A stretch of 56,221 nt of DNA from a bacterium (GCA_021778415.1 JAJYCL010000020.1:1-56221), one strand, 5' to 3'; shown: positions 1-56,221, counted from the stretch's first letter. Notes: a model not told the origin generated them from the letters alone. Made by a program: numbers and translations.

Positions 1-12
1 ACTTTTCTTCAC

Positions 13-46
13 GTGAATCTCCTTGGGCCAAAGGCCCGGAATTCAC
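13..46. repeat. Imperfect hairpin at left edge
   Basis: GTGAAT at 13-18 pairs with ATTCAC at 41-46, and inside it GGGCC pairs with GGCCC around an AAA loop. It lies just before a second, stronger hairpin. Role unknown; it may belong to a gene outside the window. Confidence 0.45.
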
Positions 47-62
47 AGTTTCAACTTGAGTA

Positions 63-103
63 GTTTTGCCACCTCAGGTCACAGTGACCTGAGGCGGCAA
101 AAC
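63..103. repeat. Near-perfect 20-bp inverted repeat downstream of the diguanylate cyclase gene
   Basis: Arms 63-82 and 84-103 pair along 20 bp with one G-U type mismatch and a single central base. The core is GGTCACAGTGACC and the outer ends are GTTTTGCC and GGCAAAAC. It sits 54 bp beyond the stop of the minus-strand cyclase gene, so it may act as a terminator or mRNA 3' end. No T-run follows the stem on either strand, so a classical intrinsic terminator is not certain. Confidence 0.55.
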
Positions 104-156
104 AGCTCACGTTGCGTCGGTAAGTTACCGTTACCTCGTCGAGGTGCAATGGGGAT

Positions 157-1266
157 TTAGCTGTCAGACGATCGGCGCTTTAAGACGTTGCGCTTAACTT
201 CGTACATTTGCCGATCCGCATGGGCCAACAGTTCGAGTCGGGTCTTTCCGTCTTGCGGATAGAGCGCGATCCCCGCACTCGCGCCCACGCATACCGGAGT
301 CTTAGCCCCGTCCAGCACGAATGGCCGCGAAAAGGCCGCTTCGATTCTCGCAATCAGGCTCGTCGCCTGGGCCGCGGACGCATCGCGCGGCGAGATGACG
401 ACGAACTCATCACCGCCGATGCGCGCCAGCATGTCGTGTTCGTCCAAGCTCGCGCGCATGCGTCGCGTCGCTTCCACGAGTGCTTCGTCGCCGACGTCAT
501 GGCCAAATGCATCGTTGATGGCCTTAAAGTCGTTGAGGTCGAGGTAGACGAGTGCGACCGTGTCGCCAGCCCGTTGCGCCTCGACGAGCGCCGCATCAGT
601 CGATTCGTTGAATCCGTTGCGATTCAGCGCGCCGGTGAGCCCGTCCGTCATCGCCTGTAAACGCAAGCGGATTCGCGCCATTGCCTCAGAGCGAATCGAT
701 CTAATGCGCATGCTTCCGCTTGCGACGCTGATGATCGATGCCCAAAAGACCGCGCCGAGCGCATAGAGGTTCGTCGGGTGGAAAAAGATGCCCAGCCACA
801 TCGAGTACGCAATTTGGAACGTGAACGCCATCGTGTAGGCAAGTACCAAATCTTTGATGCGCAAAAATGCATACTGCGATCCGAAGAGTCCGATGACGAT
901 GGCGGTCAAATACCAGTTCGAATTTCCACTGATGATCAAGATAGCCAGCAACAGCACCAAAAATAGGCTCATATTCGCTAATTGCAGATCGAGCGCGTAG
1001 GCGCGCAGCGGGCGTACCAGCCAGATCAAGAGCACGAGTGCGAGGGAGAACCCACCCGAGATCAGGCGCAGTGAGAGCGCATCGTGAATGTGCCCGGGCA
1101 AAAAATTCGTTACGAGGTGGTAGCCCGGAAACAATACTGCCACGAGACAGCCATATATGATTAGCAGTCCGCGTGCTTCTTGCATGCGCCATTCAAAGTA
1201 GGCGGCGTCGAGGGTATCTGCGCTCAGACGGGATTCCCCATAGGCGCACACCTTTCGAGACGCCAC
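157..1266 (-). CDS. Membrane-bound diguanylate cyclase (GGDEF)
   Basis: Makes the second messenger cyclic di-GMP from two GTP. The N-terminal half (about residues 33-185) is a run of hydrophobic segments, probably five or six membrane helices forming an unassigned sensor. The C-terminal half is a GGDEF domain with LDLNDFKAIND near 242-252 and an intact GGDEF at 284-288. The product-inhibition I-site (RxxD five residues before GGDEF) reads DEHD, so feedback inhibition may be lost. The start used is a GTG at 1266; an ATG at 1185 is an alternative that would trim the first helix only slightly. c-di-GMP commonly controls motility against attachment, which fits a genome with the flagellar island at 29.7-52 kb. 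Confidence 0.9.
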   Translation of the reverse strand: MASRKVCAYGESRLSADTLDAAYFEWRMQEARGLLIIYGCLVAVLFPGYHLVTNFLPGHIHDALSLRLISGGFSLALVLLIWLVRPLRAYALDLQLANMSLFLVLLLAILIISGNSNWYLTAIVIGLFGSQYAFLRIKDLVLAYTMAFTFQIAYSMWLGIFFHPTNLYALGAVFWASIISVASGSMRIRSIRSEAMARIRLRLQAMTDGLTGALNRNGFNESTDAALVEAQRAGDTVALVYLDLNDFKAINDAFGHDVGDEALVEATRRMRASLDEHDMLARIGGDEFVVISPRDASAAQATSLIARIEAAFSRPFVLDGAKTPVCVGASAGIALYPQDGKTRLELLAHADRQMYEVKRNVLKRRSSDS

Positions 1267-1506
1267 CCTAGTGATCCCGGGAAACCGACGCAGAAGGCGC
1301 CCTCATTGGGAAATTGGTCGCAAAGAGTGCATCGTACGAGGCGGCCAATGGAAATAGCATCTTCGGGAAGACGATAATCGGCTCATGTAAAGGCGTTTGT
1401 ACTTTGAGTAAAACAAACAGCGGAAAAGGATGCGGTAGCGCCGATACCGGCCGTTGCATGGCATCGGGGGACGGCCAGGATCTTCTACATTCGAAGGGCA
1501 GTTAAA

Positions 1507-2058
1507 TTGGGGAAAAACAAATCACAACGGGGCGTAGAACCAACGTACGCGTGGGGAATGCCTTTGTACCCGCAAAAGGTAGTGTTACTAGCAATTATTC
1601 TTAGCTTAATTGTGCTTGACATGATCTGGGCGCGACAAAATTTTCCAGGAGGGACGCGTGCATTTTGGGACTTAGGGTCGCCAGCAGCCTGGGTACTGGG
1701 GTTGCTATTAGCATACACTATAGATTTTCGCAGCTGGCGGCCACTAACAATTTTGCTCTTGATAGTCGGAACGGTGATCGGCGTAATAATTAGGCTTTCG
1801 CCGTGCGGTGGCCCCTACGGCCTATGGGGATACATCCTGTTGCCGGCCGTCGTTTTACTTTCTTTTGCGAATACGATTTTGACTGTCGCATGCATAACGC
1901 TCCTTTCGATGATCGCGTCTTTCACAAATCAACTAAAATTGAAAATATCAGTGCTAACTCTTGTAACGGTCGCGTTTTTGTCATTCATCGTGGTGATGTT
2001 TGTGCCCATAATCATCCTTGCAACACATGCTATCGCAATAGAACCTTGTTCGCTTTAG
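1507..2058 (+). CDS. Small multi-pass membrane protein, function unknown
   Basis: I do not recognise a family. The protein has about six hydrophobic segments (roughly residues 22-42, 58-72, 80-98, 103-120, 122-140 and 148-178) and almost no soluble domain. The TTG at 1507 gives 183 residues; the ATG at 1558 gives 166 and begins just before the first helix, so it may be the real start. Codon use is clearly AT-richer than in the genes on both sides, suggesting acquisition by transfer. It is followed by a decayed decarboxylase fragment and another orphan gene. Confidence 0.55.
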   Translation: MGKNKSQRGVEPTYAWGMPLYPQKVVLLAIILSLIVLDMIWARQNFPGGTRAFWDLGSPAAWVLGLLLAYTIDFRSWRPLTILLLIVGTVIGVIIRLSPCGGPYGLWGYILLPAVVLLSFANTILTVACITLLSMIASFTNQLKLKISVLTLVTVAFLSFIVVMFVPIIILATHAIAIEPCSL

Positions 2059-2379
2059 CGTCCCATCTACTGGGATACGACTATCGCGCCTTCGTGATGC
2101 GCATGGGAAAGTAGGAGCCAAACATGGCCCATAAATGACACTACTTCGGAGTTTCCTTTGCGTAGGCTCTGCCATGCTAAGCGAATATTGAAGCAGCGCG
2201 CGAAGGCCGCGCCTACCGAGAGAACGGATGCGGTTAATAACAAAGAAGCTACCGAAAACGAAATTTGAGCGTTGACGAATAGAAGCTTGATGCAAATAAT
2301 ATCGACGCAAATGAGGCTAAGAAGAGACGTACTCGGCAAAAAGGCCGAGGTCAACACGAGTAACGTAGAAAGCTAAGAA
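2059..2379. other. Gene-free stretch holding a decayed gene fragment
   Basis: This 320-bp gap between two orphan genes has no convincing reading frame on either strand. Its only recognisable content is a 90-bp relic of the histidine decarboxylase gene, listed separately. The rest is AT-rich and carries stop codons in all frames I checked. Confidence 0.5.
2143..2232 (-). pseudogene. Relic of a histidine decarboxylase gene (30 codons)
   Basis: Positions 2143-2232 align without gaps to 3508-3597 inside the intact decarboxylase gene 1.37 kb away, with 75 of 90 bases identical by my hand count. Read on the minus strand it encodes RIRSLGRRGLRALLQYSLSM..., matching residues 288-317 of the intact enzyme. 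The flanks soon lose similarity and no start or catalytic region is present, so it cannot make an enzyme. It is either the remnant of a tandem duplication or of a second, diverged decarboxylase gene removed from this AT-rich pocket. Confidence 0.75.
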
Positions 2380-2817
2380 ATGCGAGAAAACAAAAAGGGA
2401 TCCGGAGTGCGTGCATTTTTTTTCATCTCAGCGCCAGCTGAAGATGAGGATTTTCGTTTATTTGTTTCCTCACTTACTATCCAACATTCTGAAATACGTG
2501 AGCATCGCCAATTAGTGGATCCAAATATCGTCCCGTCAGCATGGACTGCGATGGTCTCGCTCCGTGTTCACAGCTCGCTTCAAGCAAGCGCTGAGTTAAC
2601 TGATCATATTGACGACATACTTGGCTCGCTCGCGAATGTTTTAAACAATGAAGAGCTGCGAGGAACAGTTGCCAAATATTGCGGGCAATTATCATGCTAC
2701 ATTGCCTATAAATCGATTGTCCCGGCGATTTACTTGTCGGAAGGACAGGTCGCTTCACTAGCACTCTTAAATTGTAGTTTTGAAGTAGATGTCAATCCTT
2801 GGGAAATTGATGCATAG
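2380..2817 (+). CDS. Small DUF4279-like protein
   Basis: A 145-residue soluble protein. The C-terminal part (AIYLSEGQVASLALLNCSFEVDVNP, about residues 114-141) resembles the ending of DUF4279 proteins, in which a strand and a helix precede an acidic end. That family is of unknown function and often stands alone near mobile or polymorphic-toxin loci, where an immunity role has been proposed. The N-terminal region (FFFISAPAEDEDFRLFVSSL) is compatible with the family's first strand, but I cannot confirm the match. Base composition is AT-richer than the surrounding genome, like the gene at 1507. Confidence 0.5.
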   Translation: MRENKKGSGVRAFFFISAPAEDEDFRLFVSSLTIQHSEIREHRQLVDPNIVPSAWTAMVSLRVHSSLQASAELTDHIDDILGSLANVLNNEELRGTVAKYCGQLSCYIAYKSIVPAIYLSEGQVASLALLNCSFEVDVNPWEIDA

Positions 2818-2905
2818 GGCAATTTTAAGTTGCGAATAGGTCTGGCGACGCATTGACCAGCATAGAAAGCCTATACGCTTGAATGGCATCGGTTCGGGCG
2901 TACGA

Positions 2906-3319
2906 TCAGTCGATCAGAACGCGCCCCGGCGCAATGAGATCGCGGCCGAGGACTTCGGCCACACGAGTGTTATCGTTGGTACTGATGGCGACAATCGCAG
3001 AGCCCTCTTTGCGCTGAATCATACTCAGTGCGCGCACATCGATATTCGCATTTGCAAGGCGGCGCGAGAGCAAGGCGAGCGATCCCGGGAAATCTTCGAT
3101 TCTTGCGAGCAAAACATCGTCCGTAACCGTTGTGTAGCCGGCTTCGGTCAGCAATTCGAGCGCCGGGTCCAACTGATCGACGGCGAGATGCACGATGCCT
3201 TCATCGGAATAGCCTTCGGCGACGACATCGCGCACGTTGATGTCATTGCTTGCAAGCAGCGTCATCACGTCGGCGAGAAGCCCTGGGCGGTTCTTGGCGA
3301 TGATCGTTAGGCGTTGCAT
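2906..3319 (-). CDS. Double ACT-domain protein, probable amino-acid sensor
   Basis: The 137-residue protein is two ACT domains in tandem (about 1-68 and 70-137). Each starts with the usual strand-helix pattern; RPGLLADVMTLLASNDINV and FPGSLALLSRRLANANIDV are the two ligand-side helices. ACT domains bind amino acids and tune enzymes. The gene is the last of a seven-gene minus-strand run and overlaps the decarboxylase gene by 13 bp, so the two are probably translationally coupled. I infer that it senses histidine or another amino acid and regulates the decarboxylase, perhaps by direct contact. No DNA-binding domain is present. Confidence 0.8.
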   Translation of the reverse strand: MQRLTIIAKNRPGLLADVMTLLASNDINVRDVVAEGYSDEGIVHLAVDQLDPALELLTEAGYTTVTDDVLLARIEDFPGSLALLSRRLANANIDVRALSMIQRKEGSAIVAISTNDNTRVAEVLGRDLIAPGRVLID

Positions 3320-4458
3320 GGTATAGAACTCTCCTTGGCAATATCGGCAACGAAATTGTCGATCTGTTCGCGAGTGACATTCGGCATGACAATGACATGT
3401 GCGATCTCATCGTTCGTGGCGAGTTGCCAGCGTTGCTTGACACGCTCCGAAGGCCGAGGAAAAACGACGGTCAAGGCGTTGGGGTTTCGCCACGCTTTGA
3501 TGCCGATACTTTGGAGCTGCCGCTGCGTATACTCTGCCAGGCTCAGCGAATACTGAAGTCGCGCGCGAAGGCCGCGCTTGCCAAGAGAACGGATGCGATA
3601 CCACAAGAGCAACGGCGTGAATCCACTGCGCGAACCGGAGATCGTCGTATCCAGGCTTCCGATATAATCGATGGCGCGGGCAACGCGCGAAACGTGTGCC
3701 TTGCGCGCGAGTGCGATGCCGCAGGGAATCGGAGCGCCGATAAATTTATGTCCGCTAATCGAGATGCTGTCGGCACCATCGGCGAAATCGTAATTTGGCT
3801 TGGGATCCAGAAACGCCGCATAGCCGCCGCACAGCGCTGCATCGGCATGGATATAGCGATTGCGAATGGCCAAATGATCTAAGATAGCGTTGATCTTCGC
3901 AAGATCGTCACGCGCTTCGGTCATCGTCGTTCCGATGTTGGCAAAAATAATCGGCGGGACATCCCGATGGATGGAGATCGCTTCACGAAGGTCGTCATAA
4001 TCGATCTCGCCATTGGCCTGCGAGCGAATCATTACGTGTCGCATGCCGAGCACATGGAGATTTTTACTGACGCTATAATGCGAATCCTCAGAGAAATACA
4101 CCATGCCTTTCGGCAACAATTCGCGTGCAAGGTAGAGGCCGTAGAGGTTGCCTTCCGTGCCACCGTTGGTCACATAGCCCCACCAATCGCCTTTCGGCGC
4201 GTTCGTTAAATCCGCAAAAAACGAAACGACTTCGCGCTCGATTTCGCGCGTGTCCACGCGATAGGTGCTTTTGCTAAATGGATCGCCGATATTATTGAGC
4301 GGAAGCGTCAGAAACGAAGCGAGATCGACGTACGAGAAATCTTTGGCACCGGGGTAGCCGATGGAATCGGCGTTGGCGAGGCAAAGCTGTTCGTAGAGCG
4401 CATCGAGTCGCGCCATATCGCGATCCGAAAGCGTCGCCTCGCTAAAGCACGTTGACAT
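3307..4458 (-). CDS. hdc: PLP-dependent histidine decarboxylase
   Basis: Converts L-histidine to histamine and CO2. The 383-residue sequence follows the bacterial PLP-type histidine decarboxylases over its full length: SIGYPGAKDFSYVDLASFL near 32-50, WGYVTNGGTEGN near 93-104, the PLP-stacking His in SHYSV (127), IFANIGTTM near 171-179, HADAALCGG near 204-212, and the PLP lysine in SGHKFIGAPIPCG (Lys238). These features distinguish it from the glutamate and aromatic decarboxylase branches. The ATG lies directly after the bioB stop codon (TAG then ATG), and the 3' end overlaps the ACT gene. A decayed copy of residues 288-317 is found at 2143-2232. The substrate assignment is by family resemblance. 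Confidence 0.85.
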   Translation of the reverse strand: MSTCFSEATLSDRDMARLDALYEQLCLANADSIGYPGAKDFSYVDLASFLTLPLNNIGDPFSKSTYRVDTREIEREVVSFFADLTNAPKGDWWGYVTNGGTEGNLYGLYLARELLPKGMVYFSEDSHYSVSKNLHVLGMRHVMIRSQANGEIDYDDLREAISIHRDVPPIIFANIGTTMTEARDDLAKINAILDHLAIRNRYIHADAALCGGYAAFLDPKPNYDFADGADSISISGHKFIGAPIPCGIALARKAHVSRVARAIDYIGSLDTTISGSRSGFTPLLLWYRIRSLGKRGLRARLQYSLSLAEYTQRQLQSIGIKAWRNPNALTVVFPRPSERVKQRWQLATNDEIAHVIVMPNVTREQIDNFVADIAKESSIPCNA

Positions 4459-5439
4459 CTAAAACTGGTATCCTAGGCGTTTAAGCATGGCAAAATCTTC
4501 ACCATCGTTGCGTCCGGGGGTCGTGAGATAATCGCCGAGCACTAAACCGTTGGCACCGCTACGCATGCCGATCTCTTGCCAATCGCGAAGGACGGTTTCG
4601 CGTCCTCCCGCGAAACGGATACATGCACGGGGCAACGCCAATCGCGCCCAGGCGACGAATTGTAGGGCTTCCATCGGCGCAAGTAATTCCCGTGCGCTCA
4701 TAGGCGTCCCTGGCCTTGGATCGAGAAAATTGATCGGTACTTCCTGCGGCTCGAGCGCCGCTAAATCCATCAAAAAATCGATCCGGTCGTCTTTACTTTC
4801 GCCCATGCCGATGATTCCGCCGCAACAAAGATCAAGTCCATGAGCAACGATGCGTTTACAGGTCGCTATACGATCATCAAAACTATGTGTCGAGCAAATG
4901 CGTGGGAAAAACCTCCGAGCTGTCTCGATGTTATGATTGATCCGCGTAACGCCGGCTTCCGCCAATTGCGCCACATCGGAATCGCGGAGCAAGCCGAAGG
5001 ATCCCGCAACGGTGAGCGGCAATTCCGCTTTGATCGCGCGCACCGCATCGCAAAGTTGGCGTAAGACGCTGGCCGATGGTGAGCGCATGGCAATGACGAT
5101 GCAAAACTCCGTTCCTCCGCGCGCATGAGCCGCTCGCGCTGCCGTCAGAAATTCTTCCACGCTCGCTAGCGGTGTCGCTTCGATCGTGGTTTCAAATTGC
5201 GCGCTTTGCGAACAGAATTGGCAATTTTCCGGGCAGGCACCACGCTTGGCGTTAAAAAGAATCTCCAGCGAGACATGGTCGCCGCAATACTTGGCCCGCA
5301 CGTCGTCGGCCAACGCCAGAAGTTCGAGCGTTGCCTCTTCGGGCAGGCGCGCGATGGCAGTAAGCAGTTCCCGATCGGCGGGAAGTCCATCGTCGATGAG
5401 CCGTTTGCGTGCTGTCGCAATGGGAGAAATGGCTAGCAT
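4459..5439 (-). CDS. bioB: Biotin synthase (radical SAM), atypical auxiliary-cluster residues
   Basis: Inserts sulfur into dethiobiotin, the last step of biotin synthesis. Start: ATG at 5439 with GGAGG upstream, giving 326 residues; it overlaps the end of thiO by 7 bp. The radical-SAM motif is Cys69-x3-Cys73-x2-Cys76 (CPENCQFC). Typical BioB segments follow: NHNIETARRFFP (168-179), CCGGIIGMGE (205-214) and FAGGRE near the C terminus. Aligned by eye to the E. coli enzyme, Cys97 and Cys188 are kept (Cys113, Cys205), but the Cys128 position is Ala145. Extra cysteines occur at 182 (RICSTH) and 206. The sulfur-donor cluster may therefore differ from the usual [2Fe-2S]. Confidence 0.9.
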   Translation of the reverse strand: MLAISPIATARKRLIDDGLPADRELLTAIARLPEEATLELLALADDVRAKYCGDHVSLEILFNAKRGACPENCQFCSQSAQFETTIEATPLASVEEFLTAARAAHARGGTEFCIVIAMRSPSASVLRQLCDAVRAIKAELPLTVAGSFGLLRDSDVAQLAEAGVTRINHNIETARRFFPRICSTHSFDDRIATCKRIVAHGLDLCCGGIIGMGESKDDRIDFLMDLAALEPQEVPINFLDPRPGTPMSARELLAPMEALQFVAWARLALPRACIRFAGGRETVLRDWQEIGMRSGANGLVLGDYLTTPGRNDGEDFAMLKRLGYQF

Positions 5440-6566
5440 ACAACCTCCGATGCATGATGCAGGCTTTGCCGTTCCAATGCGAACGGCGTGAGTTCGGAAT
5501 AGTCGTTTGTGACGACCGCTTTTGCCATGAGTGATGCCGTGATCGGAGCGAGCAGTATGCCGTGTCGATAATGCCCCGTCGCAAGAAGATAGCCGTCCAG
5601 CGGCGTCTTTCCGAGGATCGGCCATCCATCGGGCGTCGCCGGTCGTAGACCGGCCCATGCTCGAAAGCACGATGATTCGTGCAACGTCGGAAATGCGCGT
5701 CGCGCGGCGTCAAGCAAGCCGAGTGTCCCCTCCTTGGTGTTGCGAACATCAAAGCCGACGTTTTCGCTCGTCGCGCCGATATCGATATTGCCGTCTCCGC
5801 GAGGAACAGCGTAGATGCCCTGCGACCACGTTACGCGCCGGAGATTCGTTTCGTCGCAGGTGCGCAGACTGATGAGTTGCCCACGCACCGGCGAAACGGG
5901 AATTGCGCAAGAAGTGGGAACGCCGATTGCATTGTTCGCCCATGCGCCCATTGCGTTTATCACGGTCGTGCCCGCATGCAACGCACCGCCGATACGAACG
6001 CCGATAACCCGTTCGTCGTCGTGAACGATTTCCGGGCTGGCGACATGTTCGTAGAGAGCGACATCGTTCGCAGCACAGGCGGCGTGCAGCGCGTGGCCCA
6101 GCTCTCGATTTGCAACGCACCCACCGGCGCGGGTAAGAAGCCCTCCGAGGGCATCGTGGGCAACGAGCGGTTCTTCGTCGGCGAGGTCGTTCATGTGGAG
6201 CATGTGTGCATCGATACCGGCATCTTGTAATGCCGTTGCGCGTCGTTCGAATTCGGCCATGCGCTCCGCCGTATGGGCGATCTCAAGAACGCCGGAGAGT
6301 CGCAGCGTTACGTTCCCATAGCGTTGCAATCGCGATACGTATGAAGGATACATCGCAAAAGAATCCGTGCAGAGTTGCTGGAGCGCGTTCGGCTCGTGAA
6401 CTTCCGTCCACGGAACAAGCATCCCGCCTGCTGCCGATGATGCACCGCTAAACGCCAAGCCGATGTCGAACACGGAGACGCGAAGGTTCTGTTGTGCGAG
6501 TTCAAAAGCAAGGCTGAGTCCAATGACACCAGCGCCTAAAACGATGACGTCCGAATGTGTGTCCAT
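5433..6566 (-). CDS. thiO: Glycine oxidase ThiO-like FAD-dependent amine oxidase
   Basis: Oxidises glycine to iminoacetate for the thiazole half of thiamine; the fold is that of D-amino-acid oxidases. From the ATG at 6566 the N terminus is a dinucleotide-binding motif (VIVLGAGVIGLSLAFEL). The C terminus carries the family hallmark GHYRHGILLAPITASLMA, and GLRPATPDGWPILGKTP precedes it. An ATG at 6584 is an alternative start that would overlap the desaturase gene. No other thiazole genes (thiG, thiS) adjoin it, so a related primary-amine substrate cannot be excluded. Its 3' end overlaps bioB. Confidence 0.8.
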   Translation of the reverse strand: MDTHSDVIVLGAGVIGLSLAFELAQQNLRVSVFDIGLAFSGASSAAGGMLVPWTEVHEPNALQQLCTDSFAMYPSYVSRLQRYGNVTLRLSGVLEIAHTAERMAEFERRATALQDAGIDAHMLHMNDLADEEPLVAHDALGGLLTRAGGCVANRELGHALHAACAANDVALYEHVASPEIVHDDERVIGVRIGGALHAGTTVINAMGAWANNAIGVPTSCAIPVSPVRGQLISLRTCDETNLRRVTWSQGIYAVPRGDGNIDIGATSENVGFDVRNTKEGTLGLLDAARRAFPTLHESSCFRAWAGLRPATPDGWPILGKTPLDGYLLATGHYRHGILLAPITASLMAKAVVTNDYSELTPFALERQSLHHASEVVC

Positions 6567-6570
6567 CGCA

Positions 6571-7413
6571 TCAAACGATACCATCGCGCCAACGTCCGGT
6601 GAGGAAGAAGCCAAGAAGACTGCGATAGAATGCGATATAGGTCGGCTCGTTCGGCCACAGGCCTGAGCGCGATTCGGCGTAGGCATCCGGGAGCAGATGG
6701 ATGGGAAGGCTCGGCCTGGCGTGATGCATCGCATGAAAATTGTTGTAGAGGACAAACCAACTCATCATCTTCGATGCGCGCACAATGCGAGAGTTGAGAA
6801 ATGGATCGCGGGCGGTCGTACGCCGGCCAAAATGTTCGGGAAGTTCGATCAATGTATGGGTGATACACGCAATCGGCAGCGGCAATAGCCACAGCGTCGC
6901 AATATACGGGTGTCGCGTAATTGCCGACACAACCGCAAGCAAAACCACAAACGCACCACTCGCCAAATACCCCTCCGACAAGCTCAAGGCGCCAATTTTT
7001 TTGCCGCCAGCTTCACATCTTGTCAGGTTGTGAGTGTTACATCCTGTCACGCTGAGCTTGTCGAAGCGCGTGATTGCTCGTATCGATCTCCACAAATGAC
7101 GCAGCATAAACAGATGGATGAACAACTCGAAGAAGCTGTTGAGGCGCCCATACTCGTACGCAAAGCCTTCGTCGCGAACGTCGCGATGGTGTTGCGCATG
7201 CTCGCGTCGCCAAAGAGAAAACGATACGAGCATCGGTGCGCCCAGCAGAGCCCCAACGGTGCGATTCGCTCGGCCTCCCAGGAGCAATCCGCCGTGCAGC
7301 GCGGCGTGCATGAATTCGAGGTTCCGTGCGTAGAGGATGCCCAACAGCACAACGCCGACGATCATGATCGTCGGCGTTGAAGAACAGGCGAGTGTCGCTG
7401 CCGCAAGCAGCAT
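6571..7413 (-). CDS. Membrane fatty acid desaturase-type protein with an in-frame repeat insertion
   Basis: A di-iron membrane desaturase/hydroxylase. The three histidine clusters are visible: HAALH (about 37-41), HAQHH (about 72-76) and NNFHAMHHARPSLP near the C terminus, among several hydrophobic segments. The substrate (fatty acyl chain or carotenoid) cannot be told. Between the second and third clusters the protein reads FDKLSVTG...EGYLASG (about residues 116-147). That DNA is a palindromic repeat (6974-7067) which stays open in frame, so about 31 residues look inserted. The gene ends five bases before the thiO start. Confidence 0.8.
   Translation of the reverse strand: MLLAAATLACSSTPTIMIVGVVLLGILYARNLEFMHAALHGGLLLGGRANRTVGALLGAPMLVSFSLWRREHAQHHRDVRDEGFAYEYGRLNSFFELFIHLFMLRHLWRSIRAITRFDKLSVTGCNTHNLTRCEAGGKKIGALSLSEGYLASGAFVVLLAVVSAITRHPYIATLWLLPLPIACITHTLIELPEHFGRRTTARDPFLNSRIVRASKMMSWFVLYNNFHAMHHARPSLPIHLLPDAYAESRSGLWPNEPTYIAFYRSLLGFFLTGRWRDGIV
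6974..7067. repeat. Palindromic repeat element inside the desaturase gene
   Basis: CTCCGACAAGCTCAAGGCG at the left end is the inverted mate of CACGCTGAGCTTGTCGAAG at the right end, about 60 bp apart. The right end (GTCACGCTGAG...TCGAAG) has the same ends as the intergenic elements at 17.1-17.6 kb and 31.0-31.5 kb, without their hairpin core. It keeps the host reading frame open. Confidence 0.65.
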
Positions 7414-7442
7414 CGCGGCTTGCTGGAGAAGAAGTCGACGAA

Positions 7443-8234
7443 TTAGCGGTTTGTCCAGTTCGGTTTGCGCTTTTCAAGAAACGCACTCGTGCCTTCTTTG
7501 AAATCGTCGGTGTTCACGAGCGCTCCAAATTCCAACGCTTCGATGTCCATGGCATCGCGAAGCGAAAGATGCGCGCCCGTATTGATGGCGCGCTTGCAGG
7601 CCGCGATTGCCAGCGGTGCTTTTTGTGCGATGAGCGTTGCAATGCGCACCGCTTCGGTTCGCAGATCGGCGAGCGGAACAACGCGCTGCACCAAGCCGAT
7701 CCGCAATGCCTCGTGCGCATCGATGATCTCACCGGTGAGGCAGAGATACATCGCCATGCCGCGTCCGATAAGGCGCGTGGTGCGTTGCGAACCACCGTAG
7801 CCGGGAATGAGGCCGAGGTTGACTTCCGGTTGCCCGAATTTCGCGTTTTCACTGGCGATACGAATGTCACCGGACATCGCCAGTTCGCACCCGCCGCCGA
7901 GTGCAAAGCCATTGATCGCGACGATTACCGGCGTACCCATGGCTTCGATTTGCAGCGTGAGCGCCTGCCCGACGCGGGCTTTTTGTGCGCCGGAAACGGC
8001 ATTCGGGAGCGCGTTAAGCTCCCCGATATCGGCACCGGCGGCAAACGCTTTCTCGCCCGATCCGGTGAGGATAATGGCGCGAATGTCATCGGCGGCGTCA
8101 AGATCGTGAAATGCCCGGGAAAGCTCGTCGAGCACGTCTGCGTTGAGCGCGTTGAGAACGGCCGTGCGGTTCAACGTGATCGTTGCAATCGGCGGAGTGC
8201 GCTCAACGAGAATCATCTGGTACTCACTAGCCAT
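7443..8234 (-). CDS. Enoyl-CoA hydratase (crotonase family)
   Basis: Hydrates 2-enoyl-CoA to 3-hydroxyacyl-CoA. The ATG at 8234 (263 residues) overlaps the dehydrogenase stop codon by 8 bp and is preferred over an upstream in-frame start. Crotonase hallmarks: AFAAGADIGEL near 63-73 for the oxyanion loop, and the two catalytic glutamates in GGGCELAMSGD (Glu117) and FGQPEVNLGLIPG (Glu137). The pair with the next gene performs two successive steps of beta-oxidation or of butyrate-type synthesis. Short-chain specificity is plausible but not shown. Confidence 0.9.
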   Translation of the reverse strand: MASEYQMILVERTPPIATITLNRTAVLNALNADVLDELSRAFHDLDAADDIRAIILTGSGEKAFAAGADIGELNALPNAVSGAQKARVGQALTLQIEAMGTPVIVAINGFALGGGCELAMSGDIRIASENAKFGQPEVNLGLIPGYGGSQRTTRLIGRGMAMYLCLTGEIIDAHEALRIGLVQRVVPLADLRTEAVRIATLIAQKAPLAIAACKRAINTGAHLSLRDAMDIEALEFGALVNTDDFKEGTSAFLEKRKPNWTNR

Positions 8235-9084
8235 GATAATCGTAGAAGCCTTTCCCGCTCTTGCGTCCGTAATGCCCGGCAAGCACCATGCGCTTGAGCA
8301 GCGGCGGCGCAGCCATCATCGGATCCTTGAACTCATCGAACATGATCTGCGCAATGTAATACGTGGTATCCAGGCCGACGTAATCGAGCAGCGTGAGCGG
8401 GCCCATCGGATAGCCGCAGCCGAGTTGCATGCCCTTATCGATATCTTCCTTACTCGCCAAGCCGCCTTCGTAGCAACGAATGGCGTAGAGCAGATACGGA
8501 ATGAGCAAGCGGTTGACAATGAACCCCGGCGTGTCTTGCGCAAGCACGGGTTCCTTGCCGATTTTCTTTGCGAAGGCAAAGAGCGCGTCGATCACATCTT
8601 GCGTCGTCGCAATGGTTTTCACCACTTCGACAAGTTTCATGAGCGGAACCGGATTAAAGAAGTGCAGGCCCGCAACGCGGTTCGGGCGCTTCGTCTTGGC
8701 GGCTAATTCGATGACGCAAAGTGACGACGTATTCGTGCAGATGATCGCATGCGGAGCAAGGATGGCATCGAGGCTCTGGAAGAGCGCCGTCTTGATTTCA
8801 ACATTTTCGATAATCGCTTCGATGATGAGATCGCAGTCTTTCATGTCTGCGACATTGGTCGTCGGCGTGATGCGAGCCAGCGTTGCGTCGCGGTCCGCCG
8901 CCGTCATTTTGCCCTTCTCGACGAATTTTTCGAGGCTTTTGGCAATCATGCCCATGCCGCGGTCAAGCGGCACTTGTGCCGCCTCCATCAATACGACCTC
9001 AAACCCTGCAACGGCGCAGGTTTGCGCGATGCCGTTGCCCATCAGGCCGGCGCCGCAGACTCCAACTTTGCGAATCTCGCTCAC
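8227..9084 (-). CDS. 3-hydroxyacyl-CoA (3-hydroxybutyryl-CoA) dehydrogenase
   Basis: NAD(P)-dependent interconversion of 3-hydroxyacyl-CoA and 3-oxoacyl-CoA. I chose the GTG at 9084: AGAGGA lies about 10 bp upstream and the product then begins SEIRKVGVCGAGLMGNGIA, the expected Rossmann start; another GTG at 9126 would add 14 residues. The catalytic His is in GLHFFNPVPLMKLVEVV, and NRLLIPYLLYAIR and YPMGPLTLLDYVGLDT mark the C-terminal dimer domain. At 285 residues it is the usual size for the single-domain PaaH/Hbd type. First gene of the minus-strand run that ends at the ACT gene. Confidence 0.92.
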   Translation of the reverse strand: MSEIRKVGVCGAGLMGNGIAQTCAVAGFEVVLMEAAQVPLDRGMGMIAKSLEKFVEKGKMTAADRDATLARITPTTNVADMKDCDLIIEAIIENVEIKTALFQSLDAILAPHAIICTNTSSLCVIELAAKTKRPNRVAGLHFFNPVPLMKLVEVVKTIATTQDVIDALFAFAKKIGKEPVLAQDTPGFIVNRLLIPYLLYAIRCYEGGLASKEDIDKGMQLGCGYPMGPLTLLDYVGLDTTYYIAQIMFDEFKDPMMAAPPLLKRMVLAGHYGRKSGKGFYDYHG

Positions 9085-9234
9085 GTGAGTTAATCCTCTC
9101 TTTATCTTGGCAAGGCTCCGTTCCACCGGGGTGAAAAGAGCGCGAGGGGCATTCGCGCTGCCGCAGGGAATCTACCTTTGCGGCCTGGGGAGATTTGAGA
9201 ATTGGCCGATGCAGAATTTGGAGGGATTGACTAC

Positions 9235-9870
9235 ATGCGGACCGCGTACCATGAGGCGCTCGATGCGACACGACTCGATGTCGTTCGCTTAGGTGCCCTT
9301 GCCGCCGATGCGTTTCGGATCTCCGTTGAGGCGTTGGATCGTCGCGATTCGGCCGCCGGCGCTCGCGTTGTCGCGGGTGACGATGCGATCGACGAGCTGC
9401 GTCGTCGCATCGAATCCTCGTGTATCGAACTCATCTGGAAGCAGCAACCCGTCGCCGGTGAACTGCGCGAAGTCGCCGCGATGCTCGAAATCGTCACCGA
9501 TTTAGAGCGCGTCGGTGATTACGCGGTCGAGATTGCCAAGAACGCCATCAAGCTCGCCGATAACGCTTTTCGCCCGCAGAAAATCGAAGTCGATCGCATC
9601 GGTCACCTCGCCCACACCATGCTCCTTGATGCCATGCGTGCCTATATGGAACGCGACGGAGTTCTTGCGGATCACGTCATCGCGCGCGATGATGAAGTCG
9701 ATAAGCTCTATAAGCGCTCGATTAAATTATTGCAGCAAGAGATGCAAGCCGATCCCGAACTCGTCCGTCCCGGAACCCGCTACGTCTTCGTGCTGTCGAA
9801 TATCGAGCGCACGGGCGACCGCGCGAATAATATCGCCTGGCATACGAAAGCGATGCTCGGCGAAGCGTGA
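9235..9870 (+). CDS. phoU: PhoU-type phosphate regulation protein
   Basis: Negative modulator of phosphate uptake signalling between the Pst transporter and the PhoR/PhoB pair. Start: ATG at 9235 with GGAGGG about 10 bp before it. The product (211 residues) is the usual pair of three-helix bundles, each with a metal-binding signature: EIVTDLERVGDYAVEIAKNA in the first half and SNIERTGDRANNIAWH in the second. No pst or phoR genes adjoin it here. It diverges from the beta-oxidation genes over about 150 bp that must hold both promoters. The next gene overlaps its stop by 4 bp. Confidence 0.92.
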   Translation: MRTAYHEALDATRLDVVRLGALAADAFRISVEALDRRDSAAGARVVAGDDAIDELRRRIESSCIELIWKQQPVAGELREVAAMLEIVTDLERVGDYAVEIAKNAIKLADNAFRPQKIEVDRIGHLAHTMLLDAMRAYMERDGVLADHVIARDDEVDKLYKRSIKLLQQEMQADPELVRPGTRYVFVLSNIERTGDRANNIAWHTKAMLGEA

Positions 9871-10988
9871 CGCCGCTCTCCCGCGATGCTTTCGCGGTCA
9901 CCTCAACCTATCTCAATCACGCCGCCGTCGGCGTTCTCCCGAAGAGCACTCGCGACGCGATCCATCGCTTCGTCGATGCGCACGGCGACGCTGGCGTGCT
10001 TGGGACGTTCGGCTACGAAGCAAAGATGCCGGAGTATCGCGCGCAGTTCGCGGCGCTGCTTGGCGGTGCCGGCGATGAGATCGCGTTTCTGCGTAATACC
10101 GGCGATGGAGCGACGATTCTCGCGCACGGCGTCGATTGGAACGCGGGTGATGAACTTCTTCTGTGCCACGATGAGTTTCCGTCGAATGTCTACCCGTGGC
10201 TGGCTCTGCGTGAACGCGGCGTCAACGTGCGGCTTCTTTCCGGTCGGCTCACGCCGGAGCGTTTACGCGCGGAAATCTCTGCACGCACGCGCGCAGTCGT
10301 CGTTTCCTGGGTGTCGTATTTTGATGGCTATCGCCATGATATAGCGCAACTCGCCGAGATCGCGCATGCCTCCGGAGCGTATTGTTTTGTCGACGTGATT
10401 CAGGGGCTTGGTGCGTTGCATCTCGATGTCCGCGAAACCGGCATCGATGCGGCATTCGGCAGCGGTGCGAAATGGATGCTCGCGTTGCAAGGCGTCGGCT
10501 ATCTGTGGGTTCGGCGTTCGGTCATGGAGCGACTACGCGTGGCGCTACCGGGCTGGAGAAGCGTGAAAGATATGTGGGCATTTCACGACTATGAGCAGCC
10601 GTGGATCGATGAAGCATCGCGCTATGAAGGCGGAACACCGAATTTTCTCGGTGCGCTCTCGCTTGCAACGTCCGCCACGTTTTTGCGCGATGCCGGAACG
10701 CTGGCGATTCAATCGCACATCTTGGCATTACGCGAGCGACTGATCGATGGCTTATTGCGCCACGACGTGGAACTCATAACAAAACCCGATGCGCACGTCG
10801 CATCGGGCATTGTAACATTTCGTGCGTCGGTCGATGATCAGGTTGCCTTTGGGCGATCCTTGCAGGCCAAGGGTTTCGTCACCACCTGGCGCCCGACCGG
10901 CATCCGTGTTGCTCCTCATGGATACAACACGGATGACGAGATCGATGCATTTGTTGCGCTAGTTGCCGCCAGGATTCACAATGAGTGA
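9867..10988 (+). CDS. Class V PLP-dependent aminotransferase / cysteine desulfurase-like protein
   Basis: The 373-residue protein has the fold-type I layout: N-terminal LNHAAVGVLPKST, FLRNTGDGATILAHG (about 73-87), VVSWVSYFDGY, YCFVDVIQGLGALHLDV with the cofactor Asp, and SGAKWMLALQGVGYLW with the PLP lysine. It resembles isopenicillin-N-epimerase/selenocysteine-lyase relatives more than IscS. The region where IscS has its active-site cysteine shows none, so a true desulfurase is doubtful. The GTG start overlaps the phoU stop (GTGA), so it is likely co-translated. The substrate is unknown. The 3' end overlaps the convergent lipoprotein gene by 30 bp. Confidence 0.85.
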   Translation: MTPLSRDAFAVTSTYLNHAAVGVLPKSTRDAIHRFVDAHGDAGVLGTFGYEAKMPEYRAQFAALLGGAGDEIAFLRNTGDGATILAHGVDWNAGDELLLCHDEFPSNVYPWLALRERGVNVRLLSGRLTPERLRAEISARTRAVVVSWVSYFDGYRHDIAQLAEIAHASGAYCFVDVIQGLGALHLDVRETGIDAAFGSGAKWMLALQGVGYLWVRRSVMERLRVALPGWRSVKDMWAFHDYEQPWIDEASRYEGGTPNFLGALSLATSATFLRDAGTLAIQSHILALRERLIDGLLRHDVELITKPDAHVASGIVTFRASVDDQVAFGRSLQAKGFVTTWRPTGIRVAPHGYNTDDEIDAFVALVAARIHNE

Positions 10989-11963
10989 TCCGCTTATGAG
11001 CGGGATGGAAACTGCGCCAACCGAGGCAAGGCCACGGCCGGTGAAGTTCGGGGCATTGATCGTCACCGACTGATTGGCAAGGACGTTCCCGTAGAACGTT
11101 TGGCCACCGAGCGTTGCGGAACTCCCGACTTGCCAGTAGATATTACACGGGCTGGCGTTTCCGATCAGGAGGATATTTCCGCTCGTGCCGCCGTTGAGGG
11201 TTGTCGTTAACGTCGATGGCATTTGGAAGATGAAGACGCTCTGTGCGTTGCCGCCGCCATCAAGTGTGAGATTGCCGGCCGCGATGGCAAAGGATCCGCC
11301 CGATGCGTAGACGCCTGCCGGTAAGGTGCCCGTGGGATGTCCGGGAACGCTTGCTTGTGAAAGGTCCTGGCCGCTTGCAAAGCTCGCTGTGGCGGGCTTT
11401 CCGGCGGCGAGATTATAGGCCGTCGTCAGCGCGTTTTGCGCCGCTAACGGAACCGCTGCGTTCGTATTGTATCCTGCGGCGTAAATGGCGTTGACACCAT
11501 CGGTGTCGGTGCCCGGAGGATAGAATCCGGTCACGGCCGTTCCCGGCGAAACGCCGATGAGATCATCGTTGATGCCACCGGTTACCGCACCCGGTGCAAA
11601 ACCGACGTTCGTGTTTCCAACATTGCTGATCGTTGACCCGGCTAATAGTGCAAACGGTGCGAGTGCGGGGCCGAGTGGAATGGATGCAGCGCCTTGACTG
11701 CAAGCGACCGCGGGCGTCGCAGTCGGAATAGGCGTCGGCGTCGGAGTGGGCGTTGGCGTCGGAGTAGGCGTTGGTGATGGCGTGGCGCCGACCGGAGTCG
11801 GTGTTGCGCCGGGGCGCGGCGTCGGAAGGCTTGCGTTAAACGCCGGAACGGTGCAATTCCCGCAGCCGCTCCCGCCGCTACAAGCGGCGATGATGGCCAC
11901 GGTCATCAATGCTCCAAGTGGAGCGAACCGTCGGGCGTAGGTGAAGAAAGGATGGTTAAACAT
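10959..11963 (-). CDS. Ice-binding-like (DUF3494) surface lipoprotein
   Basis: A signal peptide ends in a lipobox (AIIAAC, Cys28). It is followed by a Pro-Thr repeat stalk (about 48-85) and a DUF3494 domain over the remaining 245 residues. That domain is a beta-solenoid known from ice-binding proteins, with ILLIGNASPCNIYWQVGSSA and GQTFYGNVLANQSVTINAP as its typical C-terminal segment. Many family members are adhesins or have no tested ice activity. It lies 21 bp after the stalk-domain outer-membrane gene and is probably in the same transcript, giving a likely cell-surface pair. Confidence 0.85.
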   Translation of the reverse strand: MFNHPFFTYARRFAPLGALMTVAIIAACSGGSGCGNCTVPAFNASLPTPRPGATPTPVGATPSPTPTPTPTPTPTPTPIPTATPAVACSQGAASIPLGPALAPFALLAGSTISNVGNTNVGFAPGAVTGGINDDLIGVSPGTAVTGFYPPGTDTDGVNAIYAAGYNTNAAVPLAAQNALTTAYNLAAGKPATASFASGQDLSQASVPGHPTGTLPAGVYASGGSFAIAAGNLTLDGGGNAQSVFIFQMPSTLTTTLNGGTSGNILLIGNASPCNIYWQVGSSATLGGQTFYGNVLANQSVTINAPNFTGRGLASVGAVSIPLISGSLIVNPGGN

Positions 11964-11984
11964 GGATCTGGTCCTCCCGACCGC

Positions 11985-13277
11985 TTAGAATTTCACGCCA
12001 AGGCCCAGGTATGGGCCGTTGTGCGTTTGGCTGATCGGCGCGTTTTGTTTTGCGGCATATTGGTCGCCGGCGAAACCGCCGTAGAGATAGACAGGCGAAT
12101 GTTTGAGGACAAGCGATAATCCGATGTCGAATTTGGTGATATCGTATTTTTGACGATAGGTTATTCCGACATTCGGGCTCGTCGCACCGGTGACGGTATA
12201 ATCGCCGTGTGCACTGGGGTAGTAAAACAACGACCCGAAGACTTTGACGCCAGGGCGCAGATCGGGCAGTTTTTCGACACCGACACCAATGGCATTCAGA
12301 CTTGGATACCCATAATTGGTTGTTGTATGAATATACCCGACGCCGATATTGATTCGTGGTGCGGCGACTTCATATTCCACACGCGCATCGAGACTGCTCT
12401 GCTTTGCAAGCATCACCGGCATCAAGGCCGTGCCGCCGTCGATCGTAGCGAATTGTGTATAGTGATTGGTTCCTACCGAGAGATTATCGCTGGTAACGTA
12501 ACTGTATGAGCGATAATCGACCTTCACCGAAAAGGGCGAGTGAGCAAACATGTAGGCGCCGCTAATCATATACGAGCGAGGGCAATATTGCCCGGCTGAA
12601 AACTCATTGTAATTTTTCGCGGCGAAAAATGCGCCCTCAACATAACCGAGAATTGGCGGTGTCGGCACAGCCGTCGGCATGGGCGTCGGCGAGGCGGTCG
12701 GCGCTTCGGTTGGCATTGGGGTTGGCGGTGCCTCGGTCGGTAGCGGTGTCGCCGGAATGTAGCGAACGACAACGAGGCGCCGATTCGGCAACCATAAAAC
12801 GTACGCACCGAGGGCTTCGGAGATGACTCGGACCGGAACTAAAACGACGCCCTTATAGAGCATCGGCGGAACGTCGAGTGGACGAGCCTGGCCATCGATA
12901 ATGAACTGATGCGCGCCGACGGTGACCGAGATCACCCGGCTGTCGCGAGTGGCCGTGACGGTCTTTCCGTCGTGTGAAACGCTAACGGTTGCGCCCATTT
13001 GCTCGAACATACTGCGAAGTGGAATATAGATGTTCCCGTTTTTATATATCGCGGCGAGGACGCGCGAGCGTCGCAAAATATCCGGTTTCGTATAGACGGT
13101 GTGGTCGTTATAGAGAATCGGAATCTGGCCGGTAGGTGGGCTTCCGAATTGTGGAACCGGGGCTGCATGTGCAGTTCCCCCCGATGCACAAAGAAGAAAT
13201 CCAAGGAGTGTCGCCGCTATATACCTCGGCAATAGTGCCGATCGCAGGCGTGCAGGCAGAATCAGGGAGTCTTGCAT
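11985..13277 (-). CDS. Stalk-domain (copper amine oxidase N-like) protein with C-terminal beta-barrel
   Basis: Signal peptide 1-38 (ends GTAHA). Residues about 50-172 form a copper-amine-oxidase N-terminal-type domain, a cell-surface stalk module: YIPLRSMFEQMGATVS and LVPVRVISEALGAYVLW are its repeat signature. A Pro-Thr-Ala linker (about 177-208) follows. The last 220 residues alternate polar and aromatic residues and finish LGLGVKF; a terminal Phe is the classic outer-membrane barrel signal. This supports a diderm envelope. The pairing of stalk module and barrel is unusual. It is flanked by a Crp-type regulator and an ice-binding-like lipoprotein on the same strand. Confidence 0.75.
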   Translation of the reverse strand: MQDSLILPARLRSALLPRYIAATLLGFLLCASGGTAHAAPVPQFGSPPTGQIPILYNDHTVYTKPDILRRSRVLAAIYKNGNIYIPLRSMFEQMGATVSVSHDGKTVTATRDSRVISVTVGAHQFIIDGQARPLDVPPMLYKGVVLVPVRVISEALGAYVLWLPNRRLVVVRYIPATPLPTEAPPTPMPTEAPTASPTPMPTAVPTPPILGYVEGAFFAAKNYNEFSAGQYCPRSYMISGAYMFAHSPFSVKVDYRSYSYVTSDNLSVGTNHYTQFATIDGGTALMPVMLAKQSSLDARVEYEVAAPRINIGVGYIHTTTNYGYPSLNAIGVGVEKLPDLRPGVKVFGSLFYYPSAHGDYTVTGATSPNVGITYRQKYDITKFDIGLSLVLKHSPVYLYGGFAGDQYAAKQNAPISQTHNGPYLGLGVKF

Positions 13278-13306
13278 AGTACCGACACCATAGCCTGGTG
13301 CGTGAC

Positions 13307-14053
13307 TTATGTCTGTTCAGTATTGCTCGCGACGTCCGTTGCTTCGATATCGTCGATATCGTCGACGTCGTCAATATCTTTCTGCTCGCTTCCGTTATCG
13401 TACAGCACGACATTGAGGAGCGACGTATGAATGTGCATGGCGCCATTGTATTCAATAAATCCCAATTTCCGGAATTTATTGAGGAAGAAGCTTACTCTTG
13501 AGCGCGTGGTTCCAACCATTTCGGCGAGGGTTTCCTGGCTAATATGAGGGATGACTTCCTTTGGTTGCCCTTCCTTGCCGAAATTCGCGAGCAATAACAA
13601 AATTCTCGCGAGACGTTTTTCGCTTGAGTTGAAGAGGTGGTCGACGAGGTCTTCCTCAATGCGAATGTTTCGCGTGAGAAGATGGGCGATAAACATTTCC
13701 GAGAAATTCGGCTCATCGTGCAGGACGCGAATGATTGCTGCCTTGCTGACCTCGACAACGGTGCATTCCGCCATGGCAACTGCAGAAGCTACCCGGACTG
13801 CTTGCCCGACAATGCAGCCCTCACCAAAGAAAACCCCCGCATTTAAAACGGCAACGACGGCTTCTTTTCCTCGAGGGGAAACAACGGAAAGTTTGACTTT
13901 TCCACGTTGCAGATAAAAAACGGAATCGGAGGGGTCGCCTTGGGCGAAAATGACGCGCTCTTTCGCATACTTCTTGATCGTACGGCCAACGCCGACGACG
14001 GCGAGAAACGCTTTTGCGTCAAATGGTGGAGAAGATTTCAATGGTTGCTTCAT
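13307..14053 (-). CDS. Crp/Fnr family transcription regulator with acidic tail
   Basis: The N-terminal cyclic-nucleotide-binding fold spans about 22-125 (IFAQGDPSDSVFYLQRGKVKL, GVFFGEG). No Fnr-type cysteine cluster is seen, and the cAMP-binding RxS motif after the FFGEG loop is not clear, so the ligand is unknown. A winged helix (about 145-215) carries the recognition region SQETLAEMVGTTRSRVSFFLNKF. Residues 222-248 are an unusual Asp-rich tail encoded by short GATATCGACGA-like repeats. It is 29 bp upstream of the surface-protein pair on the same strand and is their most obvious candidate regulator. Confidence 0.88.
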   Translation of the reverse strand: MKQPLKSSPPFDAKAFLAVVGVGRTIKKYAKERVIFAQGDPSDSVFYLQRGKVKLSVVSPRGKEAVVAVLNAGVFFGEGCIVGQAVRVASAVAMAECTVVEVSKAAIIRVLHDEPNFSEMFIAHLLTRNIRIEEDLVDHLFNSSEKRLARILLLLANFGKEGQPKEVIPHISQETLAEMVGTTRSRVSFFLNKFRKLGFIEYNGAMHIHTSLLNVVLYDNGSEQKDIDDVDDIDDIEATDVASNTEQT

Positions 14054-14293
14054 AGCGAGGTCGATTCACGGGCGGTATGCACAGATAGTGGAAGGTGTCG
14101 CGCACCATCCAATGTTCTCGTAGCCTAGTCGATGTGTCATCCAGAGTCTGTTCAAAAGTGCTCACCAAGAGGGTTTCCCCTCGTCCGGTCGCATGGTACC
14201 CCTCCTAAAGAGCGGCGCTTGCTCACGTCGTACTTCGCAGCCGTATCGAGGGACCCTCGAAAGCCTCTTATAGAGCAGAATAGGGAGCATCTA

Positions 14294-15052
14294 ATGAGCG
14301 GAACATTTTTCTGGCACGATATCCTGACTCCGGATGTTGCGAAAACGGAACGTTTTTACTCGGCGGTTCTCGGTTGGAACATCACCCGGATTCCGAATTC
14401 GAATGATACCTATCGTCAAGTATTTGCAGGTCGCTTCCCCGTTGGCGGTATGATGGAGTCCCCGCGCGGCGAGCATGCATCGACGTCGGTTTGGCGAGGC
14501 TACGTCTTGGTCGACGATGTCGATGCGACGGTTGAGCAAGCGGTGAAACGTGGCGGAACGATTCTGCGAGAGCCGAGCGATATACCGGGTGGCTACGGGC
14601 GTTTTGCGGAGATCGCCGATCCCCATGGCGCGAACGTGATTATCTCGGCCCCCAAAGGCGAAGGCGGGCCGACGCCCGAGCCCGGGACTCCCTCGACGTT
14701 TGCATGGAATGAATTGCATGCCGGAAATCTGGACGAGGCGTGGGAGTTCTACGCAGCGATCTTCGGCTGGAGCAAAGGGCAGGCCGTGGAGATGGGCGAT
14801 GCCGGTCTCTACCAGGTGTTTAGCGTAGGTGATCGTGATCTCGGCGGTATGATGAGCGTTTTGCCCGATCTTCCCCGGCCCCAGTGGCTGTATTACATCA
14901 ACGTTGAGGCCGTCGATGCTGCCGCCGATCTCGTCACCAAACATGGCGGGACGATCGTCCACGGCCCGGCGCAAGTGGCCGGCGGTGCCTGGATCATAAA
15001 CGCCATCGATCCATGTGGCGCGCATTTCGGCTTAGTGGCGCCAAAACGATGA
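14294..15052 (+). CDS. Double VOC (glyoxalase/bleomycin-resistance fold) protein
   Basis: Two vicinal-oxygen-chelate modules in tandem (about 5-118 and 130-250). The first starts GTFFWHDILTPDVAKTERFYSAVLGW and the second TFAWNELHAGNLDEAWEFYAAIFGW. Each ends with a DPHGANV/DPCGAHF strand supplying metal ligands. Such proteins include dioxygenases, lyases and resistance proteins; this COG3324-like group has no assigned reaction. The start is the ATG at 14294 because AGGGAG lies 6-7 bp upstream and the fold begins at once; an upstream in-frame start adds 54 unlikely residues. It stands alone between the regulator and a decayed toxin-antitoxin locus. Confidence 0.85.
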   Translation: MSGTFFWHDILTPDVAKTERFYSAVLGWNITRIPNSNDTYRQVFAGRFPVGGMMESPRGEHASTSVWRGYVLVDDVDATVEQAVKRGGTILREPSDIPGGYGRFAEIADPHGANVIISAPKGEGGPTPEPGTPSTFAWNELHAGNLDEAWEFYAAIFGWSKGQAVEMGDAGLYQVFSVGDRDLGGMMSVLPDLPRPQWLYYINVEAVDAAADLVTKHGGTIVHGPAQVAGGAWIINAIDPCGAHFGLVAPKR

Positions 15053-15120
15053 CTGAGGAGAAAAACCCGCCTGATCGTCCGGAGTGCGAGTGCGCCTCGA
15101 ACTATTGAGTGAGCACCTGC

Positions 15121-15136
15121 CCGGTTTGTAAACCGG
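15121..15136. promoter_or_regulatory. Perfect palindrome upstream of the antitoxin fragment
   Basis: CCGGTTTGTAAACCGG is a 16-bp perfect palindrome 28 bp before the antitoxin start. A good -10 box (TACAAT, 15152-15157) lies between them. Ribbon-helix-helix antitoxins often repress their own promoter at such a site; alternatively it is a weak stem at the end of the VOC gene. Confidence 0.45.
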
Positions 15137-15163
15137 ATTCAAATTTTGCGATACAATTTGAGT

Positions 15164-15301
15164 ATGACGAAAAGTGAAGCACTTTCCATTCGTCTCAGTC
15201 GCGAGACGAAAACTCGCTTGCTTGAAGCGGCTGCCGAGCGCGGGGCATCCGGGGCCTCAGCATTGGCGCGATGCGCTGGTAGGACCAGGGGAACCGAATA
15301 A
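15164..15301 (+). pseudogene. Truncated ribbon-helix-helix antitoxin
   Basis: The 45-codon frame begins MTKSEALSIRLSRETKTRLL, the DNA-binding strand and first helix of a CopG/RHH-type antitoxin. It reads normally to GASALAR and then runs out of frame into the toxin sequence, stopping at 15301. The C-terminal toxin-binding part is missing. ATG at 15164. I infer a deletion that joined the antitoxin head to the toxin body. The short product could still bind DNA. Confidence 0.6.
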
Positions 15302-15581
15302 AAAGCGACCGGCCATCATCGTCGGGTCGCCCGAAGCGTACGATCGAGACTTTCCGTTCCGCATGGTCGTGCCCCTGACGAGTTCATTCCGAATGGCGGT
15401 CATGAGGGCATCGACGGTTATTGATCCCAGTCCTGAAAATGGCTGTACCATTCGCTCCTACGCGCTATCGTGGAACGTCCAAGTTGTTCCCATGGCTCGT
15501 CTTACGTCGACATCCGCGAAAGTGGCGGTCGAAGAACTTGCCACTATTCGCGAACAAATCTGTGTTGCAGTAGGACCCTAG
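15267..15581 (+). pseudogene. MazF/PemK-type toxin, 5' end missing
   Basis: From 15267 one frame reads RDALVGPGEPNKKRPAIIV, the first strand of an endoribonuclease toxin of the MazF/PemK fold. It continues with RMVVPLTSS, ENGCTIRSYALSWNVQVVP and EELATIREQICVAVG to a stop at 15581. These match the conserved body of the family, but the usual start and first residues (M-x-RGD type) are replaced by out-of-frame antitoxin sequence. The only ATG in this frame (15174) would add 31 residues unrelated to the family. Probably inactive, or made only through a frameshift. It converges with the ATP-grasp-like gene, overlapping by 4 bp. Confidence 0.6.
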
Positions 15582-17011
15582 GCTCCGTCGTTTGCGATCA
15601 TGCATGAGGCCATGACGGCATCGGACATGCCGTGGATCAGCCGCTTATCGGCCGGTGCAACCGTGGCCAAGATCCCGCCGAGCCGGGCTTCGTCGCCGAC
15701 GACGAAATAATACGGACAGAGGCGAACGCGTCCGTCGAAGTTTTTTACCTCTTCGGATTGCTCGCTGTAGTAGCTCTGGCGAATGCGGCGTCCTTTATGG
15801 AAGCGCTGCAAAATGCGCGGCGTCGTCGAGAATTCGCGCATCGCTTCATCGATCGTTGCGGTCCAATCTTCTTTGGTGAGATCGTTGGCGACGCGCACGC
15901 CGCGCGATCCCCAGGCGAGTTCCGAGAAGCCCGAAGGTTTGACCACAAAATCGCGTTCGCTCTTGCCAAGATCGATGAGCGCGCGCCAATCCGAGATCGG
16001 CAAGCCCGAAGCTTCTAAGCCATAGATGACGCCTTGCGGCGGGAGCGGACGCGCGTCCATGAGCCAGGTCTGCGGAAAGACCACGCGGAGGCGATCGAAC
16101 GCTTCGCGACCGAGTTCCGCCTGCCACAACGTCGCCAGCAAGGGATGATGCAGCAACGCAAACGCGAGCTTTTCTTCCAACTGCGGCTTAGGAGGCGGCG
16201 TCATTTTTACTTTGTTGTGACGTGCCGCATACAGCATCAATTCTTGCTTAGGAACATTGAGCAGATCAAATAACTCGAAGTTCCGATACAACACGTCGAG
16301 GCGTTGCAATTCGCCGCCGTCAAACGCTGCAAAGAGTCCGTCTTCGGTGAAGGTCATCTCTTGCGGCGTTATGACCCACGCATTGGCTAGTTCTAATTCA
16401 CGCAGACGTTGCGCAAGCCAACTCATCTCGGCGCGATAATCCGCCGATTCCTCGGAAACGACAATCCCGACCGTTGGGCGCTCTGTTTTTCCAGCGCTTG
16501 CAAGCATTGCCGCAAACCCTTGCGCGATGCCATCGACGCCGCCGACGGATTCCAAACCGACTTGACAGTACGCGCGCGTCATCGCGCCGACGAATCCCAT
16601 CCCGCCCGGAATGCTATCGAGTTCGCTTGCAATGAAGCCCGATTCCGTCAGAATGAGATCGGGGCGAATCACGCCGGGAATATCTTGCTTAAAGCGATTC
16701 TGCCGCGCGAGTTTGATGATCGACTCGGGCTTGCCCAGATCGAGGTACTCGGCGATAAACGCCGGCGCCGTGCCGCGTGCGCTACGATTGTAGAGGCTGT
16801 TGAGTCCGCGGTAAAAGCTTAGGAGATCGCTACCGAGCGATTCAATCCGCGCATACGTCGCGGGAGATAATGCGAAAGGCTCGGGGCTGACTCGCCAGGC
16901 GACGCGATCCGTATCGTTTTCGACCTTGAAGAGGCCGGGCGGAATCGCTTCGTAGAGGTGGCGGGCTTTGTCACGAGCCGAAAGATTGGGGGCAAACGCT
17001 GTACAGGACAC
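15578..17011 (-). CDS. Large conserved-type protein, possibly ATP-grasp-like
   Basis: A 477-residue soluble protein with no signal peptide. The C-terminal third (RDFVVKPSGFSELAWGSRGVRV and RILQRFHKGRRIRQSYY) has the look of an ATP-grasp nucleotide-binding site: a Lys in a strand followed by a glycine- and serine-rich loop. The N-terminal part (SFYRGLNSLYNRSARG, LTESGFIASELDSIPGGMGF) could be a substrate-binding pre-ATP-grasp domain, as in glutathionylspermidine-synthase relatives. I cannot name a substrate. Upstream of its start lies the first repeat array, so its promoter must lie in or beside the repeats. An adenylate-forming ligase is the best guess. Confidence 0.5.
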   Translation of the reverse strand: MSCTAFAPNLSARDKARHLYEAIPPGLFKVENDTDRVAWRVSPEPFALSPATYARIESLGSDLLSFYRGLNSLYNRSARGTAPAFIAEYLDLGKPESIIKLARQNRFKQDIPGVIRPDLILTESGFIASELDSIPGGMGFVGAMTRAYCQVGLESVGGVDGIAQGFAAMLASAGKTERPTVGIVVSEESADYRAEMSWLAQRLRELELANAWVITPQEMTFTEDGLFAAFDGGELQRLDVLYRNFELFDLLNVPKQELMLYAARHNKVKMTPPPKPQLEEKLAFALLHHPLLATLWQAELGREAFDRLRVVFPQTWLMDARPLPPQGVIYGLEASGLPISDWRALIDLGKSERDFVVKPSGFSELAWGSRGVRVANDLTKEDWTATIDEAMREFSTTPRILQRFHKGRRIRQSYYSEQSEEVKNFDGRVRLCPYYFVVGDEARLGGILATVAPADKRLIHGMSDAVMASCMIANDGA

Positions 17012-17138
17012 AAAGACTCCTATCGACAGCCGTCGGGAATTTTGGACGAATTATACGCTATATATCTGCGACGCATACGAGACTAAAAACATCGACGCAG
17101 CCCAACGGTTGCAACCCCGTCACCCTGAGGAGCGGCTT

Positions 17139-17637
17139 GTCACCCTGAGGAGCGCACAAAGTGCGCGTCTCGAAGGGCCGCTGTCACGCTGAGGAGCGCA
17201 CGCAGTGCGCGTCTCGAAGGGCCGCCAAGAAATGTTGCACGCTTCGCGTGCTCCGTAGGGATGATGCTTCGAGACGCGATGCTACGCATCGCTCCTCAGC
17301 ATGACAGCGGCTTGTCACCCTGACAAATGTCACCCTGAGGAGCGCACGCAGTGCGCGTCTCGAAGGGCCCCTGTCACCCTGAGGAGCGCACGCAGTGCGC
17401 GTCTCGAAGGGCGCCCCGGAAATGTTGCACGCTTCGCGTACTCCGTTGGGATGATGCTTCGAGACGCGATGCTACGCATCGCTCCTCAGCATGACAGAGG
17501 CCTACGCATCGCTCCTCATGCTTCGAGACGCGATGCTACGCATCGCTCCTCAGCATGACAGAGGCCTACGCATCGCTCCTCAGCATGACAGCGGCTTGTC
17601 ACCCTCCAGGAGCGCACGAAGTGCGCGTCTCGAAGGG
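17139..17637. repeat. Array of palindromic elements, locus 1
   Basis: This fills most of the 630-bp gap between the ATP-grasp-like gene and the secreted-protein gene. Direct units (GTCACCCTGAGGAGCG, hairpin, CGTCTCGAAGGGC; about 40 bp) lie at 17139-17178, 17183-17222, 17329-17368, 17373-17412 and 17597-17637. Inverted units (GCTTCGAGACGCG ... CGCTCCTCAGCATGACAG) lie at 17266-17306, 17456-17496 and 17519-17560, with a fragment at 17566-17591. Direct plus inverted units form two 124-bp composite elements (17183-17306, 17373-17496) with inverted ends and a GCACGCTTCGCGTGC-type core. No transposase is nearby. Confidence 0.9.
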
Positions 17638-17645
17638 CGCCGACG

Positions 17646-18056
17646 TTAGTCGACCGGAATCGCTCCCGGCGTAAGAACGGCGGATTCAATTGTGATTTCG
17701 CCATCGTGATAGGCAAGGGATAAATGCAATTTGCCCGCGATGCCGACGCCGTTGAGCGGAAGAATCTCAATCGCGCGCGACGTTTGTTCCCCGGCAAGAA
17801 AGGCAAAGACCCGGGCGTTGACGACGGACGTGCCGGAGGCATTCACCTGTTCTTGCGCGTGGACGATGATCTCTCCGTTGTCATTGCGACTGACACTCTG
17901 CGGGCAAAAGCTTATCGTCACGGCCTTCCCGGTCACCGTCAGCGTACGCGTCGAACACGGCGCGTTTGCGCGAACGGCGGACGGCATCAGCATGGCTAGC
18001 GCGGTAACAATCGGGAGGACGATCCGCAGCCCGCGAGACCGATAAAACAGTGACAT
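17646..18056 (-). CDS. Small secreted protein, function unknown
   Basis: Begins at the ATG 18056 (AGGGG just upstream) with a clear signal peptide of about 30 residues (RIVLPIVTALAMLMPSAVRA). The mature part is about 105 residues, rich in beta-strand, with two cysteines near its start (APCSTRT, SFCPQ) that could form a disulfide. I do not recognise a family. It may be periplasmic or exported. The 3' end abuts the repeat array with nine bases between them. The divergent HAD gene begins 83 bp away. Confidence 0.6.
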   Translation of the reverse strand: MSLFYRSRGLRIVLPIVTALAMLMPSAVRANAPCSTRTLTVTGKAVTISFCPQSVSRNDNGEIIVHAQEQVNASGTSVVNARVFAFLAGEQTSRAIEILPLNGVGIAGKLHLSLAYHDGEITIESAVLTPGAIPVD

Positions 18057-18139
18057 ATCCCCCTCAACGTTCGCAGGACCCCGGACGTGCCCTTGCACCA
18101 TGAGGGATTTTCCCGGCACGCTTGGGTATCATAGAGCTA

Positions 18140-18952
18140 GTGCCGCCAATCGAACTCATTGCCATCGATCTCGATGGCACTCTCCTCTCCTCCGATGAAT
18201 CCGTCTCGACGGCCAACGTTCGAGCGTTGCGGCGTGCTATGGATGAAGGCGTTCGCATCGTGCTGGCGACCGGACGAGGGCTTTCCACGCCTCGCGCTCT
18301 TGCCGTCGAACTTGGCTTGAATGCGCCGGTCATCGCGGCGCACGGAGCGCTGACGGTCGATGCTGCCGATGGCACGGAAGTCGATCATTGTCCGATTCCG
18401 GCAGAATACGCCAATGAAATTCTCGTCGATGCGCAACATAACGGTCATGCCGTTGCGATCTATCGCGACGGTATCTTTTATCGTCGGCGCGGAACGCCGG
18501 TGTTTATGGCCGATATGGTGCCGCCGCACTGGCGTGAAGTCGACGATCTGCTTGCGCCGGAACTTGCGCCGGCCTCGATGCTTCGAGCGCTCGGTGCCGA
18601 TGCCGTCGAAGCGATCTCCGGAAAATATGCGCATCTGCCGATTTTCTTTCGCATCGAGCGTTGGGGTAATTTCGTCGAATGTGCAATGACCGATATTCAC
18701 GCCACGAAACATCGCGCGCTCGAACGCTTGTGTGCGATGTACGGAATTAGCAGCGACCGCGTCATGGCGATTGGCGATTCGCCCAATGACGTGCCGATGA
18801 TGGAGTTTGCTCGTCTTGGCGTTGCGATGGGCAATGCATCCGATGAGGTGAAGAAGGCAGCCGATATCGTGACCTCCACCTGCGATGAAGATGGTGTCGC
18901 TGCGGTCATCGAACAATATGTTTTGTCCGATCGCAAACGACGTTCGGCATGA
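18140..18952 (+). CDS. Cof-type HAD phosphatase
   Basis: A haloacid-dehalogenase superfamily phosphatase of the Cof/YkrA type, which removes phosphate from small sugar or nucleotide substrates in the cytoplasm. Motif I is AIDLDGTLL with the nucleophile Asp; ATGRG is near motif II; motif IV is GDSPNDVPMMEFA followed by GVAMGNAS. The middle is the mixed alpha/beta cap (about 85-190). The GTG at 18140 is preferred; a TTG at 18122 would add six residues. Its stop overlaps the moaD start (ATGA), so it leads the molybdopterin run, although no role in that pathway is known for the family. Confidence 0.85.
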   Translation: MPPIELIAIDLDGTLLSSDESVSTANVRALRRAMDEGVRIVLATGRGLSTPRALAVELGLNAPVIAAHGALTVDAADGTEVDHCPIPAEYANEILVDAQHNGHAVAIYRDGIFYRRRGTPVFMADMVPPHWREVDDLLAPELAPASMLRALGADAVEAISGKYAHLPIFFRIERWGNFVECAMTDIHATKHRALERLCAMYGISSDRVMAIGDSPNDVPMMEFARLGVAMGNASDEVKKAADIVTSTCDEDGVAAVIEQYVLSDRKRRSA

Positions 18953-19194
18953 TGATTCATCTTGCATTTTTTGCGCGCATTGCAGAGATTTGCGGAACGT
19001 CGGAGCGCACGATAGCCCTTGATCCTGCTGCGAATATTGCCATGGTATGGGATACGTTAGAACAGGAGTTTCCCGCGCTGCAAGCGATGCGTCCATCGAC
19101 GCGCGCCGCGGTTAACGGCAGCCTCGTCTCGTTTGAGCATCGTCTCGCAGCCGATGACGAAGTGGCCTTTCTGCCTCCGGTCGGCGGCGGTTGA
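18949..19194 (+). CDS. moaD: Molybdopterin synthase small subunit MoaD
   Basis: An 81-residue ubiquitin-fold sulfur carrier. It ends FLPPVGGG, and the C-terminal Gly-Gly is adenylated and turned into a thiocarboxylate that supplies the dithiolene sulfur of molybdopterin. AAVNGSLVSFEHRLAADDEVAF is the usual core. It overlaps the HAD gene before it by 4 bp and is followed at once by moaE, its partner subunit. The activating enzyme is encoded two genes further on. Confidence 0.93.
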   Translation: MMIHLAFFARIAEICGTSERTIALDPAANIAMVWDTLEQEFPALQAMRPSTRAAVNGSLVSFEHRLAADDEVAFLPPVGGG

Positions 19195-19196
19195 CG

Positions 19197-19613
19197 ATGC
19201 TCGCAATCACCGATGAGCCATTGGATATTCTCGCCGTTCGAGCGGCCGTTCTCGATAAGACGTGCGGTGGCGTGGCGTTGTTCGAGGGAATCGTGCGTGC
19301 CGATGATGATGGCACGCGGTGCGTTGTTGCACTCGAGTATGAAGCGCATCACTCGATGGCGATCGCTGAGTTCGAGCGCATTGCACGCGATGTGCACGTG
19401 CGGTTCTCCGGGGCTCGCATTGCGATGGTTCATCGAATCGGTCGTGTTCGCGTCGGTGAGCCGGCGGTCGTCGTCGCTGTGGCCGCGGCCCATCGCGAGC
19501 AAGCATTTCTCGGTTGTCGCTACGCCATCGACGAACTAAAAATGCACGCGCAAATTTGGAAGAAGGAACATTTCTCCGACGGCAGCGCCGATTGGCGCGC
19601 CAACGATGCATGA
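19197..19613 (+). CDS. moaE: Molybdopterin synthase large subunit MoaE
   Basis: Catalytic subunit that converts precursor Z (cPMP) to molybdopterin using sulfur from MoaD. Family segments seen: GGVALFEGIVR near 23-33, LEYEAHHSMAIAEFERIA, VHRIGRVRVGEPAVVVAV and the active-site lysine region KMHAQIWKKEHFSDGSADW near the C terminus. The ATG at 19197 lies two bases after the moaD stop; a TTG at 19191 overlapping it is the alternative. About 138 residues, normal for the family. Confidence 0.93.
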   Translation: MLAITDEPLDILAVRAAVLDKTCGGVALFEGIVRADDDGTRCVVALEYEAHHSMAIAEFERIARDVHVRFSGARIAMVHRIGRVRVGEPAVVVAVAAAHREQAFLGCRYAIDELKMHAQIWKKEHFSDGSADWRANDA

Positions 19614-19628
19614 AGGGCGAAGCCGGTA

Positions 19629-20348
19629 ATGCCTGATCTTTTACACGTCGATGCGGTCACGAATGCCGCAATCGCCGTCTTGCACTATCCCGCGCGCCGC
19701 CCGCGCAACGTGCAGATCATCGCCGGTCACGGGTATTCAAGTAGTAAGCACAACCTCGATTTTCTCTGCGCTTTTTTGGCCGGTCATGGAATCGACGTCT
19801 GGAGCTTCGATTTTCCCGGCCATAAGCTCGGCGCTTCGGGCGGTCTGCTGCGTGGCATCGACGATTGCATCGATGCGATGGAAGCCGTCGTCGCGCATGC
19901 GAGAGTCGCGGCACCGACGATGGCGACATATACGATGGGCCACAGCATGGGAGCGATGACGGCGCTTTTTTGCGCCGCCCGCAATGCAGAACTTCAGGGG
20001 GCAATCGCCATTACGACGGGATACGGTCGACCATCGGCTATCGCAGCGTTGCAGCGCGCAGGCGCATCGGATTTTCGATCCGCGTGGGTGAACGGCGTAA
20101 CGCTCCCGGATCTTGTCGCCGATGCGGAAACCTATTTTCAGCGTCATCTGCCGCAACTCGCCGGGCGCGATGTCCTGTATATCGCCGGCGCTCGCGATGC
20201 GATGGTGAGCCCCAAATCGGTGCAAGAACTCTTCGAACGCGCTCCCGAACCAAAGACGTTCGTGACGATTGATTCCGATCATACGACGGCCGCCGAGAAT
20301 GCTAAAAGTACCATTCTGGCTTGGCTGGATGAGCGGCATCCGCGATGA
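19629..20348 (+). CDS. Alpha/beta hydrolase
   Basis: A 239-residue alpha/beta hydrolase with the nucleophile elbow GHSMGAMTA (Ser about residue 101), an acid in AGARDAMVS and the His in DSDHTTAAEN. The oxyanion region is IAGHGYSSSKHNLD. It resembles lysophospholipase and acyl-esterase types without a lid large enough to name a substrate. It sits inside the molybdopterin run, 15 bp after moaE and overlapping the moeZ-like gene by 4 bp, so it is co-transcribed, but a link to cofactor synthesis is unproven. Confidence 0.85.
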   Translation: MPDLLHVDAVTNAAIAVLHYPARRPRNVQIIAGHGYSSSKHNLDFLCAFLAGHGIDVWSFDFPGHKLGASGGLLRGIDDCIDAMEAVVAHARVAAPTMATYTMGHSMGAMTALFCAARNAELQGAIAITTGYGRPSAIAALQRAGASDFRSAWVNGVTLPDLVADAETYFQRHLPQLAGRDVLYIAGARDAMVSPKSVQELFERAPEPKTFVTIDSDHTTAAENAKSTILAWLDERHPR

Positions 20349-21445
20349 CCTCGGCTGAACTGCGCAGATATAGCCGACATCTGCTCATGCCTGAAGTTGC
20401 TCTGGCCGGGCAAGAAAAATTGCGCGCGGCGCGTGTGCTTGTCGTTGGTGCCGGTGGATTAGGTTCTCCGGCGCTGGCCTATCTTGCCGCAGCGGGAGTC
20501 GGTCGTCTCGGAATCGTCGATGGTGATGTCGTCGACCTCACCAATCTCCAACGACAGATTCTTTTCGGTGATGCCGATCTCGGAAAGCCGAAAGCAGAAG
20601 TCGCCGCCGCGCGGCTTCGCGCGCTCAATCCTCATATCGCCTTGGATATCTATCCGCTCGAACTCGATGAACGAAATGCGCGCGATCTCATTCATCCGTA
20701 TGATCTGGTTCTTGATTGCACCGATCGCTTTGCGACGCGTTATCTCATCAACGATGCGTGTTGGTTTGAGGGCAAGCCCGATGTCTTTGCGTCGATTTTT
20801 CGTTTCGATGGGCAAGTTACGGTGCTTTCTGCGCAGCACTCGGCGTGTTATCGCTGTCTCTTTCCGCAAGCTCCGCCGGCCGGCTCGGTTCCGACGTGTG
20901 CCGAAGGCGGCGTCCTCGGCGTCCTCCCCGGCATTGTCGGTGCCTATCAAGCAAACGAAGCGTTAAAGCTCATCCTCGGCATTGGTGAACCGCTCTACAA
21001 TCGTCTGCTACTCGTCGATGCGCTTGGCGGAAGAACGCGCGACGTGCGCTACGGGAAAGACCCGGCGTGTGCATTGTGTGGGCCTCATGCGCGCATCCAC
21101 GAACTACGAAGCGAGCCTGACGACGCGATCGTCGATCTCGTTGATGACATTCGTGCTGAAGACCTCGACGATGCCTTGGATCGTGCGACGCTGCTCGACG
21201 TTCGCGAACCGCATGAGATCGTTCTCGGGATTCTCCCCGGTTCGGTGCATATTCCGGCGTCCGAACTCGACGCGCGATTGCACGAACTGGATAGTGCGCG
21301 CGCCTATATTGTCGCGTGCCGTGTCGGTGTAAAATCGCGCTGGGCCGTTCAACGCTTGCGCGATGCAGGCTTTGCCCGTGTCGCGCATCTGCACGGTGGG
21401 CTGCTGAGTTATGCCGTTCTTGGAGACGCATTTGCATTCTTCTGA
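20345..21445 (+). CDS. moeZ: MoeB/ThiF-type adenylyltransferase fused to rhodanese (MoeZ-like)
   Basis: Activates the C-terminal glycine of ubiquitin-like sulfur carriers by adenylation and then transfers sulfur to it. N-terminal E1-like domain (about 1-240): nucleotide loop VVGAGGLGSPALAYLAAAGVG, NLQRQILF, and zinc-binding CYRC and CALC pairs. The C-terminal rhodanese domain (about 265-366) has the persulfide cysteine in ACRVGVKS and LDVREPHEI. The fused form can serve MoaD as well as other carriers such as ThiS or CysO-like proteins. ATGA overlap with the hydrolase before it. The molybdopterin context favours MoaD. Confidence 0.92.
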   Translation: MTSAELRRYSRHLLMPEVALAGQEKLRAARVLVVGAGGLGSPALAYLAAAGVGRLGIVDGDVVDLTNLQRQILFGDADLGKPKAEVAAARLRALNPHIALDIYPLELDERNARDLIHPYDLVLDCTDRFATRYLINDACWFEGKPDVFASIFRFDGQVTVLSAQHSACYRCLFPQAPPAGSVPTCAEGGVLGVLPGIVGAYQANEALKLILGIGEPLYNRLLLVDALGGRTRDVRYGKDPACALCGPHARIHELRSEPDDAIVDLVDDIRAEDLDDALDRATLLDVREPHEIVLGILPGSVHIPASELDARLHELDSARAYIVACRVGVKSRWAVQRLRDAGFARVAHLHGGLLSYAVLGDAFAFF

Positions 21446-22256
21446 TGGTTTGCCGTTGGCCCGAATCGGCCAAGGCAGTTGGGATTTACCGGAATCCGGA
21501 GCCCGATGCGATGAGGCGATCTCGGCGTTGCGCGCCGGAGTCGAGGCGGGTTTAACGCACATCGATACGGCCGAGATGTATGGCAGCGGGCGCGTGGAAA
21601 CGTTGATTGGAGCCGCGATTGCGCCACTCGATCGGTCGCGGCTTTTTCTCACATCGAAAGTCTTGCCATCCAACGCGAGTTTCGATGGAACGTTGGCGGC
21701 GTGCGAGCGGTCGCTCACGCGCCTAGGAACGTCGTATCTCGATTTGTATCTCTTGCATTGGCCGTCGGAGACGCCATTTGCCGAGACGGCGCGCGCCTTG
21801 CGTCGCCTACGCGATGAAGGTCTCGTCCGCTATGTCGGTGTGAGCAATTTCGATATCGCGGAATTCGAAGAGGCGTACAACCTCCTCGATGGGTTGGCCT
21901 GTAATCAAGTCTTGTATCATCTCGGTGAGCGCGGGATGGAACATCGCGTGCTTCCGTTTGCACGACAACACGGCATTGCGGTGGTCGGCTATACGCCGTT
22001 CGGCCGCGGATCGTATCGGCGTTCCGGCAGCGACGTCCTCGAAGCGATCGCGCAACGCCATGGCCGCACGGTCTCGCAAGTAATCCTCGCCTTTCTCACG
22101 CGAGAATCGCAGGTGTATGCAATTCCAAAAGCGGCACGCCGAGTACACATGCTGGAAAACGCCGGGGCCATCGATCTGCGGTTGACGGCCGAAGATATTG
22201 CGGGCATCGAAAGCACCTATCCGCGCGGCAACGATGGTCCACTCGCGACCCTCTAG
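21411..22256 (+). CDS. Aldo/keto reductase
   Basis: NADPH-dependent carbonyl reductase of the TIM-barrel AKR superfamily. The catalytic tetrad is visible: Asp and Tyr in HIDTAEMYG, Lys in FLTSKVLP, and His in LYLLHWPSE. GVSNFDIAEFEEA and the C-terminal AIPKAARRVHMLENAGA (NADPH site) are typical. The ATG at 21411 overlaps moeZ by 35 bp; nearby TTG codons could give a slightly shorter form. The substrate is not predictable. The end overlaps the start of queG. Confidence 0.9.
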   Translation: MPFLETHLHSSDGLPLARIGQGSWDLPESGARCDEAISALRAGVEAGLTHIDTAEMYGSGRVETLIGAAIAPLDRSRLFLTSKVLPSNASFDGTLAACERSLTRLGTSYLDLYLLHWPSETPFAETARALRRLRDEGLVRYVGVSNFDIAEFEEAYNLLDGLACNQVLYHLGERGMEHRVLPFARQHGIAVVGYTPFGRGSYRRSGSDVLEAIAQRHGRTVSQVILAFLTRESQVYAIPKAARRVHMLENAGAIDLRLTAEDIAGIESTYPRGNDGPLATL

Positions 22257-23388
22257 CGCAGCTGAGTTCACGCAACTCGCCCACGATGCTGCACGCGCTG
22301 CCGGTGCGTCGTTGGTGCGGATAACGGCGGCAACGCGCGATGAACACGCGCAACGTGCGATGGCGGAGTCGTTTGCGCGCGGTGATTTCGCAACGTGGGG
22401 ATATACGTCGGAGTACGCGCAGGCGGCAACGGACCCGGCAAATATTTTGCCCGGCGCACGGAGTGTCATCTGCATTGCCGTCGCCTATGCGACGCCAAAG
22501 CTGCGCTATCGACCGCTACACGGCCGAGTCTCGAACTACGCCTGGTCGTCGGATTACCATCGGCGCATGCGCGATTTGCTCGCGGAGGTTGCCTCTGCAC
22601 TCGATACCGCGGCCGGTGCATCGGTGACCGCCATTGCCTGCGATACCAAGCCGCTTGCGGAGCGCGCGTTTGCCGCGCAATCGGGCCTTGGATGGATCGG
22701 CAAGCACACCAATCTCATCGCCAGCACGGTCGGTTCGTTTGTTTTTTTGGGCGAAGTAATCACGACGCTTGATCTCGTTGCCGACGCGCCGACAAAAAAG
22801 ACGTGCGGCGCGTGCACGCGTTGTGTGACGGCCTGTCCGACGCAAGCGCTTCGCGGCGACTATACGATCGATGCGACGAAATGTATCGCCGATTTGACGC
22901 AGCGAACGGATGCCATCCCGCGAGCGCTCCGTGCGCAGATCGGCGATTATGTGTGGGGCTGCGATCGCTGCCAAGAAGTCTGTCCGCCGACCATCGCCGC
23001 CGGCTTCACCCAAGATCCGCAGGCCGCACCACTCGACGATGCGCTGGCGCATCCCTCACTCACTGCACTTTTGCGACTTCGTTCGGGCGAATTTAAACGT
23101 CGCTATGCGAAATCGGCGATGGGTTGGCGAGGAGCGGCCGTCTTGCGCCGGAACGCCGCAGTTGCGCTGGGAAATGCGTTGGATCGATCGGCCATTCCGG
23201 CGCTCGGGCAAGCGCTGCGTGAGGATCCGCACCCGCAGGTGCGCGGGCACGCCGCATGGGCGCTGGGGCGGATCGGGGCTCCGCAAGCACTGGCGATCCT
23301 GAGAGCGCAGCAAAGGAACGAAATGGATACCTTAGTGCTTGATGAGATTCGTGCTGCGCTGGAACCGTTGTCATTGGCCGGGCGTTAG
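22234..23388 (+). CDS. queG: Epoxyqueuosine reductase QueG
   Basis: Cobalamin- and Fe-S-dependent enzyme for the last step of queuosine formation in tRNA (epoxyqueuosine to queuosine). The start is the ATG at 22234, overlapping the aldo/keto reductase end. Seen: the N-terminal reductase domain (WGYTSEYAQAATDPANILPGARSVICIAVAY, GWIGKHTNLI), two 4Fe-4S motifs (CGACTRCVTACPTQAL and WGCDRCQEVCPP), and a C-terminal HEAT-repeat tail (IPALGQALREDPHPQVRGHA) that helps bind tRNA. About 384 residues, normal for the long form. No other que genes are in the window. Confidence 0.95.
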   Translation: MVHSRPSSAAEFTQLAHDAARAAGASLVRITAATRDEHAQRAMAESFARGDFATWGYTSEYAQAATDPANILPGARSVICIAVAYATPKLRYRPLHGRVSNYAWSSDYHRRMRDLLAEVASALDTAAGASVTAIACDTKPLAERAFAAQSGLGWIGKHTNLIASTVGSFVFLGEVITTLDLVADAPTKKTCGACTRCVTACPTQALRGDYTIDATKCIADLTQRTDAIPRALRAQIGDYVWGCDRCQEVCPPTIAAGFTQDPQAAPLDDALAHPSLTALLRLRSGEFKRRYAKSAMGWRGAAVLRRNAAVALGNALDRSAIPALGQALREDPHPQVRGHAAWALGRIGAPQALAILRAQQRNEMDTLVLDEIRAALEPLSLAGR

Positions 23389-23395
23389 ACCGAGT

Positions 23396-24031
23396 ATGAA
23401 AGTCCTCTGGAGTCTCCTGGCGTGTAGTTTACTTCTCGGTGTCGTTAGCGCACCATCGGCTGCAGATGCGCCTTCGGCGTTACTGGGCCGCATGGCGGCG
23501 ATCAACCCGGGCTTAGAATCGTTTACCGCGCATATCTCCTCGACGGTTGATGTGCTCAACATTCCGTTCATGCATCCGCAACTCGATGGAACGTTCTACC
23601 ACAAACACCCGTCGATGAATAAGATCGTCATCACAAGCGGCTTGCCGGGCATCGCAAAGCAGTTCTCCAAACTGTATCCGCAGGTGCCGAGCCCTTCGCA
23701 GTGGCCGTCGCTGTACGAAATTTCCTTCGCCGGTGATGTAGCGGGAGTGACTTCTCTACGGTTGATTCCGCGCAAACATGGGCGCATCGATCACATCGAT
23801 GTCAAAGTCGATGATTCACACGCAACGGTGACGGAAATGCGCTGGAATTATATCGATGGCGGCTATGCTCGTCTGACGCAAAAATTTGCGTTGCTCGATG
23901 GTCACCGGGTCGTCGTTGCGCAAAACGGTCATGTCGAAGTTCCGCTGTATAAGGCCGATATCGTGACGACACTCTCGGGCTACGTCTGGAATCCGTCCAT
24001 ACCCGATTCATTTTTCGGCGACGGGAAATAA
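23396..24031 (+). CDS. Secreted protein, LolA-like fold suspected
   Basis: Signal peptide of about 23 residues (LWSLLACSLLLGVVSAPSAADA). The mature 188 residues start LLGRMAAINPGLESFTAHISSTVDV, followed by alternating strands with LDGTFYHKHPSMNKIVI. This is the pattern of LolA/outer-membrane-lipoprotein-sorting-type domains (a helix, then a curved sheet binding lipid). I cannot confirm the family. The ATG at 23396 is 7 bp after queG. It is probably periplasmic. Confidence 0.6.
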   Translation: MKVLWSLLACSLLLGVVSAPSAADAPSALLGRMAAINPGLESFTAHISSTVDVLNIPFMHPQLDGTFYHKHPSMNKIVITSGLPGIAKQFSKLYPQVPSPSQWPSLYEISFAGDVAGVTSLRLIPRKHGRIDHIDVKVDDSHATVTEMRWNYIDGGYARLTQKFALLDGHRVVVAQNGHVEVPLYKADIVTTLSGYVWNPSIPDSFFGDGK

Positions 24032-24039
24032 TACCGGCT

Positions 24040-25053
24040 ATGCCAGTGACGGTCGATCTGATCGAGGCTCCGCTTATGGATAGCTTTCGTCGATCGATCA
24101 CCTATCTTCGCATTTCCGTCACCGATAAGTGCAATCTTCGTTGCGTCTATTGCATGCCGGAAGCCGGCTTAACGTGGTTGCATCGCGATGAGCTCCTCAC
24201 GTATGAGGAAATCGCGCGCATCGTTGAGGCCGGTGCCCGCATGGGAATTCGGAGCGTGCGTATTACCGGAGGCGAACCATTAGTGAGACGCGATTTGTCG
24301 CGCCTCGTTGCATTGCTCGCTGCGATACCGGGTATCGATGATATCGCGCTTTCCACGAACGGATTGCTGTTGGCCGCGCAAGCAGCGGAGCTGAAAGCAT
24401 CCGGGCTGCGTCGGGTCAATATTTCCCTTGACACCTTGCGGTCGGATCGCTTTGAGGCTATCGCACGTCGCCCGGGGCTCGATGCCGTGCTCGCCGGGAT
24501 CGATGCCGCCATCGAAGCGGATCTTGCGCCGGTGAAAATCAATTGCGTCGTGATGCGCGGTCGCAATGATGATGAGATCGGCGATTTTGCGCAACTCACG
24601 CGCACCAAAGATCTGTATGTTCGTTTTATCGAGATGATGCCGGTCCACGAAAATGTCGAGCAGCAAGCCGCCGAATATCTTTCTGCCGACGACATTCTTG
24701 CGCGCGTTCGCCTACATGGTGCCGTTGTTCCGGTGACGCCGTCGCACGGTAACGGGCCGGCTCGGTATGTCGGTTTCGAGGGCGCGCGAGGAGCCGTAGG
24801 GGTGATCTCTCCGCTTTCGCACGACTACTGCGAACGCTGTAATCGTGTCCGCCTGAGCGCCGACGGACGCCTCAAATTATGTCTCTTCGGCGATCAGCAC
24901 GTCGATCTGCGGACGCCCTTGCGCAATGGCGCCAGTCTCGAACAGCTCGGTACTATTTTACACGATGCTATGTTCATCAAGCCCGAACGGCATCATCTCC
25001 GACTCGGCGAGACGTCATCGCGGATGCGCGCATTTTCGGAAATCGGCGGGTAA
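24040..25053 (+). CDS. moaA: GTP 3',8-cyclase MoaA (radical SAM)
   Basis: First step of molybdopterin synthesis: with MoaC it turns GTP into cyclic pyranopterin monophosphate. Radical-SAM motif CNLRCVYC (Cys31, 35, 38), SAM-binding ITGGEPLVR, and the second 4Fe-4S motif with CERCNRVRLS and KLCLF. The C terminus ends EIGG, the conserved Gly-Gly needed for activity. The ATG at 24040 gives 337 residues; the ATG at 24076 (MDSFRRSITYLR) is the more usual start of the family and equally possible. moaC is not in the window. Confidence 0.95.
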   Translation: MPVTVDLIEAPLMDSFRRSITYLRISVTDKCNLRCVYCMPEAGLTWLHRDELLTYEEIARIVEAGARMGIRSVRITGGEPLVRRDLSRLVALLAAIPGIDDIALSTNGLLLAAQAAELKASGLRRVNISLDTLRSDRFEAIARRPGLDAVLAGIDAAIEADLAPVKINCVVMRGRNDDEIGDFAQLTRTKDLYVRFIEMMPVHENVEQQAAEYLSADDILARVRLHGAVVPVTPSHGNGPARYVGFEGARGAVGVISPLSHDYCERCNRVRLSADGRLKLCLFGDQHVDLRTPLRNGASLEQLGTILHDAMFIKPERHHLRLGETSSRMRAFSEIGG

Positions 25054-25057
25054 TCGC

Positions 25058-25549
25058 TTACGCGATTGATTTTCGGAAGAAGGCGAGCATTTTTGTCGGC
25101 TCCGGCATAATCCGAAATTCCGTAAAGCCCCACTGGCGCGCTTGTTGAATCGCACGCGCGTTGTTTAACGGAAGCGCAAACGTCAGCGTTTTGATATTCC
25201 GTTTCACCGCAAGCTTTTGCGCTTCGCTCACTAATTCGCTGCCGACTTCGGTGAGCGTGCCTTCGCGCATCCGTAGGCCTTCGAGCATGGCAATATCGAT
25301 GCCGTTCGCTGCTTCCGGATCGCGGTAGCCGATCGGAAATGCGTAGACGAGTTGTAAGATTGCTAACAATCCCGTGGAGTCTTCCGCAACTAAAATAACG
25401 CGTCTGCCGGCGCGCTGTTCGGATAACCATTTAACGATGCGTTGCGTCCACGTTTCGTTGTGTGGCTCGGAGCCTGTGAGAACCCCATCTTTTTGCAATC
25501 GCTCGATGTCGCTCGCTTGAGCGAGACGAAGAAAGATCTTGGATGCCAC
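25058..25549 (-). CDS. GNAT-type N-acetyltransferase
   Basis: A 163-residue protein resembling the GNAT fold: FLRLAQASDIERL for strand 1, VILVAEDSTGLLAILQLVYAF for the central strands, then SELVSEAQKLAVKRNIKTLTFALPLNNARAIQQARQWGFTEF for the C-terminal helix, strand and aromatic end. The acetyl-CoA loop (R/Q-x-x-G-x-G/A) is not canonical (REGTLTEVGSEL), so the cofactor site may be altered. It ends five bases from the convergent moaA stop. The substrate is unknown. Confidence 0.7.
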   Translation of the reverse strand: MASKIFLRLAQASDIERLQKDGVLTGSEPHNETWTQRIVKWLSEQRAGRRVILVAEDSTGLLAILQLVYAFPIGYRDPEAANGIDIAMLEGLRMREGTLTEVGSELVSEAQKLAVKRNIKTLTFALPLNNARAIQQARQWGFTEFRIMPEPTKMLAFFRKSIA

Positions 25550-25608
25550 CGTGGCCCTGATGATGCGACGGTGGGGAGAGGCCTCCCTTGTGCGGAACCT
25601 GAGTCGGC

Positions 25609-25923
25609 GTGCGTGTCAGCGGATTACTCATCATCGGTCTCGCCCTTGGGTTGGTCGCTTGTTCCGGGCGAGCCCATCCGCACCATACGCCGACGGCATC
25701 CGTCGGCGAACGTCTCTTTGCCGCACATTGTTCGGCCTGTCACGGCGTGGGCGGAACCGGCACGCGCATCGGCCCGTCGTTGATTCATGTGCGTGACCGT
25801 CTGCATACCGCGGGTCTCAAAGCGATCATCCTCGATCCGACACCGCCGATGCCTCGCCTCGTCCCAGGGCGTCTTTCTCGCCGCGACGTCGTCGATATCG
25901 TCGCCTACCTGCAAACCCTCTAG
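25609..25923 (+). CDS. Small lipoprotein cytochrome c
   Basis: A single-haem class I cytochrome c of 104 residues. The signal sequence ends in a lipobox (LGLVAC, Cys18), so it is probably tethered to a membrane. Haem motif CSACH (Cys41, Cys44, His45) and a likely axial Met81 in TPPMPRL. The C-terminal helix RRDVVDIVAYLQTL is typical. The GTG start at 25609 is the only one placing the signal peptide correctly. It may carry electrons to a terminal oxidase encoded elsewhere. The photolyase gene follows without a gap. Confidence 0.85.
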   Translation: MRVSGLLIIGLALGLVACSGRAHPHHTPTASVGERLFAAHCSACHGVGGTGTRIGPSLIHVRDRLHTAGLKAIILDPTPPMPRLVPGRLSRRDVVDIVAYLQTL

Positions 25924-27318
25924 ATGCCCGCCGTCCTTTTTCGCTACACCAACGATCTCCGTATCGACGCCCATCGTGGTCTCCAAGCGGCTGCGGCCTT
26001 GGGTCCGGTCTTACCGGTTTTCATCATCGACCGTGCCATGGAAGCGACGTTCGCTCGGAGCCCGCGCCGCGCGGCATTTGTTCTTCGCGCCGTCGATGCG
26101 CTCAGCGGCGATTTCCGGCGCATCGGGCAGAGCCTCATCATCCGGCGGGGCCCCGCCGGAGCCTCGTTACGACGGTTGGCCCGCGCCGTCGATGCGCAGA
26201 CGGTCGTTTGGACGGCGCGCTACGATCCGGCCTCCCAACATGCCGATGCGCGATTGCAAGCGGAGTTAGAAGAAGCGGGGCTTCGCGTTTGTAGTATTCA
26301 CGATAGCCCGGTGGTCGCGCCCGAGGCGTTACCGGGGCCGGCAGGCGGCGGTTTCCGATCCTTCGCCGCGTATGTCCCGGCGTGGATGCAGGCCGAGGTC
26401 GACGAATCGCCGACCGCTGACCGCTGGCTTGCCTGCGATCTTCATGCGGAACCGCGCCCTCAAGATTGGGACGCGACCGAGCCGGCTCTTTCCGTGCCCG
26501 ATGTCGAGCATCCCGATGCGGCCGTCGATGCCTTTCTCGGCGGACCGATTCTGCAATACTCGGCGCGAAGCAAGACTCCGGCGGTCGCCGGAACGTCACA
26601 CCTTGGCCCGCTTCTGAGTATCGGTCGTATCGCCGCACACGACGTTGCCGCTCGTGTTCGGGCCCGGATGCGCGATCCGCTGTTGCTCGCCGAAGAGCGC
26701 GCGTCGTTAGCGGAGTTTTTGCGGTCGCTCGCACGCCGTGATTTTTTCTCCCAACTTGCTTGGTTCTCGCCGCTGATCGGAGATGAAGCCTATCAGGAGA
26801 AGATGCGCGATTTTCCGTTTGCGACAACGCACCCGCATCTCGATGCGTGGCGCACGGGAATGACCGGCTTTCCGCTTGTCGATGCAGGCATGCGACAACT
26901 TCGCGCAACCGGATGGATGCATCCGTTTGTGCGTCGCGTCGTTGCGTCGTTTGTATGTTTCGATCTCGGTGTGGATTGGCGCATCGGTCGTGACGAATTC
27001 GCCCGCTACGCGTTCGATGACGAACCGGTGTCGGCAACGGGAAATTGGCAGTGGGCGGCCGGGGTTGGAGCCGATTTGGCGCAGTTTCCGCGGATTTTTA
27101 ATCCCACGAAACAGCGCGCGCGTTACGATCCCGATGGGCAGTACGTTCGCAGGTGGATTCCCGAATTAGCCACCGAGTTGCTTGCGTCGCATGAAAGCGA
27201 ACAACTCGGCTTGCCGTTGTTCGGCGAGCAGACCTATCCAGCACCGATTCATTCGCACGAGCGCGCGGCGCAGGCGTTTTTAGCCCGGTACCGCGCGCAT
27301 CGCGCTGCGAAAGGTTAG
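25924..27318 (+). CDS. phr: DNA photolyase / cryptochrome family protein
   Basis: A light-driven DNA-repair flavoprotein by family. The N-terminal photolyase domain (about 1-130) begins AVLFRYTNDLRIDAHRGL. The C-terminal FAD domain (about 200-460) contains FLRSLARRDFFSQLAWFSP, GMTGFPLVDAGMRQLRATGWMHPFVRRVVASF and GNWQWAAGVGADLAQFPRIFNPTKQ, which surround the flavin and DNA-lesion pocket. At 464 residues it has the normal length of a class I CPD photolyase; the antenna chromophore cannot be told. It starts at the base after the cytochrome stop. Confidence 0.92.
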   Translation: MPAVLFRYTNDLRIDAHRGLQAAAALGPVLPVFIIDRAMEATFARSPRRAAFVLRAVDALSGDFRRIGQSLIIRRGPAGASLRRLARAVDAQTVVWTARYDPASQHADARLQAELEEAGLRVCSIHDSPVVAPEALPGPAGGGFRSFAAYVPAWMQAEVDESPTADRWLACDLHAEPRPQDWDATEPALSVPDVEHPDAAVDAFLGGPILQYSARSKTPAVAGTSHLGPLLSIGRIAAHDVAARVRARMRDPLLLAEERASLAEFLRSLARRDFFSQLAWFSPLIGDEAYQEKMRDFPFATTHPHLDAWRTGMTGFPLVDAGMRQLRATGWMHPFVRRVVASFVCFDLGVDWRIGRDEFARYAFDDEPVSATGNWQWAAGVGADLAQFPRIFNPTKQRARYDPDGQYVRRWIPELATELLASHESEQLGLPLFGEQTYPAPIHSHERAAQAFLARYRAHRAAKG

Positions 27319-27902
27319 TGCGCGACGAGTCGTTCTTCGATCCAGTCGCCGATGATCGGGACATTCAAATCTTCGCCTTGCCAGACTTTGATCCCGAAGT
27401 AGACCGATGCGACGATGAACACCGGGATCAAGAATGGGAGCAAAATCGCCGCCGAAATACCGAGGACCGGGATTTGGGCCAGCACCGATAACGCGCCCCA
27501 GAGTCCCGCGAACCCGACGTTGAACCCGAGCGCTTGAAAGGTCTGCTTACGCAGCGCCGGGGATTTGCGTCGGTCCAAGAGCGAGAGCAAGGCCAGCGCA
27601 AAAAGTGGGTAGCCGAGTGCCACTAGGGCCTTGGATTCCACCGAGTCTTGGGTCGCCAGCACGGTCGCTCGCGGCGCCACGAAAGGCGGCGGCTGCGGTG
27701 GCGGCGCCGCGTTCCACGGGCCCGATGCCGGGCCGACATCTCCGCCGAGGCGTTCGCGGCTCGACGCAGCTGCGTCGATTTTTGCGGCTAATCGGCAGGA
27801 CGGACAAGCACCGCGATCATCGCGGCAGGTCGCGCACAGCGGTTTTTTGCAGTCGGTACAGGCGCTGACCGAGGGCACGCGAGCGTGAAAGAAACAATCC
27901 AT
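27315..27902 (-). CDS. Zinc-finger membrane protein, DUF4870-like
   Basis: From the ATG at 27902 (AGGAGG nine bases upstream) the first 40 residues are a B-box-like zinc finger: CFFH, CTDCKKPLCATC and CPSC. A Pro-rich linker follows, then about 105 residues with three hydrophobic segments (ALVALGYPLFALALLSLL, FAGLWGALSVLAQIPVLG, IPVFIVASVYFGIKVW), resembling DUF4870. Proteins of this type are common and uncharacterised. It overlaps the photolyase end by 4 bp and diverges from the ABC exporter over 78 bp. Confidence 0.7.
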   Translation of the reverse strand: MDCFFHARVPSVSACTDCKKPLCATCRDDRGACPSCRLAAKIDAAASSRERLGGDVGPASGPWNAAPPPQPPPFVAPRATVLATQDSVESKALVALGYPLFALALLSLLDRRKSPALRKQTFQALGFNVGFAGLWGALSVLAQIPVLGISAAILLPFLIPVFIVASVYFGIKVWQGEDLNVPIIGDWIEERLVAH

Positions 27903-27980
27903 GAATGACAACCTCCTGACCCTGCTACTGCGCAGGCTCCAAGAGGTTTCGCTCGGCTCCGGCGGCAAGCACGGGCGCCG

Positions 27981-29735
27981 ATGACAAACCGCGAAACCTT
28001 GCTTCGACTGGCTCGAGAATCCCGTCGCTATCTTCCAACGCTTGGGCTAGCCACGGGTTTGGGCGTCGTCGCCGGTTTAGCCACGCTGGCACCCCCGTTT
28101 GCCTTTAACGTTATCTTCAGCAGCGTGCTCGTCAAGCCGTACGACATGCACGCCCTGTATCTCGCACTGGGGATCACGTTTTTTGCGCTCCTTCTGGGCG
28201 GCGCCGCGACCTACGGGCAAACCTATCTCACGGCCTGGTCGGGCCAACAATTCATCAAACGGCTTCGCATTCGGATTTTCGAACGCTTACTGCGCGTTCC
28301 GATTGCAACATTCGATCGTTGGCGCCCGGGAGAACTCGTTGCGCGTCTGAACGCCGATTTGCAGTTGATGAGCGATGCGGTGTCTATCTCGTTTCCGCAA
28401 CTCGTTGTTGCAACGGTGACATTTATTTCGTCGCTCGCGGCGATGATTTATTTGGATTGGTTGCTCACGCTTTCGCTTGCAATCACCGCGCCGTTAGTGA
28501 CGCTCGTCGTCAATCGGTTGCAAAAACACATTTCGGCAAGCACGATGCGGATGCAAGAAACCGTCGCCGATACCACGTCGTATTTAGTCGAGAAACTTTC
28601 CGGGCAGCGCGTCGTTAAGGCCTTTGGACGCGAAGTGTTCGAGACGCAACGCTTTACCGAACACGTCGAATCGTTCTTCGGCGCATCGATGAAGTTGGTG
28701 CAGTTCACGCAGACGCAACCGTTAGTCGTCTCGACGATCGTCACCGGCGGAATCGTGTTGATTCTCTGGCTCTCCGTTCACGAAGTCATCGTCGGACATC
28801 TCAACCTCGGCAAAGTGATGGCCTATTACGGCTTGTTGGTGAATCTGATCAATCCGATGAATCGGTTTGCAACGTTCGTCGGCGATTTAAGTAAGGCGAT
28901 CGTCGGTGCATCGCGGGTCTACGAACTCGTCGATCAGGCGGCCGAAGAAACGCCGGCCACGGCGGCAAGCCTGTCGCAACTGCGCGGTGATCTTGCCTTC
29001 GAGCACGTTTCGTTTTGGTACGATCCCTCGGGCGCGCCGGCGCTGCGCGATGTCACAATCGAGCTGCCCTCCGGGACGATTGCCGCCGTCGTCGGCCCGT
29101 CGGGCGCGGGCAAATCGACGCTGGTCAACATGGTCTCCCGCTTCTATATCCCGCAAGAGGGCCGCATCACGCTCGACGGCGTCGATATTGCCTCCTACGC
29201 CCTCGCCTCGCTGCGGGAACGCATCGCCATCGTGCCGCAGGACGTTCAGCTCTTCCGAGGTTCGATTCGCGAGAACATTCGTTACGGTCGCCTCGATGCC
29301 AGCGATGAAGAAGTGGAAGCAGCGGCTCGAGAGGGCAACGCCGATGAATTCGTTCGCGCCCTGCCCAACGGCTATGAGACGGAGGTCGGCGAACGCGGTT
29401 TCCGCCTTTCCGGCGGCGAGCGCCAGCGCATCGCTATTGCGCGAGCAATCCTCCGGGATCCGCGCATCCTCATCCTAGATGAAGCCACCAGCGCACTCGA
29501 TAGTCGCTCCGAGGCGCTCATCGAAGAGGCCTTGGACCGCATCCTCCCCGGGCGCACCACGCTGATTATCGCGCATCGCCTCAGTACGATTCGCCGCGCT
29601 ACCATCATTCTGTATGTGGAAGACGGCCGCATCGCCGAGGCCGGCACCCATGCGGAGCTTTTAGCGCTGGGCGGAGGCTATGCTCGCCTGCACGCCGCTC
29701 AGTTCGCTTTTGGCGCGACGGCGCCTCAAGCGTAA
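27981..29735 (+). CDS. ABC exporter, fused membrane and ATPase domains (MsbA/multidrug type)
   Basis: A half-transporter that works as a homodimer to flip lipids or drugs across the inner membrane. Six membrane helices lie in residues about 15-320. The ATPase domain has Walker A GPSGAGKSTL, signature LSGGERQRIAIARA, Walker B ILILDEATSALD and the switch His in IIAHRLSTI. The 584-residue size fits MsbA-type exporters, but lipid A transport cannot be claimed without context. Its TAA stop forms the first bases of the sigma-28-like site that precedes flgB. Confidence 0.92.
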   Translation: MTNRETLLRLARESRRYLPTLGLATGLGVVAGLATLAPPFAFNVIFSSVLVKPYDMHALYLALGITFFALLLGGAATYGQTYLTAWSGQQFIKRLRIRIFERLLRVPIATFDRWRPGELVARLNADLQLMSDAVSISFPQLVVATVTFISSLAAMIYLDWLLTLSLAITAPLVTLVVNRLQKHISASTMRMQETVADTTSYLVEKLSGQRVVKAFGREVFETQRFTEHVESFFGASMKLVQFTQTQPLVVSTIVTGGIVLILWLSVHEVIVGHLNLGKVMAYYGLLVNLINPMNRFATFVGDLSKAIVGASRVYELVDQAAEETPATAASLSQLRGDLAFEHVSFWYDPSGAPALRDVTIELPSGTIAAVVGPSGAGKSTLVNMVSRFYIPQEGRITLDGVDIASYALASLRERIAIVPQDVQLFRGSIRENIRYGRLDASDEEVEAAAREGNADEFVRALPNGYETEVGERGFRLSGGERQRIAIARAILRDPRILILDEATSALDSRSEALIEEALDRILPGRTTLIIAHRLSTIRRATIILYVEDGRIAEAGTHAELLALGGGYARLHAAQFAFGATAPQA

Positions 29736-29760
29736 ACTTCGCGGCACGACGAGCCGATAG
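29733..29760 (+). promoter_or_regulatory. Sigma-28-type promoter-like site before flgB
   Basis: TAAA (29733-29736), 16 bp, GCCGATAG (29753-29760). The TAAA shares the exporter's stop codon. The -10 ends only 8 bp before the flgB ATG, so transcripts from here would be nearly leaderless; this is the weakest of the four sites as a promoter for its gene. Confidence 0.55.
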
Positions 29761-29768
29761 GAAAAGTA

Positions 29769-30209
29769 ATGGCAGATATTCCCGGCCTCTCGTTCGGTAC
29801 ACCGGTCGACGTACTCCGTCACGCGATCAGCGGTGCCGATCTAGAGAATACGCAAATTGCGAACAACATCGCGAATGTGAACACGCCGAATTTCCGGCGC
29901 TCGGATGTTTCGTTTCGCGAGGCACTCGCGGAATCGCTCGGTACGCCGCCCGATCCGAATGTGTTGCCGATGAAGGTCGATGCGTCGCGCCAGTTTGCCA
30001 TCGGTGATGGCATGGCGCCGATTCCCTATACGCAGCCATCGGCGAAGGTCGATGAATCGACCCAGATGAAGGTCGATAAGAGCAACGTCGATATCGATCA
30101 GGAAATGGCTAAGCTCTCGGCCAACTCGGGCTATTCGCAAGATATGTCGGAGATGCTGTCGATGCAATTTACGCGCTATCGCGAAGCGATTACGGAGCAG
30201 CCGCACTAA
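29769..30209 (+). CDS. flgB: Flagellar proximal rod protein FlgB
   Basis: Rod subunit of the flagellar basal body, secreted by the flagellar export machine. The N-terminal rod/hook signature is LENTQIANNIANVNTPNFRRSDVSF. The C-terminal helix (SEMLSMQFTRYREAI) pairs with it in the axial assembly. 146 residues, normal. First gene of the flagellar run; the stop codon region overlaps the flgC ATG by one base, so the two are coupled. Confidence 0.93.
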   Translation: MADIPGLSFGTPVDVLRHAISGADLENTQIANNIANVNTPNFRRSDVSFREALAESLGTPPDPNVLPMKVDASRQFAIGDGMAPIPYTQPSAKVDESTQMKVDKSNVDIDQEMAKLSANSGYSQDMSEMLSMQFTRYREAITEQPH

Positions 30210-30667
30210 TGGGTTTTTATGATTCCATCGAGATCAGCGCCTCCGGCCTTTCGGCTCAGCGCCTCGCAATGGACGTGATCGCGAATAATATCGCCAATGC
30301 CAATACGACGCGCACGCCGCAGGGCGGCGCCTTTAAGCGTCAACTCGTCGTCTTCGCCCAGAAGCAGGGCGCGCCGACGGCGCCCGGTTCCGATCCGTTC
30401 AATCCGTTTACCGCCTCAAACCCCGTCGCCACAACCGACGGCGTTCAGGCCCTTGGGATCGTTCAGGATCAATCCCCGGATCGGCTCTCGTATGATCCGA
30501 CGAATCCGGAGGCCGATGCTCGGGGCTATGTGCACTACCCGAATGTCTCCGTTGTTAAGGAGATGGTCGATATGATGGCGGCCTCTCGCGCCTACGAGGC
30601 GAATGTTACGGCCATTCAAGAATCCCGCGCCATGGATGACGCCACCATGAAAGTGCTACAAAGCTAA
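30209..30667 (+). CDS. flgC: Flagellar proximal rod protein FlgC
   Basis: Rod subunit that stacks with FlgB and FlgF. N-terminal signature IEISASGLSAQRLAMDVIANNIANANTTRTP; C-terminal YPNVSVVKEMVDMMAASRAYEANVTAI, the characteristic FlgC ending. 152 residues. It is packed between flgB and fliE with 1 bp of overlap and 3 bp of gap, as in most bacteria. Confidence 0.95.
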   Translation: MGFYDSIEISASGLSAQRLAMDVIANNIANANTTRTPQGGAFKRQLVVFAQKQGAPTAPGSDPFNPFTASNPVATTDGVQALGIVQDQSPDRLSYDPTNPEADARGYVHYPNVSVVKEMVDMMAASRAYEANVTAIQESRAMDDATMKVLQS

Positions 30668-30670
30668 GCA

Positions 30671-31006
30671 ATGGATCTTCCAAATTACGATGTCATGAGC
30701 CGCGTCGCATCGGGCACCTTCGTGCCTGATCTCGCAACGCCCGCTGCGCCGAAATCGGAGCCGATTCCGACCGGCGATGCCGCGGGAACGTCGTTCAAGG
30801 ATACCGTCAAGCAAATTCTCGGTGACGTCAATTCCAAGCTCAATACGGCCGATCAAGGTGTCGTCGATCTTGCCACGGGCAAGACGAACAATACGCAGAA
30901 GGTCGTCACCTCGGTAGAAGAAGCCAACCTCGCGATGTCATTCACCATCGCCGTGCGCAACAAGCTCTTAGAGGCCTACACCGAAATCAACCGCATGCAG
31001 GTCTAA
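30671..31006 (+). CDS. fliE: Flagellar hook-basal body adaptor FliE
   Basis: Joins the MS ring to the rod and is the first rod component exported. The 111-residue protein ends VEEANLAMSFTIAVRNKLLEAYTEINRMQV, the conserved FliE C terminus that packs on the ring. The N-terminal half is poorly conserved, as usual. The next six hundred bases are a repeat array, so the usual following genes (fliF, fliG) are not here. Confidence 0.92.
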   Translation: MDLPNYDVMSRVASGTFVPDLATPAAPKSEPIPTGDAAGTSFKDTVKQILGDVNSKLNTADQGVVDLATGKTNNTQKVVTSVEEANLAMSFTIAVRNKLLEAYTEINRMQV

Positions 31007-31012
31007 CCCCCC

Positions 31013-31468
31013 GTCACCCTGAGGAGCGCACGCCCCCTGTCACCCTGAGGAGCGCACGCAGTGCGCGTCTCGAAGGGCCCCAAAAGGTTGCACGCTCCGC
31101 GTGCTCCGTTCTGATGATGCTTCGAGACGCGATGCTTCGCATCGCTCCTCAGCATGACAGTAGGCCCCGTCACCCTGAGGAGCACGCGAAGCGTGCGTCT
31201 CGAAGGGCCACAAAGGTTGCACGCTCCGCGTGCTCCGTTCTGATGATGCTTCGAGACGCGATGCTCCGCATCGCTCCTCAGCATGACAGATACGATCCTG
31301 TCACCCTGAGGAGCGCACGCAGTGCGCGTCTCGAAGGGCTGCTGCTCGGGACACGATCCTGTCACCCTGAGGAGCGATGCGCAGCATCGCGTCTCGAAGG
31401 GCGCGATGCTTCGCATCGCTCCTCATGCTTCGAGACGCGATGCTTCGCATCGCTCCTCAGCATGACGG
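31013..31468. repeat. Array of palindromic elements, locus 2
   Basis: Same family as at 17.1-17.6 kb, lying between fliE and the flgF promoter. Composite elements with inverted ends occupy 31039-31160 and 31169-31289. Additional single units and fragments fill 31013-31038 and 31290-31468. The hairpin core varies between units (CGCAGTGCG, CACGCGAAGCGTG, GATGCGCAGCATC, GATGCTTCGCATC) yet stays self-complementary. It divides the flagellar genes into two transcripts. Confidence 0.9.
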
Positions 31469-31513
31469 GACGCGGAGCTTTCGCGGTCCTGGCGCGGGCG
31501 GGGTGGCGAGGAC

Positions 31514-31540
31514 TAAATTTGGGGGGTGGGAGGCCGATAC
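31514..31540 (+). promoter_or_regulatory. Sigma-28-type promoter before flgF
   Basis: TAAA (31514-31517), 15 bp, GCCGATAC (31533-31540): the closest fit of the four to the sigma-28 consensus spacing. It lies in the unique DNA right after the repeat array, about 110 bp before the flgF start, and would restart transcription downstream of the array. Confidence 0.7.
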
Positions 31541-31651
31541 TCTATCTAGGCGGCTGGACTTCCTTCGCACGAGGTGGGGGCCGCCGCGAAGCCTGACCGA
31601 TTGATGGCTTCGCAAGAAAACACCACTGACTTCGTGCGGGGGGGTTTTACT

Positions 31652-32449
31652 TTGGTACGTGGCCTGTATACGGCTGCAAGCGGAGCGCTGGCAGCACAAA
31701 CGATGGCCGACACGGTTGCGAATAATCTCGCAAACGTAACGTCGAGCGGATTTAAAGAGACGTTGTTGCAGATTCAATCTGCGCCATCGTTAAATATCTA
31801 CCGTATTCAAACGGATCCGGGTCGAGTGCCGGACAAGGCGCTTGCCGGTGTTCCTGTTGCGCAATATGTGGGTGCCCTTGGAACCGGTGCGCAAATTTAC
31901 GATACGCCCGTCGATTACAAGCAAGGCACGCTCGAGCAAACCGGTAATTCCCTCGATCTCGCACTCGTTGGCGCGAATGGATTTTTCTCGGTGCAAACGC
32001 CGCAGGGCGTACGCTACACGCGCGACGGACAATTTTCACTCGATAACAACGGCAATCTCGTGACGCAAGACGGCAATCTTGTGACGGGAACTAACGGTGG
32101 CCCGATCACGATTCCGGCCGGTCCGTTCTCCGTTGGAACCGACGGTACGGTTTCGCAAAACGGCGTGCAAGTCGGCCAAATCAATCTCACGCAGTTCTCC
32201 AATCTCGTTGCGTTGCGTAAGCAAGGCGATAATCTTTTTGTCGATACCGGTGCGGCTCAACCGCAACCGGCGACGGGTGTTTCCGTGCAACAGGGATTTC
32301 TTGAAAAAAGCAGCGGGAACGTCATCCGATCGATGGTCGATCTCATCGTCGCCGAACGCTGGTTCGATGCGAATTCCAAATCAATTAAAGCTGAAGACTC
32401 TGCAACCGGCCTGTCGATCGCAAAACTCGGCCGTTCGACACCACAGTAA
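31652..32449 (+). CDS. flgF: Flagellar rod protein FlgF (FlgG-like)
   Basis: Rod protein with the N-terminal signature VRGLYTAASGALAAQTMADTVANNLANVTSSGFK and the C-terminal QQGFLEKSSGNVIRSMVDLIVAERWFDANSKSIK. The TTG at 31652 (a G-rich stretch upstream, product MVRGLYTA) matches the family start better than the upstream in-frame codons at 31574 or 31604. It is shorter than or equal to FlgG and precedes it, so FlgF is the better name, but the two are paralogous. Confidence 0.88.
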   Translation: MVRGLYTAASGALAAQTMADTVANNLANVTSSGFKETLLQIQSAPSLNIYRIQTDPGRVPDKALAGVPVAQYVGALGTGAQIYDTPVDYKQGTLEQTGNSLDLALVGANGFFSVQTPQGVRYTRDGQFSLDNNGNLVTQDGNLVTGTNGGPITIPAGPFSVGTDGTVSQNGVQVGQINLTQFSNLVALRKQGDNLFVDTGAAQPQPATGVSVQQGFLEKSSGNVIRSMVDLIVAERWFDANSKSIKAEDSATGLSIAKLGRSTPQ

Positions 32450-32467
32450 AGGAATAAGGCACACAGT

Positions 32468-33262
<795 letters not shown>

Positions 33263-33266
33263 AATC

Positions 33267-33983
33267 ATGATCGCACGTACGTTGATCGCCGCTCTTCTCG
33301 CCGTCGCGCTGCTCCCTGCAGTCGCGACGGCGCAAGTGCGCCCGACGCAGCGTATCGCCGGATCGCAATTCGAGCATCTGGCAGCGCAAAAAATCGCGGC
33401 GTTGGCGCACAATGCAGATATCAAATACATGCCTGCCTATTCGGTCGCCGATCAAACCGTCGCAGCCGGTGCGCTCTCCTTGCAAGTCGGCTCGCCGATG
33501 CAGACGCCATCGTTCGTCAATGTTCCCATCGGCATCGATGTCGGTGGGCATATCGTTCGGACGGTCTTTGTCGGGTATCGCGTGGAGCGTTTCGTCATGA
33601 CGGCCCTGGCGGCGCACGATATGGCCCCGGGAACCGTCATTTCGGCCCACGATGTCATGATGGGCCGCACGCTCTATGTCGGTCAGCACACCAATGGCAC
33701 TCGCGTGCTCGTCGGTCGCAAAATGCTCTCGGCCGTGAGCAAAGGTCAGCCCATCGCCATTCTTGCCACTACCGCCGATCAGGTGGTGCAAGCCGGCGCG
33801 ACGGTGATTTTCATCTTGCGCGGAGACGGGGTCACGTTGGTTTCCGACGCGATCGCGCGCACGAGCGGCGCGTTGGGCGATACCGTCTCGGTCTATAATA
33901 CGCAGACGCATAAGACGCTCTCTGGAACCGTTGTCGCTCCGAATCGCGTTGAACTTGATATCGCCGAAGGGACGGGCCAATGA
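33267..33983 (+). CDS. flgA: P-ring assembly chaperone FlgA
   Basis: Periplasmic chaperone that helps FlgI form the P ring. Signal peptide of about 22 residues (TLIAALLAVALLPAVATA). The C-terminal SAF-like domain carries APGTVISAHDVMMGRTL and GRKMLSAVSKGQPI, and the end GDTVSVYNTQTHKTLSGTVV is typical. 238 residues. Its stop overlaps flgH by 4 bp. FlgA, FlgH and FlgI together require a peptidoglycan layer and an outer membrane. Confidence 0.92.
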   Translation: MIARTLIAALLAVALLPAVATAQVRPTQRIAGSQFEHLAAQKIAALAHNADIKYMPAYSVADQTVAAGALSLQVGSPMQTPSFVNVPIGIDVGGHIVRTVFVGYRVERFVMTALAAHDMAPGTVISAHDVMMGRTLYVGQHTNGTRVLVGRKMLSAVSKGQPIAILATTADQVVQAGATVIFILRGDGVTLVSDAIARTSGALGDTVSVYNTQTHKTLSGTVVAPNRVELDIAEGTGQ

Positions 33984-34576
33984 AAGTTGTGATTGCACTC
34001 ATGCTCGCGGGGGCGATGCTCGCTCCTGGAGCGGTTCTCGCTGATACCTTGTATCAAGCCGGCCCTCCGGCCGCGGGGACCGGGCACCCGTTGCATCTCG
34101 GGCCCGACCATAAGGCGCAGGCCGTCGGCGATCTCGTCTACGTCGTGTTTAATTTCGCCGTGACGAGCACATCCACCAACGTTGTGCAAAATGCCAAGTC
34201 CTATAATGTGGCACTCACCCCGGGCACCGGGAATCTGGCACTCGGGCCGTTGCGCTTCCCAGCCGCAATCGGCGGCCAAACGGGCCTGCAAACGTCCAAA
34301 ACCTCCAACGGCTCGAATTCGTTTTCTAGCGCCATGATGGCCACCGTTGTTAACGTTTTACCGAGCGGGGTGATGGAAATCAGCGGCGTGCAGCATCTAA
34401 AAATTAACGGAACCGATCAGATTATGAAAGTGACCGGCTACGTTCGCCCCGAAGATATCGATACGACGGACGCGATTCCGTCGTCGCGAATCGCCAATGT
34501 CGAGGCGTCGTTCAGCGGCGACTTCCAACAAGGCCACAAAGGCCTCATTCGTAAGATTCTCGATTTCTTGTTCTAG
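33980..34576 (+). CDS. flgH: L-ring protein FlgH without a lipobox
   Basis: Outer-membrane bushing of the flagellar rod. Conserved core: HKAQAVGDLVYVVFNF (about 43-58) and MMATVVNVLPSGVMEISGVQHLKINGTDQIMKVTGYVRPEDI, with the usual C-terminal QGHKGLIRKILDFLF. The signal peptide (VVIALMLAGAMLAPGAVLADTL) has no cysteine, whereas FlgH in most studied proteobacteria is a lipoprotein. The protein would thus be a soluble or barrel-inserted ring subunit here. 198 residues. Start overlaps flgA (ATGA). Confidence 0.88.
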   Translation: MKVVIALMLAGAMLAPGAVLADTLYQAGPPAAGTGHPLHLGPDHKAQAVGDLVYVVFNFAVTSTSTNVVQNAKSYNVALTPGTGNLALGPLRFPAAIGGQTGLQTSKTSNGSNSFSSAMMATVVNVLPSGVMEISGVQHLKINGTDQIMKVTGYVRPEDIDTTDAIPSSRIANVEASFSGDFQQGHKGLIRKILDFLF

Positions 34577-34588
34577 GCGGAGATAATC

Positions 34589-35710
34589 ATGGCAAACGTT
34601 CTTCGGTCGGTAATGGCAAGTGTGGTAGCGGCGGCGCTTCTCGCAGGTGTCGTTGCGCCGGCATGGGCGGGGCCGATGATTCACGTCAAAGACATCGCCA
34701 AAGTTCAAGGCATGACGTCCAACCAACTCGTTGGCTATGGAGTGGTTGTTGGTTTGGCCGGCACCGGCGATTCGACGTCGGTGATCTTCACAAGTCAGAC
34801 GATTCAGAATATTTTGGAGTCGTTCGGATTAACGGTATCCCAGCAGGCGGTTCGCACGCGCGATGTCGCGGCAGTTATCGTCACCTCGAGCTTGCCGGCA
34901 TTTGCGCACTCCGGCGATCATACCGATGTCACCGTCTCGGCCATGGGAGATGCAACGTCGTTGCAAGGCGGAACCCTCGTCATGACGGAGCTCAAAGGTG
35001 CCAATAATCTCGTCTACGCGACGGCGCAAGGCCCGATCTCCGTCGGCGGGTTTTCCGCGGGCGTCTCAGGTGCGTCGGTGCAGCGGAATTACACGCTTGT
35101 CGGACGTGTGCCGAATGGCGGCATCATTGCCCGCGATATGACGACCCCGCTGATGCAAGATGCCACGGGCTTCAATTACGTTCTCACGACGCCGGATTTC
35201 CGAACGGCCGCCAATCTTGCCACCGCGCTCAATGGTCGCTTCGGCTATGGTACGGCCTATCCCATCGATGCGGAAACGATTCACGTCACGCTCCCGGCGA
35301 ATTACAAAAATCAGCCGGTCTACTTTCTTGCGGATGCCGGAGATCTTTCGATCGATCAAGGTCAGCTCGCGAAAGTTATTCTCAATGAACGTACCGGGAC
35401 GATCGTCTTTGGCGGAGATATTAAGCTTGCACCCTGCGCAATTGCGCATGGCAACCTCACGATCACGATTGCGACGAATAATAAAGTCAATACGCAGCCG
35501 TTTACGACCGTTGCCCCGCCCGTGCAAACGAACACGAAAGTGACTGCCAGCGAAGGCGGCAAGAAGTTGGTGTTCCTTGCCGGCTCGGCTACGCTCGCAT
35601 CCGTTGTCAATGCGCTGAACACGATGGGCGTTTCACCGCGCGATCTCATCGCAATCGTTCAAGCGTTGCGGCAGGCCGGTTCCTTGCAAGCCGACGTGGA
35701 GATTCAATAG
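34589..35710 (+). CDS. flgI: P-ring protein FlgI
   Basis: Forms the periplasmic P ring around the rod. Signal peptide of about 26 residues (SVVAAALLAGVVAPAWAG), then MIHVKDIAKVQGMTSNQLVGYGVVVGLAGTGDS, the FlgI start. DVTVSAMGDATSLQGGTLVMTELKGA and RTGTIVFGGDIKLAPCAIAHGNLTITI are further hallmarks, and the C terminus APRDLIAI-like segment (SPRDLIAIVQALRQAGSLQADVEIQ) is intact. 373 residues, full length. Adjacent to flgJ with no gap. Confidence 0.96.
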   Translation: MANVLRSVMASVVAAALLAGVVAPAWAGPMIHVKDIAKVQGMTSNQLVGYGVVVGLAGTGDSTSVIFTSQTIQNILESFGLTVSQQAVRTRDVAAVIVTSSLPAFAHSGDHTDVTVSAMGDATSLQGGTLVMTELKGANNLVYATAQGPISVGGFSAGVSGASVQRNYTLVGRVPNGGIIARDMTTPLMQDATGFNYVLTTPDFRTAANLATALNGRFGYGTAYPIDAETIHVTLPANYKNQPVYFLADAGDLSIDQGQLAKVILNERTGTIVFGGDIKLAPCAIAHGNLTITIATNNKVNTQPFTTVAPPVQTNTKVTASEGGKKLVFLAGSATLASVVNALNTMGVSPRDLIAIVQALRQAGSLQADVEIQ

Positions 35711-36073
35711 ATGGATATCACTCGTACGGGTGCGGCTGCGGCCGCTGCGGCGAATGCCGCAAAGCCTTTAACGGCGGAGCAACAGGCCGCACTGAAAAAA
35801 TTACACGATGCGGCGACGCAGTTCGAAGGCGTCTTTTTGAACATGTTGATGTCGGCAATGCGCGACACCGTTCCGAAAGAAACCATTTTCGGGAAAACCT
35901 CGGGAGCCGAGCAGATGTGGCAAGGCATGCTCGACCAACAACAAGCCGATGCCATTGCAAAGTCCGGGTCGTTAGGCGTTGCACGGATTATGGAAAACCA
36001 ATTGCGCGCCTCGGTCCTTTTGGATGCGGCGCGTGAATCCAAGACGAATACGAAACGGAGTTCGGGCTCATGA
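35711..36073 (+). CDS. flgJ: Rod-binding protein FlgJ, N-terminal domain only
   Basis: Rod cap/assembly protein. LKKLHDAATQFEGVFLNMLMSAMRDTVPK and GAEQMWQGMLDQQQADAIAKSGSLGVARIM are the rod-binding domain. The muramidase domain found in gamma-proteobacterial FlgJ is absent (120 residues), so a separate enzyme must open the peptidoglycan. The stop overlaps the flgN-like gene by 4 bp. Confidence 0.92.
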   Translation: MDITRTGAAAAAAANAAKPLTAEQQAALKKLHDAATQFEGVFLNMLMSAMRDTVPKETIFGKTSGAEQMWQGMLDQQQADAIAKSGSLGVARIMENQLRASVLLDAARESKTNTKRSSGS

Positions 36074-36549
36074 AAGATTCTTGGGAAATGTTTCTGGGGG
36101 CGTTGGGCGATGAAGCCGAGAGCCTCGCTCGCGTCCATGTCGCAGCTCTTGCATTGACGCAAGCGCTCGTTGATGGAACGCCCGCGGCCATTTGCGACGC
36201 CGAGCGTGGCTTGGAATCTGCGCGAGTTGCGTTCACGAGCGCGTCGTCGCGCCGCCGGGGAATGCAAATTCGCGGATTCGGTCAGCTAGGATTACGCGAA
36301 GTTTGTTCGTACGCGCCGCGCCGGCTTACCAATATGTTCTATCAGCGGATCTCCGAACTGACGACTCATTCGTTAGGATTGACGATCACCTCGAATAATA
36401 ATAAAGCCCTGATTGCGGCCGGTTTGGAACGCCTCGTGAGCATCACGGGCGCGATGCAGAAGGCGGCAAATGATGGGGCCGGGACGTACAAGCGTCGCGG
36501 CTTTGTGCCGCCGCCATCCAATAGCGTCTTAGTGAGTAGCCGCGCATGA
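36070..36549 (+). CDS. flgN: FlgN-family chaperone for hook-associated proteins
   Basis: Predicted export chaperone for FlgK and FlgL. The 159-residue protein is largely helical with long hydrophobic heptads. The C-terminal ITSNNNKALIAAGLERLVSITGAM matches the FlgN pattern (N-x-x-L-x-x-x-x-L), and a Tyr/Lys-rich tail follows. Sequence similarity in this family is low, and the position directly before flgK, overlapping flgJ and flgK by 4 bp each, carries much of the assignment. Confidence 0.8.
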   Translation: MKDSWEMFLGALGDEAESLARVHVAALALTQALVDGTPAAICDAERGLESARVAFTSASSRRRGMQIRGFGQLGLREVCSYAPRRLTNMFYQRISELTTHSLGLTITSNNNKALIAAGLERLVSITGAMQKAANDGAGTYKRRGFVPPPSNSVLVSSRA

Positions 36550-38705
36550 GTTATTTCGCGCCGCAAGGGACGTTCTTTGGCATCAGCACCATCGCAAATG
36601 CGTTACAAGCGTTTCAGGTCGCCGAAAACGTCACCGCCGATAATATCAGTAACGTCAATACGCCGGGTGCATCGCGTCAGCGCGTCATATTTACGCAGGC
36701 CCAACCGATTGTCGGTTCGCCGGGCGCCGATACGCATACCCAAGGCACCATTGGGCAAGGCGTTCTCGTCCAGCAAATTCAGAGCATCCATGATAACAGC
36801 TTCGATGCACTGTTCCGTGGCGCGAACTCGTCGCAAAATTATTTCACCACGCAGCAGAATGTTCTCAACGGCATTCAAACGGCGTTCGGCGATCCGAATT
36901 CCGGTGTCAATGCACAATATTCGGCCTTCCAGGCCGCAATTAATCAATTGCAGGCCCAAGTTGGGAGCGGGCAATCGCTGGCGGTTCGCCAAAACGTGCT
37001 CCAGCAGGCGCAGGCGCTCACCACCTCGCTGAACACCGCGTCGAATACGATCACCCAACAGCAATCGCAATTACTTACGCAAGGCTCGGGAATCGTTACC
37101 ACCGTCAATGGTCTGTTGGATCAAATTGCCGCCCTGAACGGTCATATTCGCGCGCTCACGGCTGTCGGCGATCAACCGAATACGTTTACGGATCAACGCA
37201 ACCAACTCATCGATCAGTTATCGCAATATGTGCCGGTTCAAACAGCGATTCAATCCGACGGATCGACGCTCGTAACCGTCAACGGCCAAGCGTTAGTCAA
37301 CGATCAAGTTGCCTATCACTTAGCGACGCCGGTTATTGGAACGCTTCCCAATGGCGAACCCACATTTAAAGTCGATTTTGCAACGACTCCCCCGGCGCTT
37401 CCGTCGGCGGCCGGCGTGCCGCTAGGCAACGGCCAACTCGGTGCCGTCGCGGATCTTTTCAACGGCAAGCTTGCGCCGTATTTGTTGCAGCTCAATAACT
37501 TTGCCGCGACGTTATCGACGGAAGTCAATCGCGTCACCCAAGATGGCTACGACGCCAACGGTAACGCCGGCGGCCCATTGTTCGTGCCGGTTATTCCGGG
37601 CCAGACGATTACCGCCGCGTCGATTCGCGTTGGCATTTCTCAGCCGTTGCAACTTCCTGCGGCTCTTGCGTCCACGGCAGCCGGAACGCTCGTGGGCAGT
37701 CTGAACTCGGCAAACAACACCGTCGATATCACGGCTGCTATCACAAATAACGCCACCTTGCTCAACGCGCCTACGGCGGCTCTCGCCGGAAATCTCACCG
37801 TCAGTATTGGCGGCGCAGTGCAAACGTTCGCCTATACGACCGGTGTCGGCGGTAACTCGTCGACCATTGCCGATTTCATCTCGAATTTCAATAATGCCCA
37901 TTTGGGTGTGACGGCATCGTATAATACGGTGAGTCAGAAAATCGCTTTTGCTCGCGATCCGTCGAATGAAGATCTGGCGTTCCGGGCGGCGCACACGACG
38001 CAAGCCAGCGATCCGACGTTCCAAATGACCGATTCGAATTACGTTGCCGCAACGCCGAATACGTCGCTACTCGGTGCCTTAAATGCCGGCGGTATCAATG
38101 CCGTGACGCAGAATTCGACGAATGCGTTCGGCGCAAACGATAATGGCGCGGCAAGTGCGTTAGTCAATCTGTTCAGCCAAAACCTGGGATTCCCGCCGGT
38201 ACAATTCAATGCCGTTCCGGCTGCCGTTGCCGGTACGCCGTACACGGTTGCTTTGCCACCCGGTGTCACGGGTTTGACGGTCGGCAGTATGCTCACCATC
38301 GATGCGCAACCGGGCGGAGTTGCACCGCAAGAAAACGTCAGCGTTAGCGCCATCTCACTGAACCCGACGACGGGAATTGAAACGATAACGTTTACTCCCG
38401 CGAATAACCATGCCGGGCCGTTTTCGATCACCACCGCGCAACAGCAGACGCTGACGCAAACCTATGGCAATTTGGTCACGCAGATCGGCCTTGATGGCCA
38501 GACCGCTAACCAAGGCGTGGCCACTCAGACGAGTTTGGCGTCGAATATCGACAAACAGCGCCAGTCGATCAGCGGCATCAACATCGATGAAGAGTCGCAG
38601 AACCTTATCACATTCCAAAATGCGTATACGGCTGCGGCGCGGACGATGAGCATCATGGATCAGATGCTCCAGACGATTATCAATAATATCGGTCCGGGCC
38701 GATAA
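36546..38705 (+). CDS. flgK: Hook-associated protein FlgK (HAP1), enlarged
   Basis: Joins hook to filament. The N terminus has FGISTIANALQAFQVAENVTADNISNVNTPGASRQRV; the C terminus SNIDKQRQSISGINIDEESQNLITFQNAYTAAARTMSIMDQMLQTIINNIG is diagnostic. At 719 residues it is larger than the common 450-650. The extra length lies in the middle (about 340-600), with Ala/Thr/Asn-rich beta-structure like flagellin D2/D3 domains. ATGA overlap with flgN. Confidence 0.95.
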   Translation: MSYFAPQGTFFGISTIANALQAFQVAENVTADNISNVNTPGASRQRVIFTQAQPIVGSPGADTHTQGTIGQGVLVQQIQSIHDNSFDALFRGANSSQNYFTTQQNVLNGIQTAFGDPNSGVNAQYSAFQAAINQLQAQVGSGQSLAVRQNVLQQAQALTTSLNTASNTITQQQSQLLTQGSGIVTTVNGLLDQIAALNGHIRALTAVGDQPNTFTDQRNQLIDQLSQYVPVQTAIQSDGSTLVTVNGQALVNDQVAYHLATPVIGTLPNGEPTFKVDFATTPPALPSAAGVPLGNGQLGAVADLFNGKLAPYLLQLNNFAATLSTEVNRVTQDGYDANGNAGGPLFVPVIPGQTITAASIRVGISQPLQLPAALASTAAGTLVGSLNSANNTVDITAAITNNATLLNAPTAALAGNLTVSIGGAVQTFAYTTGVGGNSSTIADFISNFNNAHLGVTASYNTVSQKIAFARDPSNEDLAFRAAHTTQASDPTFQMTDSNYVAATPNTSLLGALNAGGINAVTQNSTNAFGANDNGAASALVNLFSQNLGFPPVQFNAVPAAVAGTPYTVALPPGVTGLTVGSMLTIDAQPGGVAPQENVSVSAISLNPTTGIETITFTPANNHAGPFSITTAQQQTLTQTYGNLVTQIGLDGQTANQGVATQTSLASNIDKQRQSISGINIDEESQNLITFQNAYTAAARTMSIMDQMLQTIINNIGPGR

Positions 38706-38719
38706 CAAGGAGGTAAACC

Positions 38720-40024
38720 ATGCGTATCGCGACGTCAACCATCTATAACGAGCAAACCCAATCGATGGATAATCTTTTGGCCCAACAGCAGCAGTATGGC
38801 CAAGATCTTTCAACCGGGAAATCGTTGAACCAGCCTTCCGATAACCCGGGGCAAATTGCTCAGGATCTTTCCGTTCGCGCGACCATTGCCGTTGATAATC
38901 AGGTTAGTACCAATGCAACGAGTTTGCAAAATCAGCTAACGTCCGTCGACGGAACCCTTGCTTCGCTTACCAATGTTTTGACGAGCGTCCGTTCGCTTGC
39001 GGTACAAGGAGCGACCGACACGATTAGTGCCTCACAGTTGCAGTCGATTGGAACGCAAGTCGATCAGCAACTCAGTGAGGTCGTAGGGTTAGCGAATTCG
39101 CAATATAATGGCGTCTATGTGTTTTCCGGAACACGAATTCCACCGGTCAAACCGACCACGCCGATCGGTACGCCGATTACCGCAGTGAATGTCACGACCA
39201 ACGCGCAGGCCCTCACGCAAGAGTTTGCCGGCGGCCAATCGATTCAGACGTCGGTAACGCTGCAGCAAGCATTTAATTATCAGGCCTCCGACGGTTCGCC
39301 GGATGTCTTCAATGCATTGATTAATTTGCGCAACTCGCTCAACGGATTGCAAGTTGTCGATAAGAGCGGCACGGCGATCAATCTGCCCAATACCGTTATT
39401 ACCTCTGCGGGCGCTACGCCGACGTTGCTGAATTCGGCAAATTTTGCGACCCCGATAACAACGGATTCCACCGGCAATGTCTCAATTAATATTGCCTCGA
39501 AAACCGATCCCAATGGGACGGTGCTGACGTTCAATCCGGCGACGGCAACGGTCGCTTCGGTCGTGACCGCAATCAACGCTGCGTCGCCGACGACGGGCGT
39601 TACCGCAACTTTCGATAATAGTCAGGAGCGGTTGGTTCTCACGAGTAAAAATGGCGCGTTCCAAGTACAGAACGTGTCGAGTCCGGGTGCCACGAATGCC
39701 GGGAATTTCGTTCAAGCTTTCGGTCTGCAAAGCCAAGCCGATACGGTCAACGATCTTTCGACGCAAATCGGCGACATCGATAGAATTCTTACCAGTCTCA
39801 TCTCGGCGCGAGCGACGCTCGGGTCATCCGTCCAGCGACTGACGGCCCTGAACGCCATGACGCAAACCGATATCATCAATCAAACGAAGACCCAGTCGAG
39901 CATCGAAGACACCAATGTTGCCCAGGTGACCGCGCAATTTTCTCAGACGCAGACGGCCTTGCAGGCCGCCTACGCGACGACATCGCGGCTTGAAGGCAAA
40001 ACACTCTTTGATTACCTGCCATAG
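38720..40024 (+). CDS. flgL: Hook-associated protein FlgL (HAP3)
   Basis: Second hook-filament junction protein, a flagellin paralogue. N terminus MRIATSTIYNEQTQSMDNLLAQQQQYGQDLSTGKSLNQPSDNP and C terminus TQSSIEDTNVAQVTAQFSQTQTALQAAYATTSRLEGKTLFDYL, where LFDYL is typical of FlgL. A full Shine-Dalgarno (AAGGAGGT, 38707-38714) stands 5 bp before the ATG, the strongest in the flagellar run. 434 residues. Confidence 0.94.
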   Translation: MRIATSTIYNEQTQSMDNLLAQQQQYGQDLSTGKSLNQPSDNPGQIAQDLSVRATIAVDNQVSTNATSLQNQLTSVDGTLASLTNVLTSVRSLAVQGATDTISASQLQSIGTQVDQQLSEVVGLANSQYNGVYVFSGTRIPPVKPTTPIGTPITAVNVTTNAQALTQEFAGGQSIQTSVTLQQAFNYQASDGSPDVFNALINLRNSLNGLQVVDKSGTAINLPNTVITSAGATPTLLNSANFATPITTDSTGNVSINIASKTDPNGTVLTFNPATATVASVVTAINAASPTTGVTATFDNSQERLVLTSKNGAFQVQNVSSPGATNAGNFVQAFGLQSQADTVNDLSTQIGDIDRILTSLISARATLGSSVQRLTALNAMTQTDIINQTKTQSSIEDTNVAQVTAQFSQTQTALQAAYATTSRLEGKTLFDYLP

Positions 40025-40040
40025 TGCTAGGATGACGATC

Positions 40041-40520
40041 ATGCAAACATCGACGACGATCGATCTGCCCCGTTTCGGCGAATTCAGTTACGGTGTCGAT
40101 GATGTTTTTGAGTTCCCCTGGGGGATCCCGGGCTTTCCGTCGCTCCATCGCTGGGTCGCGCTCAATGTCGAAGAAGAGTCGAATTTTATTTGGCTGCAGA
40201 GCGTCGACGACGTCAACGTAGCCATCCCAACGGCCAACCCGTGGACCATTTTTGAAACGTACGACCCAAAATTGCCGGCGCACGCTATTGCTGCGCTCGA
40301 GATCACGGATCCGGCCGATTTCACGCTTTTATGCGTGGTGGTCGTGGGCAAAGACGCCGAGGAGTTCACCATGAACTTGATGGCCCCGATCGTCCTGAAT
40401 ATTAGAAATCGCCGTTGCCGCCAAGTGCTCCTCGAAGGGCAGGGGCATTCTGTCCGCGCCGAGATTCCTCGCCGCACCGATGCCGCCGTTTCAGGCGCCG
40501 GAGCGTCCCCCGCGAAATAG
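40041..40520 (+). CDS. fliW: Flagellar assembly factor FliW
   Basis: Binds flagellin inside the cell and, when free, sequesters CsrA, so that flagellin translation follows flagellin export. Core FGEFSYGVDDVFEFPWGIPGFPSLHRWVAL and LLCVVVVGKDAEEFTMNLMAPIVLNIRNRRCRQVLLE are the family pattern. ATG at 40041 with AGGA at the right distance (159 residues); two upstream ATGs lack one. Its stop lies inside a GC-rich hairpin. csrA follows by 72 bp and flagellin after that. Confidence 0.93.
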   Translation: MQTSTTIDLPRFGEFSYGVDDVFEFPWGIPGFPSLHRWVALNVEEESNFIWLQSVDDVNVAIPTANPWTIFETYDPKLPAHAIAALEITDPADFTLLCVVVVGKDAEEFTMNLMAPIVLNIRNRRCRQVLLEGQGHSVRAEIPRRTDAAVSGAGASPAK

Positions 40521-40527
40521 GCGGGGG
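40507..40527 (+). promoter_or_regulatory. GC hairpin over the fliW stop codon
   Basis: CCCCCGC (40507-40513) pairs with GCGGGGG (40521-40527) around GAAATAG, which contains the fliW stop. No T-run follows. It may slow ribosomes or polymerase between fliW and csrA, or protect an mRNA 3' end. Confidence 0.5.
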
Positions 40528-40548
40528 CAGGGCTCCCTATCCCATTCC

Positions 40549-40567
40549 AGAACGCAAGAGGCGTTCT
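40549..40567 (+). promoter_or_regulatory. Hairpin in the csrA leader
   Basis: AGAACGC (40549-40555) pairs with GCGTTCT (40561-40567), with loop AAGAG, 25 bp before the csrA ATG and 10 bp before its GGAGGG ribosome site. CsrA often represses its own mRNA at GGA motifs near the ribosome site; this stem could position that site. Confidence 0.4.
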
Positions 40568-40592
40568 ACTGTGCCATGGAGGGCCAACGCCG

Positions 40593-40868
40593 ATGCTCGT
40601 TCTTAGCCGAAAAGTCAACCAGTCGATTATGATCGGCGATGATATTCGTTTGGTGATCGTCGGCGTCGACCGCGATCAGGTGAAGATCGGCATCGAGGCG
40701 CCCAAGACGGTCCCCGTCCATCGCTCCGAAATATATGATGAAATTCAAGCCTCCAACGAGGCCGCAGCGGCCTCCGGACAGGCAAGATCTGGTAAAGCCA
40801 AGTCCGCCCCCCTCGCGGGAGGACAGATCAACCGAGCGGCGGCTGCATTACGAGGGAAAAATCGCTAA
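40593..40868 (+). CDS. csrA: Carbon storage regulator CsrA
   Basis: Small RNA-binding protein that blocks ribosome sites containing [54 protein letters not shown] is complete, including the RNA-contacting Leu4/Arg6 strand and the VHRxEI segment. The 91 residues exceed the usual 60-75 through an Ala/Gly/Lys-rich C-terminal tail (about 56-91). FliW binds the C-terminal side of CsrA, so the longer tail may matter here. Ribosome site GGAGGG at 40578. Its TAA stop is shared with the flagellin promoter. Confidence 0.95.
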
Positions 40869-40893
40869 AGTCGCTGCCTCAACCAGCCGATAG
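40866..40893 (+). promoter_or_regulatory. Sigma-28-type promoter of flagellin
   Basis: TAAAG (40866-40870), then GCCGATAG (40886-40893), with TAAA and GCCGAT 16 bp apart. The TAA is the csrA stop. Start of transcription is expected near 40900, leaving a leader of about 70 bases before the flagellin ATG. The leader includes TGGA (40908) and the GGAGGA ribosome site (40956-40961) as possible CsrA contacts. Confidence 0.75.
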
Positions 40894-40968
40894 GAAAAAT
40901 GAGGGCATGGAACGCTCTCACCTAGGTCAGTCTTCACGCTCACGCGCGTGGTCATGGAGGAAATAACA

Positions 40969-42225
40969 ATGGCAACCAACGGCATTAGCCTTGCTAACAA
41001 CCTGTTAGCAAACAATGTCCTCTACAACCTGAATCAGAACCAGAATTCGTTGCAGCATATTACGCAGCAACTTTCTTCTGGTTTGCGTATTAATAACGCA
41101 GCAGATGATCCGTCCGGTCTCGCTATCGCGACGAATCTTCAAACGCAGGTTGACGGCTTCAATCAAGCCGTTCAAAACGTGCAGACCGCAAATAACGCAA
41201 CGCAAGTTGCCGACGGCGCTCTGCAAACCACCACCGACATTCTTCAGCGCATTCGTACTCTCGCAATCGAAGGTTCGAGTGATCTGTCAAGCAATGCGGA
41301 CCGTGCGAATCTTCAAGCGGAAGTAAGTCAACTTCTCCTCGAAGTCAATCGCATTTCGCAGAATACCTCGTTCAACGGCCTTCCGTTGCTCGATGGCAGC
41401 CACGCCGGCTTCCAACCGCAAGTCGCAGCGAACGTTAACGTCACCGCTAACGCAGCGTTGGCAACGAATGGTGCGCAAGCGATCGTCAACGGCGTCAACG
41501 CTGGGTTCCTGGCCGCTTCGGTCACCGGCGCAAATGCGAACTTCAACACCACCGTTGGTGCAACGGGCACCGTCGATGGCACGATTGAACTCCAGGTCAT
41601 CAATACCGGCGTGTCAATCGCGGTTCAAGAAACCTTCATCAACAGCGCAACCGGCGCGATCTCGGTCGCAACGACGCTGTTCTCGGGTAACCAAGTCAAT
41701 GCCAACTTCGATAACGTCTCGGTTACGACCGGCGATATCACGTCGGCAGATGTCGGTACCACGTCGTACATCAAGGTCAGCCAAAACGTCGCAGCCCTAA
41801 CCAACCCGAACAACCCTGCATTCAACTTCCAGTCGGGCGCGAACGAAGGCGACGTCATTCAAGTCGGTCTCCAGGCGACGAATACGCAAACCTTGCGCAT
41901 CTCGCAAATCAACGTGGCCCTCTCGTCCTCGAACAACCCATCGCTGGGTGCAGAAGACGCGATCGGTCAAGTCGATATCGCTCTGCAAACGTTGCTCACG
42001 CAGCGTGCACAGCTCGGAGCCGTCATCGTTCGCTTGAACGAAGACGCACAGAACGACCAAGTTGCGGCAGTCAACCTTCAGGCCTCGGAATCGAACATCC
42101 GCGACCTCAACGTCGGCCAGGCAACGACGGAGTTCACGCGACTCCAAGTCCTCATCCAGGTTGGCACCTCGGTTCTCTCGCAATCGAACGCCAACGAGCA
42201 GTCGGTACTGGCTCTCTTCCGCTAA
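40969..42225 (+). CDS. Flagellin
   Basis: Filament subunit, 418 residues. D0/D1 N-terminal segment: NNVLYNLNQNQNSLQHITQQLSSGLRINNAADDPSGLAIATNLQTQ and RIRTLAIEGSSDLSSNADRANLQAEVSQLLLEVNRI. C-terminal segment: GAVIVRLNEDAQNDQVAAVNLQASESNIRDLNVGQATTEFTRLQVLIQVGTSVLSQSNANEQSVLALFR. The central domain is small and rich in Ser/Thr/Asn, offering O-glycosylation sites. ATG at 40969 with GGAGG eight bases upstream. It has its own promoter and a strong terminator-like stem, and is followed by three large glycosyltransferase genes. Confidence 0.96.
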   Translation: MATNGISLANNLLANNVLYNLNQNQNSLQHITQQLSSGLRINNAADDPSGLAIATNLQTQVDGFNQAVQNVQTANNATQVADGALQTTTDILQRIRTLAIEGSSDLSSNADRANLQAEVSQLLLEVNRISQNTSFNGLPLLDGSHAGFQPQVAANVNVTANAALATNGAQAIVNGVNAGFLAASVTGANANFNTTVGATGTVDGTIELQVINTGVSIAVQETFINSATGAISVATTLFSGNQVNANFDNVSVTTGDITSADVGTTSYIKVSQNVAALTNPNNPAFNFQSGANEGDVIQVGLQATNTQTLRISQINVALSSSNNPSLGAEDAIGQVDIALQTLLTQRAQLGAVIVRLNEDAQNDQVAAVNLQASESNIRDLNVGQATTEFTRLQVLIQVGTSVLSQSNANEQSVLALFR

Positions 42226-42248
42226 GGCGAAAGTTACCACCGATTCTA

Positions 42249-42277
42249 AAGAGGGACGCGCAGTGCGCGTCCCTCTT
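42249..42277 (+). terminator. Strong hairpin after flagellin
   Basis: AAGAGGGACGCGCA (42249-42262) pairs perfectly with TGCGCGTCCCTCTT (42264-42277). A T-rich but interrupted tract (GCTATTTCTCTT) follows. It is placed 23 bp after the flagellin stop, where it could end the abundant flagellin transcript while allowing some read-through into the glycosyltransferases. Confidence 0.8.
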
Positions 42278-42339
42278 GCTATTTCTCTTGGCGTTTGAAG
42301 TAAGGGCGTCGCAGACCATTGGCGAAGCATGCTCGGGAA

Positions 42340-44412
42340 ATGCCAATTCGGATTCGGTCTCTACGACCGTCAGCAGCCGCGCCGGCAGTGCCGGCCGCAG
42401 TGCAGAGCATCGCACTGCCGCCAGCTCCCGCGGATTGCGAACAAGTGGAACCCGGGCTTTCGCTCTGTATGATCGTGAAGAACGAGGAGCAATTCCTCAA
42501 ACAGTGCTTACAAAGCGCGGCCGGAATCGTCGACGAAATGTGCATCGTCGATACGGGCTCCACCGATCGCACCATTGAAATTGCCGCGTCGTTCGGTGCG
42601 AAAATCGAACGCATCGAATGGCGGAACGATTTCGCCTGGGCGCGTAATGTGTCGCTGGCTATGGCGACGAAGCGATGGATCATCGTCCTCGATGCCGATG
42701 AAGTCTTACTTCCTGAATCGTTCGCGTCGCTGCGCGAACTCAAAAGCATGGACGCCTATCATACGGCGGTATGGTTGCGGTGTTTTAATCGTGCGGATGA
42801 TTACAAGGGAACGGGAGCGATGTCGCACGCGCTCATTCGCATCTTTCCGAATCGCCCCGAAATCCGCTACCGAGGAATGATTCACGAGTTTCCAACGCTT
42901 GATAACCGTGATACCGGGCTCGATGCCGTTGTTTCGCCAGTAGCCATCGATCATTTCGGTTACATGAAAGAGATCGTTCATGGACGCAATAAGGGGCAAC
43001 GGAATCTGGATATCGTACGAGCCGCGGCCGAGCAAGAGCCTGAGGATCCGTTTCACTGGTTCAATTTGGGCTCGACGGCCTTTCTCGTCGGAGACCCGGA
43101 AACTGCTCGCGTCGCTCTGGAGAAAATGATCGTCATTGCGGGAGACCGTCAACGCGGATTTCTTCCGAATGGTCTTGCTCTGCTTTCGGAAATCTATTGC
43201 GATAAAATGCACGATCCCGTGCGAGCCGAGCAGGTTGCCGAACATGCGTTACGCTTATCTCCTCATTATGCTAATGCGCACTTTCAGTTGGGGAAAGCCC
43301 TCATCGGCCAGCGCCGTTTCATCGAAGCTCGGCGCGCATTCGAAGCTGCCATCGAGGATGGGCAGCACGCCAAGAAGCAATTTGTCGTCGATGATGAGGT
43401 CTACATTTGGAAGGCGCACAGTGAATTGGGATCGAGTTTCGTCATGGAGGGTAACGATACCGAAGCGCTGGTATGGTTTGATCGTGGGTTAAAAAATCGT
43501 CCGAATGCTCAACCCCTGCGCATCAATCGCGCTCGAGCACTCGAGCGATTAGGACGGCACAATGAGGCTCGCGAAGCGCTTTCCGAGTTGCATCGACTCT
43601 ATCCCGATGATGCCACGACGGTCGAGTACGTGAATTTTTTGCTTCGCCATGGGTTCGAACGCGATGCCCTCGATGTCGTCGATGCCTCGATTGCGCACTT
43701 GACGGGGGAGGCGGCCGTATCGTTATTACTTGGTGCCACGGCTGTTGCCCAGAAGCTCGGCTTGGAAAGCGACGAGCGTTACCTTCGTTTAGCCGCGGAA
43801 CGAGCGCCCGGCTCGTCGCTCGTTTTGGGGCCACTGCAAGCATTGCTTGAAGCGCGCGGTCGTGGCCATGAATTTCAACTGTACGCCGATCGCGAACGGG
43901 AGACCTCACCGCAGTCGTTGGATGATTATTTGCGTCGCTCCCACTTTGCCATGCTCGCCGCAAATTTTGACGAGGCCGCTTCAATCGCAGGTGCAGGCTT
44001 AGAGCGCTATCCCGACGCGAATCAATTGCGCTATAACGCTGCCTCCGCGTTAGCTCGCAGTGGCCAACGAGACAAGGCGTTGGAAATTCTTGCCGACTTG
44101 CATGCACATCACGGTGACGCCGGTTTGCGGGGAGCACAGCTCGAAATTCAACTGCTGATCGAGCAGAACCGCATTGACGCCGCTGTTGGCACGGCAATGA
44201 ATGCGACTGAACGATTCCCTCAAGACGTATCGCTGGCACTTGCCTACGCTCAACTCTTAGTGCGCAATAATCAATCCGAGGACGCCGTAGCGTTTCTCAC
44301 CGGTGTGTTCGATGTGGATCCTCATCGTATCGGCGTTGAACTTGGAACATTGCTTGTTTCTTTGGGACGTCTAGAAGAAGCCGGGCGTATTGCCGAGAAG
44401 GCCCTTTCCTAA
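42340..44412 (+). CDS. Family 2 glycosyltransferase with TPR repeats
   Basis: GT-A glycosyltransferase at about residues 45-250 (LSLCMIVKNEEQFLKQCLQSA, IVDTGSTDRTIEIAASFGA, DAWxxDADE-like IIVLDADEVLLP). It is followed by about 400 residues of TPR-like helical repeats (HYANAHFQLGKALIGQRRFIEARRAFEAAI, PLRINRARALERLGRHNEAREALSELHRLYPDD). This GT2-TPR layout is known for flagellin and other protein glycosyltransferases that hold their target with the repeats. The ATG at 42340 is used; a TTG at 42319 would add seven residues. Three bases separate it from the next glycosyltransferase. Confidence 0.88.
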   Translation: MPIRIRSLRPSAAAPAVPAAVQSIALPPAPADCEQVEPGLSLCMIVKNEEQFLKQCLQSAAGIVDEMCIVDTGSTDRTIEIAASFGAKIERIEWRNDFAWARNVSLAMATKRWIIVLDADEVLLPESFASLRELKSMDAYHTAVWLRCFNRADDYKGTGAMSHALIRIFPNRPEIRYRGMIHEFPTLDNRDTGLDAVVSPVAIDHFGYMKEIVHGRNKGQRNLDIVRAAAEQEPEDPFHWFNLGSTAFLVGDPETARVALEKMIVIAGDRQRGFLPNGLALLSEIYCDKMHDPVRAEQVAEHALRLSPHYANAHFQLGKALIGQRRFIEARRAFEAAIEDGQHAKKQFVVDDEVYIWKAHSELGSSFVMEGNDTEALVWFDRGLKNRPNAQPLRINRARALERLGRHNEAREALSELHRLYPDDATTVEYVNFLLRHGFERDALDVVDASIAHLTGEAAVSLLLGATAVAQKLGLESDERYLRLAAERAPGSSLVLGPLQALLEARGRGHEFQLYADRERETSPQSLDDYLRRSHFAMLAANFDEAASIAGAGLERYPDANQLRYNAASALARSGQRDKALEILADLHAHHGDAGLRGAQLEIQLLIEQNRIDAAVGTAMNATERFPQDVSLALAYAQLLVRNNQSEDAVAFLTGVFDVDPHRIGVELGTLLVSLGRLEEAGRIAEKALS

Positions 44413-44415
44413 CTC

Positions 44416-47025
44416 GTGGATTATTCGATTATCATTCCGCTTTTTAACAAGGTGGCTCTGACCAAACAATGTCTCGATGCTCTGCCTGCAACGATTGCCG
44501 ATGCCGGCAGTGGCGAGGTCATTGTTGTCGATAACGCTTCGAGCGATTCGACGTCCGAGTTGTTAGGAGCGTATCCCTGGATCACGGTGCTGCGCAATGA
44601 CGTGAACGTCGGCTTTGCGCGCGCGAATAACCAGGCTGCCAAAGTCGCAAAGGGCGAGTTTCTCGTCCTGCTCAATAATGATACGGTACCGCACGCCGGT
44701 TGGTTGGCGGCGATGATCAGGACCGCGCGTCAGACGCAAGCCGGCATCGTCGGTGCGCGGCTTTTATTTCCCGATGGCACAATTCAGCATGCCGGGGTGG
44801 TCATGTCACCCGTTCGCTTATCGCGCATCGATACCGTGCCGGTACATTTTGCCTATCGGTATCAAGCGTCGGATCCGACGGTCAATCAGCGTCGTCGCAT
44901 GCAAGCGGTCACGGCTGCGTGTATGCTAACGCCGCGTGAGGTCTATCGGCGTGTGGGTGGCCTCGATCCCCAATTTTGGAATGGCTACGAGGATGTCGAT
45001 TACTGCCTCAGGGTTCAGGATCTCGGATTAGACGTTTTCTACGAGCCTACCGCTGTTGTGACGCACTTCGAATCGCAATCCGGAGCGCATAGATTCCGCC
45101 AAGTAAATTGGAATACCGAGTTGCTAGCTCGGCATTGGAACGGTCGCATCCACGCAGACGATGTTGCTACCTATTTATCGGCCGGGGCTCTCCATGTGCC
45201 GCGGCGTACGCCTCGAGGCGGCTATAATCTTGTCGACTCCGCCATTCCGGACGTAACGCTTCTCTTGCTCAACGCAGATGAGACGAAAGCAAACGAGATT
45301 CGCCGGAGTGTACGCGACGAAAAGACGCCTCTTCGCGAGGCGATCGTGCTCCCAACGGAGGGGTGGTTCGCATCCGTTTCGGCGGCTCTTGAGCGACGCG
45401 GAGCGCGGTACGTGTGCTTTCTCGATGCTCGAGCACAGCTTGTGAGCGGGTGGCTCGATGCGTTAGTGGCGACGGTTGAGTGGAGTGAGACGATAGGAGC
45501 ATCAGCCGCGAGTCCGAGCTTGTCATGCGATTTCGACATCGTTGCCACGGCGATCGGCGCACGGTGTACGCTTATTGCAATGGATCGTTATCCGCAGCAT
45601 CATCGCCCGTTGCCGTTCCCGACCGTCGATGGAACCGTTGCCGATTTTCTCCATCGAGGCGCCGCCTTTGCGCTCACAACTCGTGGCGTCAGCAAAGCAA
45701 TCGGGTCGATTCCGCAAGCCGAATCGGATCCCGAAATTTTGCGCCGATATGAAATCGATCTTGCGGGAAATACCGAGTGTCGCGAAGAGCGCATCGAAGA
45801 AATTTTCGCATCGCTTATTCCCAAGGAGCCTCGGCCACAGTTGGTGTCTATTGTGACGCTCAGTTGGAATGCGTTGGAGTTCACAAAGCTGGCAGTGGAG
45901 TCGATTCAAGCTCATACGTCGGTTCCATTTGAATTGATCGTGGTCGATAACGGCTCGGATGAGGCGACCGTCGCGTGGCTTCGCGCACAGCCCGATCTTC
46001 GGGTGATCTATAATACGGAGAATCGTGGTTTCGCCGGCGGAAATAATCAGGGCATGGCCATTGCTCGTGGGGAATTCGTCATCGTTCTTAATAACGATGT
46101 TCTCGTTACCGACGGATGGGTGGAAGGGCTCCTTGCCCCGTTCGGGCGCATTCCGACGTTAGGGATGAGCGCACCGCGTAGCAACAAAGTCGCCGGTTCG
46201 CAGCAACTCGAAATCGCGCAGTATGCAACTGCCGATGAATATCAAAGTTTTGCGCAGCGCACACGTCGCGAATCCGCCGGGATGGGATGGCTCACCGATC
46301 GCGCGATCGGGTTTTGCCTTTGCATCGATCGCCGGGTCATTGAGGAAGTCGGCGGCTTTGACGAACAGTACGACGTCGGTAACTTTGAAGATGACGATTT
46401 TTCACTTCGCGTTCGCTCGGCAGGCTATAAAATTCTGGTGTGCGACGATGTCGTCATCCATCATTTTGGCAGCAAAACATTTGCGGCCAATAAGATCGAT
46501 TATGCCAATACGATGCAACGAAACTGGGCGATATTCGCAAAAAAATGGGATTTCCCCAAAGCCTACCCTACGAATGGGTATTCCTCGGTGCACGCGATAG
46601 CTCGCGGCTTTGATCGCGCAAAGCATTTTGCCCCGTTGGCGCTTCCCTCGTCTTCAAAAGTGCGCTTTGTCGCGAGTGTGTCCAATGAATCCGATTGGGA
46701 GAATCTTGCTGCGTTTGTGAAACGATTCGCGCGTGCATTCGGCTCGAAGGACCCGGTGATGCTTGATATTGCGGCATTTGGCGAAACCGACCCTGAGATC
46801 ATCGGCAAACGCATTGAACGTTTACTCGAACGAATCGGCATCGCAAGTGCAAATACGGCACTCATAGACATTGGCTATGAGACATCATTTGAATTGTGGC
46901 TCGGTGATGCGAAAGGTACGTTCCGCATCACTGATGGGGGGAATGCGCACTACACTGCGATTCCCATGCGGAACACCCTCGGCGTAAAAGCCTTGCAAGC
47001 ACTTGTCGCTGCGGAGCTCTCCTAA
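44416..47025 (+). CDS. Bidomain family 2 glycosyltransferase
   Basis: Two GT-A domains in one 869-residue protein. First (about 1-240): YSIIIPLFNKVALTKQCLDAL, VVDNASSDSTSELL, LVLLNNDTVPHAGW and GYEDVDYCLRV. Second (about 475-720): VSIVTLSWNALEFTKLAVESI, VVDNGSDEATVAWL, VIVLNNDVLVTDGW and GFDEQYDVGNFEDDDFSLRV. Each has its own Asp-x-Asp type motif (NNDT and NNDV), so both may be active, perhaps adding alternating sugars. The region between is a degenerate domain. GTG start at 44416. Coupled with the genes on both sides. Confidence 0.9.
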   Translation: MDYSIIIPLFNKVALTKQCLDALPATIADAGSGEVIVVDNASSDSTSELLGAYPWITVLRNDVNVGFARANNQAAKVAKGEFLVLLNNDTVPHAGWLAAMIRTARQTQAGIVGARLLFPDGTIQHAGVVMSPVRLSRIDTVPVHFAYRYQASDPTVNQRRRMQAVTAACMLTPREVYRRVGGLDPQFWNGYEDVDYCLRVQDLGLDVFYEPTAVVTHFESQSGAHRFRQVNWNTELLARHWNGRIHADDVATYLSAGALHVPRRTPRGGYNLVDSAIPDVTLLLLNADETKANEIRRSVRDEKTPLREAIVLPTEGWFASVSAALERRGARYVCFLDARAQLVSGWLDALVATVEWSETIGASAASPSLSCDFDIVATAIGARCTLIAMDRYPQHHRPLPFPTVDGTVADFLHRGAAFALTTRGVSKAIGSIPQAESDPEILRRYEIDLAGNTECREERIEEIFASLIPKEPRPQLVSIVTLSWNALEFTKLAVESIQAHTSVPFELIVVDNGSDEATVAWLRAQPDLRVIYNTENRGFAGGNNQGMAIARGEFVIVLNNDVLVTDGWVEGLLAPFGRIPTLGMSAPRSNKVAGSQQLEIAQYATADEYQSFAQRTRRESAGMGWLTDRAIGFCLCIDRRVIEEVGGFDEQYDVGNFEDDDFSLRVRSAGYKILVCDDVVIHHFGSKTFAANKIDYANTMQRNWAIFAKKWDFPKAYPTNGYSSVHAIARGFDRAKHFAPLALPSSSKVRFVASVSNESDWENLAAFVKRFARAFGSKDPVMLDIAAFGETDPEIIGKRIERLLERIGIASANTALIDIGYETSFELWLGDAKGTFRITDGGNAHYTAIPMRNTLGVKALQALVAAELS

Positions 47026-49020
47026 ATGCGTTGGCATGCAGGCCGTCTTCGTGGGCTATGCGGCTACGATGTTCGTCATGCGCACCTTATTCAGCGCACG
47101 CACCTCGTTTCGGTCCGCTTTGAGCCGACGTATTCCATGCGGCATGCCGGGTGCGTACTCGATCTTTGCTTTGCCGATGAGCGTCATGTCGAGATTGTCG
47201 CGGGAGTTCTCGCGCCGTTTCCGATGGTGTTGCTTGCCGAATCAACGCCGCTCTTATGGCCCAAAAATGTTGCCGAAGTCATTTCCGCGGATCGGTTAGG
47301 GATCATTGAAACCGATCTTTTGCTGTGGTTACGCGCGATGACGAGCGGTCGCCGACCCGTTGCCGAACGTCTTCGACTCTACACCGATGGCCCGATCGGC
47401 GAACTCGTTACAGCCGCTCGTGCGCATGGGTGGCTTGGGGCGGCGCCGTATCGCGATGTCGCGCTGGGCGCAGCACCGGGAGCCTATGCCGCGAGTCGCT
47501 ACGCGGAGAAATCGGTGCAGGTCAGCGATCACCCGGCCGGTGCAACGGGTGCATGGATGCTCTCGCAGGAGAACCAGGTTACGGCCGATCTCGGATCATC
47601 CGAGATCAATGAGTCGGCGAATCGCTGGTTCGACACGACGATTTTTGGAACGCTGCCCGAAGAGAAGCCGCAGATCGCCCTCGGTTTTCGTGACGCCTTG
47701 ACTGCAAGTGAATGTCTCGTCGCCGAGAACGGCGGTGATGTCAGCGAATCGATGGTTGAGCCGATGCCCATCGATCTCATGCTTTCATTCGATCCCGACG
47801 ACGGTCCGCTTGCGCGCTCGTTTTCGGTTCTAGTGTTCGCGCAACCGCAGCTCCGTCGGCAGATTTCGGTGGCGACTCCGCAAGCTTTGGGAGGGTCGTC
47901 GGGGCGAATCGCGTTCTTGCTTCGTCCTGATTGGAGATCGGATCCCGATGCGGATAGCGAATCGGCCTTCGTTCTTGCCCAGTGGCTTCGCGGCGAAGGC
48001 TTAACCGTCACGCTGTGCGACGACGCGAGCATCACCGATCTGTCGTCGTTCGATCTGCTCCACGTCCACGGTTTGCACCATCCGCAACGGCTCCATCTCA
48101 TCACTCGTGCAGCACGGGCGAAGGGCCTTCCGGTCGTTCTTTCTGCGCAGCTCCATGAAGCCGTCGCCGATCCGCTCTGGGCCATTTCAAATGCGTCGGC
48201 GCTGTACGTCAACAGCATGGATGGCGCGACCGAAGCGCGCTACCGTGATTTTCTGGCGCTCAAGCGGTTGGCGATTTCAGGTTCGAAGCTACCGGGTGAG
48301 CCGCGCGACGCCCGCGACGAAGCGGCCATGAAAGCGATGCTGCAGGATGCCGACGAGATTCTCGTCGCAACGGGTGGCGAGGCAAGCCGACTCGGACAGC
48401 GCTTTGGCATACACGAACGGGTGACGATCTGTGCCGATGCTCTGGCAACGGACGCGCCCGTCGCCGATATCGGGGCCATCGTCGGTTCCTCGGATTTTGT
48501 CCTGTGCGATGCCTCGATAACCGAGCGCCAAAATATCTTGCACCTGGTTCGGGCCGCCCGAGAGGCGCGAGTCCGCCTGGTCTTGAGCGGCCCGGTCCAC
48601 TCGGCCGCCGTCCAGGCTATGCTCTCCGAGTATATCGATCAGCACGTTCTCCTTGCGCCCCATCGCACCGATGCCCAGCGGATCGCGCTCTATCGCCGTG
48701 CCCGCGTCTACGTCGAACCGGGCTTTCTGCCGTATGGGCTCTCCCGTATCGCCTTGGCGCTCGTCAGCGGCTGCGTCCCGGTCGTCCCCAAAGCGTCCGA
48801 TGCGCTCTTGGAGTTCGGTGCCGGCATGATTGGGATGGATCCGCTCAGCGTTTCGGAAATGGCGGCCGGGCTTCGCAGCGCGTGGGATCGTTTCGACTCC
48901 GCGGAACACCGGGCAAGTGCCCGGCGGGCGGCGGCCTGGGCCAACCCGTTAGTGCTTCGGACGACGGTTGCCCAAGCGTATGCTCGGGCAGCCGCTCGTC
49001 AAGCTTCCGTAAGCAGCTAA
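47026..49020 (+). CDS. Large GT-B-type glycosyltransferase-like protein
   Basis: The 664-residue protein starts with a short region that is hard to place (about 1-280). It then shows a GT-B-like pair: GRIAFLLRPDWRSDPDADSESAFVLAQWLRGEGLTVTL with FDLLHVHGLHHPQRLHLI for the first Rossmann domain, and VLLAPHRTDAQRIALYRRARVYVEPGFLPYGLSRIALALVSGCVPVV for the second, the donor-binding E-x7-E-like region of GT4 enzymes. The N-terminal part may recognise the acceptor. It starts at the base after the previous stop, and its TAA stop is used by the flaG promoter. Confidence 0.75.
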   Translation: MRWHAGRLRGLCGYDVRHAHLIQRTHLVSVRFEPTYSMRHAGCVLDLCFADERHVEIVAGVLAPFPMVLLAESTPLLWPKNVAEVISADRLGIIETDLLLWLRAMTSGRRPVAERLRLYTDGPIGELVTAARAHGWLGAAPYRDVALGAAPGAYAASRYAEKSVQVSDHPAGATGAWMLSQENQVTADLGSSEINESANRWFDTTIFGTLPEEKPQIALGFRDALTASECLVAENGGDVSESMVEPMPIDLMLSFDPDDGPLARSFSVLVFAQPQLRRQISVATPQALGGSSGRIAFLLRPDWRSDPDADSESAFVLAQWLRGEGLTVTLCDDASITDLSSFDLLHVHGLHHPQRLHLITRAARAKGLPVVLSAQLHEAVADPLWAISNASALYVNSMDGATEARYRDFLALKRLAISGSKLPGEPRDARDEAAMKAMLQDADEILVATGGEASRLGQRFGIHERVTICADALATDAPVADIGAIVGSSDFVLCDASITERQNILHLVRAAREARVRLVLSGPVHSAAVQAMLSEYIDQHVLLAPHRTDAQRIALYRRARVYVEPGFLPYGLSRIALALVSGCVPVVPKASDALLEFGAGMIGMDPLSVSEMAAGLRSAWDRFDSAEHRASARRAAAWANPLVLRTTVAQAYARAAARQASVSS

Positions 49021-49045
49021 ATTGCCGTAGCTGAAAGGCCGATTC
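49018..49045 (+). promoter_or_regulatory. Sigma-28-type promoter before flaG
   Basis: TAAA (49018-49021), 16 bp, GCCGATTC (49038-49045). The TAA is the glycosyltransferase stop. The flaG ATG lies 27 bp beyond, with AGGAG and AAGGGG between. It would drive flaG-fliD-fliS. Confidence 0.65.
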
Positions 49046-49071
49046 TAAGAGGAGAAGGGGCCTAAAAGAAC

Positions 49072-49464
49072 ATGGACGTTCAGACTATCGCGACTCCTCC
49101 GGCGACGGCCGCGGGGGCTCAACCAACTCAAGCTGAAGTGCAAGCATCGGCGCCAGCCGACGGTGCGGCTTCTTCGCCGTTACCTGTCGCTTCGACGTCG
49201 ACGGTTGACGGTGTTCCGCTTCCTCCGCAGAGTGGGACGATCGCCGGTGCAGTGGCCAAGTTGTTCGGCCCATCGTCGGGCGCTCCGCAACCGTTGAATT
49301 TGAACGTCACGTATCGGGTCGAACCGCATTCGAATAATATCGTAACGGTTTTTTCCGATCCTCGAACGGGAAAAGAAGTTGCTCAATTCCCTCCGGAAAT
49401 TCTGATCGGAATATCGCAATTTTTTGACCAGCATCAGGGCACGACGCTCGATCACAACGCGTAG
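49072..49464 (+). CDS. flaG: FlaG-family protein
   Basis: Small protein found beside flagellin and fliD genes, thought to limit filament length. The conserved C-terminal half is PLNLNVTYRVEPHSNNIVTVFSDPRTGKEVAQFPPEILIGISQFFDQ, the FlaG core (V-x-V-x-D-x-x-T-G-E/K-x-I-x-Q-I/F-P). The N-terminal 65 residues are Ala/Pro/Ser-rich and look disordered. 130 residues. It is 11 bp before fliD, preceded by its own sigma-28-type site. Confidence 0.9.
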   Translation: MDVQTIATPPATAAGAQPTQAEVQASAPADGAASSPLPVASTSTVDGVPLPPQSGTIAGAVAKLFGPSSGAPQPLNLNVTYRVEPHSNNIVTVFSDPRTGKEVAQFPPEILIGISQFFDQHQGTTLDHNA

Positions 49465-49475
49465 GAGTTACAGAG

Positions 49476-51491
49476 ATGTCTAGTAGCCCGATCACGCCAA
49501 CCACTGGCGTCCAATACGGCACGAATGTTCCGCCGATTTCATTTCCGGGCATCAGTTCCGGGCTTGATTACAATTCGATTATCAATCAGCTGACGACGAT
49601 CGCCCTATCTCCGACGGTTGCGCTCAACCAGCAGATCGCGACGCTCAACGCGGCAAACGCCGAACTGATCAAGATCGATAATTTACTCAACAGTGTGCAA
49701 TCGGCATTGGCCGGACTTTCGCAGTCCAGCAATTTTGCCGGCTACGATGCCCTTTCCAGTAATCTCTCTGCAGCGACGGCGCAAGGCATAAGCGGTCAAA
49801 CGGCCGCCCCCGGAACCTACACCATTAAGAGTGAGACGACGGCAACGTCAACGACGGTTGCCTCTAATGTCAATGCGGGGCATTCGATCACCGATCTTAT
49901 CGGCGGCACTCCGTCGCAAAATGTTCCGCTGATCGATTCCTACGCAGCCGTTACGCCGCAGAATTCGCCTGCGGGTGGCAATGGATCATTCACCGTCGAT
50001 GGCGTGACCATCTCGTATAATGTCGCAACGGATTCCCTCTCGACGATTCTCAGTCGTTTGCAGACCGCTGTTCAGGCGGTTGATCCCGGCTTTACGGCCT
50101 CGCTCATCGGCGGCGGCCGTGTGCAATTAAAGTCGACTGATAAGCCGATTGCCATTGGAAGTGCCAACGATCAAGGCAACCTTCTTTCGGTTCTCAAACT
50201 TGATAGTGCGCAACTCAATAACACGGCGACATCGGGCGTCATAACGTCGACAAGTAACATTGGCGGCATCAACCAAGCCCTCGATTTCAATAGCGTGAAT
50301 GTCGCCGGGCAAACCACCGACGCAAACACGAAAGTGGCCGTAACGGCGGGATTCTTCACGATTAATGGCGTTTCGATCAATGTGAATACGGGCGATAACC
50401 TCGCTTCGGTCATTGCTCGCATCAATGCGTCAACGGCAGGCGTGACGGCATCGTATAGTGCAGACACCAATCAAATTACGTTGACCTCGAATGCTTCCGG
50501 ACCGCAATCGATCGTCATCGGTTCAAGCGGCGATTCAAGTAATTTCTTGTCGGCGGTCGGCCTCACAGGAGCCGGCGTCACCACCAAAATCGGAACGCAA
50601 GCGAAAGTAATCGTTCAGAACCCGAGCGGCGGGACGACGACGTACTATAGCAATTCCAATTCCGTGACCAACGCGATTCCTGGCGTTCAGCTCAATTTGT
50701 TAAGCAGTACGGCAACGCCATTTACCGTCAGCGTCTCACAGAACACGTCGAATCTGGTTAGCGCGGCGAACACGTTTATTTCGGCCTATAACGCCGCCGT
50801 CACCGAGATCAATACCGCAACCGCGCCACCGACGGTGTCGCAGAGTTCGGCACCCGGATTGCCCGGCCAAACGGCAAGTTCGAGTTCCTTCGGCGGCGGT
50901 GTCCTGTACGGAAACACCGATGTCTCGCTCATCCAGCAGCAGTTGACGAATCTCGTTTCGGGCATCGTGCCGGGTGCAGGCACGAGCTATAATTCGCTTT
51001 CGCAAATCGGCATTTCCCTCGATTCATCGGTGACTCAGATCGTCGCCTCGATGCCAACGCCGGGCTCTACGACATCGCCGATCTCGACGCAAACATTGTC
51101 GGGTACGGATGGCCTCTTATCGCCGCTTGATTCGACGAAGTTGCTCGCGGCGTTCACGGCAAATCCCAATGCGGTCCAGACGCTCCTGAATGGGCCGGCA
51201 GGGCTGACGCAACAGTTGGGTGGGTATCTTACGGGCGTCACCGGCTTGCCGACGTTGCTGGCCAACGGCATCGCCGGAAATATTCCTCAAACATCGCTGT
51301 TGCAAAATTTTGAAAATTCGATTACCTCGCAGATTCAAACGATTCAGCAGCAAGTCAATAATATTACCGGAGCTGCCAACTTGCAGGCAGATCTGTTGCG
51401 TTCGGAATTTATTTCGAGCGAAACGCTCATCTCCGGCTATCAATCTCTTCAATCACAACTTGGTAGCTTCTTTAAATCGTCGGGGGCATAA
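49476..51491 (+). CDS. fliD: Filament cap protein FliD (HAP2)
   Basis: Caps the filament tip and folds flagellin into place. N-terminal GISSGLDYNSIINQLTTIALSPTVALNQQIATLNA and C-terminal NFENSITSQIQTIQQQVNNITGAANLQADLLRSEFISSETLISGYQSLQSQLGSFF are the coiled-coil ends of the family. The central two-thirds is a string of beta-rich domains (including repeats of the FTVDGVTISYNVATDSLSTILSRL kind, which recurs near 288 as FTINGVSINVNTGDNLASVIARI). At 671 residues it is larger than the common 450-550. ATG 49476. Confidence 0.95.
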   Translation: MSSSPITPTTGVQYGTNVPPISFPGISSGLDYNSIINQLTTIALSPTVALNQQIATLNAANAELIKIDNLLNSVQSALAGLSQSSNFAGYDALSSNLSAATAQGISGQTAAPGTYTIKSETTATSTTVASNVNAGHSITDLIGGTPSQNVPLIDSYAAVTPQNSPAGGNGSFTVDGVTISYNVATDSLSTILSRLQTAVQAVDPGFTASLIGGGRVQLKSTDKPIAIGSANDQGNLLSVLKLDSAQLNNTATSGVITSTSNIGGINQALDFNSVNVAGQTTDANTKVAVTAGFFTINGVSINVNTGDNLASVIARINASTAGVTASYSADTNQITLTSNASGPQSIVIGSSGDSSNFLSAVGLTGAGVTTKIGTQAKVIVQNPSGGTTTYYSNSNSVTNAIPGVQLNLLSSTATPFTVSVSQNTSNLVSAANTFISAYNAAVTEINTATAPPTVSQSSAPGLPGQTASSSSFGGGVLYGNTDVSLIQQQLTNLVSGIVPGAGTSYNSLSQIGISLDSSVTQIVASMPTPGSTTSPISTQTLSGTDGLLSPLDSTKLLAAFTANPNAVQTLLNGPAGLTQQLGGYLTGVTGLPTLLANGIAGNIPQTSLLQNFENSITSQIQTIQQQVNNITGAANLQADLLRSEFISSETLISGYQSLQSQLGSFFKSSGA

Positions 51492-51495
51492 CGCG

Positions 51496-51969
51496 ATGAA
51501 GCAGCCGGTCGATCAGCGGTATCTGGAAATGTCAATTGCGACATCGTCGAAAGAGACGCTTATCGTCAAAATCTTCGACGTGTTGCTGCTGGCGGCGCAG
51601 ACCGGGTACGATAAGCTGCTCAACGATCGTGGCGATGTTGAAGGCATTCATAAGGCACTCTTGCGCGCTCAGAAGGCACTCGCGATCCTGATGGGCGCGC
51701 TCGATATGGAGATCGGCGGCGATCTCGCGAAAAATCTCTTTCGTGTGTATGAGTTTTGGCATCACGAACTGGTGATGGCAAATATGGAAAAAAATCCCGA
51801 ACGTGTCGAACGCCTCTTGCCGAATTTTCGCTCGTATCGCGAAACCTGGGCTCAGGCGGTTGCGGAATATCAGACTCAGCGACGTGAAATCGAAATCGAA
51901 GCGCGTTCTCACGATCCGCGCCTCTACGATGCTGATTCACATGGATCGAGCTTCGTTGCGGTCGGCTGA
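51496..51969 (+). CDS. fliS: Flagellin export chaperone FliS
   Basis: Binds the flagellin C terminus and keeps it unfolded for export. RYLEMSIATSSKETLIVKIFDVLLLAAQTGYDKLL and HKALLRAQKALAILMGALDMEIGGDLAKNLFRVYEFWHHELVMANMEKNPERVERLLPNFRSYRETW are the helical family core. The ATG at 51496 follows the fliD stop by four bases. 158 residues; the 30-residue tail after the core is extra. Its end overlaps the next gene by 41 bp. Confidence 0.92.
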   Translation: MKQPVDQRYLEMSIATSSKETLIVKIFDVLLLAAQTGYDKLLNDRGDVEGIHKALLRAQKALAILMGALDMEIGGDLAKNLFRVYEFWHHELVMANMEKNPERVERLLPNFRSYRETWAQAVAEYQTQRREIEIEARSHDPRLYDADSHGSSFVAVG

Positions 51970-52351
51970 AGACGAATCGCGCTTACGCGCCATTGCCGAT
52001 CACATTGCGGCACTTGAATTACTTTGTCGCACTCTCGAGTCGCGCCTGATGTCGCGCGATTGGCACGGATTAGAAGAAGCGATAGCCGATTCGCGTCGCA
52101 TCACGCACGGATTGCAAAACGCAATGGAAGATGCGGTCGCGTCGCGCGATGAACTGTTTGATAGTCAGGTGTTTTCGCGTTTGCGCCGTGTCTATGCCGT
52201 TCGGGATGAGCAGATGGACCGCTTGAGTCGCTATCGCGATTCCGTCGGGGAGCGCCTCCGCACGATTTCAAAGTGGAAGGGCTATGCGCGTTCGATCGGA
52301 GCAAAAGATGCTCGGCCACGCGCGACCGTTGGGCTTGATCGGTTGCGCTAA
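51929..52351 (+). CDS. Small helical protein after fliS, possibly FliT-like
   Basis: An all-helical 140-residue protein (LRAIADHIAALELLCRTLESRLMSRDWHGLEEAIADSRRITHGLQNAM). It has the size and position of a FliT or FlgN-type chaperone: short genes after fliS often encode FliT, the FliD chaperone. Direct similarity is too weak to be sure. ATG at 51929 or 51941; both overlap fliS. It ends against the convergent DUF11-like gene with 4 bp of shared sequence. Confidence 0.6.
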   Translation: MLIHMDRASLRSAEDESRLRAIADHIAALELLCRTLESRLMSRDWHGLEEAIADSRRITHGLQNAMEDAVASRDELFDSQVFSRLRRVYAVRDEQMDRLSRYRDSVGERLRTISKWKGYARSIGAKDARPRATVGLDRLR

Positions 52352-53802
52352 CGCGCAATCTCTGTCAGAACGGCAATAATTTGGCGCGCCGCCGCGTCAA
52401 GGCTGGGATCGTTCGTCAAGAGCACCGCCGTCGATCGTTCGATACGTTGTCGTACGAAGAGTCGCTGTAGCGCGTTTGCGGATGCCTGCGAGTAGCCTCG
52501 GAATGCCTGCTCCGCTAACGAACGTTGCGTTGGAGGTATGCCTTCGTTGAGGACGGTGGCGGCACCGAGTGCATGCGTGAGTTGGCGAGCCCGAAGAAAA
52601 TCCCACGGCGAGTTCTGTTGGCCGAGACGCACGAGCGTCGCAAGACCGACGTTGGATGGTTCGAGGGCAAGAATGCAGGTCGATGTTGGCGCTGCAAGGC
52701 GAAAATCCGAAGGAAGCGGTCGTTCACGCAAGGTCTCAAACGTGCAAAGTCGCGTTCCCGCATAGGCGGTGAGTGCGTCGCGTTTTTTTAGCCGTTCGTG
52801 GAGAGCGATGCGCGCAAGGAGTTGGGCTTGCGCTTCCTGATGTTTACGAATTTCTACGTCGTCGCCGGCAGCGACCGGTTGTTGGGTCACGCAGGCAAGT
52901 TGCGACGCAAACGTGAGATGATCCAGGAGCGAAGGTGCGCTACTTCCGTTAAAAACCCGTTCAAAGAACGCGAGAGACGCACGATCGATGGTCGTCGTGA
53001 GCAGAATCGTCGCGCGTGTCATTACCTGCGCAGCGATCTGAACCGGTTCGGGTTCAGGTTCAGGCTCGGGTTCAGGTTTCGGTTCAGGCTCAGGTTCAAG
53101 TTTGGTTGCGCGCCGGGGCTCGGGCGTGGCGTCGTAGGGGCCGCTCACGGCTTCGTGGACGAGTATTTCTTCCTCGTCGAGTTCGTAGATGGGAAGTTCT
53201 TCGATCGCCGGCGGAACGATGGCCGTCGCAACCGATGCCGTAAATGCCCCAGTGGCTCCAACCCGTCGACTGATCCGAAGCGACGTTGGAACGATCACGG
53301 CACTTCCGGTGGCCCGCACGTTGCCGCTAATGATGACCGGATCCGTGCCCGCAAGAACTTCAAGCTGCCAATAAAACGTCGTTCTCGAACCGCCGGCGAG
53401 AGTTCGAAGGGCATACCCGGCCCCGAAAAATGCTTCGGCAACGTCGCCTGCGGCCGGGCGCCCGTCCATGACCAGCGATCCCGGACGCACGCGCGTTGCG
53501 CCGGGGAGCGGAGAGCCGATCAGGATGTCCCGCGCATCCTCTCCGCCCTCGTTGTTGAGTGCAAGCGTGACGGTCAGGACGGCCCCGGGAATAACATCCG
53601 CCGAAGGAGTCGAGTGGAGCGTTGCCACGACCAATGAGCCGTCGAGCGGCGCGAGTTCTTCGTCGATGACAGGGCTACCGGCTTCGGCGTTTCCGCGTGA
53701 TTGCCAGCGTGATTTAACCGGTATCGCTTTGCCGCTGGCCGTTCGGCTGAGTTCCACGAGTCGCATGTCGGCACTCGCTTCGAAGTTCGGGTCGCGTTTC
53801 AT
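52348..53802 (-). CDS. DUF11-like protein with Glu-Pro linker, no signal peptide
   Basis: Residues about 55-190 resemble a DUF11/conserved-repeat immunoglobulin-like domain (GAVLTVTLALNNEGGEDARDILIGSPLPGATRVRPGS, FYWQLEVLAGTDPVIISGNV). A linker of about 20 residues made of Glu-Pro repeats follows near 234-252. The last 230 residues are a helical domain I do not recognise (LFVRQRIERSTAVLLTNDP near the end). DUF11 modules are normally on secreted proteins, but no signal peptide is visible. The start overlaps the ATPase gene (ATGA), so the two are made together. Function unknown. Confidence 0.65.
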   Translation of the reverse strand: MKRDPNFEASADMRLVELSRTASGKAIPVKSRWQSRGNAEAGSPVIDEELAPLDGSLVVATLHSTPSADVIPGAVLTVTLALNNEGGEDARDILIGSPLPGATRVRPGSLVMDGRPAAGDVAEAFFGAGYALRTLAGGSRTTFYWQLEVLAGTDPVIISGNVRATGSAVIVPTSLRISRRVGATGAFTASVATAIVPPAIEELPIYELDEEEILVHEAVSGPYDATPEPRRATKLEPEPEPKPEPEPEPEPEPVQIAAQVMTRATILLTTTIDRASLAFFERVFNGSSAPSLLDHLTFASQLACVTQQPVAAGDDVEIRKHQEAQAQLLARIALHERLKKRDALTAYAGTRLCTFETLRERPLPSDFRLAAPTSTCILALEPSNVGLATLVRLGQQNSPWDFLRARQLTHALGAATVLNEGIPPTQRSLAEQAFRGYSQASANALQRLFVRQRIERSTAVLLTNDPSLDAAARQIIAVLTEIAR

Positions 53803-54713
53803 GAGCGGCGAGCGAAGAACCGCGCGAAAAAACCGGGGTGCGATGCGGTCGAACGCGGCGAGGGTGTATGACCGGAATTCGCGATTTTCGGCAGTGAAAT
53901 GCCGCGCGCTGTCATTGCCGCGCGCACATGATCTTCGTTCACGATCGACGACCCGCGTTCAGCCGCTTCGACGAGTGCGAGGTGAGCGAGCATGGTCAGG
54001 CGACGCGGAATGCCACTCGCGGCGGCGATAAGCATACTGCGCGCATCGGAGGTAAAGAGCAGTTGCCCGTTGCTTAACCCTGCGCGAGCAAGACGATAAT
54101 CAAGAATCGCGCCAGCCATCGAAACGTCGAGGCTGTCAAGGCGAATCCAACCGTCCACGCGATCCGATAGATTGCCAAGTGCTAATATTTTCGGTTCAAG
54201 TTCGGGCTGGCCGAAGAGCAAAATGTTGAGCAGTTTACGCTGAGGCACATGGTAGTTCAACAGCAATCGAAGCGCTTCAAGATTTTCATCCGAGAGTGTT
54301 TGCGCTTCATCGATAATCAAGACGAGTTTGCGCTGTTCGAGAACCGCCGTCTCGAAGAAGAAGTTTTTTAGCGCATTCTTGAGGGCTGCCGGAGATCGCG
54401 GCGGCAAGGCGAGGCCGAAAACGCGGCCGATGGCAATCAGGAACTCGACTTCACCGGTGAACGTCGGATCAAGAATTTTTCCAAGAAGCGTTGCATCGTC
54501 TTGCAAGAGTTCGCCTTCGAGAGCACTGCATAACGACGTCTTCCCGGTACCGGGTTCACCGAGAACGATAGTCAGGCCGCGGGACGCATCGACGGACTCA
54601 AAGAGGCGCTCGCGCGCCCGGCGGAGTGCGCCGAGCTCGCAATAAAAGAATGGGTCAGCGGTATCCAAGAATGGATCGCGTTCGAGGCCGAAAAACTGGT
54701 GATAGTGCTTCAT
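53799..54713 (-). CDS. ExeA-like AAA ATPase
   Basis: AAA+ ATPase of the ExeA/MshM/TniB-like group. MKHYHQFFGLERDPFLDTADPFFYC is the typical start, so the ATG at 54713 is chosen over a TTG at 54749. Walker A is LGEPGTGKTSL and Walker B LVLIIDEAQTLSDENLEALRLLLNY. Sensor segment LLNILLFGQPELE and LDYRLARAGLSNGQLLFTSDARSMLIAAASGIPRRLTMLAHLAL follow. ExeA proteins help assemble secretion or pilus complexes in the envelope; others support transposition. No peptidoglycan-binding or transmembrane segment is seen here. Its only operon partner is the DUF11-like gene. Confidence 0.82.
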   Translation of the reverse strand: MKHYHQFFGLERDPFLDTADPFFYCELGALRRARERLFESVDASRGLTIVLGEPGTGKTSLCSALEGELLQDDATLLGKILDPTFTGEVEFLIAIGRVFGLALPPRSPAALKNALKNFFFETAVLEQRKLVLIIDEAQTLSDENLEALRLLLNYHVPQRKLLNILLFGQPELEPKILALGNLSDRVDGWIRLDSLDVSMAGAILDYRLARAGLSNGQLLFTSDARSMLIAAASGIPRRLTMLAHLALVEAAERGSSIVNEDHVRAAMTARGISLPKIANSGHTPSPRSTASHPGFFARFFARRS

Positions 54714-54781
54714 AAAGGTCGCGGCGGGGTTTTTCCGCTTGAGAGGCAAAAAGTCATCCAGCGCACGGGATTGAGGGCTTT

Positions 54782-55930
54782 TTGATAAACGTTATTGGAT
54801 ATTTGAGTGCCGGTCTTGGCTTGGGCACGGCTGCGAGGGCCACGGTGCGAAGCCTCATCGATGCCGGTATTCCGGTTTCAACGGTCGATGTGGAGTTGCC
54901 GGATAATCGGTCCTATCTCGATATGCGCTGGTCCCATCTCAACGCACAGCCGCACGAGTTGCAGCACCCCATCAACATTTGGCATCTCAATCCGCTGGAT
55001 GCGCGGATGGTTCGAGAGCGCTATCCGATGATCGAGCAAGGGCGTTTCAATGCAACGGTTCCTTTTTGGGAGCTTTCGCGTCCTCCACTCGATTGGTTAG
55101 CCGCACTGAGTGGGTACGATCTGATGCTCGCGCCATCGCGGTTTATCGAGGGAGTCTTTTCCGGGGATACGAGCACGAGCGTTCGCTATTATCCGCTTGG
55201 CATGGAGCCGGTTGCGGTGCAAGAGAGCGGCACGATTCGTCAGCGGTTTCATATCCCGCTTGAGACGTTTTGTTTCTATACGGCGTTCGATTTAAACAGC
55301 AGCATTCAACGCAAAAATCCGATTGCCGCCGTACGAGCATTTTCACTTGCGTTCGGCGCTCGCACGGATGTGACACTCGTGATCAAAATAAATGGATCGC
55401 TCGCCGATCCTCGAGCCCATGAATTGCGGACGATTTTGGAACGAGTGAAAAACGTCGCGGTGATCGAGGAGTACGTTTCCTATGAAGATACGATCGCGAT
55501 CGTGGGTGCGTGCGATGCGTTTCTTTCGCTGCATCGTGCCGAGGGTTTCGGATTCGGACCATTCGAAGCGATGACCCTAGGAAAACCCGTCGTTGCAACG
55601 GGTTGGTCGGGAAACATGGATTACATGGACGAGACGAACTCTCTACCCGTACAATATGTCTTAACTCCGGTATCGGCGCTGATTCGAGATTATTCGCAAT
55701 TGCGTTTTGATCGTACGGCGTATTGGGCCGAACCCGATGTTCACCATGCGGCAACATTGATGATTCGTCTGGTCAGCGACCGCGAGTACGCCGCGACGAT
55801 CGGAGAACGAGCGCGGCAAAAAGCCGCCGAGCGCAATACTGATTTTCTCTCCGGAAAATCGATCGAAGTGTTGCTCGCAGCCTACGGGGCGCGGCAATTT
55901 GCCCGAGCAACCGGTGCTTATAGTGGATAA
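54782..55930 (+). CDS. GT4-type glycosyltransferase
   Basis: A GT-B glycosyltransferase of 382 residues. The N-terminal domain starts INVIGYLSAGLGLGTAARATVRSLIDAGIPV. The C-terminal domain has LSLHRAEGFGFGPFEAMTLGKPVVATGWSGNMDYM, the GT4 donor site with its E-x7-E pair. It likely moves a sugar from a nucleotide donor to a glycan or protein. TTG start at 54782, next to the divergent ATPase. The gene after it overlaps its 3' end, extending the glycosylation island. Confidence 0.88.
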   Translation: MINVIGYLSAGLGLGTAARATVRSLIDAGIPVSTVDVELPDNRSYLDMRWSHLNAQPHELQHPINIWHLNPLDARMVRERYPMIEQGRFNATVPFWELSRPPLDWLAALSGYDLMLAPSRFIEGVFSGDTSTSVRYYPLGMEPVAVQESGTIRQRFHIPLETFCFYTAFDLNSSIQRKNPIAAVRAFSLAFGARTDVTLVIKINGSLADPRAHELRTILERVKNVAVIEEYVSYEDTIAIVGACDAFLSLHRAEGFGFGPFEAMTLGKPVVATGWSGNMDYMDETNSLPVQYVLTPVSALIRDYSQLRFDRTAYWAEPDVHHAATLMIRLVSDREYAATIGERARQKAAERNTDFLSGKSIEVLLAAYGARQFARATGAYSG

Positions 55931-56221
55931 AGGGCAGCCCACCGTCTCGGTCGTCCTTACGTCATATAATTATCAGCAGTATATTGGGCAAGCGATCGAA
56001 AGTGTGCTGGCGCAAGATTATCCCGAGATCGAGCTGCTCATCTTAGAGAATTGCTCGACGGATCGCTCACCGGAAATTATTGCCGGGTACGCCGGCGATC
56101 CGCGCGTGCGTTTTATTCAAAATGAAACCAACATCGGCCTGACCCGCAATCAGAATAAGGGCATCGAGCTGGCCACCGGCGAGTACATCGTTTTTCTTTC
56201 CGCGGATGATTCCATGCTTGC
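55923..56221 (+). CDS. Family 2 glycosyltransferase, cut by window end
   Basis: N-terminal 99 residues of a GT-A glycosyltransferase. TVSVVLTSYNYQQYIGQAIESVLAQDYPEIELLILENCSTDRS is the nucleotide-binding start, RFIQNETNIGLTRNQNKGIELATGEYIVFLSADDSML is the region up to the metal-binding Asp pair. GTG at 55923 or 55914, overlapping the previous gene. No stop before the window ends. Confidence 0.85.
   Translation, partial: MDKGQPTVSVVLTSYNYQQYIGQAIESVLAQDYPEIELLILENCSTDRSPEIIAGYAGDPRVRFIQNETNIGLTRNQNKGIELATGEYIVFLSADDSML

Follow-up and report, generated by a model that had tools for sequence, protein, structure and literature searches.

A flagellum-associated pair of an ExeA-like AAA+ ATPase and a DUF11-like adaptor as a candidate undescribed module of Eremiobacterota

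An ATPase–adaptor gene pair lies antisense behind flagellar genes

The window, i.e. the whole stretch of 56,221 nt analyzed here, is contig C56 of a 2.59-Mb MAG (G000) that stems from an uncultured member of the Eremiobacterota and is 95.6% complete. Its upstream flagellar genes comprise a flgF/G-type rod gene, flgI, flgK, flgL, csrA (40593-40868, between flgL and flagellin) and the flagellin gene, which is followed by two glycosyltransferase genes, a 664-aa gene, a 130-aa gene, fliD, fliS, and a FliT-like gene. Antisense behind these genes lies a pair encoding an AAA+ ATPase and a two-domain protein, referred to as the adaptor, and further glycosyltransferase genes are found beyond the pair.

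40948..42225, plus strand: flagellin (Pfam Flagellin_N, 1.3e-33)
42319..47025, plus strand: two glycosyltransferase genes kept in f1 and f2 loci; flagellin is the probable target
49072..49464, plus strand: 130-aa gene occupying the flaG position, between the glycosyltransferase block and fliD; position conserved
49476..51491, plus strand: fliD (Pfam FliD_C, 3.6e-27)
51496..51969, plus strand: fliS (Pfam FliS, 5.9e-22)
51929..52351, plus strand: FliT-like gene, 140 aa, convergent with the adaptor gene; start set from orthologs
52348..53802, minus strand: DUF11-like plus helical adaptor gene, 484 aa (ORF, orthologs, AlphaFold model)
53799..54713, minus strand: ExeA-like AAA+ ATPase gene, 304 aa (ORF, Pfam AAA_22, 1.1e-22)

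The 664-aa protein (47026-49020), located between the glycosyltransferases and fliD, is kept in nearly all f1 loci and has no Pfam or NCBIfam match; the 130-aa gene likewise gave no Pfam match. The FliT-like family adjoins the pair in nearly all f1 loci, and its positional counterpart in deep branches shows a weak Pfam FliT match that stays below the cut-off (E 0.005). Antisense ORFs over fliS, produced by greedy gene calling, turned out to be false in a homology check.

The plus strand reads TCAT at 53799-53802, where the ATPase stop TGA and the adaptor ATG overlap as ATGA, so that the coupling of the two genes proposed in the original prediction is directly readable. The ATPase starts at the ATG at 54713, and a longer version from a TTG at 54749 was dropped for want of ortholog support. 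At its 3′ end the adaptor gene overlaps the stop of the convergent FliT-like gene (CTAA, 52348-52351). No adaptor ortholog carries a signal peptide, and the low hydropathy (at most 0.75 over 19 residues within the first 48 residues of 26 orthologs) speaks against a missed upstream one, in agreement with the cytoplasmic location originally predicted. The ATPase, too, shows no signal peptide, and neither protein of the pair has a transmembrane helix (hydropathy maximum of the adaptor 1.73; ATPase assessed over 24 orthologs).

The ATPase is ExeA-like and ends in a MinD-like tail

By its sequence, the ATPase is related to the XrtA/ExeA group, in line with the ExeA/MshM kind originally proposed, with a TIGR03015 score of 130.9 bits that falls below the curated NCBIfam cut-off of 324.5. 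Pfam assigns AAA_22, AAA_16, and other AAA families to it, and neither a ParA/CbiA/MipZ-type nor a peptidoglycan-binding domain was matched. Exosortase (PF09721) was found in none of eight genomes. Orthologs of the ATPase are 50-74% identical, and G52, G55, G57, K58, T59, and S60 of the Walker A motif are invariant in 24 of them.

54534..54560, minus strand: Walker A GEPGTGKTS, ATPase residues 52-60; invariant positions in 24 orthologs
54306..54311, minus strand: Walker B acidic pair D135-E136; invariant in 24 orthologs
53802..53840, minus strand: C-terminal MinD-like putative membrane-targeting tail, residues 292-304, HPGFFARFFARRS (ortholog conservation)

Following an unconserved linker, the tail has the consensus GFFxRLFxRR, with conservation among orthologs of 79% (F), 79% (F), 92% (R), 96% (L), 92% (F), and 88% (R). 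It resembles the experimentally tested membrane-targeting tag of E. coli MinD, KGFLKRLFGG (PMC5471200), even if the match is short and the helical moment unremarkable in some orthologs. MinD-like tails bind membranes only when several copies combine (PMC6803595), and an AAA+ oligomer would supply several copies, so that multivalent membrane binding as in MinD can be envisaged. The ATPases of deep branches likewise end in amphipathic or aromatic tails. We thus regard the C terminus as a probable membrane-gripping tail, from which cycling on and off the membrane would follow. More distant ATPase relatives are encoded in two loci of class f3 (L074, 9252-10229, and L075, 9332-10288), both near a csrA homolog and the former adjoining a ribosomal S2 gene; they carry Trp-rich C-terminal tails (WWMFWRRAS and WWQWWRRAS), and no adaptor was found with them.

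A MinD-like membrane cycle could also serve the placement or number of flagella, with ATPase and adaptor replacing FlhF/FlhG. FlhG similarly pairs a C-terminal membrane-targeting sequence with an N-terminal partner-binding helix (PMC12826062), and its resemblance to the ATPase tail is matched by a lack of recognizable FlhF, which exceeded the TIGR03499 cut-off in none of 149 genomes (best 94 bits versus 174); moreover, flhF-flhG is not located between flhA and fliA in the deep-branching genome G048, nor after flhA in G000. However, flagellated genomes of the phylum without the module show the same lack of FlhF, which is therefore not specific, and some divergent SRP-GTPase matches of up to 94 bits might still be FlhF. 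Since the ATPase is in addition an AAA_22 and not a MinD/ParA protein, and since the neighbors of the pair are the late genes fliD, fliS, and fliT, we consider a placement function rather unlikely, although it is the most probable of the alternatives.

The adaptor joins an Ig domain to a helical domain of unrecognized kind

The adaptor consists of five parts and has full-length orthologs with 27-43% identity; the AlphaFold model of the whole protein reaches a pLDDT of 79.9.

53737..53781, minus strand: N-terminal helix SADMRL-x-EL-x-R, residues 8-22, proposed ATPase-docking peptide (ortholog conservation, model)
53260..53640, minus strand: DUF11-like Ig domain, residues 55-181 (profile similarity, AlphaFold, fold match)
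53143..53193, minus strand: acidic YELDEEE motif, residues 204-220 (conservation; helix 210-220 in the model)
53038..53121, minus strand: Glu-Pro-rich flexible linker (sequence; pLDDT about 41-53)
52354..53001, minus strand: helical "H" domain, residues 268-483 (AlphaFold of the domain alone)

Among 26 adaptor orthologs, S10, A11, D12, M13, R14, L15, and R20 of the N-terminal helix (residues 11-22 in the model) as well as P204, Y206, E207, L208, E212, and A218 of the acidic motif are invariant. The linker is Pro-rich in orthologs yet variable. Direct searches of Pfam, NCBIfam, and PDB sequences with the adaptor returned low-complexity Glu-Pro matches only. Although Pfam makes no direct DUF11 call, the predicted DUF11-like module is borne out by the family profile, which matches multi-DUF11 proteins of Eremiobacterota with domain i-E values down to 5e-14 (Pfam DUF11 8.7e-28 for the matched protein), and by the modeled Ig fold, which superimposes on the solved Ig-like structure 9ifr (Z 12.8, rmsd 2.2, 116 residues) and similarly on other Ig-like domains.

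The Glu-Pro spacer and the C-terminal helical domain noted in the original prediction are both present. Because fold searches with the whole adaptor were swamped by the Ig domain, the helical domain was folded separately, resulting in a confident model (pLDDT 90.2, pTM 0.89). Neither Foldseek (lowest E 0.58) nor VIA (top Z 5.0) retrieved a convincing PDB match for this model, and therefore we claim no relative for it; in keeping with its description as a domain of unrecognized kind, the model is compatible with a new fold, though a relative could have been missed. An internal duplication of the domain is weakly supported by hhalign (probability 30%).

The pair is conserved among flagellar genes and co-inherited with canonical FlhA

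Conservation analysis revealed full-length orthologs of the pair in about 20 genera of Eremiobacterota, i.e. more than a chance arrangement. In 25 of 25 scan loci whose contig continues past the adaptor gene, fliS is adjacent and convergent, and fliT and fliD adjoin as far as the contig reaches, except that fliT was not recognized in loci of family f2. When two peptide patterns were used to look for the fused form outside the phylum, the matches belonged only to Eremiobacterota or unnamed bacterial MAGs.

Could the ATPase instead stem from a mobile element of the TniB/IstB kind and have been caught in a flagellar island? Its AAA fold is related to such proteins, and the one PDB sequence it matched, 8xvb (E 5e-4), belongs to a transposition ATPase. 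Constant association with transposition genes, which the original prediction had named as a potential refutation, was not observed: the neighbors are flagellar in all scan loci with sufficient flanking sequence, and one deep locus has a transposase at a distance of about 5 kb. As the gene has a dedicated partner and keeps flagellar synteny across about 20 genera, we rejected this reading as having next to no likelihood.

The original prediction had also called for a co-occurrence search. In 103 genomes of two families, the pair and canonical FlhA are both present in 41 and both absent in 52, with five discordant genomes in each direction; the p-value for this agreement (93/103) is about 1e-17, which overstates independence given that the genomes are phylogenetically clustered. 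For genomes at least 95% complete (n=39), the counts are 19 with both, one with FlhA only, none with the pair only, and 19 with neither; counted by genus, 18 have both, 17 neither, and two and two are discordant. One genus holds both states. In the single-contig genome G008 (3,508,363 bases), the pair, FliD, and canonical FlhA are all missing, whereas its flagellated congeners have them. G008 appears to be a Vulcanimicrobium alpinum-like genome, and V. alpinum (also alpinus) is a species without flagella or a flagellin gene (PMC9758169). Together with the FlhA phylogeny described below, synteny and co-occurrence thus place the pair with the flagellum rather than as an accidental occupant of a flagellar island, a conclusion we consider well supported. 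Conversely, many flagellated Eremiobacterota with another FlhA clade have no such genes, and hence the pair is not generally needed for flagella.

These data also bear on an ExeAB-like role in assembling an envelope ring, be it a secretin or the P/L ring, which is close to the envelope-spanning factor first suggested for the pair. The ATPase belongs to the same superfamily as ExeA, which works with a partner protein, ExeB (PMC4098917). However, ExeA contains a transmembrane segment and a peptidoglycan-binding domain (PMC4098917), whereas the pair has neither, nor any periplasmic part. As originally noted, there is no secretin or pilus gene near the pair; the secretins of G000 are encoded on contigs C33, C9, and C18, and the V. 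alpinum-like genome keeps two of them without the pair. An envelope-spanning factor is therefore not supported, nor is a role with a secretin or pilus, and an ExeAB-like function appears very improbable.

Two genomes depart from this pattern. Genome G119 (90% complete) has the pair but no FliD or canonical FlhA match. Among nearly complete FlhA-positive genomes, G021 alone lacks the ATPase, and its adaptor gene is reduced to the YELDEEE motif and the helical domain, next to fliT-fliS-fliD. As the proposed docking helix and the Ig domain were lost along with the ATPase, the N-terminal half of the adaptor seems to go with the ATPase, while retention of the helical half beside fliT-fliS-fliD indicates a role of its own for the C-terminal half. 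Short proteins with an Ig domain are encoded in genus g18 (L041:9025-9831 and L079:3959-4708) in genomes without FliD, canonical FlhA, and the ATPase; the one in L041 continues into a reduced helical part. They were read as stray or repurposed adaptor derivatives.

The module is unfused in deep-branching families

In deeper families of Eremiobacterota the module is found unfused among flagellar genes, as a helical protein, the ATPase, and a multi-DUF11 array. The best-resolved locus, that of G048, contains flhA, two genes without Pfam match, a PilZ gene, a gene for a flagellar-type sigma factor, a short gene, fliK, a 95-aa gene, and then the helical protein, the ATPase, and a 1141-aa DUF11 array, followed on the opposite strand by a FliT-like gene, fliS, and fliD. 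Related arrangements are present in G046, G050, and G133, with two ATPases each in G050 and G133. Overall, the deep-branch module comes after flhA, fliA, fliK, and an flhB-C-like gene and faces fliT-fliS-fliD. The helical proteins match the C-terminal domain of the window adaptor with E 5e-19 (G050) and 4e-16 (G133), and weakly (2e-5) in G046 and G048. Since the two halves of the adaptor are separate proteins in the deep lineages, the window adaptor looks like a fusion.

In line with the synteny, all module-bearing genomes fall into one clade of the FlhA tree (support 100/100), which also holds six long-branch copies from genomes without a module assigned there. Genomes with two FlhA proteins have one copy in this clade. 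G047 has neither a module-clade FlhA nor the module, and its congener G048 has both. Many f1 genomes additionally carry a divergent FHIPEP (FlhA-like) protein that forms a clade of its own ("x"; e.g., G008:C1:2790584-2792530) and may be a type III export gate of a non-flagellar kind. Two DUF11-array proteins in tandem, each about 1130 aa long, are encoded at 2619-6002 and 6442-9861 of locus L082 (G000:C13:15000-34900). They show no obvious signal peptide, are conserved between genomes (also L085 in G009), and lie near mreD/pbp2-like and parA/parB-like genes, as judged by eye from N-terminal sequences.

The unfused proteins point to a candidate docking peptide. The pattern [NS][KR][LI]L.[LI][LI][KRE] was found at 12 sites in 253 called proteins (78,736 residues in total), all of them within the first 78 residues of module helical or DUF11 proteins. 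One peptide common to two different partners is what would be expected of a docking site on a shared ATPase. The fused adaptor has a single related helix that loosely resembles the peptide of the unfused proteins, and a profile of this helix placed three of the unfused peptides among the best five of 40,240 sequence windows. The shared N-terminal peptide is thus likely to be an ATPase docking motif.

The G048 locus also informs on glycosylation. The module might join flagellin-chaperone complexes and glycosyltransferases at the membrane before export, as glycosyltransferase genes flank the pair in f1 and f2, 12 of 25 loci have a GT-A-like gene immediately after that of the adaptor, and G021 retains this gene along with the helical domain. 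In contrast, the GT-A-like gene is missing from half of the loci, and no glycosyltransferase was found near the module of G048, the fully readable deep locus. For the latter reason, the glycan export aid considered at the outset is unlikely as an ancestral role, and we assign a low probability to a coupling of glycosylation and export as the function of the module.

A model for a flagellum-dedicated ATPase module

Our preferred reading, to which we lean with some reserve, is that the pair forms an AAA+ ATPase/adaptor module that is dedicated to the flagellum, works on the cytoplasmic side of its export apparatus, and probably acts in late, filament-stage assembly. The constant neighbors fliS and fliD and the deep-branch neighbors flhA and fliK fit late export or filament assembly. 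Gene position suggests a function in export; the exact step may be late export, placement, or glycosylation, and the polar organizer originally suggested is still conceivable.

According to this model, ATP binding would lead to oligomerization of the ATPase, so that several weak amphipathic tails could jointly bind the inner membrane in a MinD-like manner. The ATPase would recruit adaptors via their N-terminal helix, the Ig module could act as a rigid arm, and the helical domain may engage a flagellar client such as FliS-flagellin or FliD-FliT chaperone-substrate complexes, or the export gate. The complex would then come off membrane and client upon ATP hydrolysis.

We found no description of ExeA-like ATPases in flagellar operons or of cytoplasmic DUF11 proteins in the literature searched. 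The idea of a candidate undescribed system is upheld in that a conserved, co-inherited module is absent as a unit from the family libraries and the literature covered. It is conceivable, and we put it forward tentatively, that it represents a new flagellar cytoplasmic machine, in which a MinD-like membrane-cycling AAA+ protein drives docked Ig/new-fold adaptors in one flagellar lineage and controls how its filament is assembled or where it is placed. To our knowledge, few dedicated cytoplasmic nucleotide-driven flagellar factors exist besides FliI and FlhF/FlhG. If the model holds true, an ExeA-type ATPase has been adapted to the flagellum as a phylum-level dedicated AAA+ module, with DUF11 Ig domains employed without secretion and with a helical fold that appears to be new. 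Clear tests are possible in organisms that possess two flagellar FlhA lineages but the module with just one of them.

Comparison with known systems

The closest relatives of the window ATPase are the ExeA/GspA-MshM-XrtA AAA ATPases, which belong to the same superfamily (AAA_22, TIGR03015) and also form a gene pair with a partner. In contrast to ExeA/GspA, it lacks the membrane-spanning and cell-wall-binding parts, has flagellar neighbors, and ends in the MinD-like tail; from the XrtA/PEP-CTERM ATPases it is set apart by its sub-threshold TIGR03015 score and by the lack of exosortase in the genomes tested. MinD/FlhG are similar in the short, basic, and putatively amphipathic C-terminal tail and in a partner with an N-terminal helix, whereas the window ATPase has an AAA_22 fold instead of a MinD/ParA fold, and no FlhF partner was found. 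Like ExeB/GspB, the adaptor is the partner of an ExeA-like ATPase, but it is predicted to be cytoplasmic and combines an Ig domain with a new-looking helical domain instead of a transmembrane segment. With DUF11 (PF01345) it shares fold and profile similarity; however, DUF11 domains usually form extracellular arrays, and the adaptor carries one unsecreted copy.
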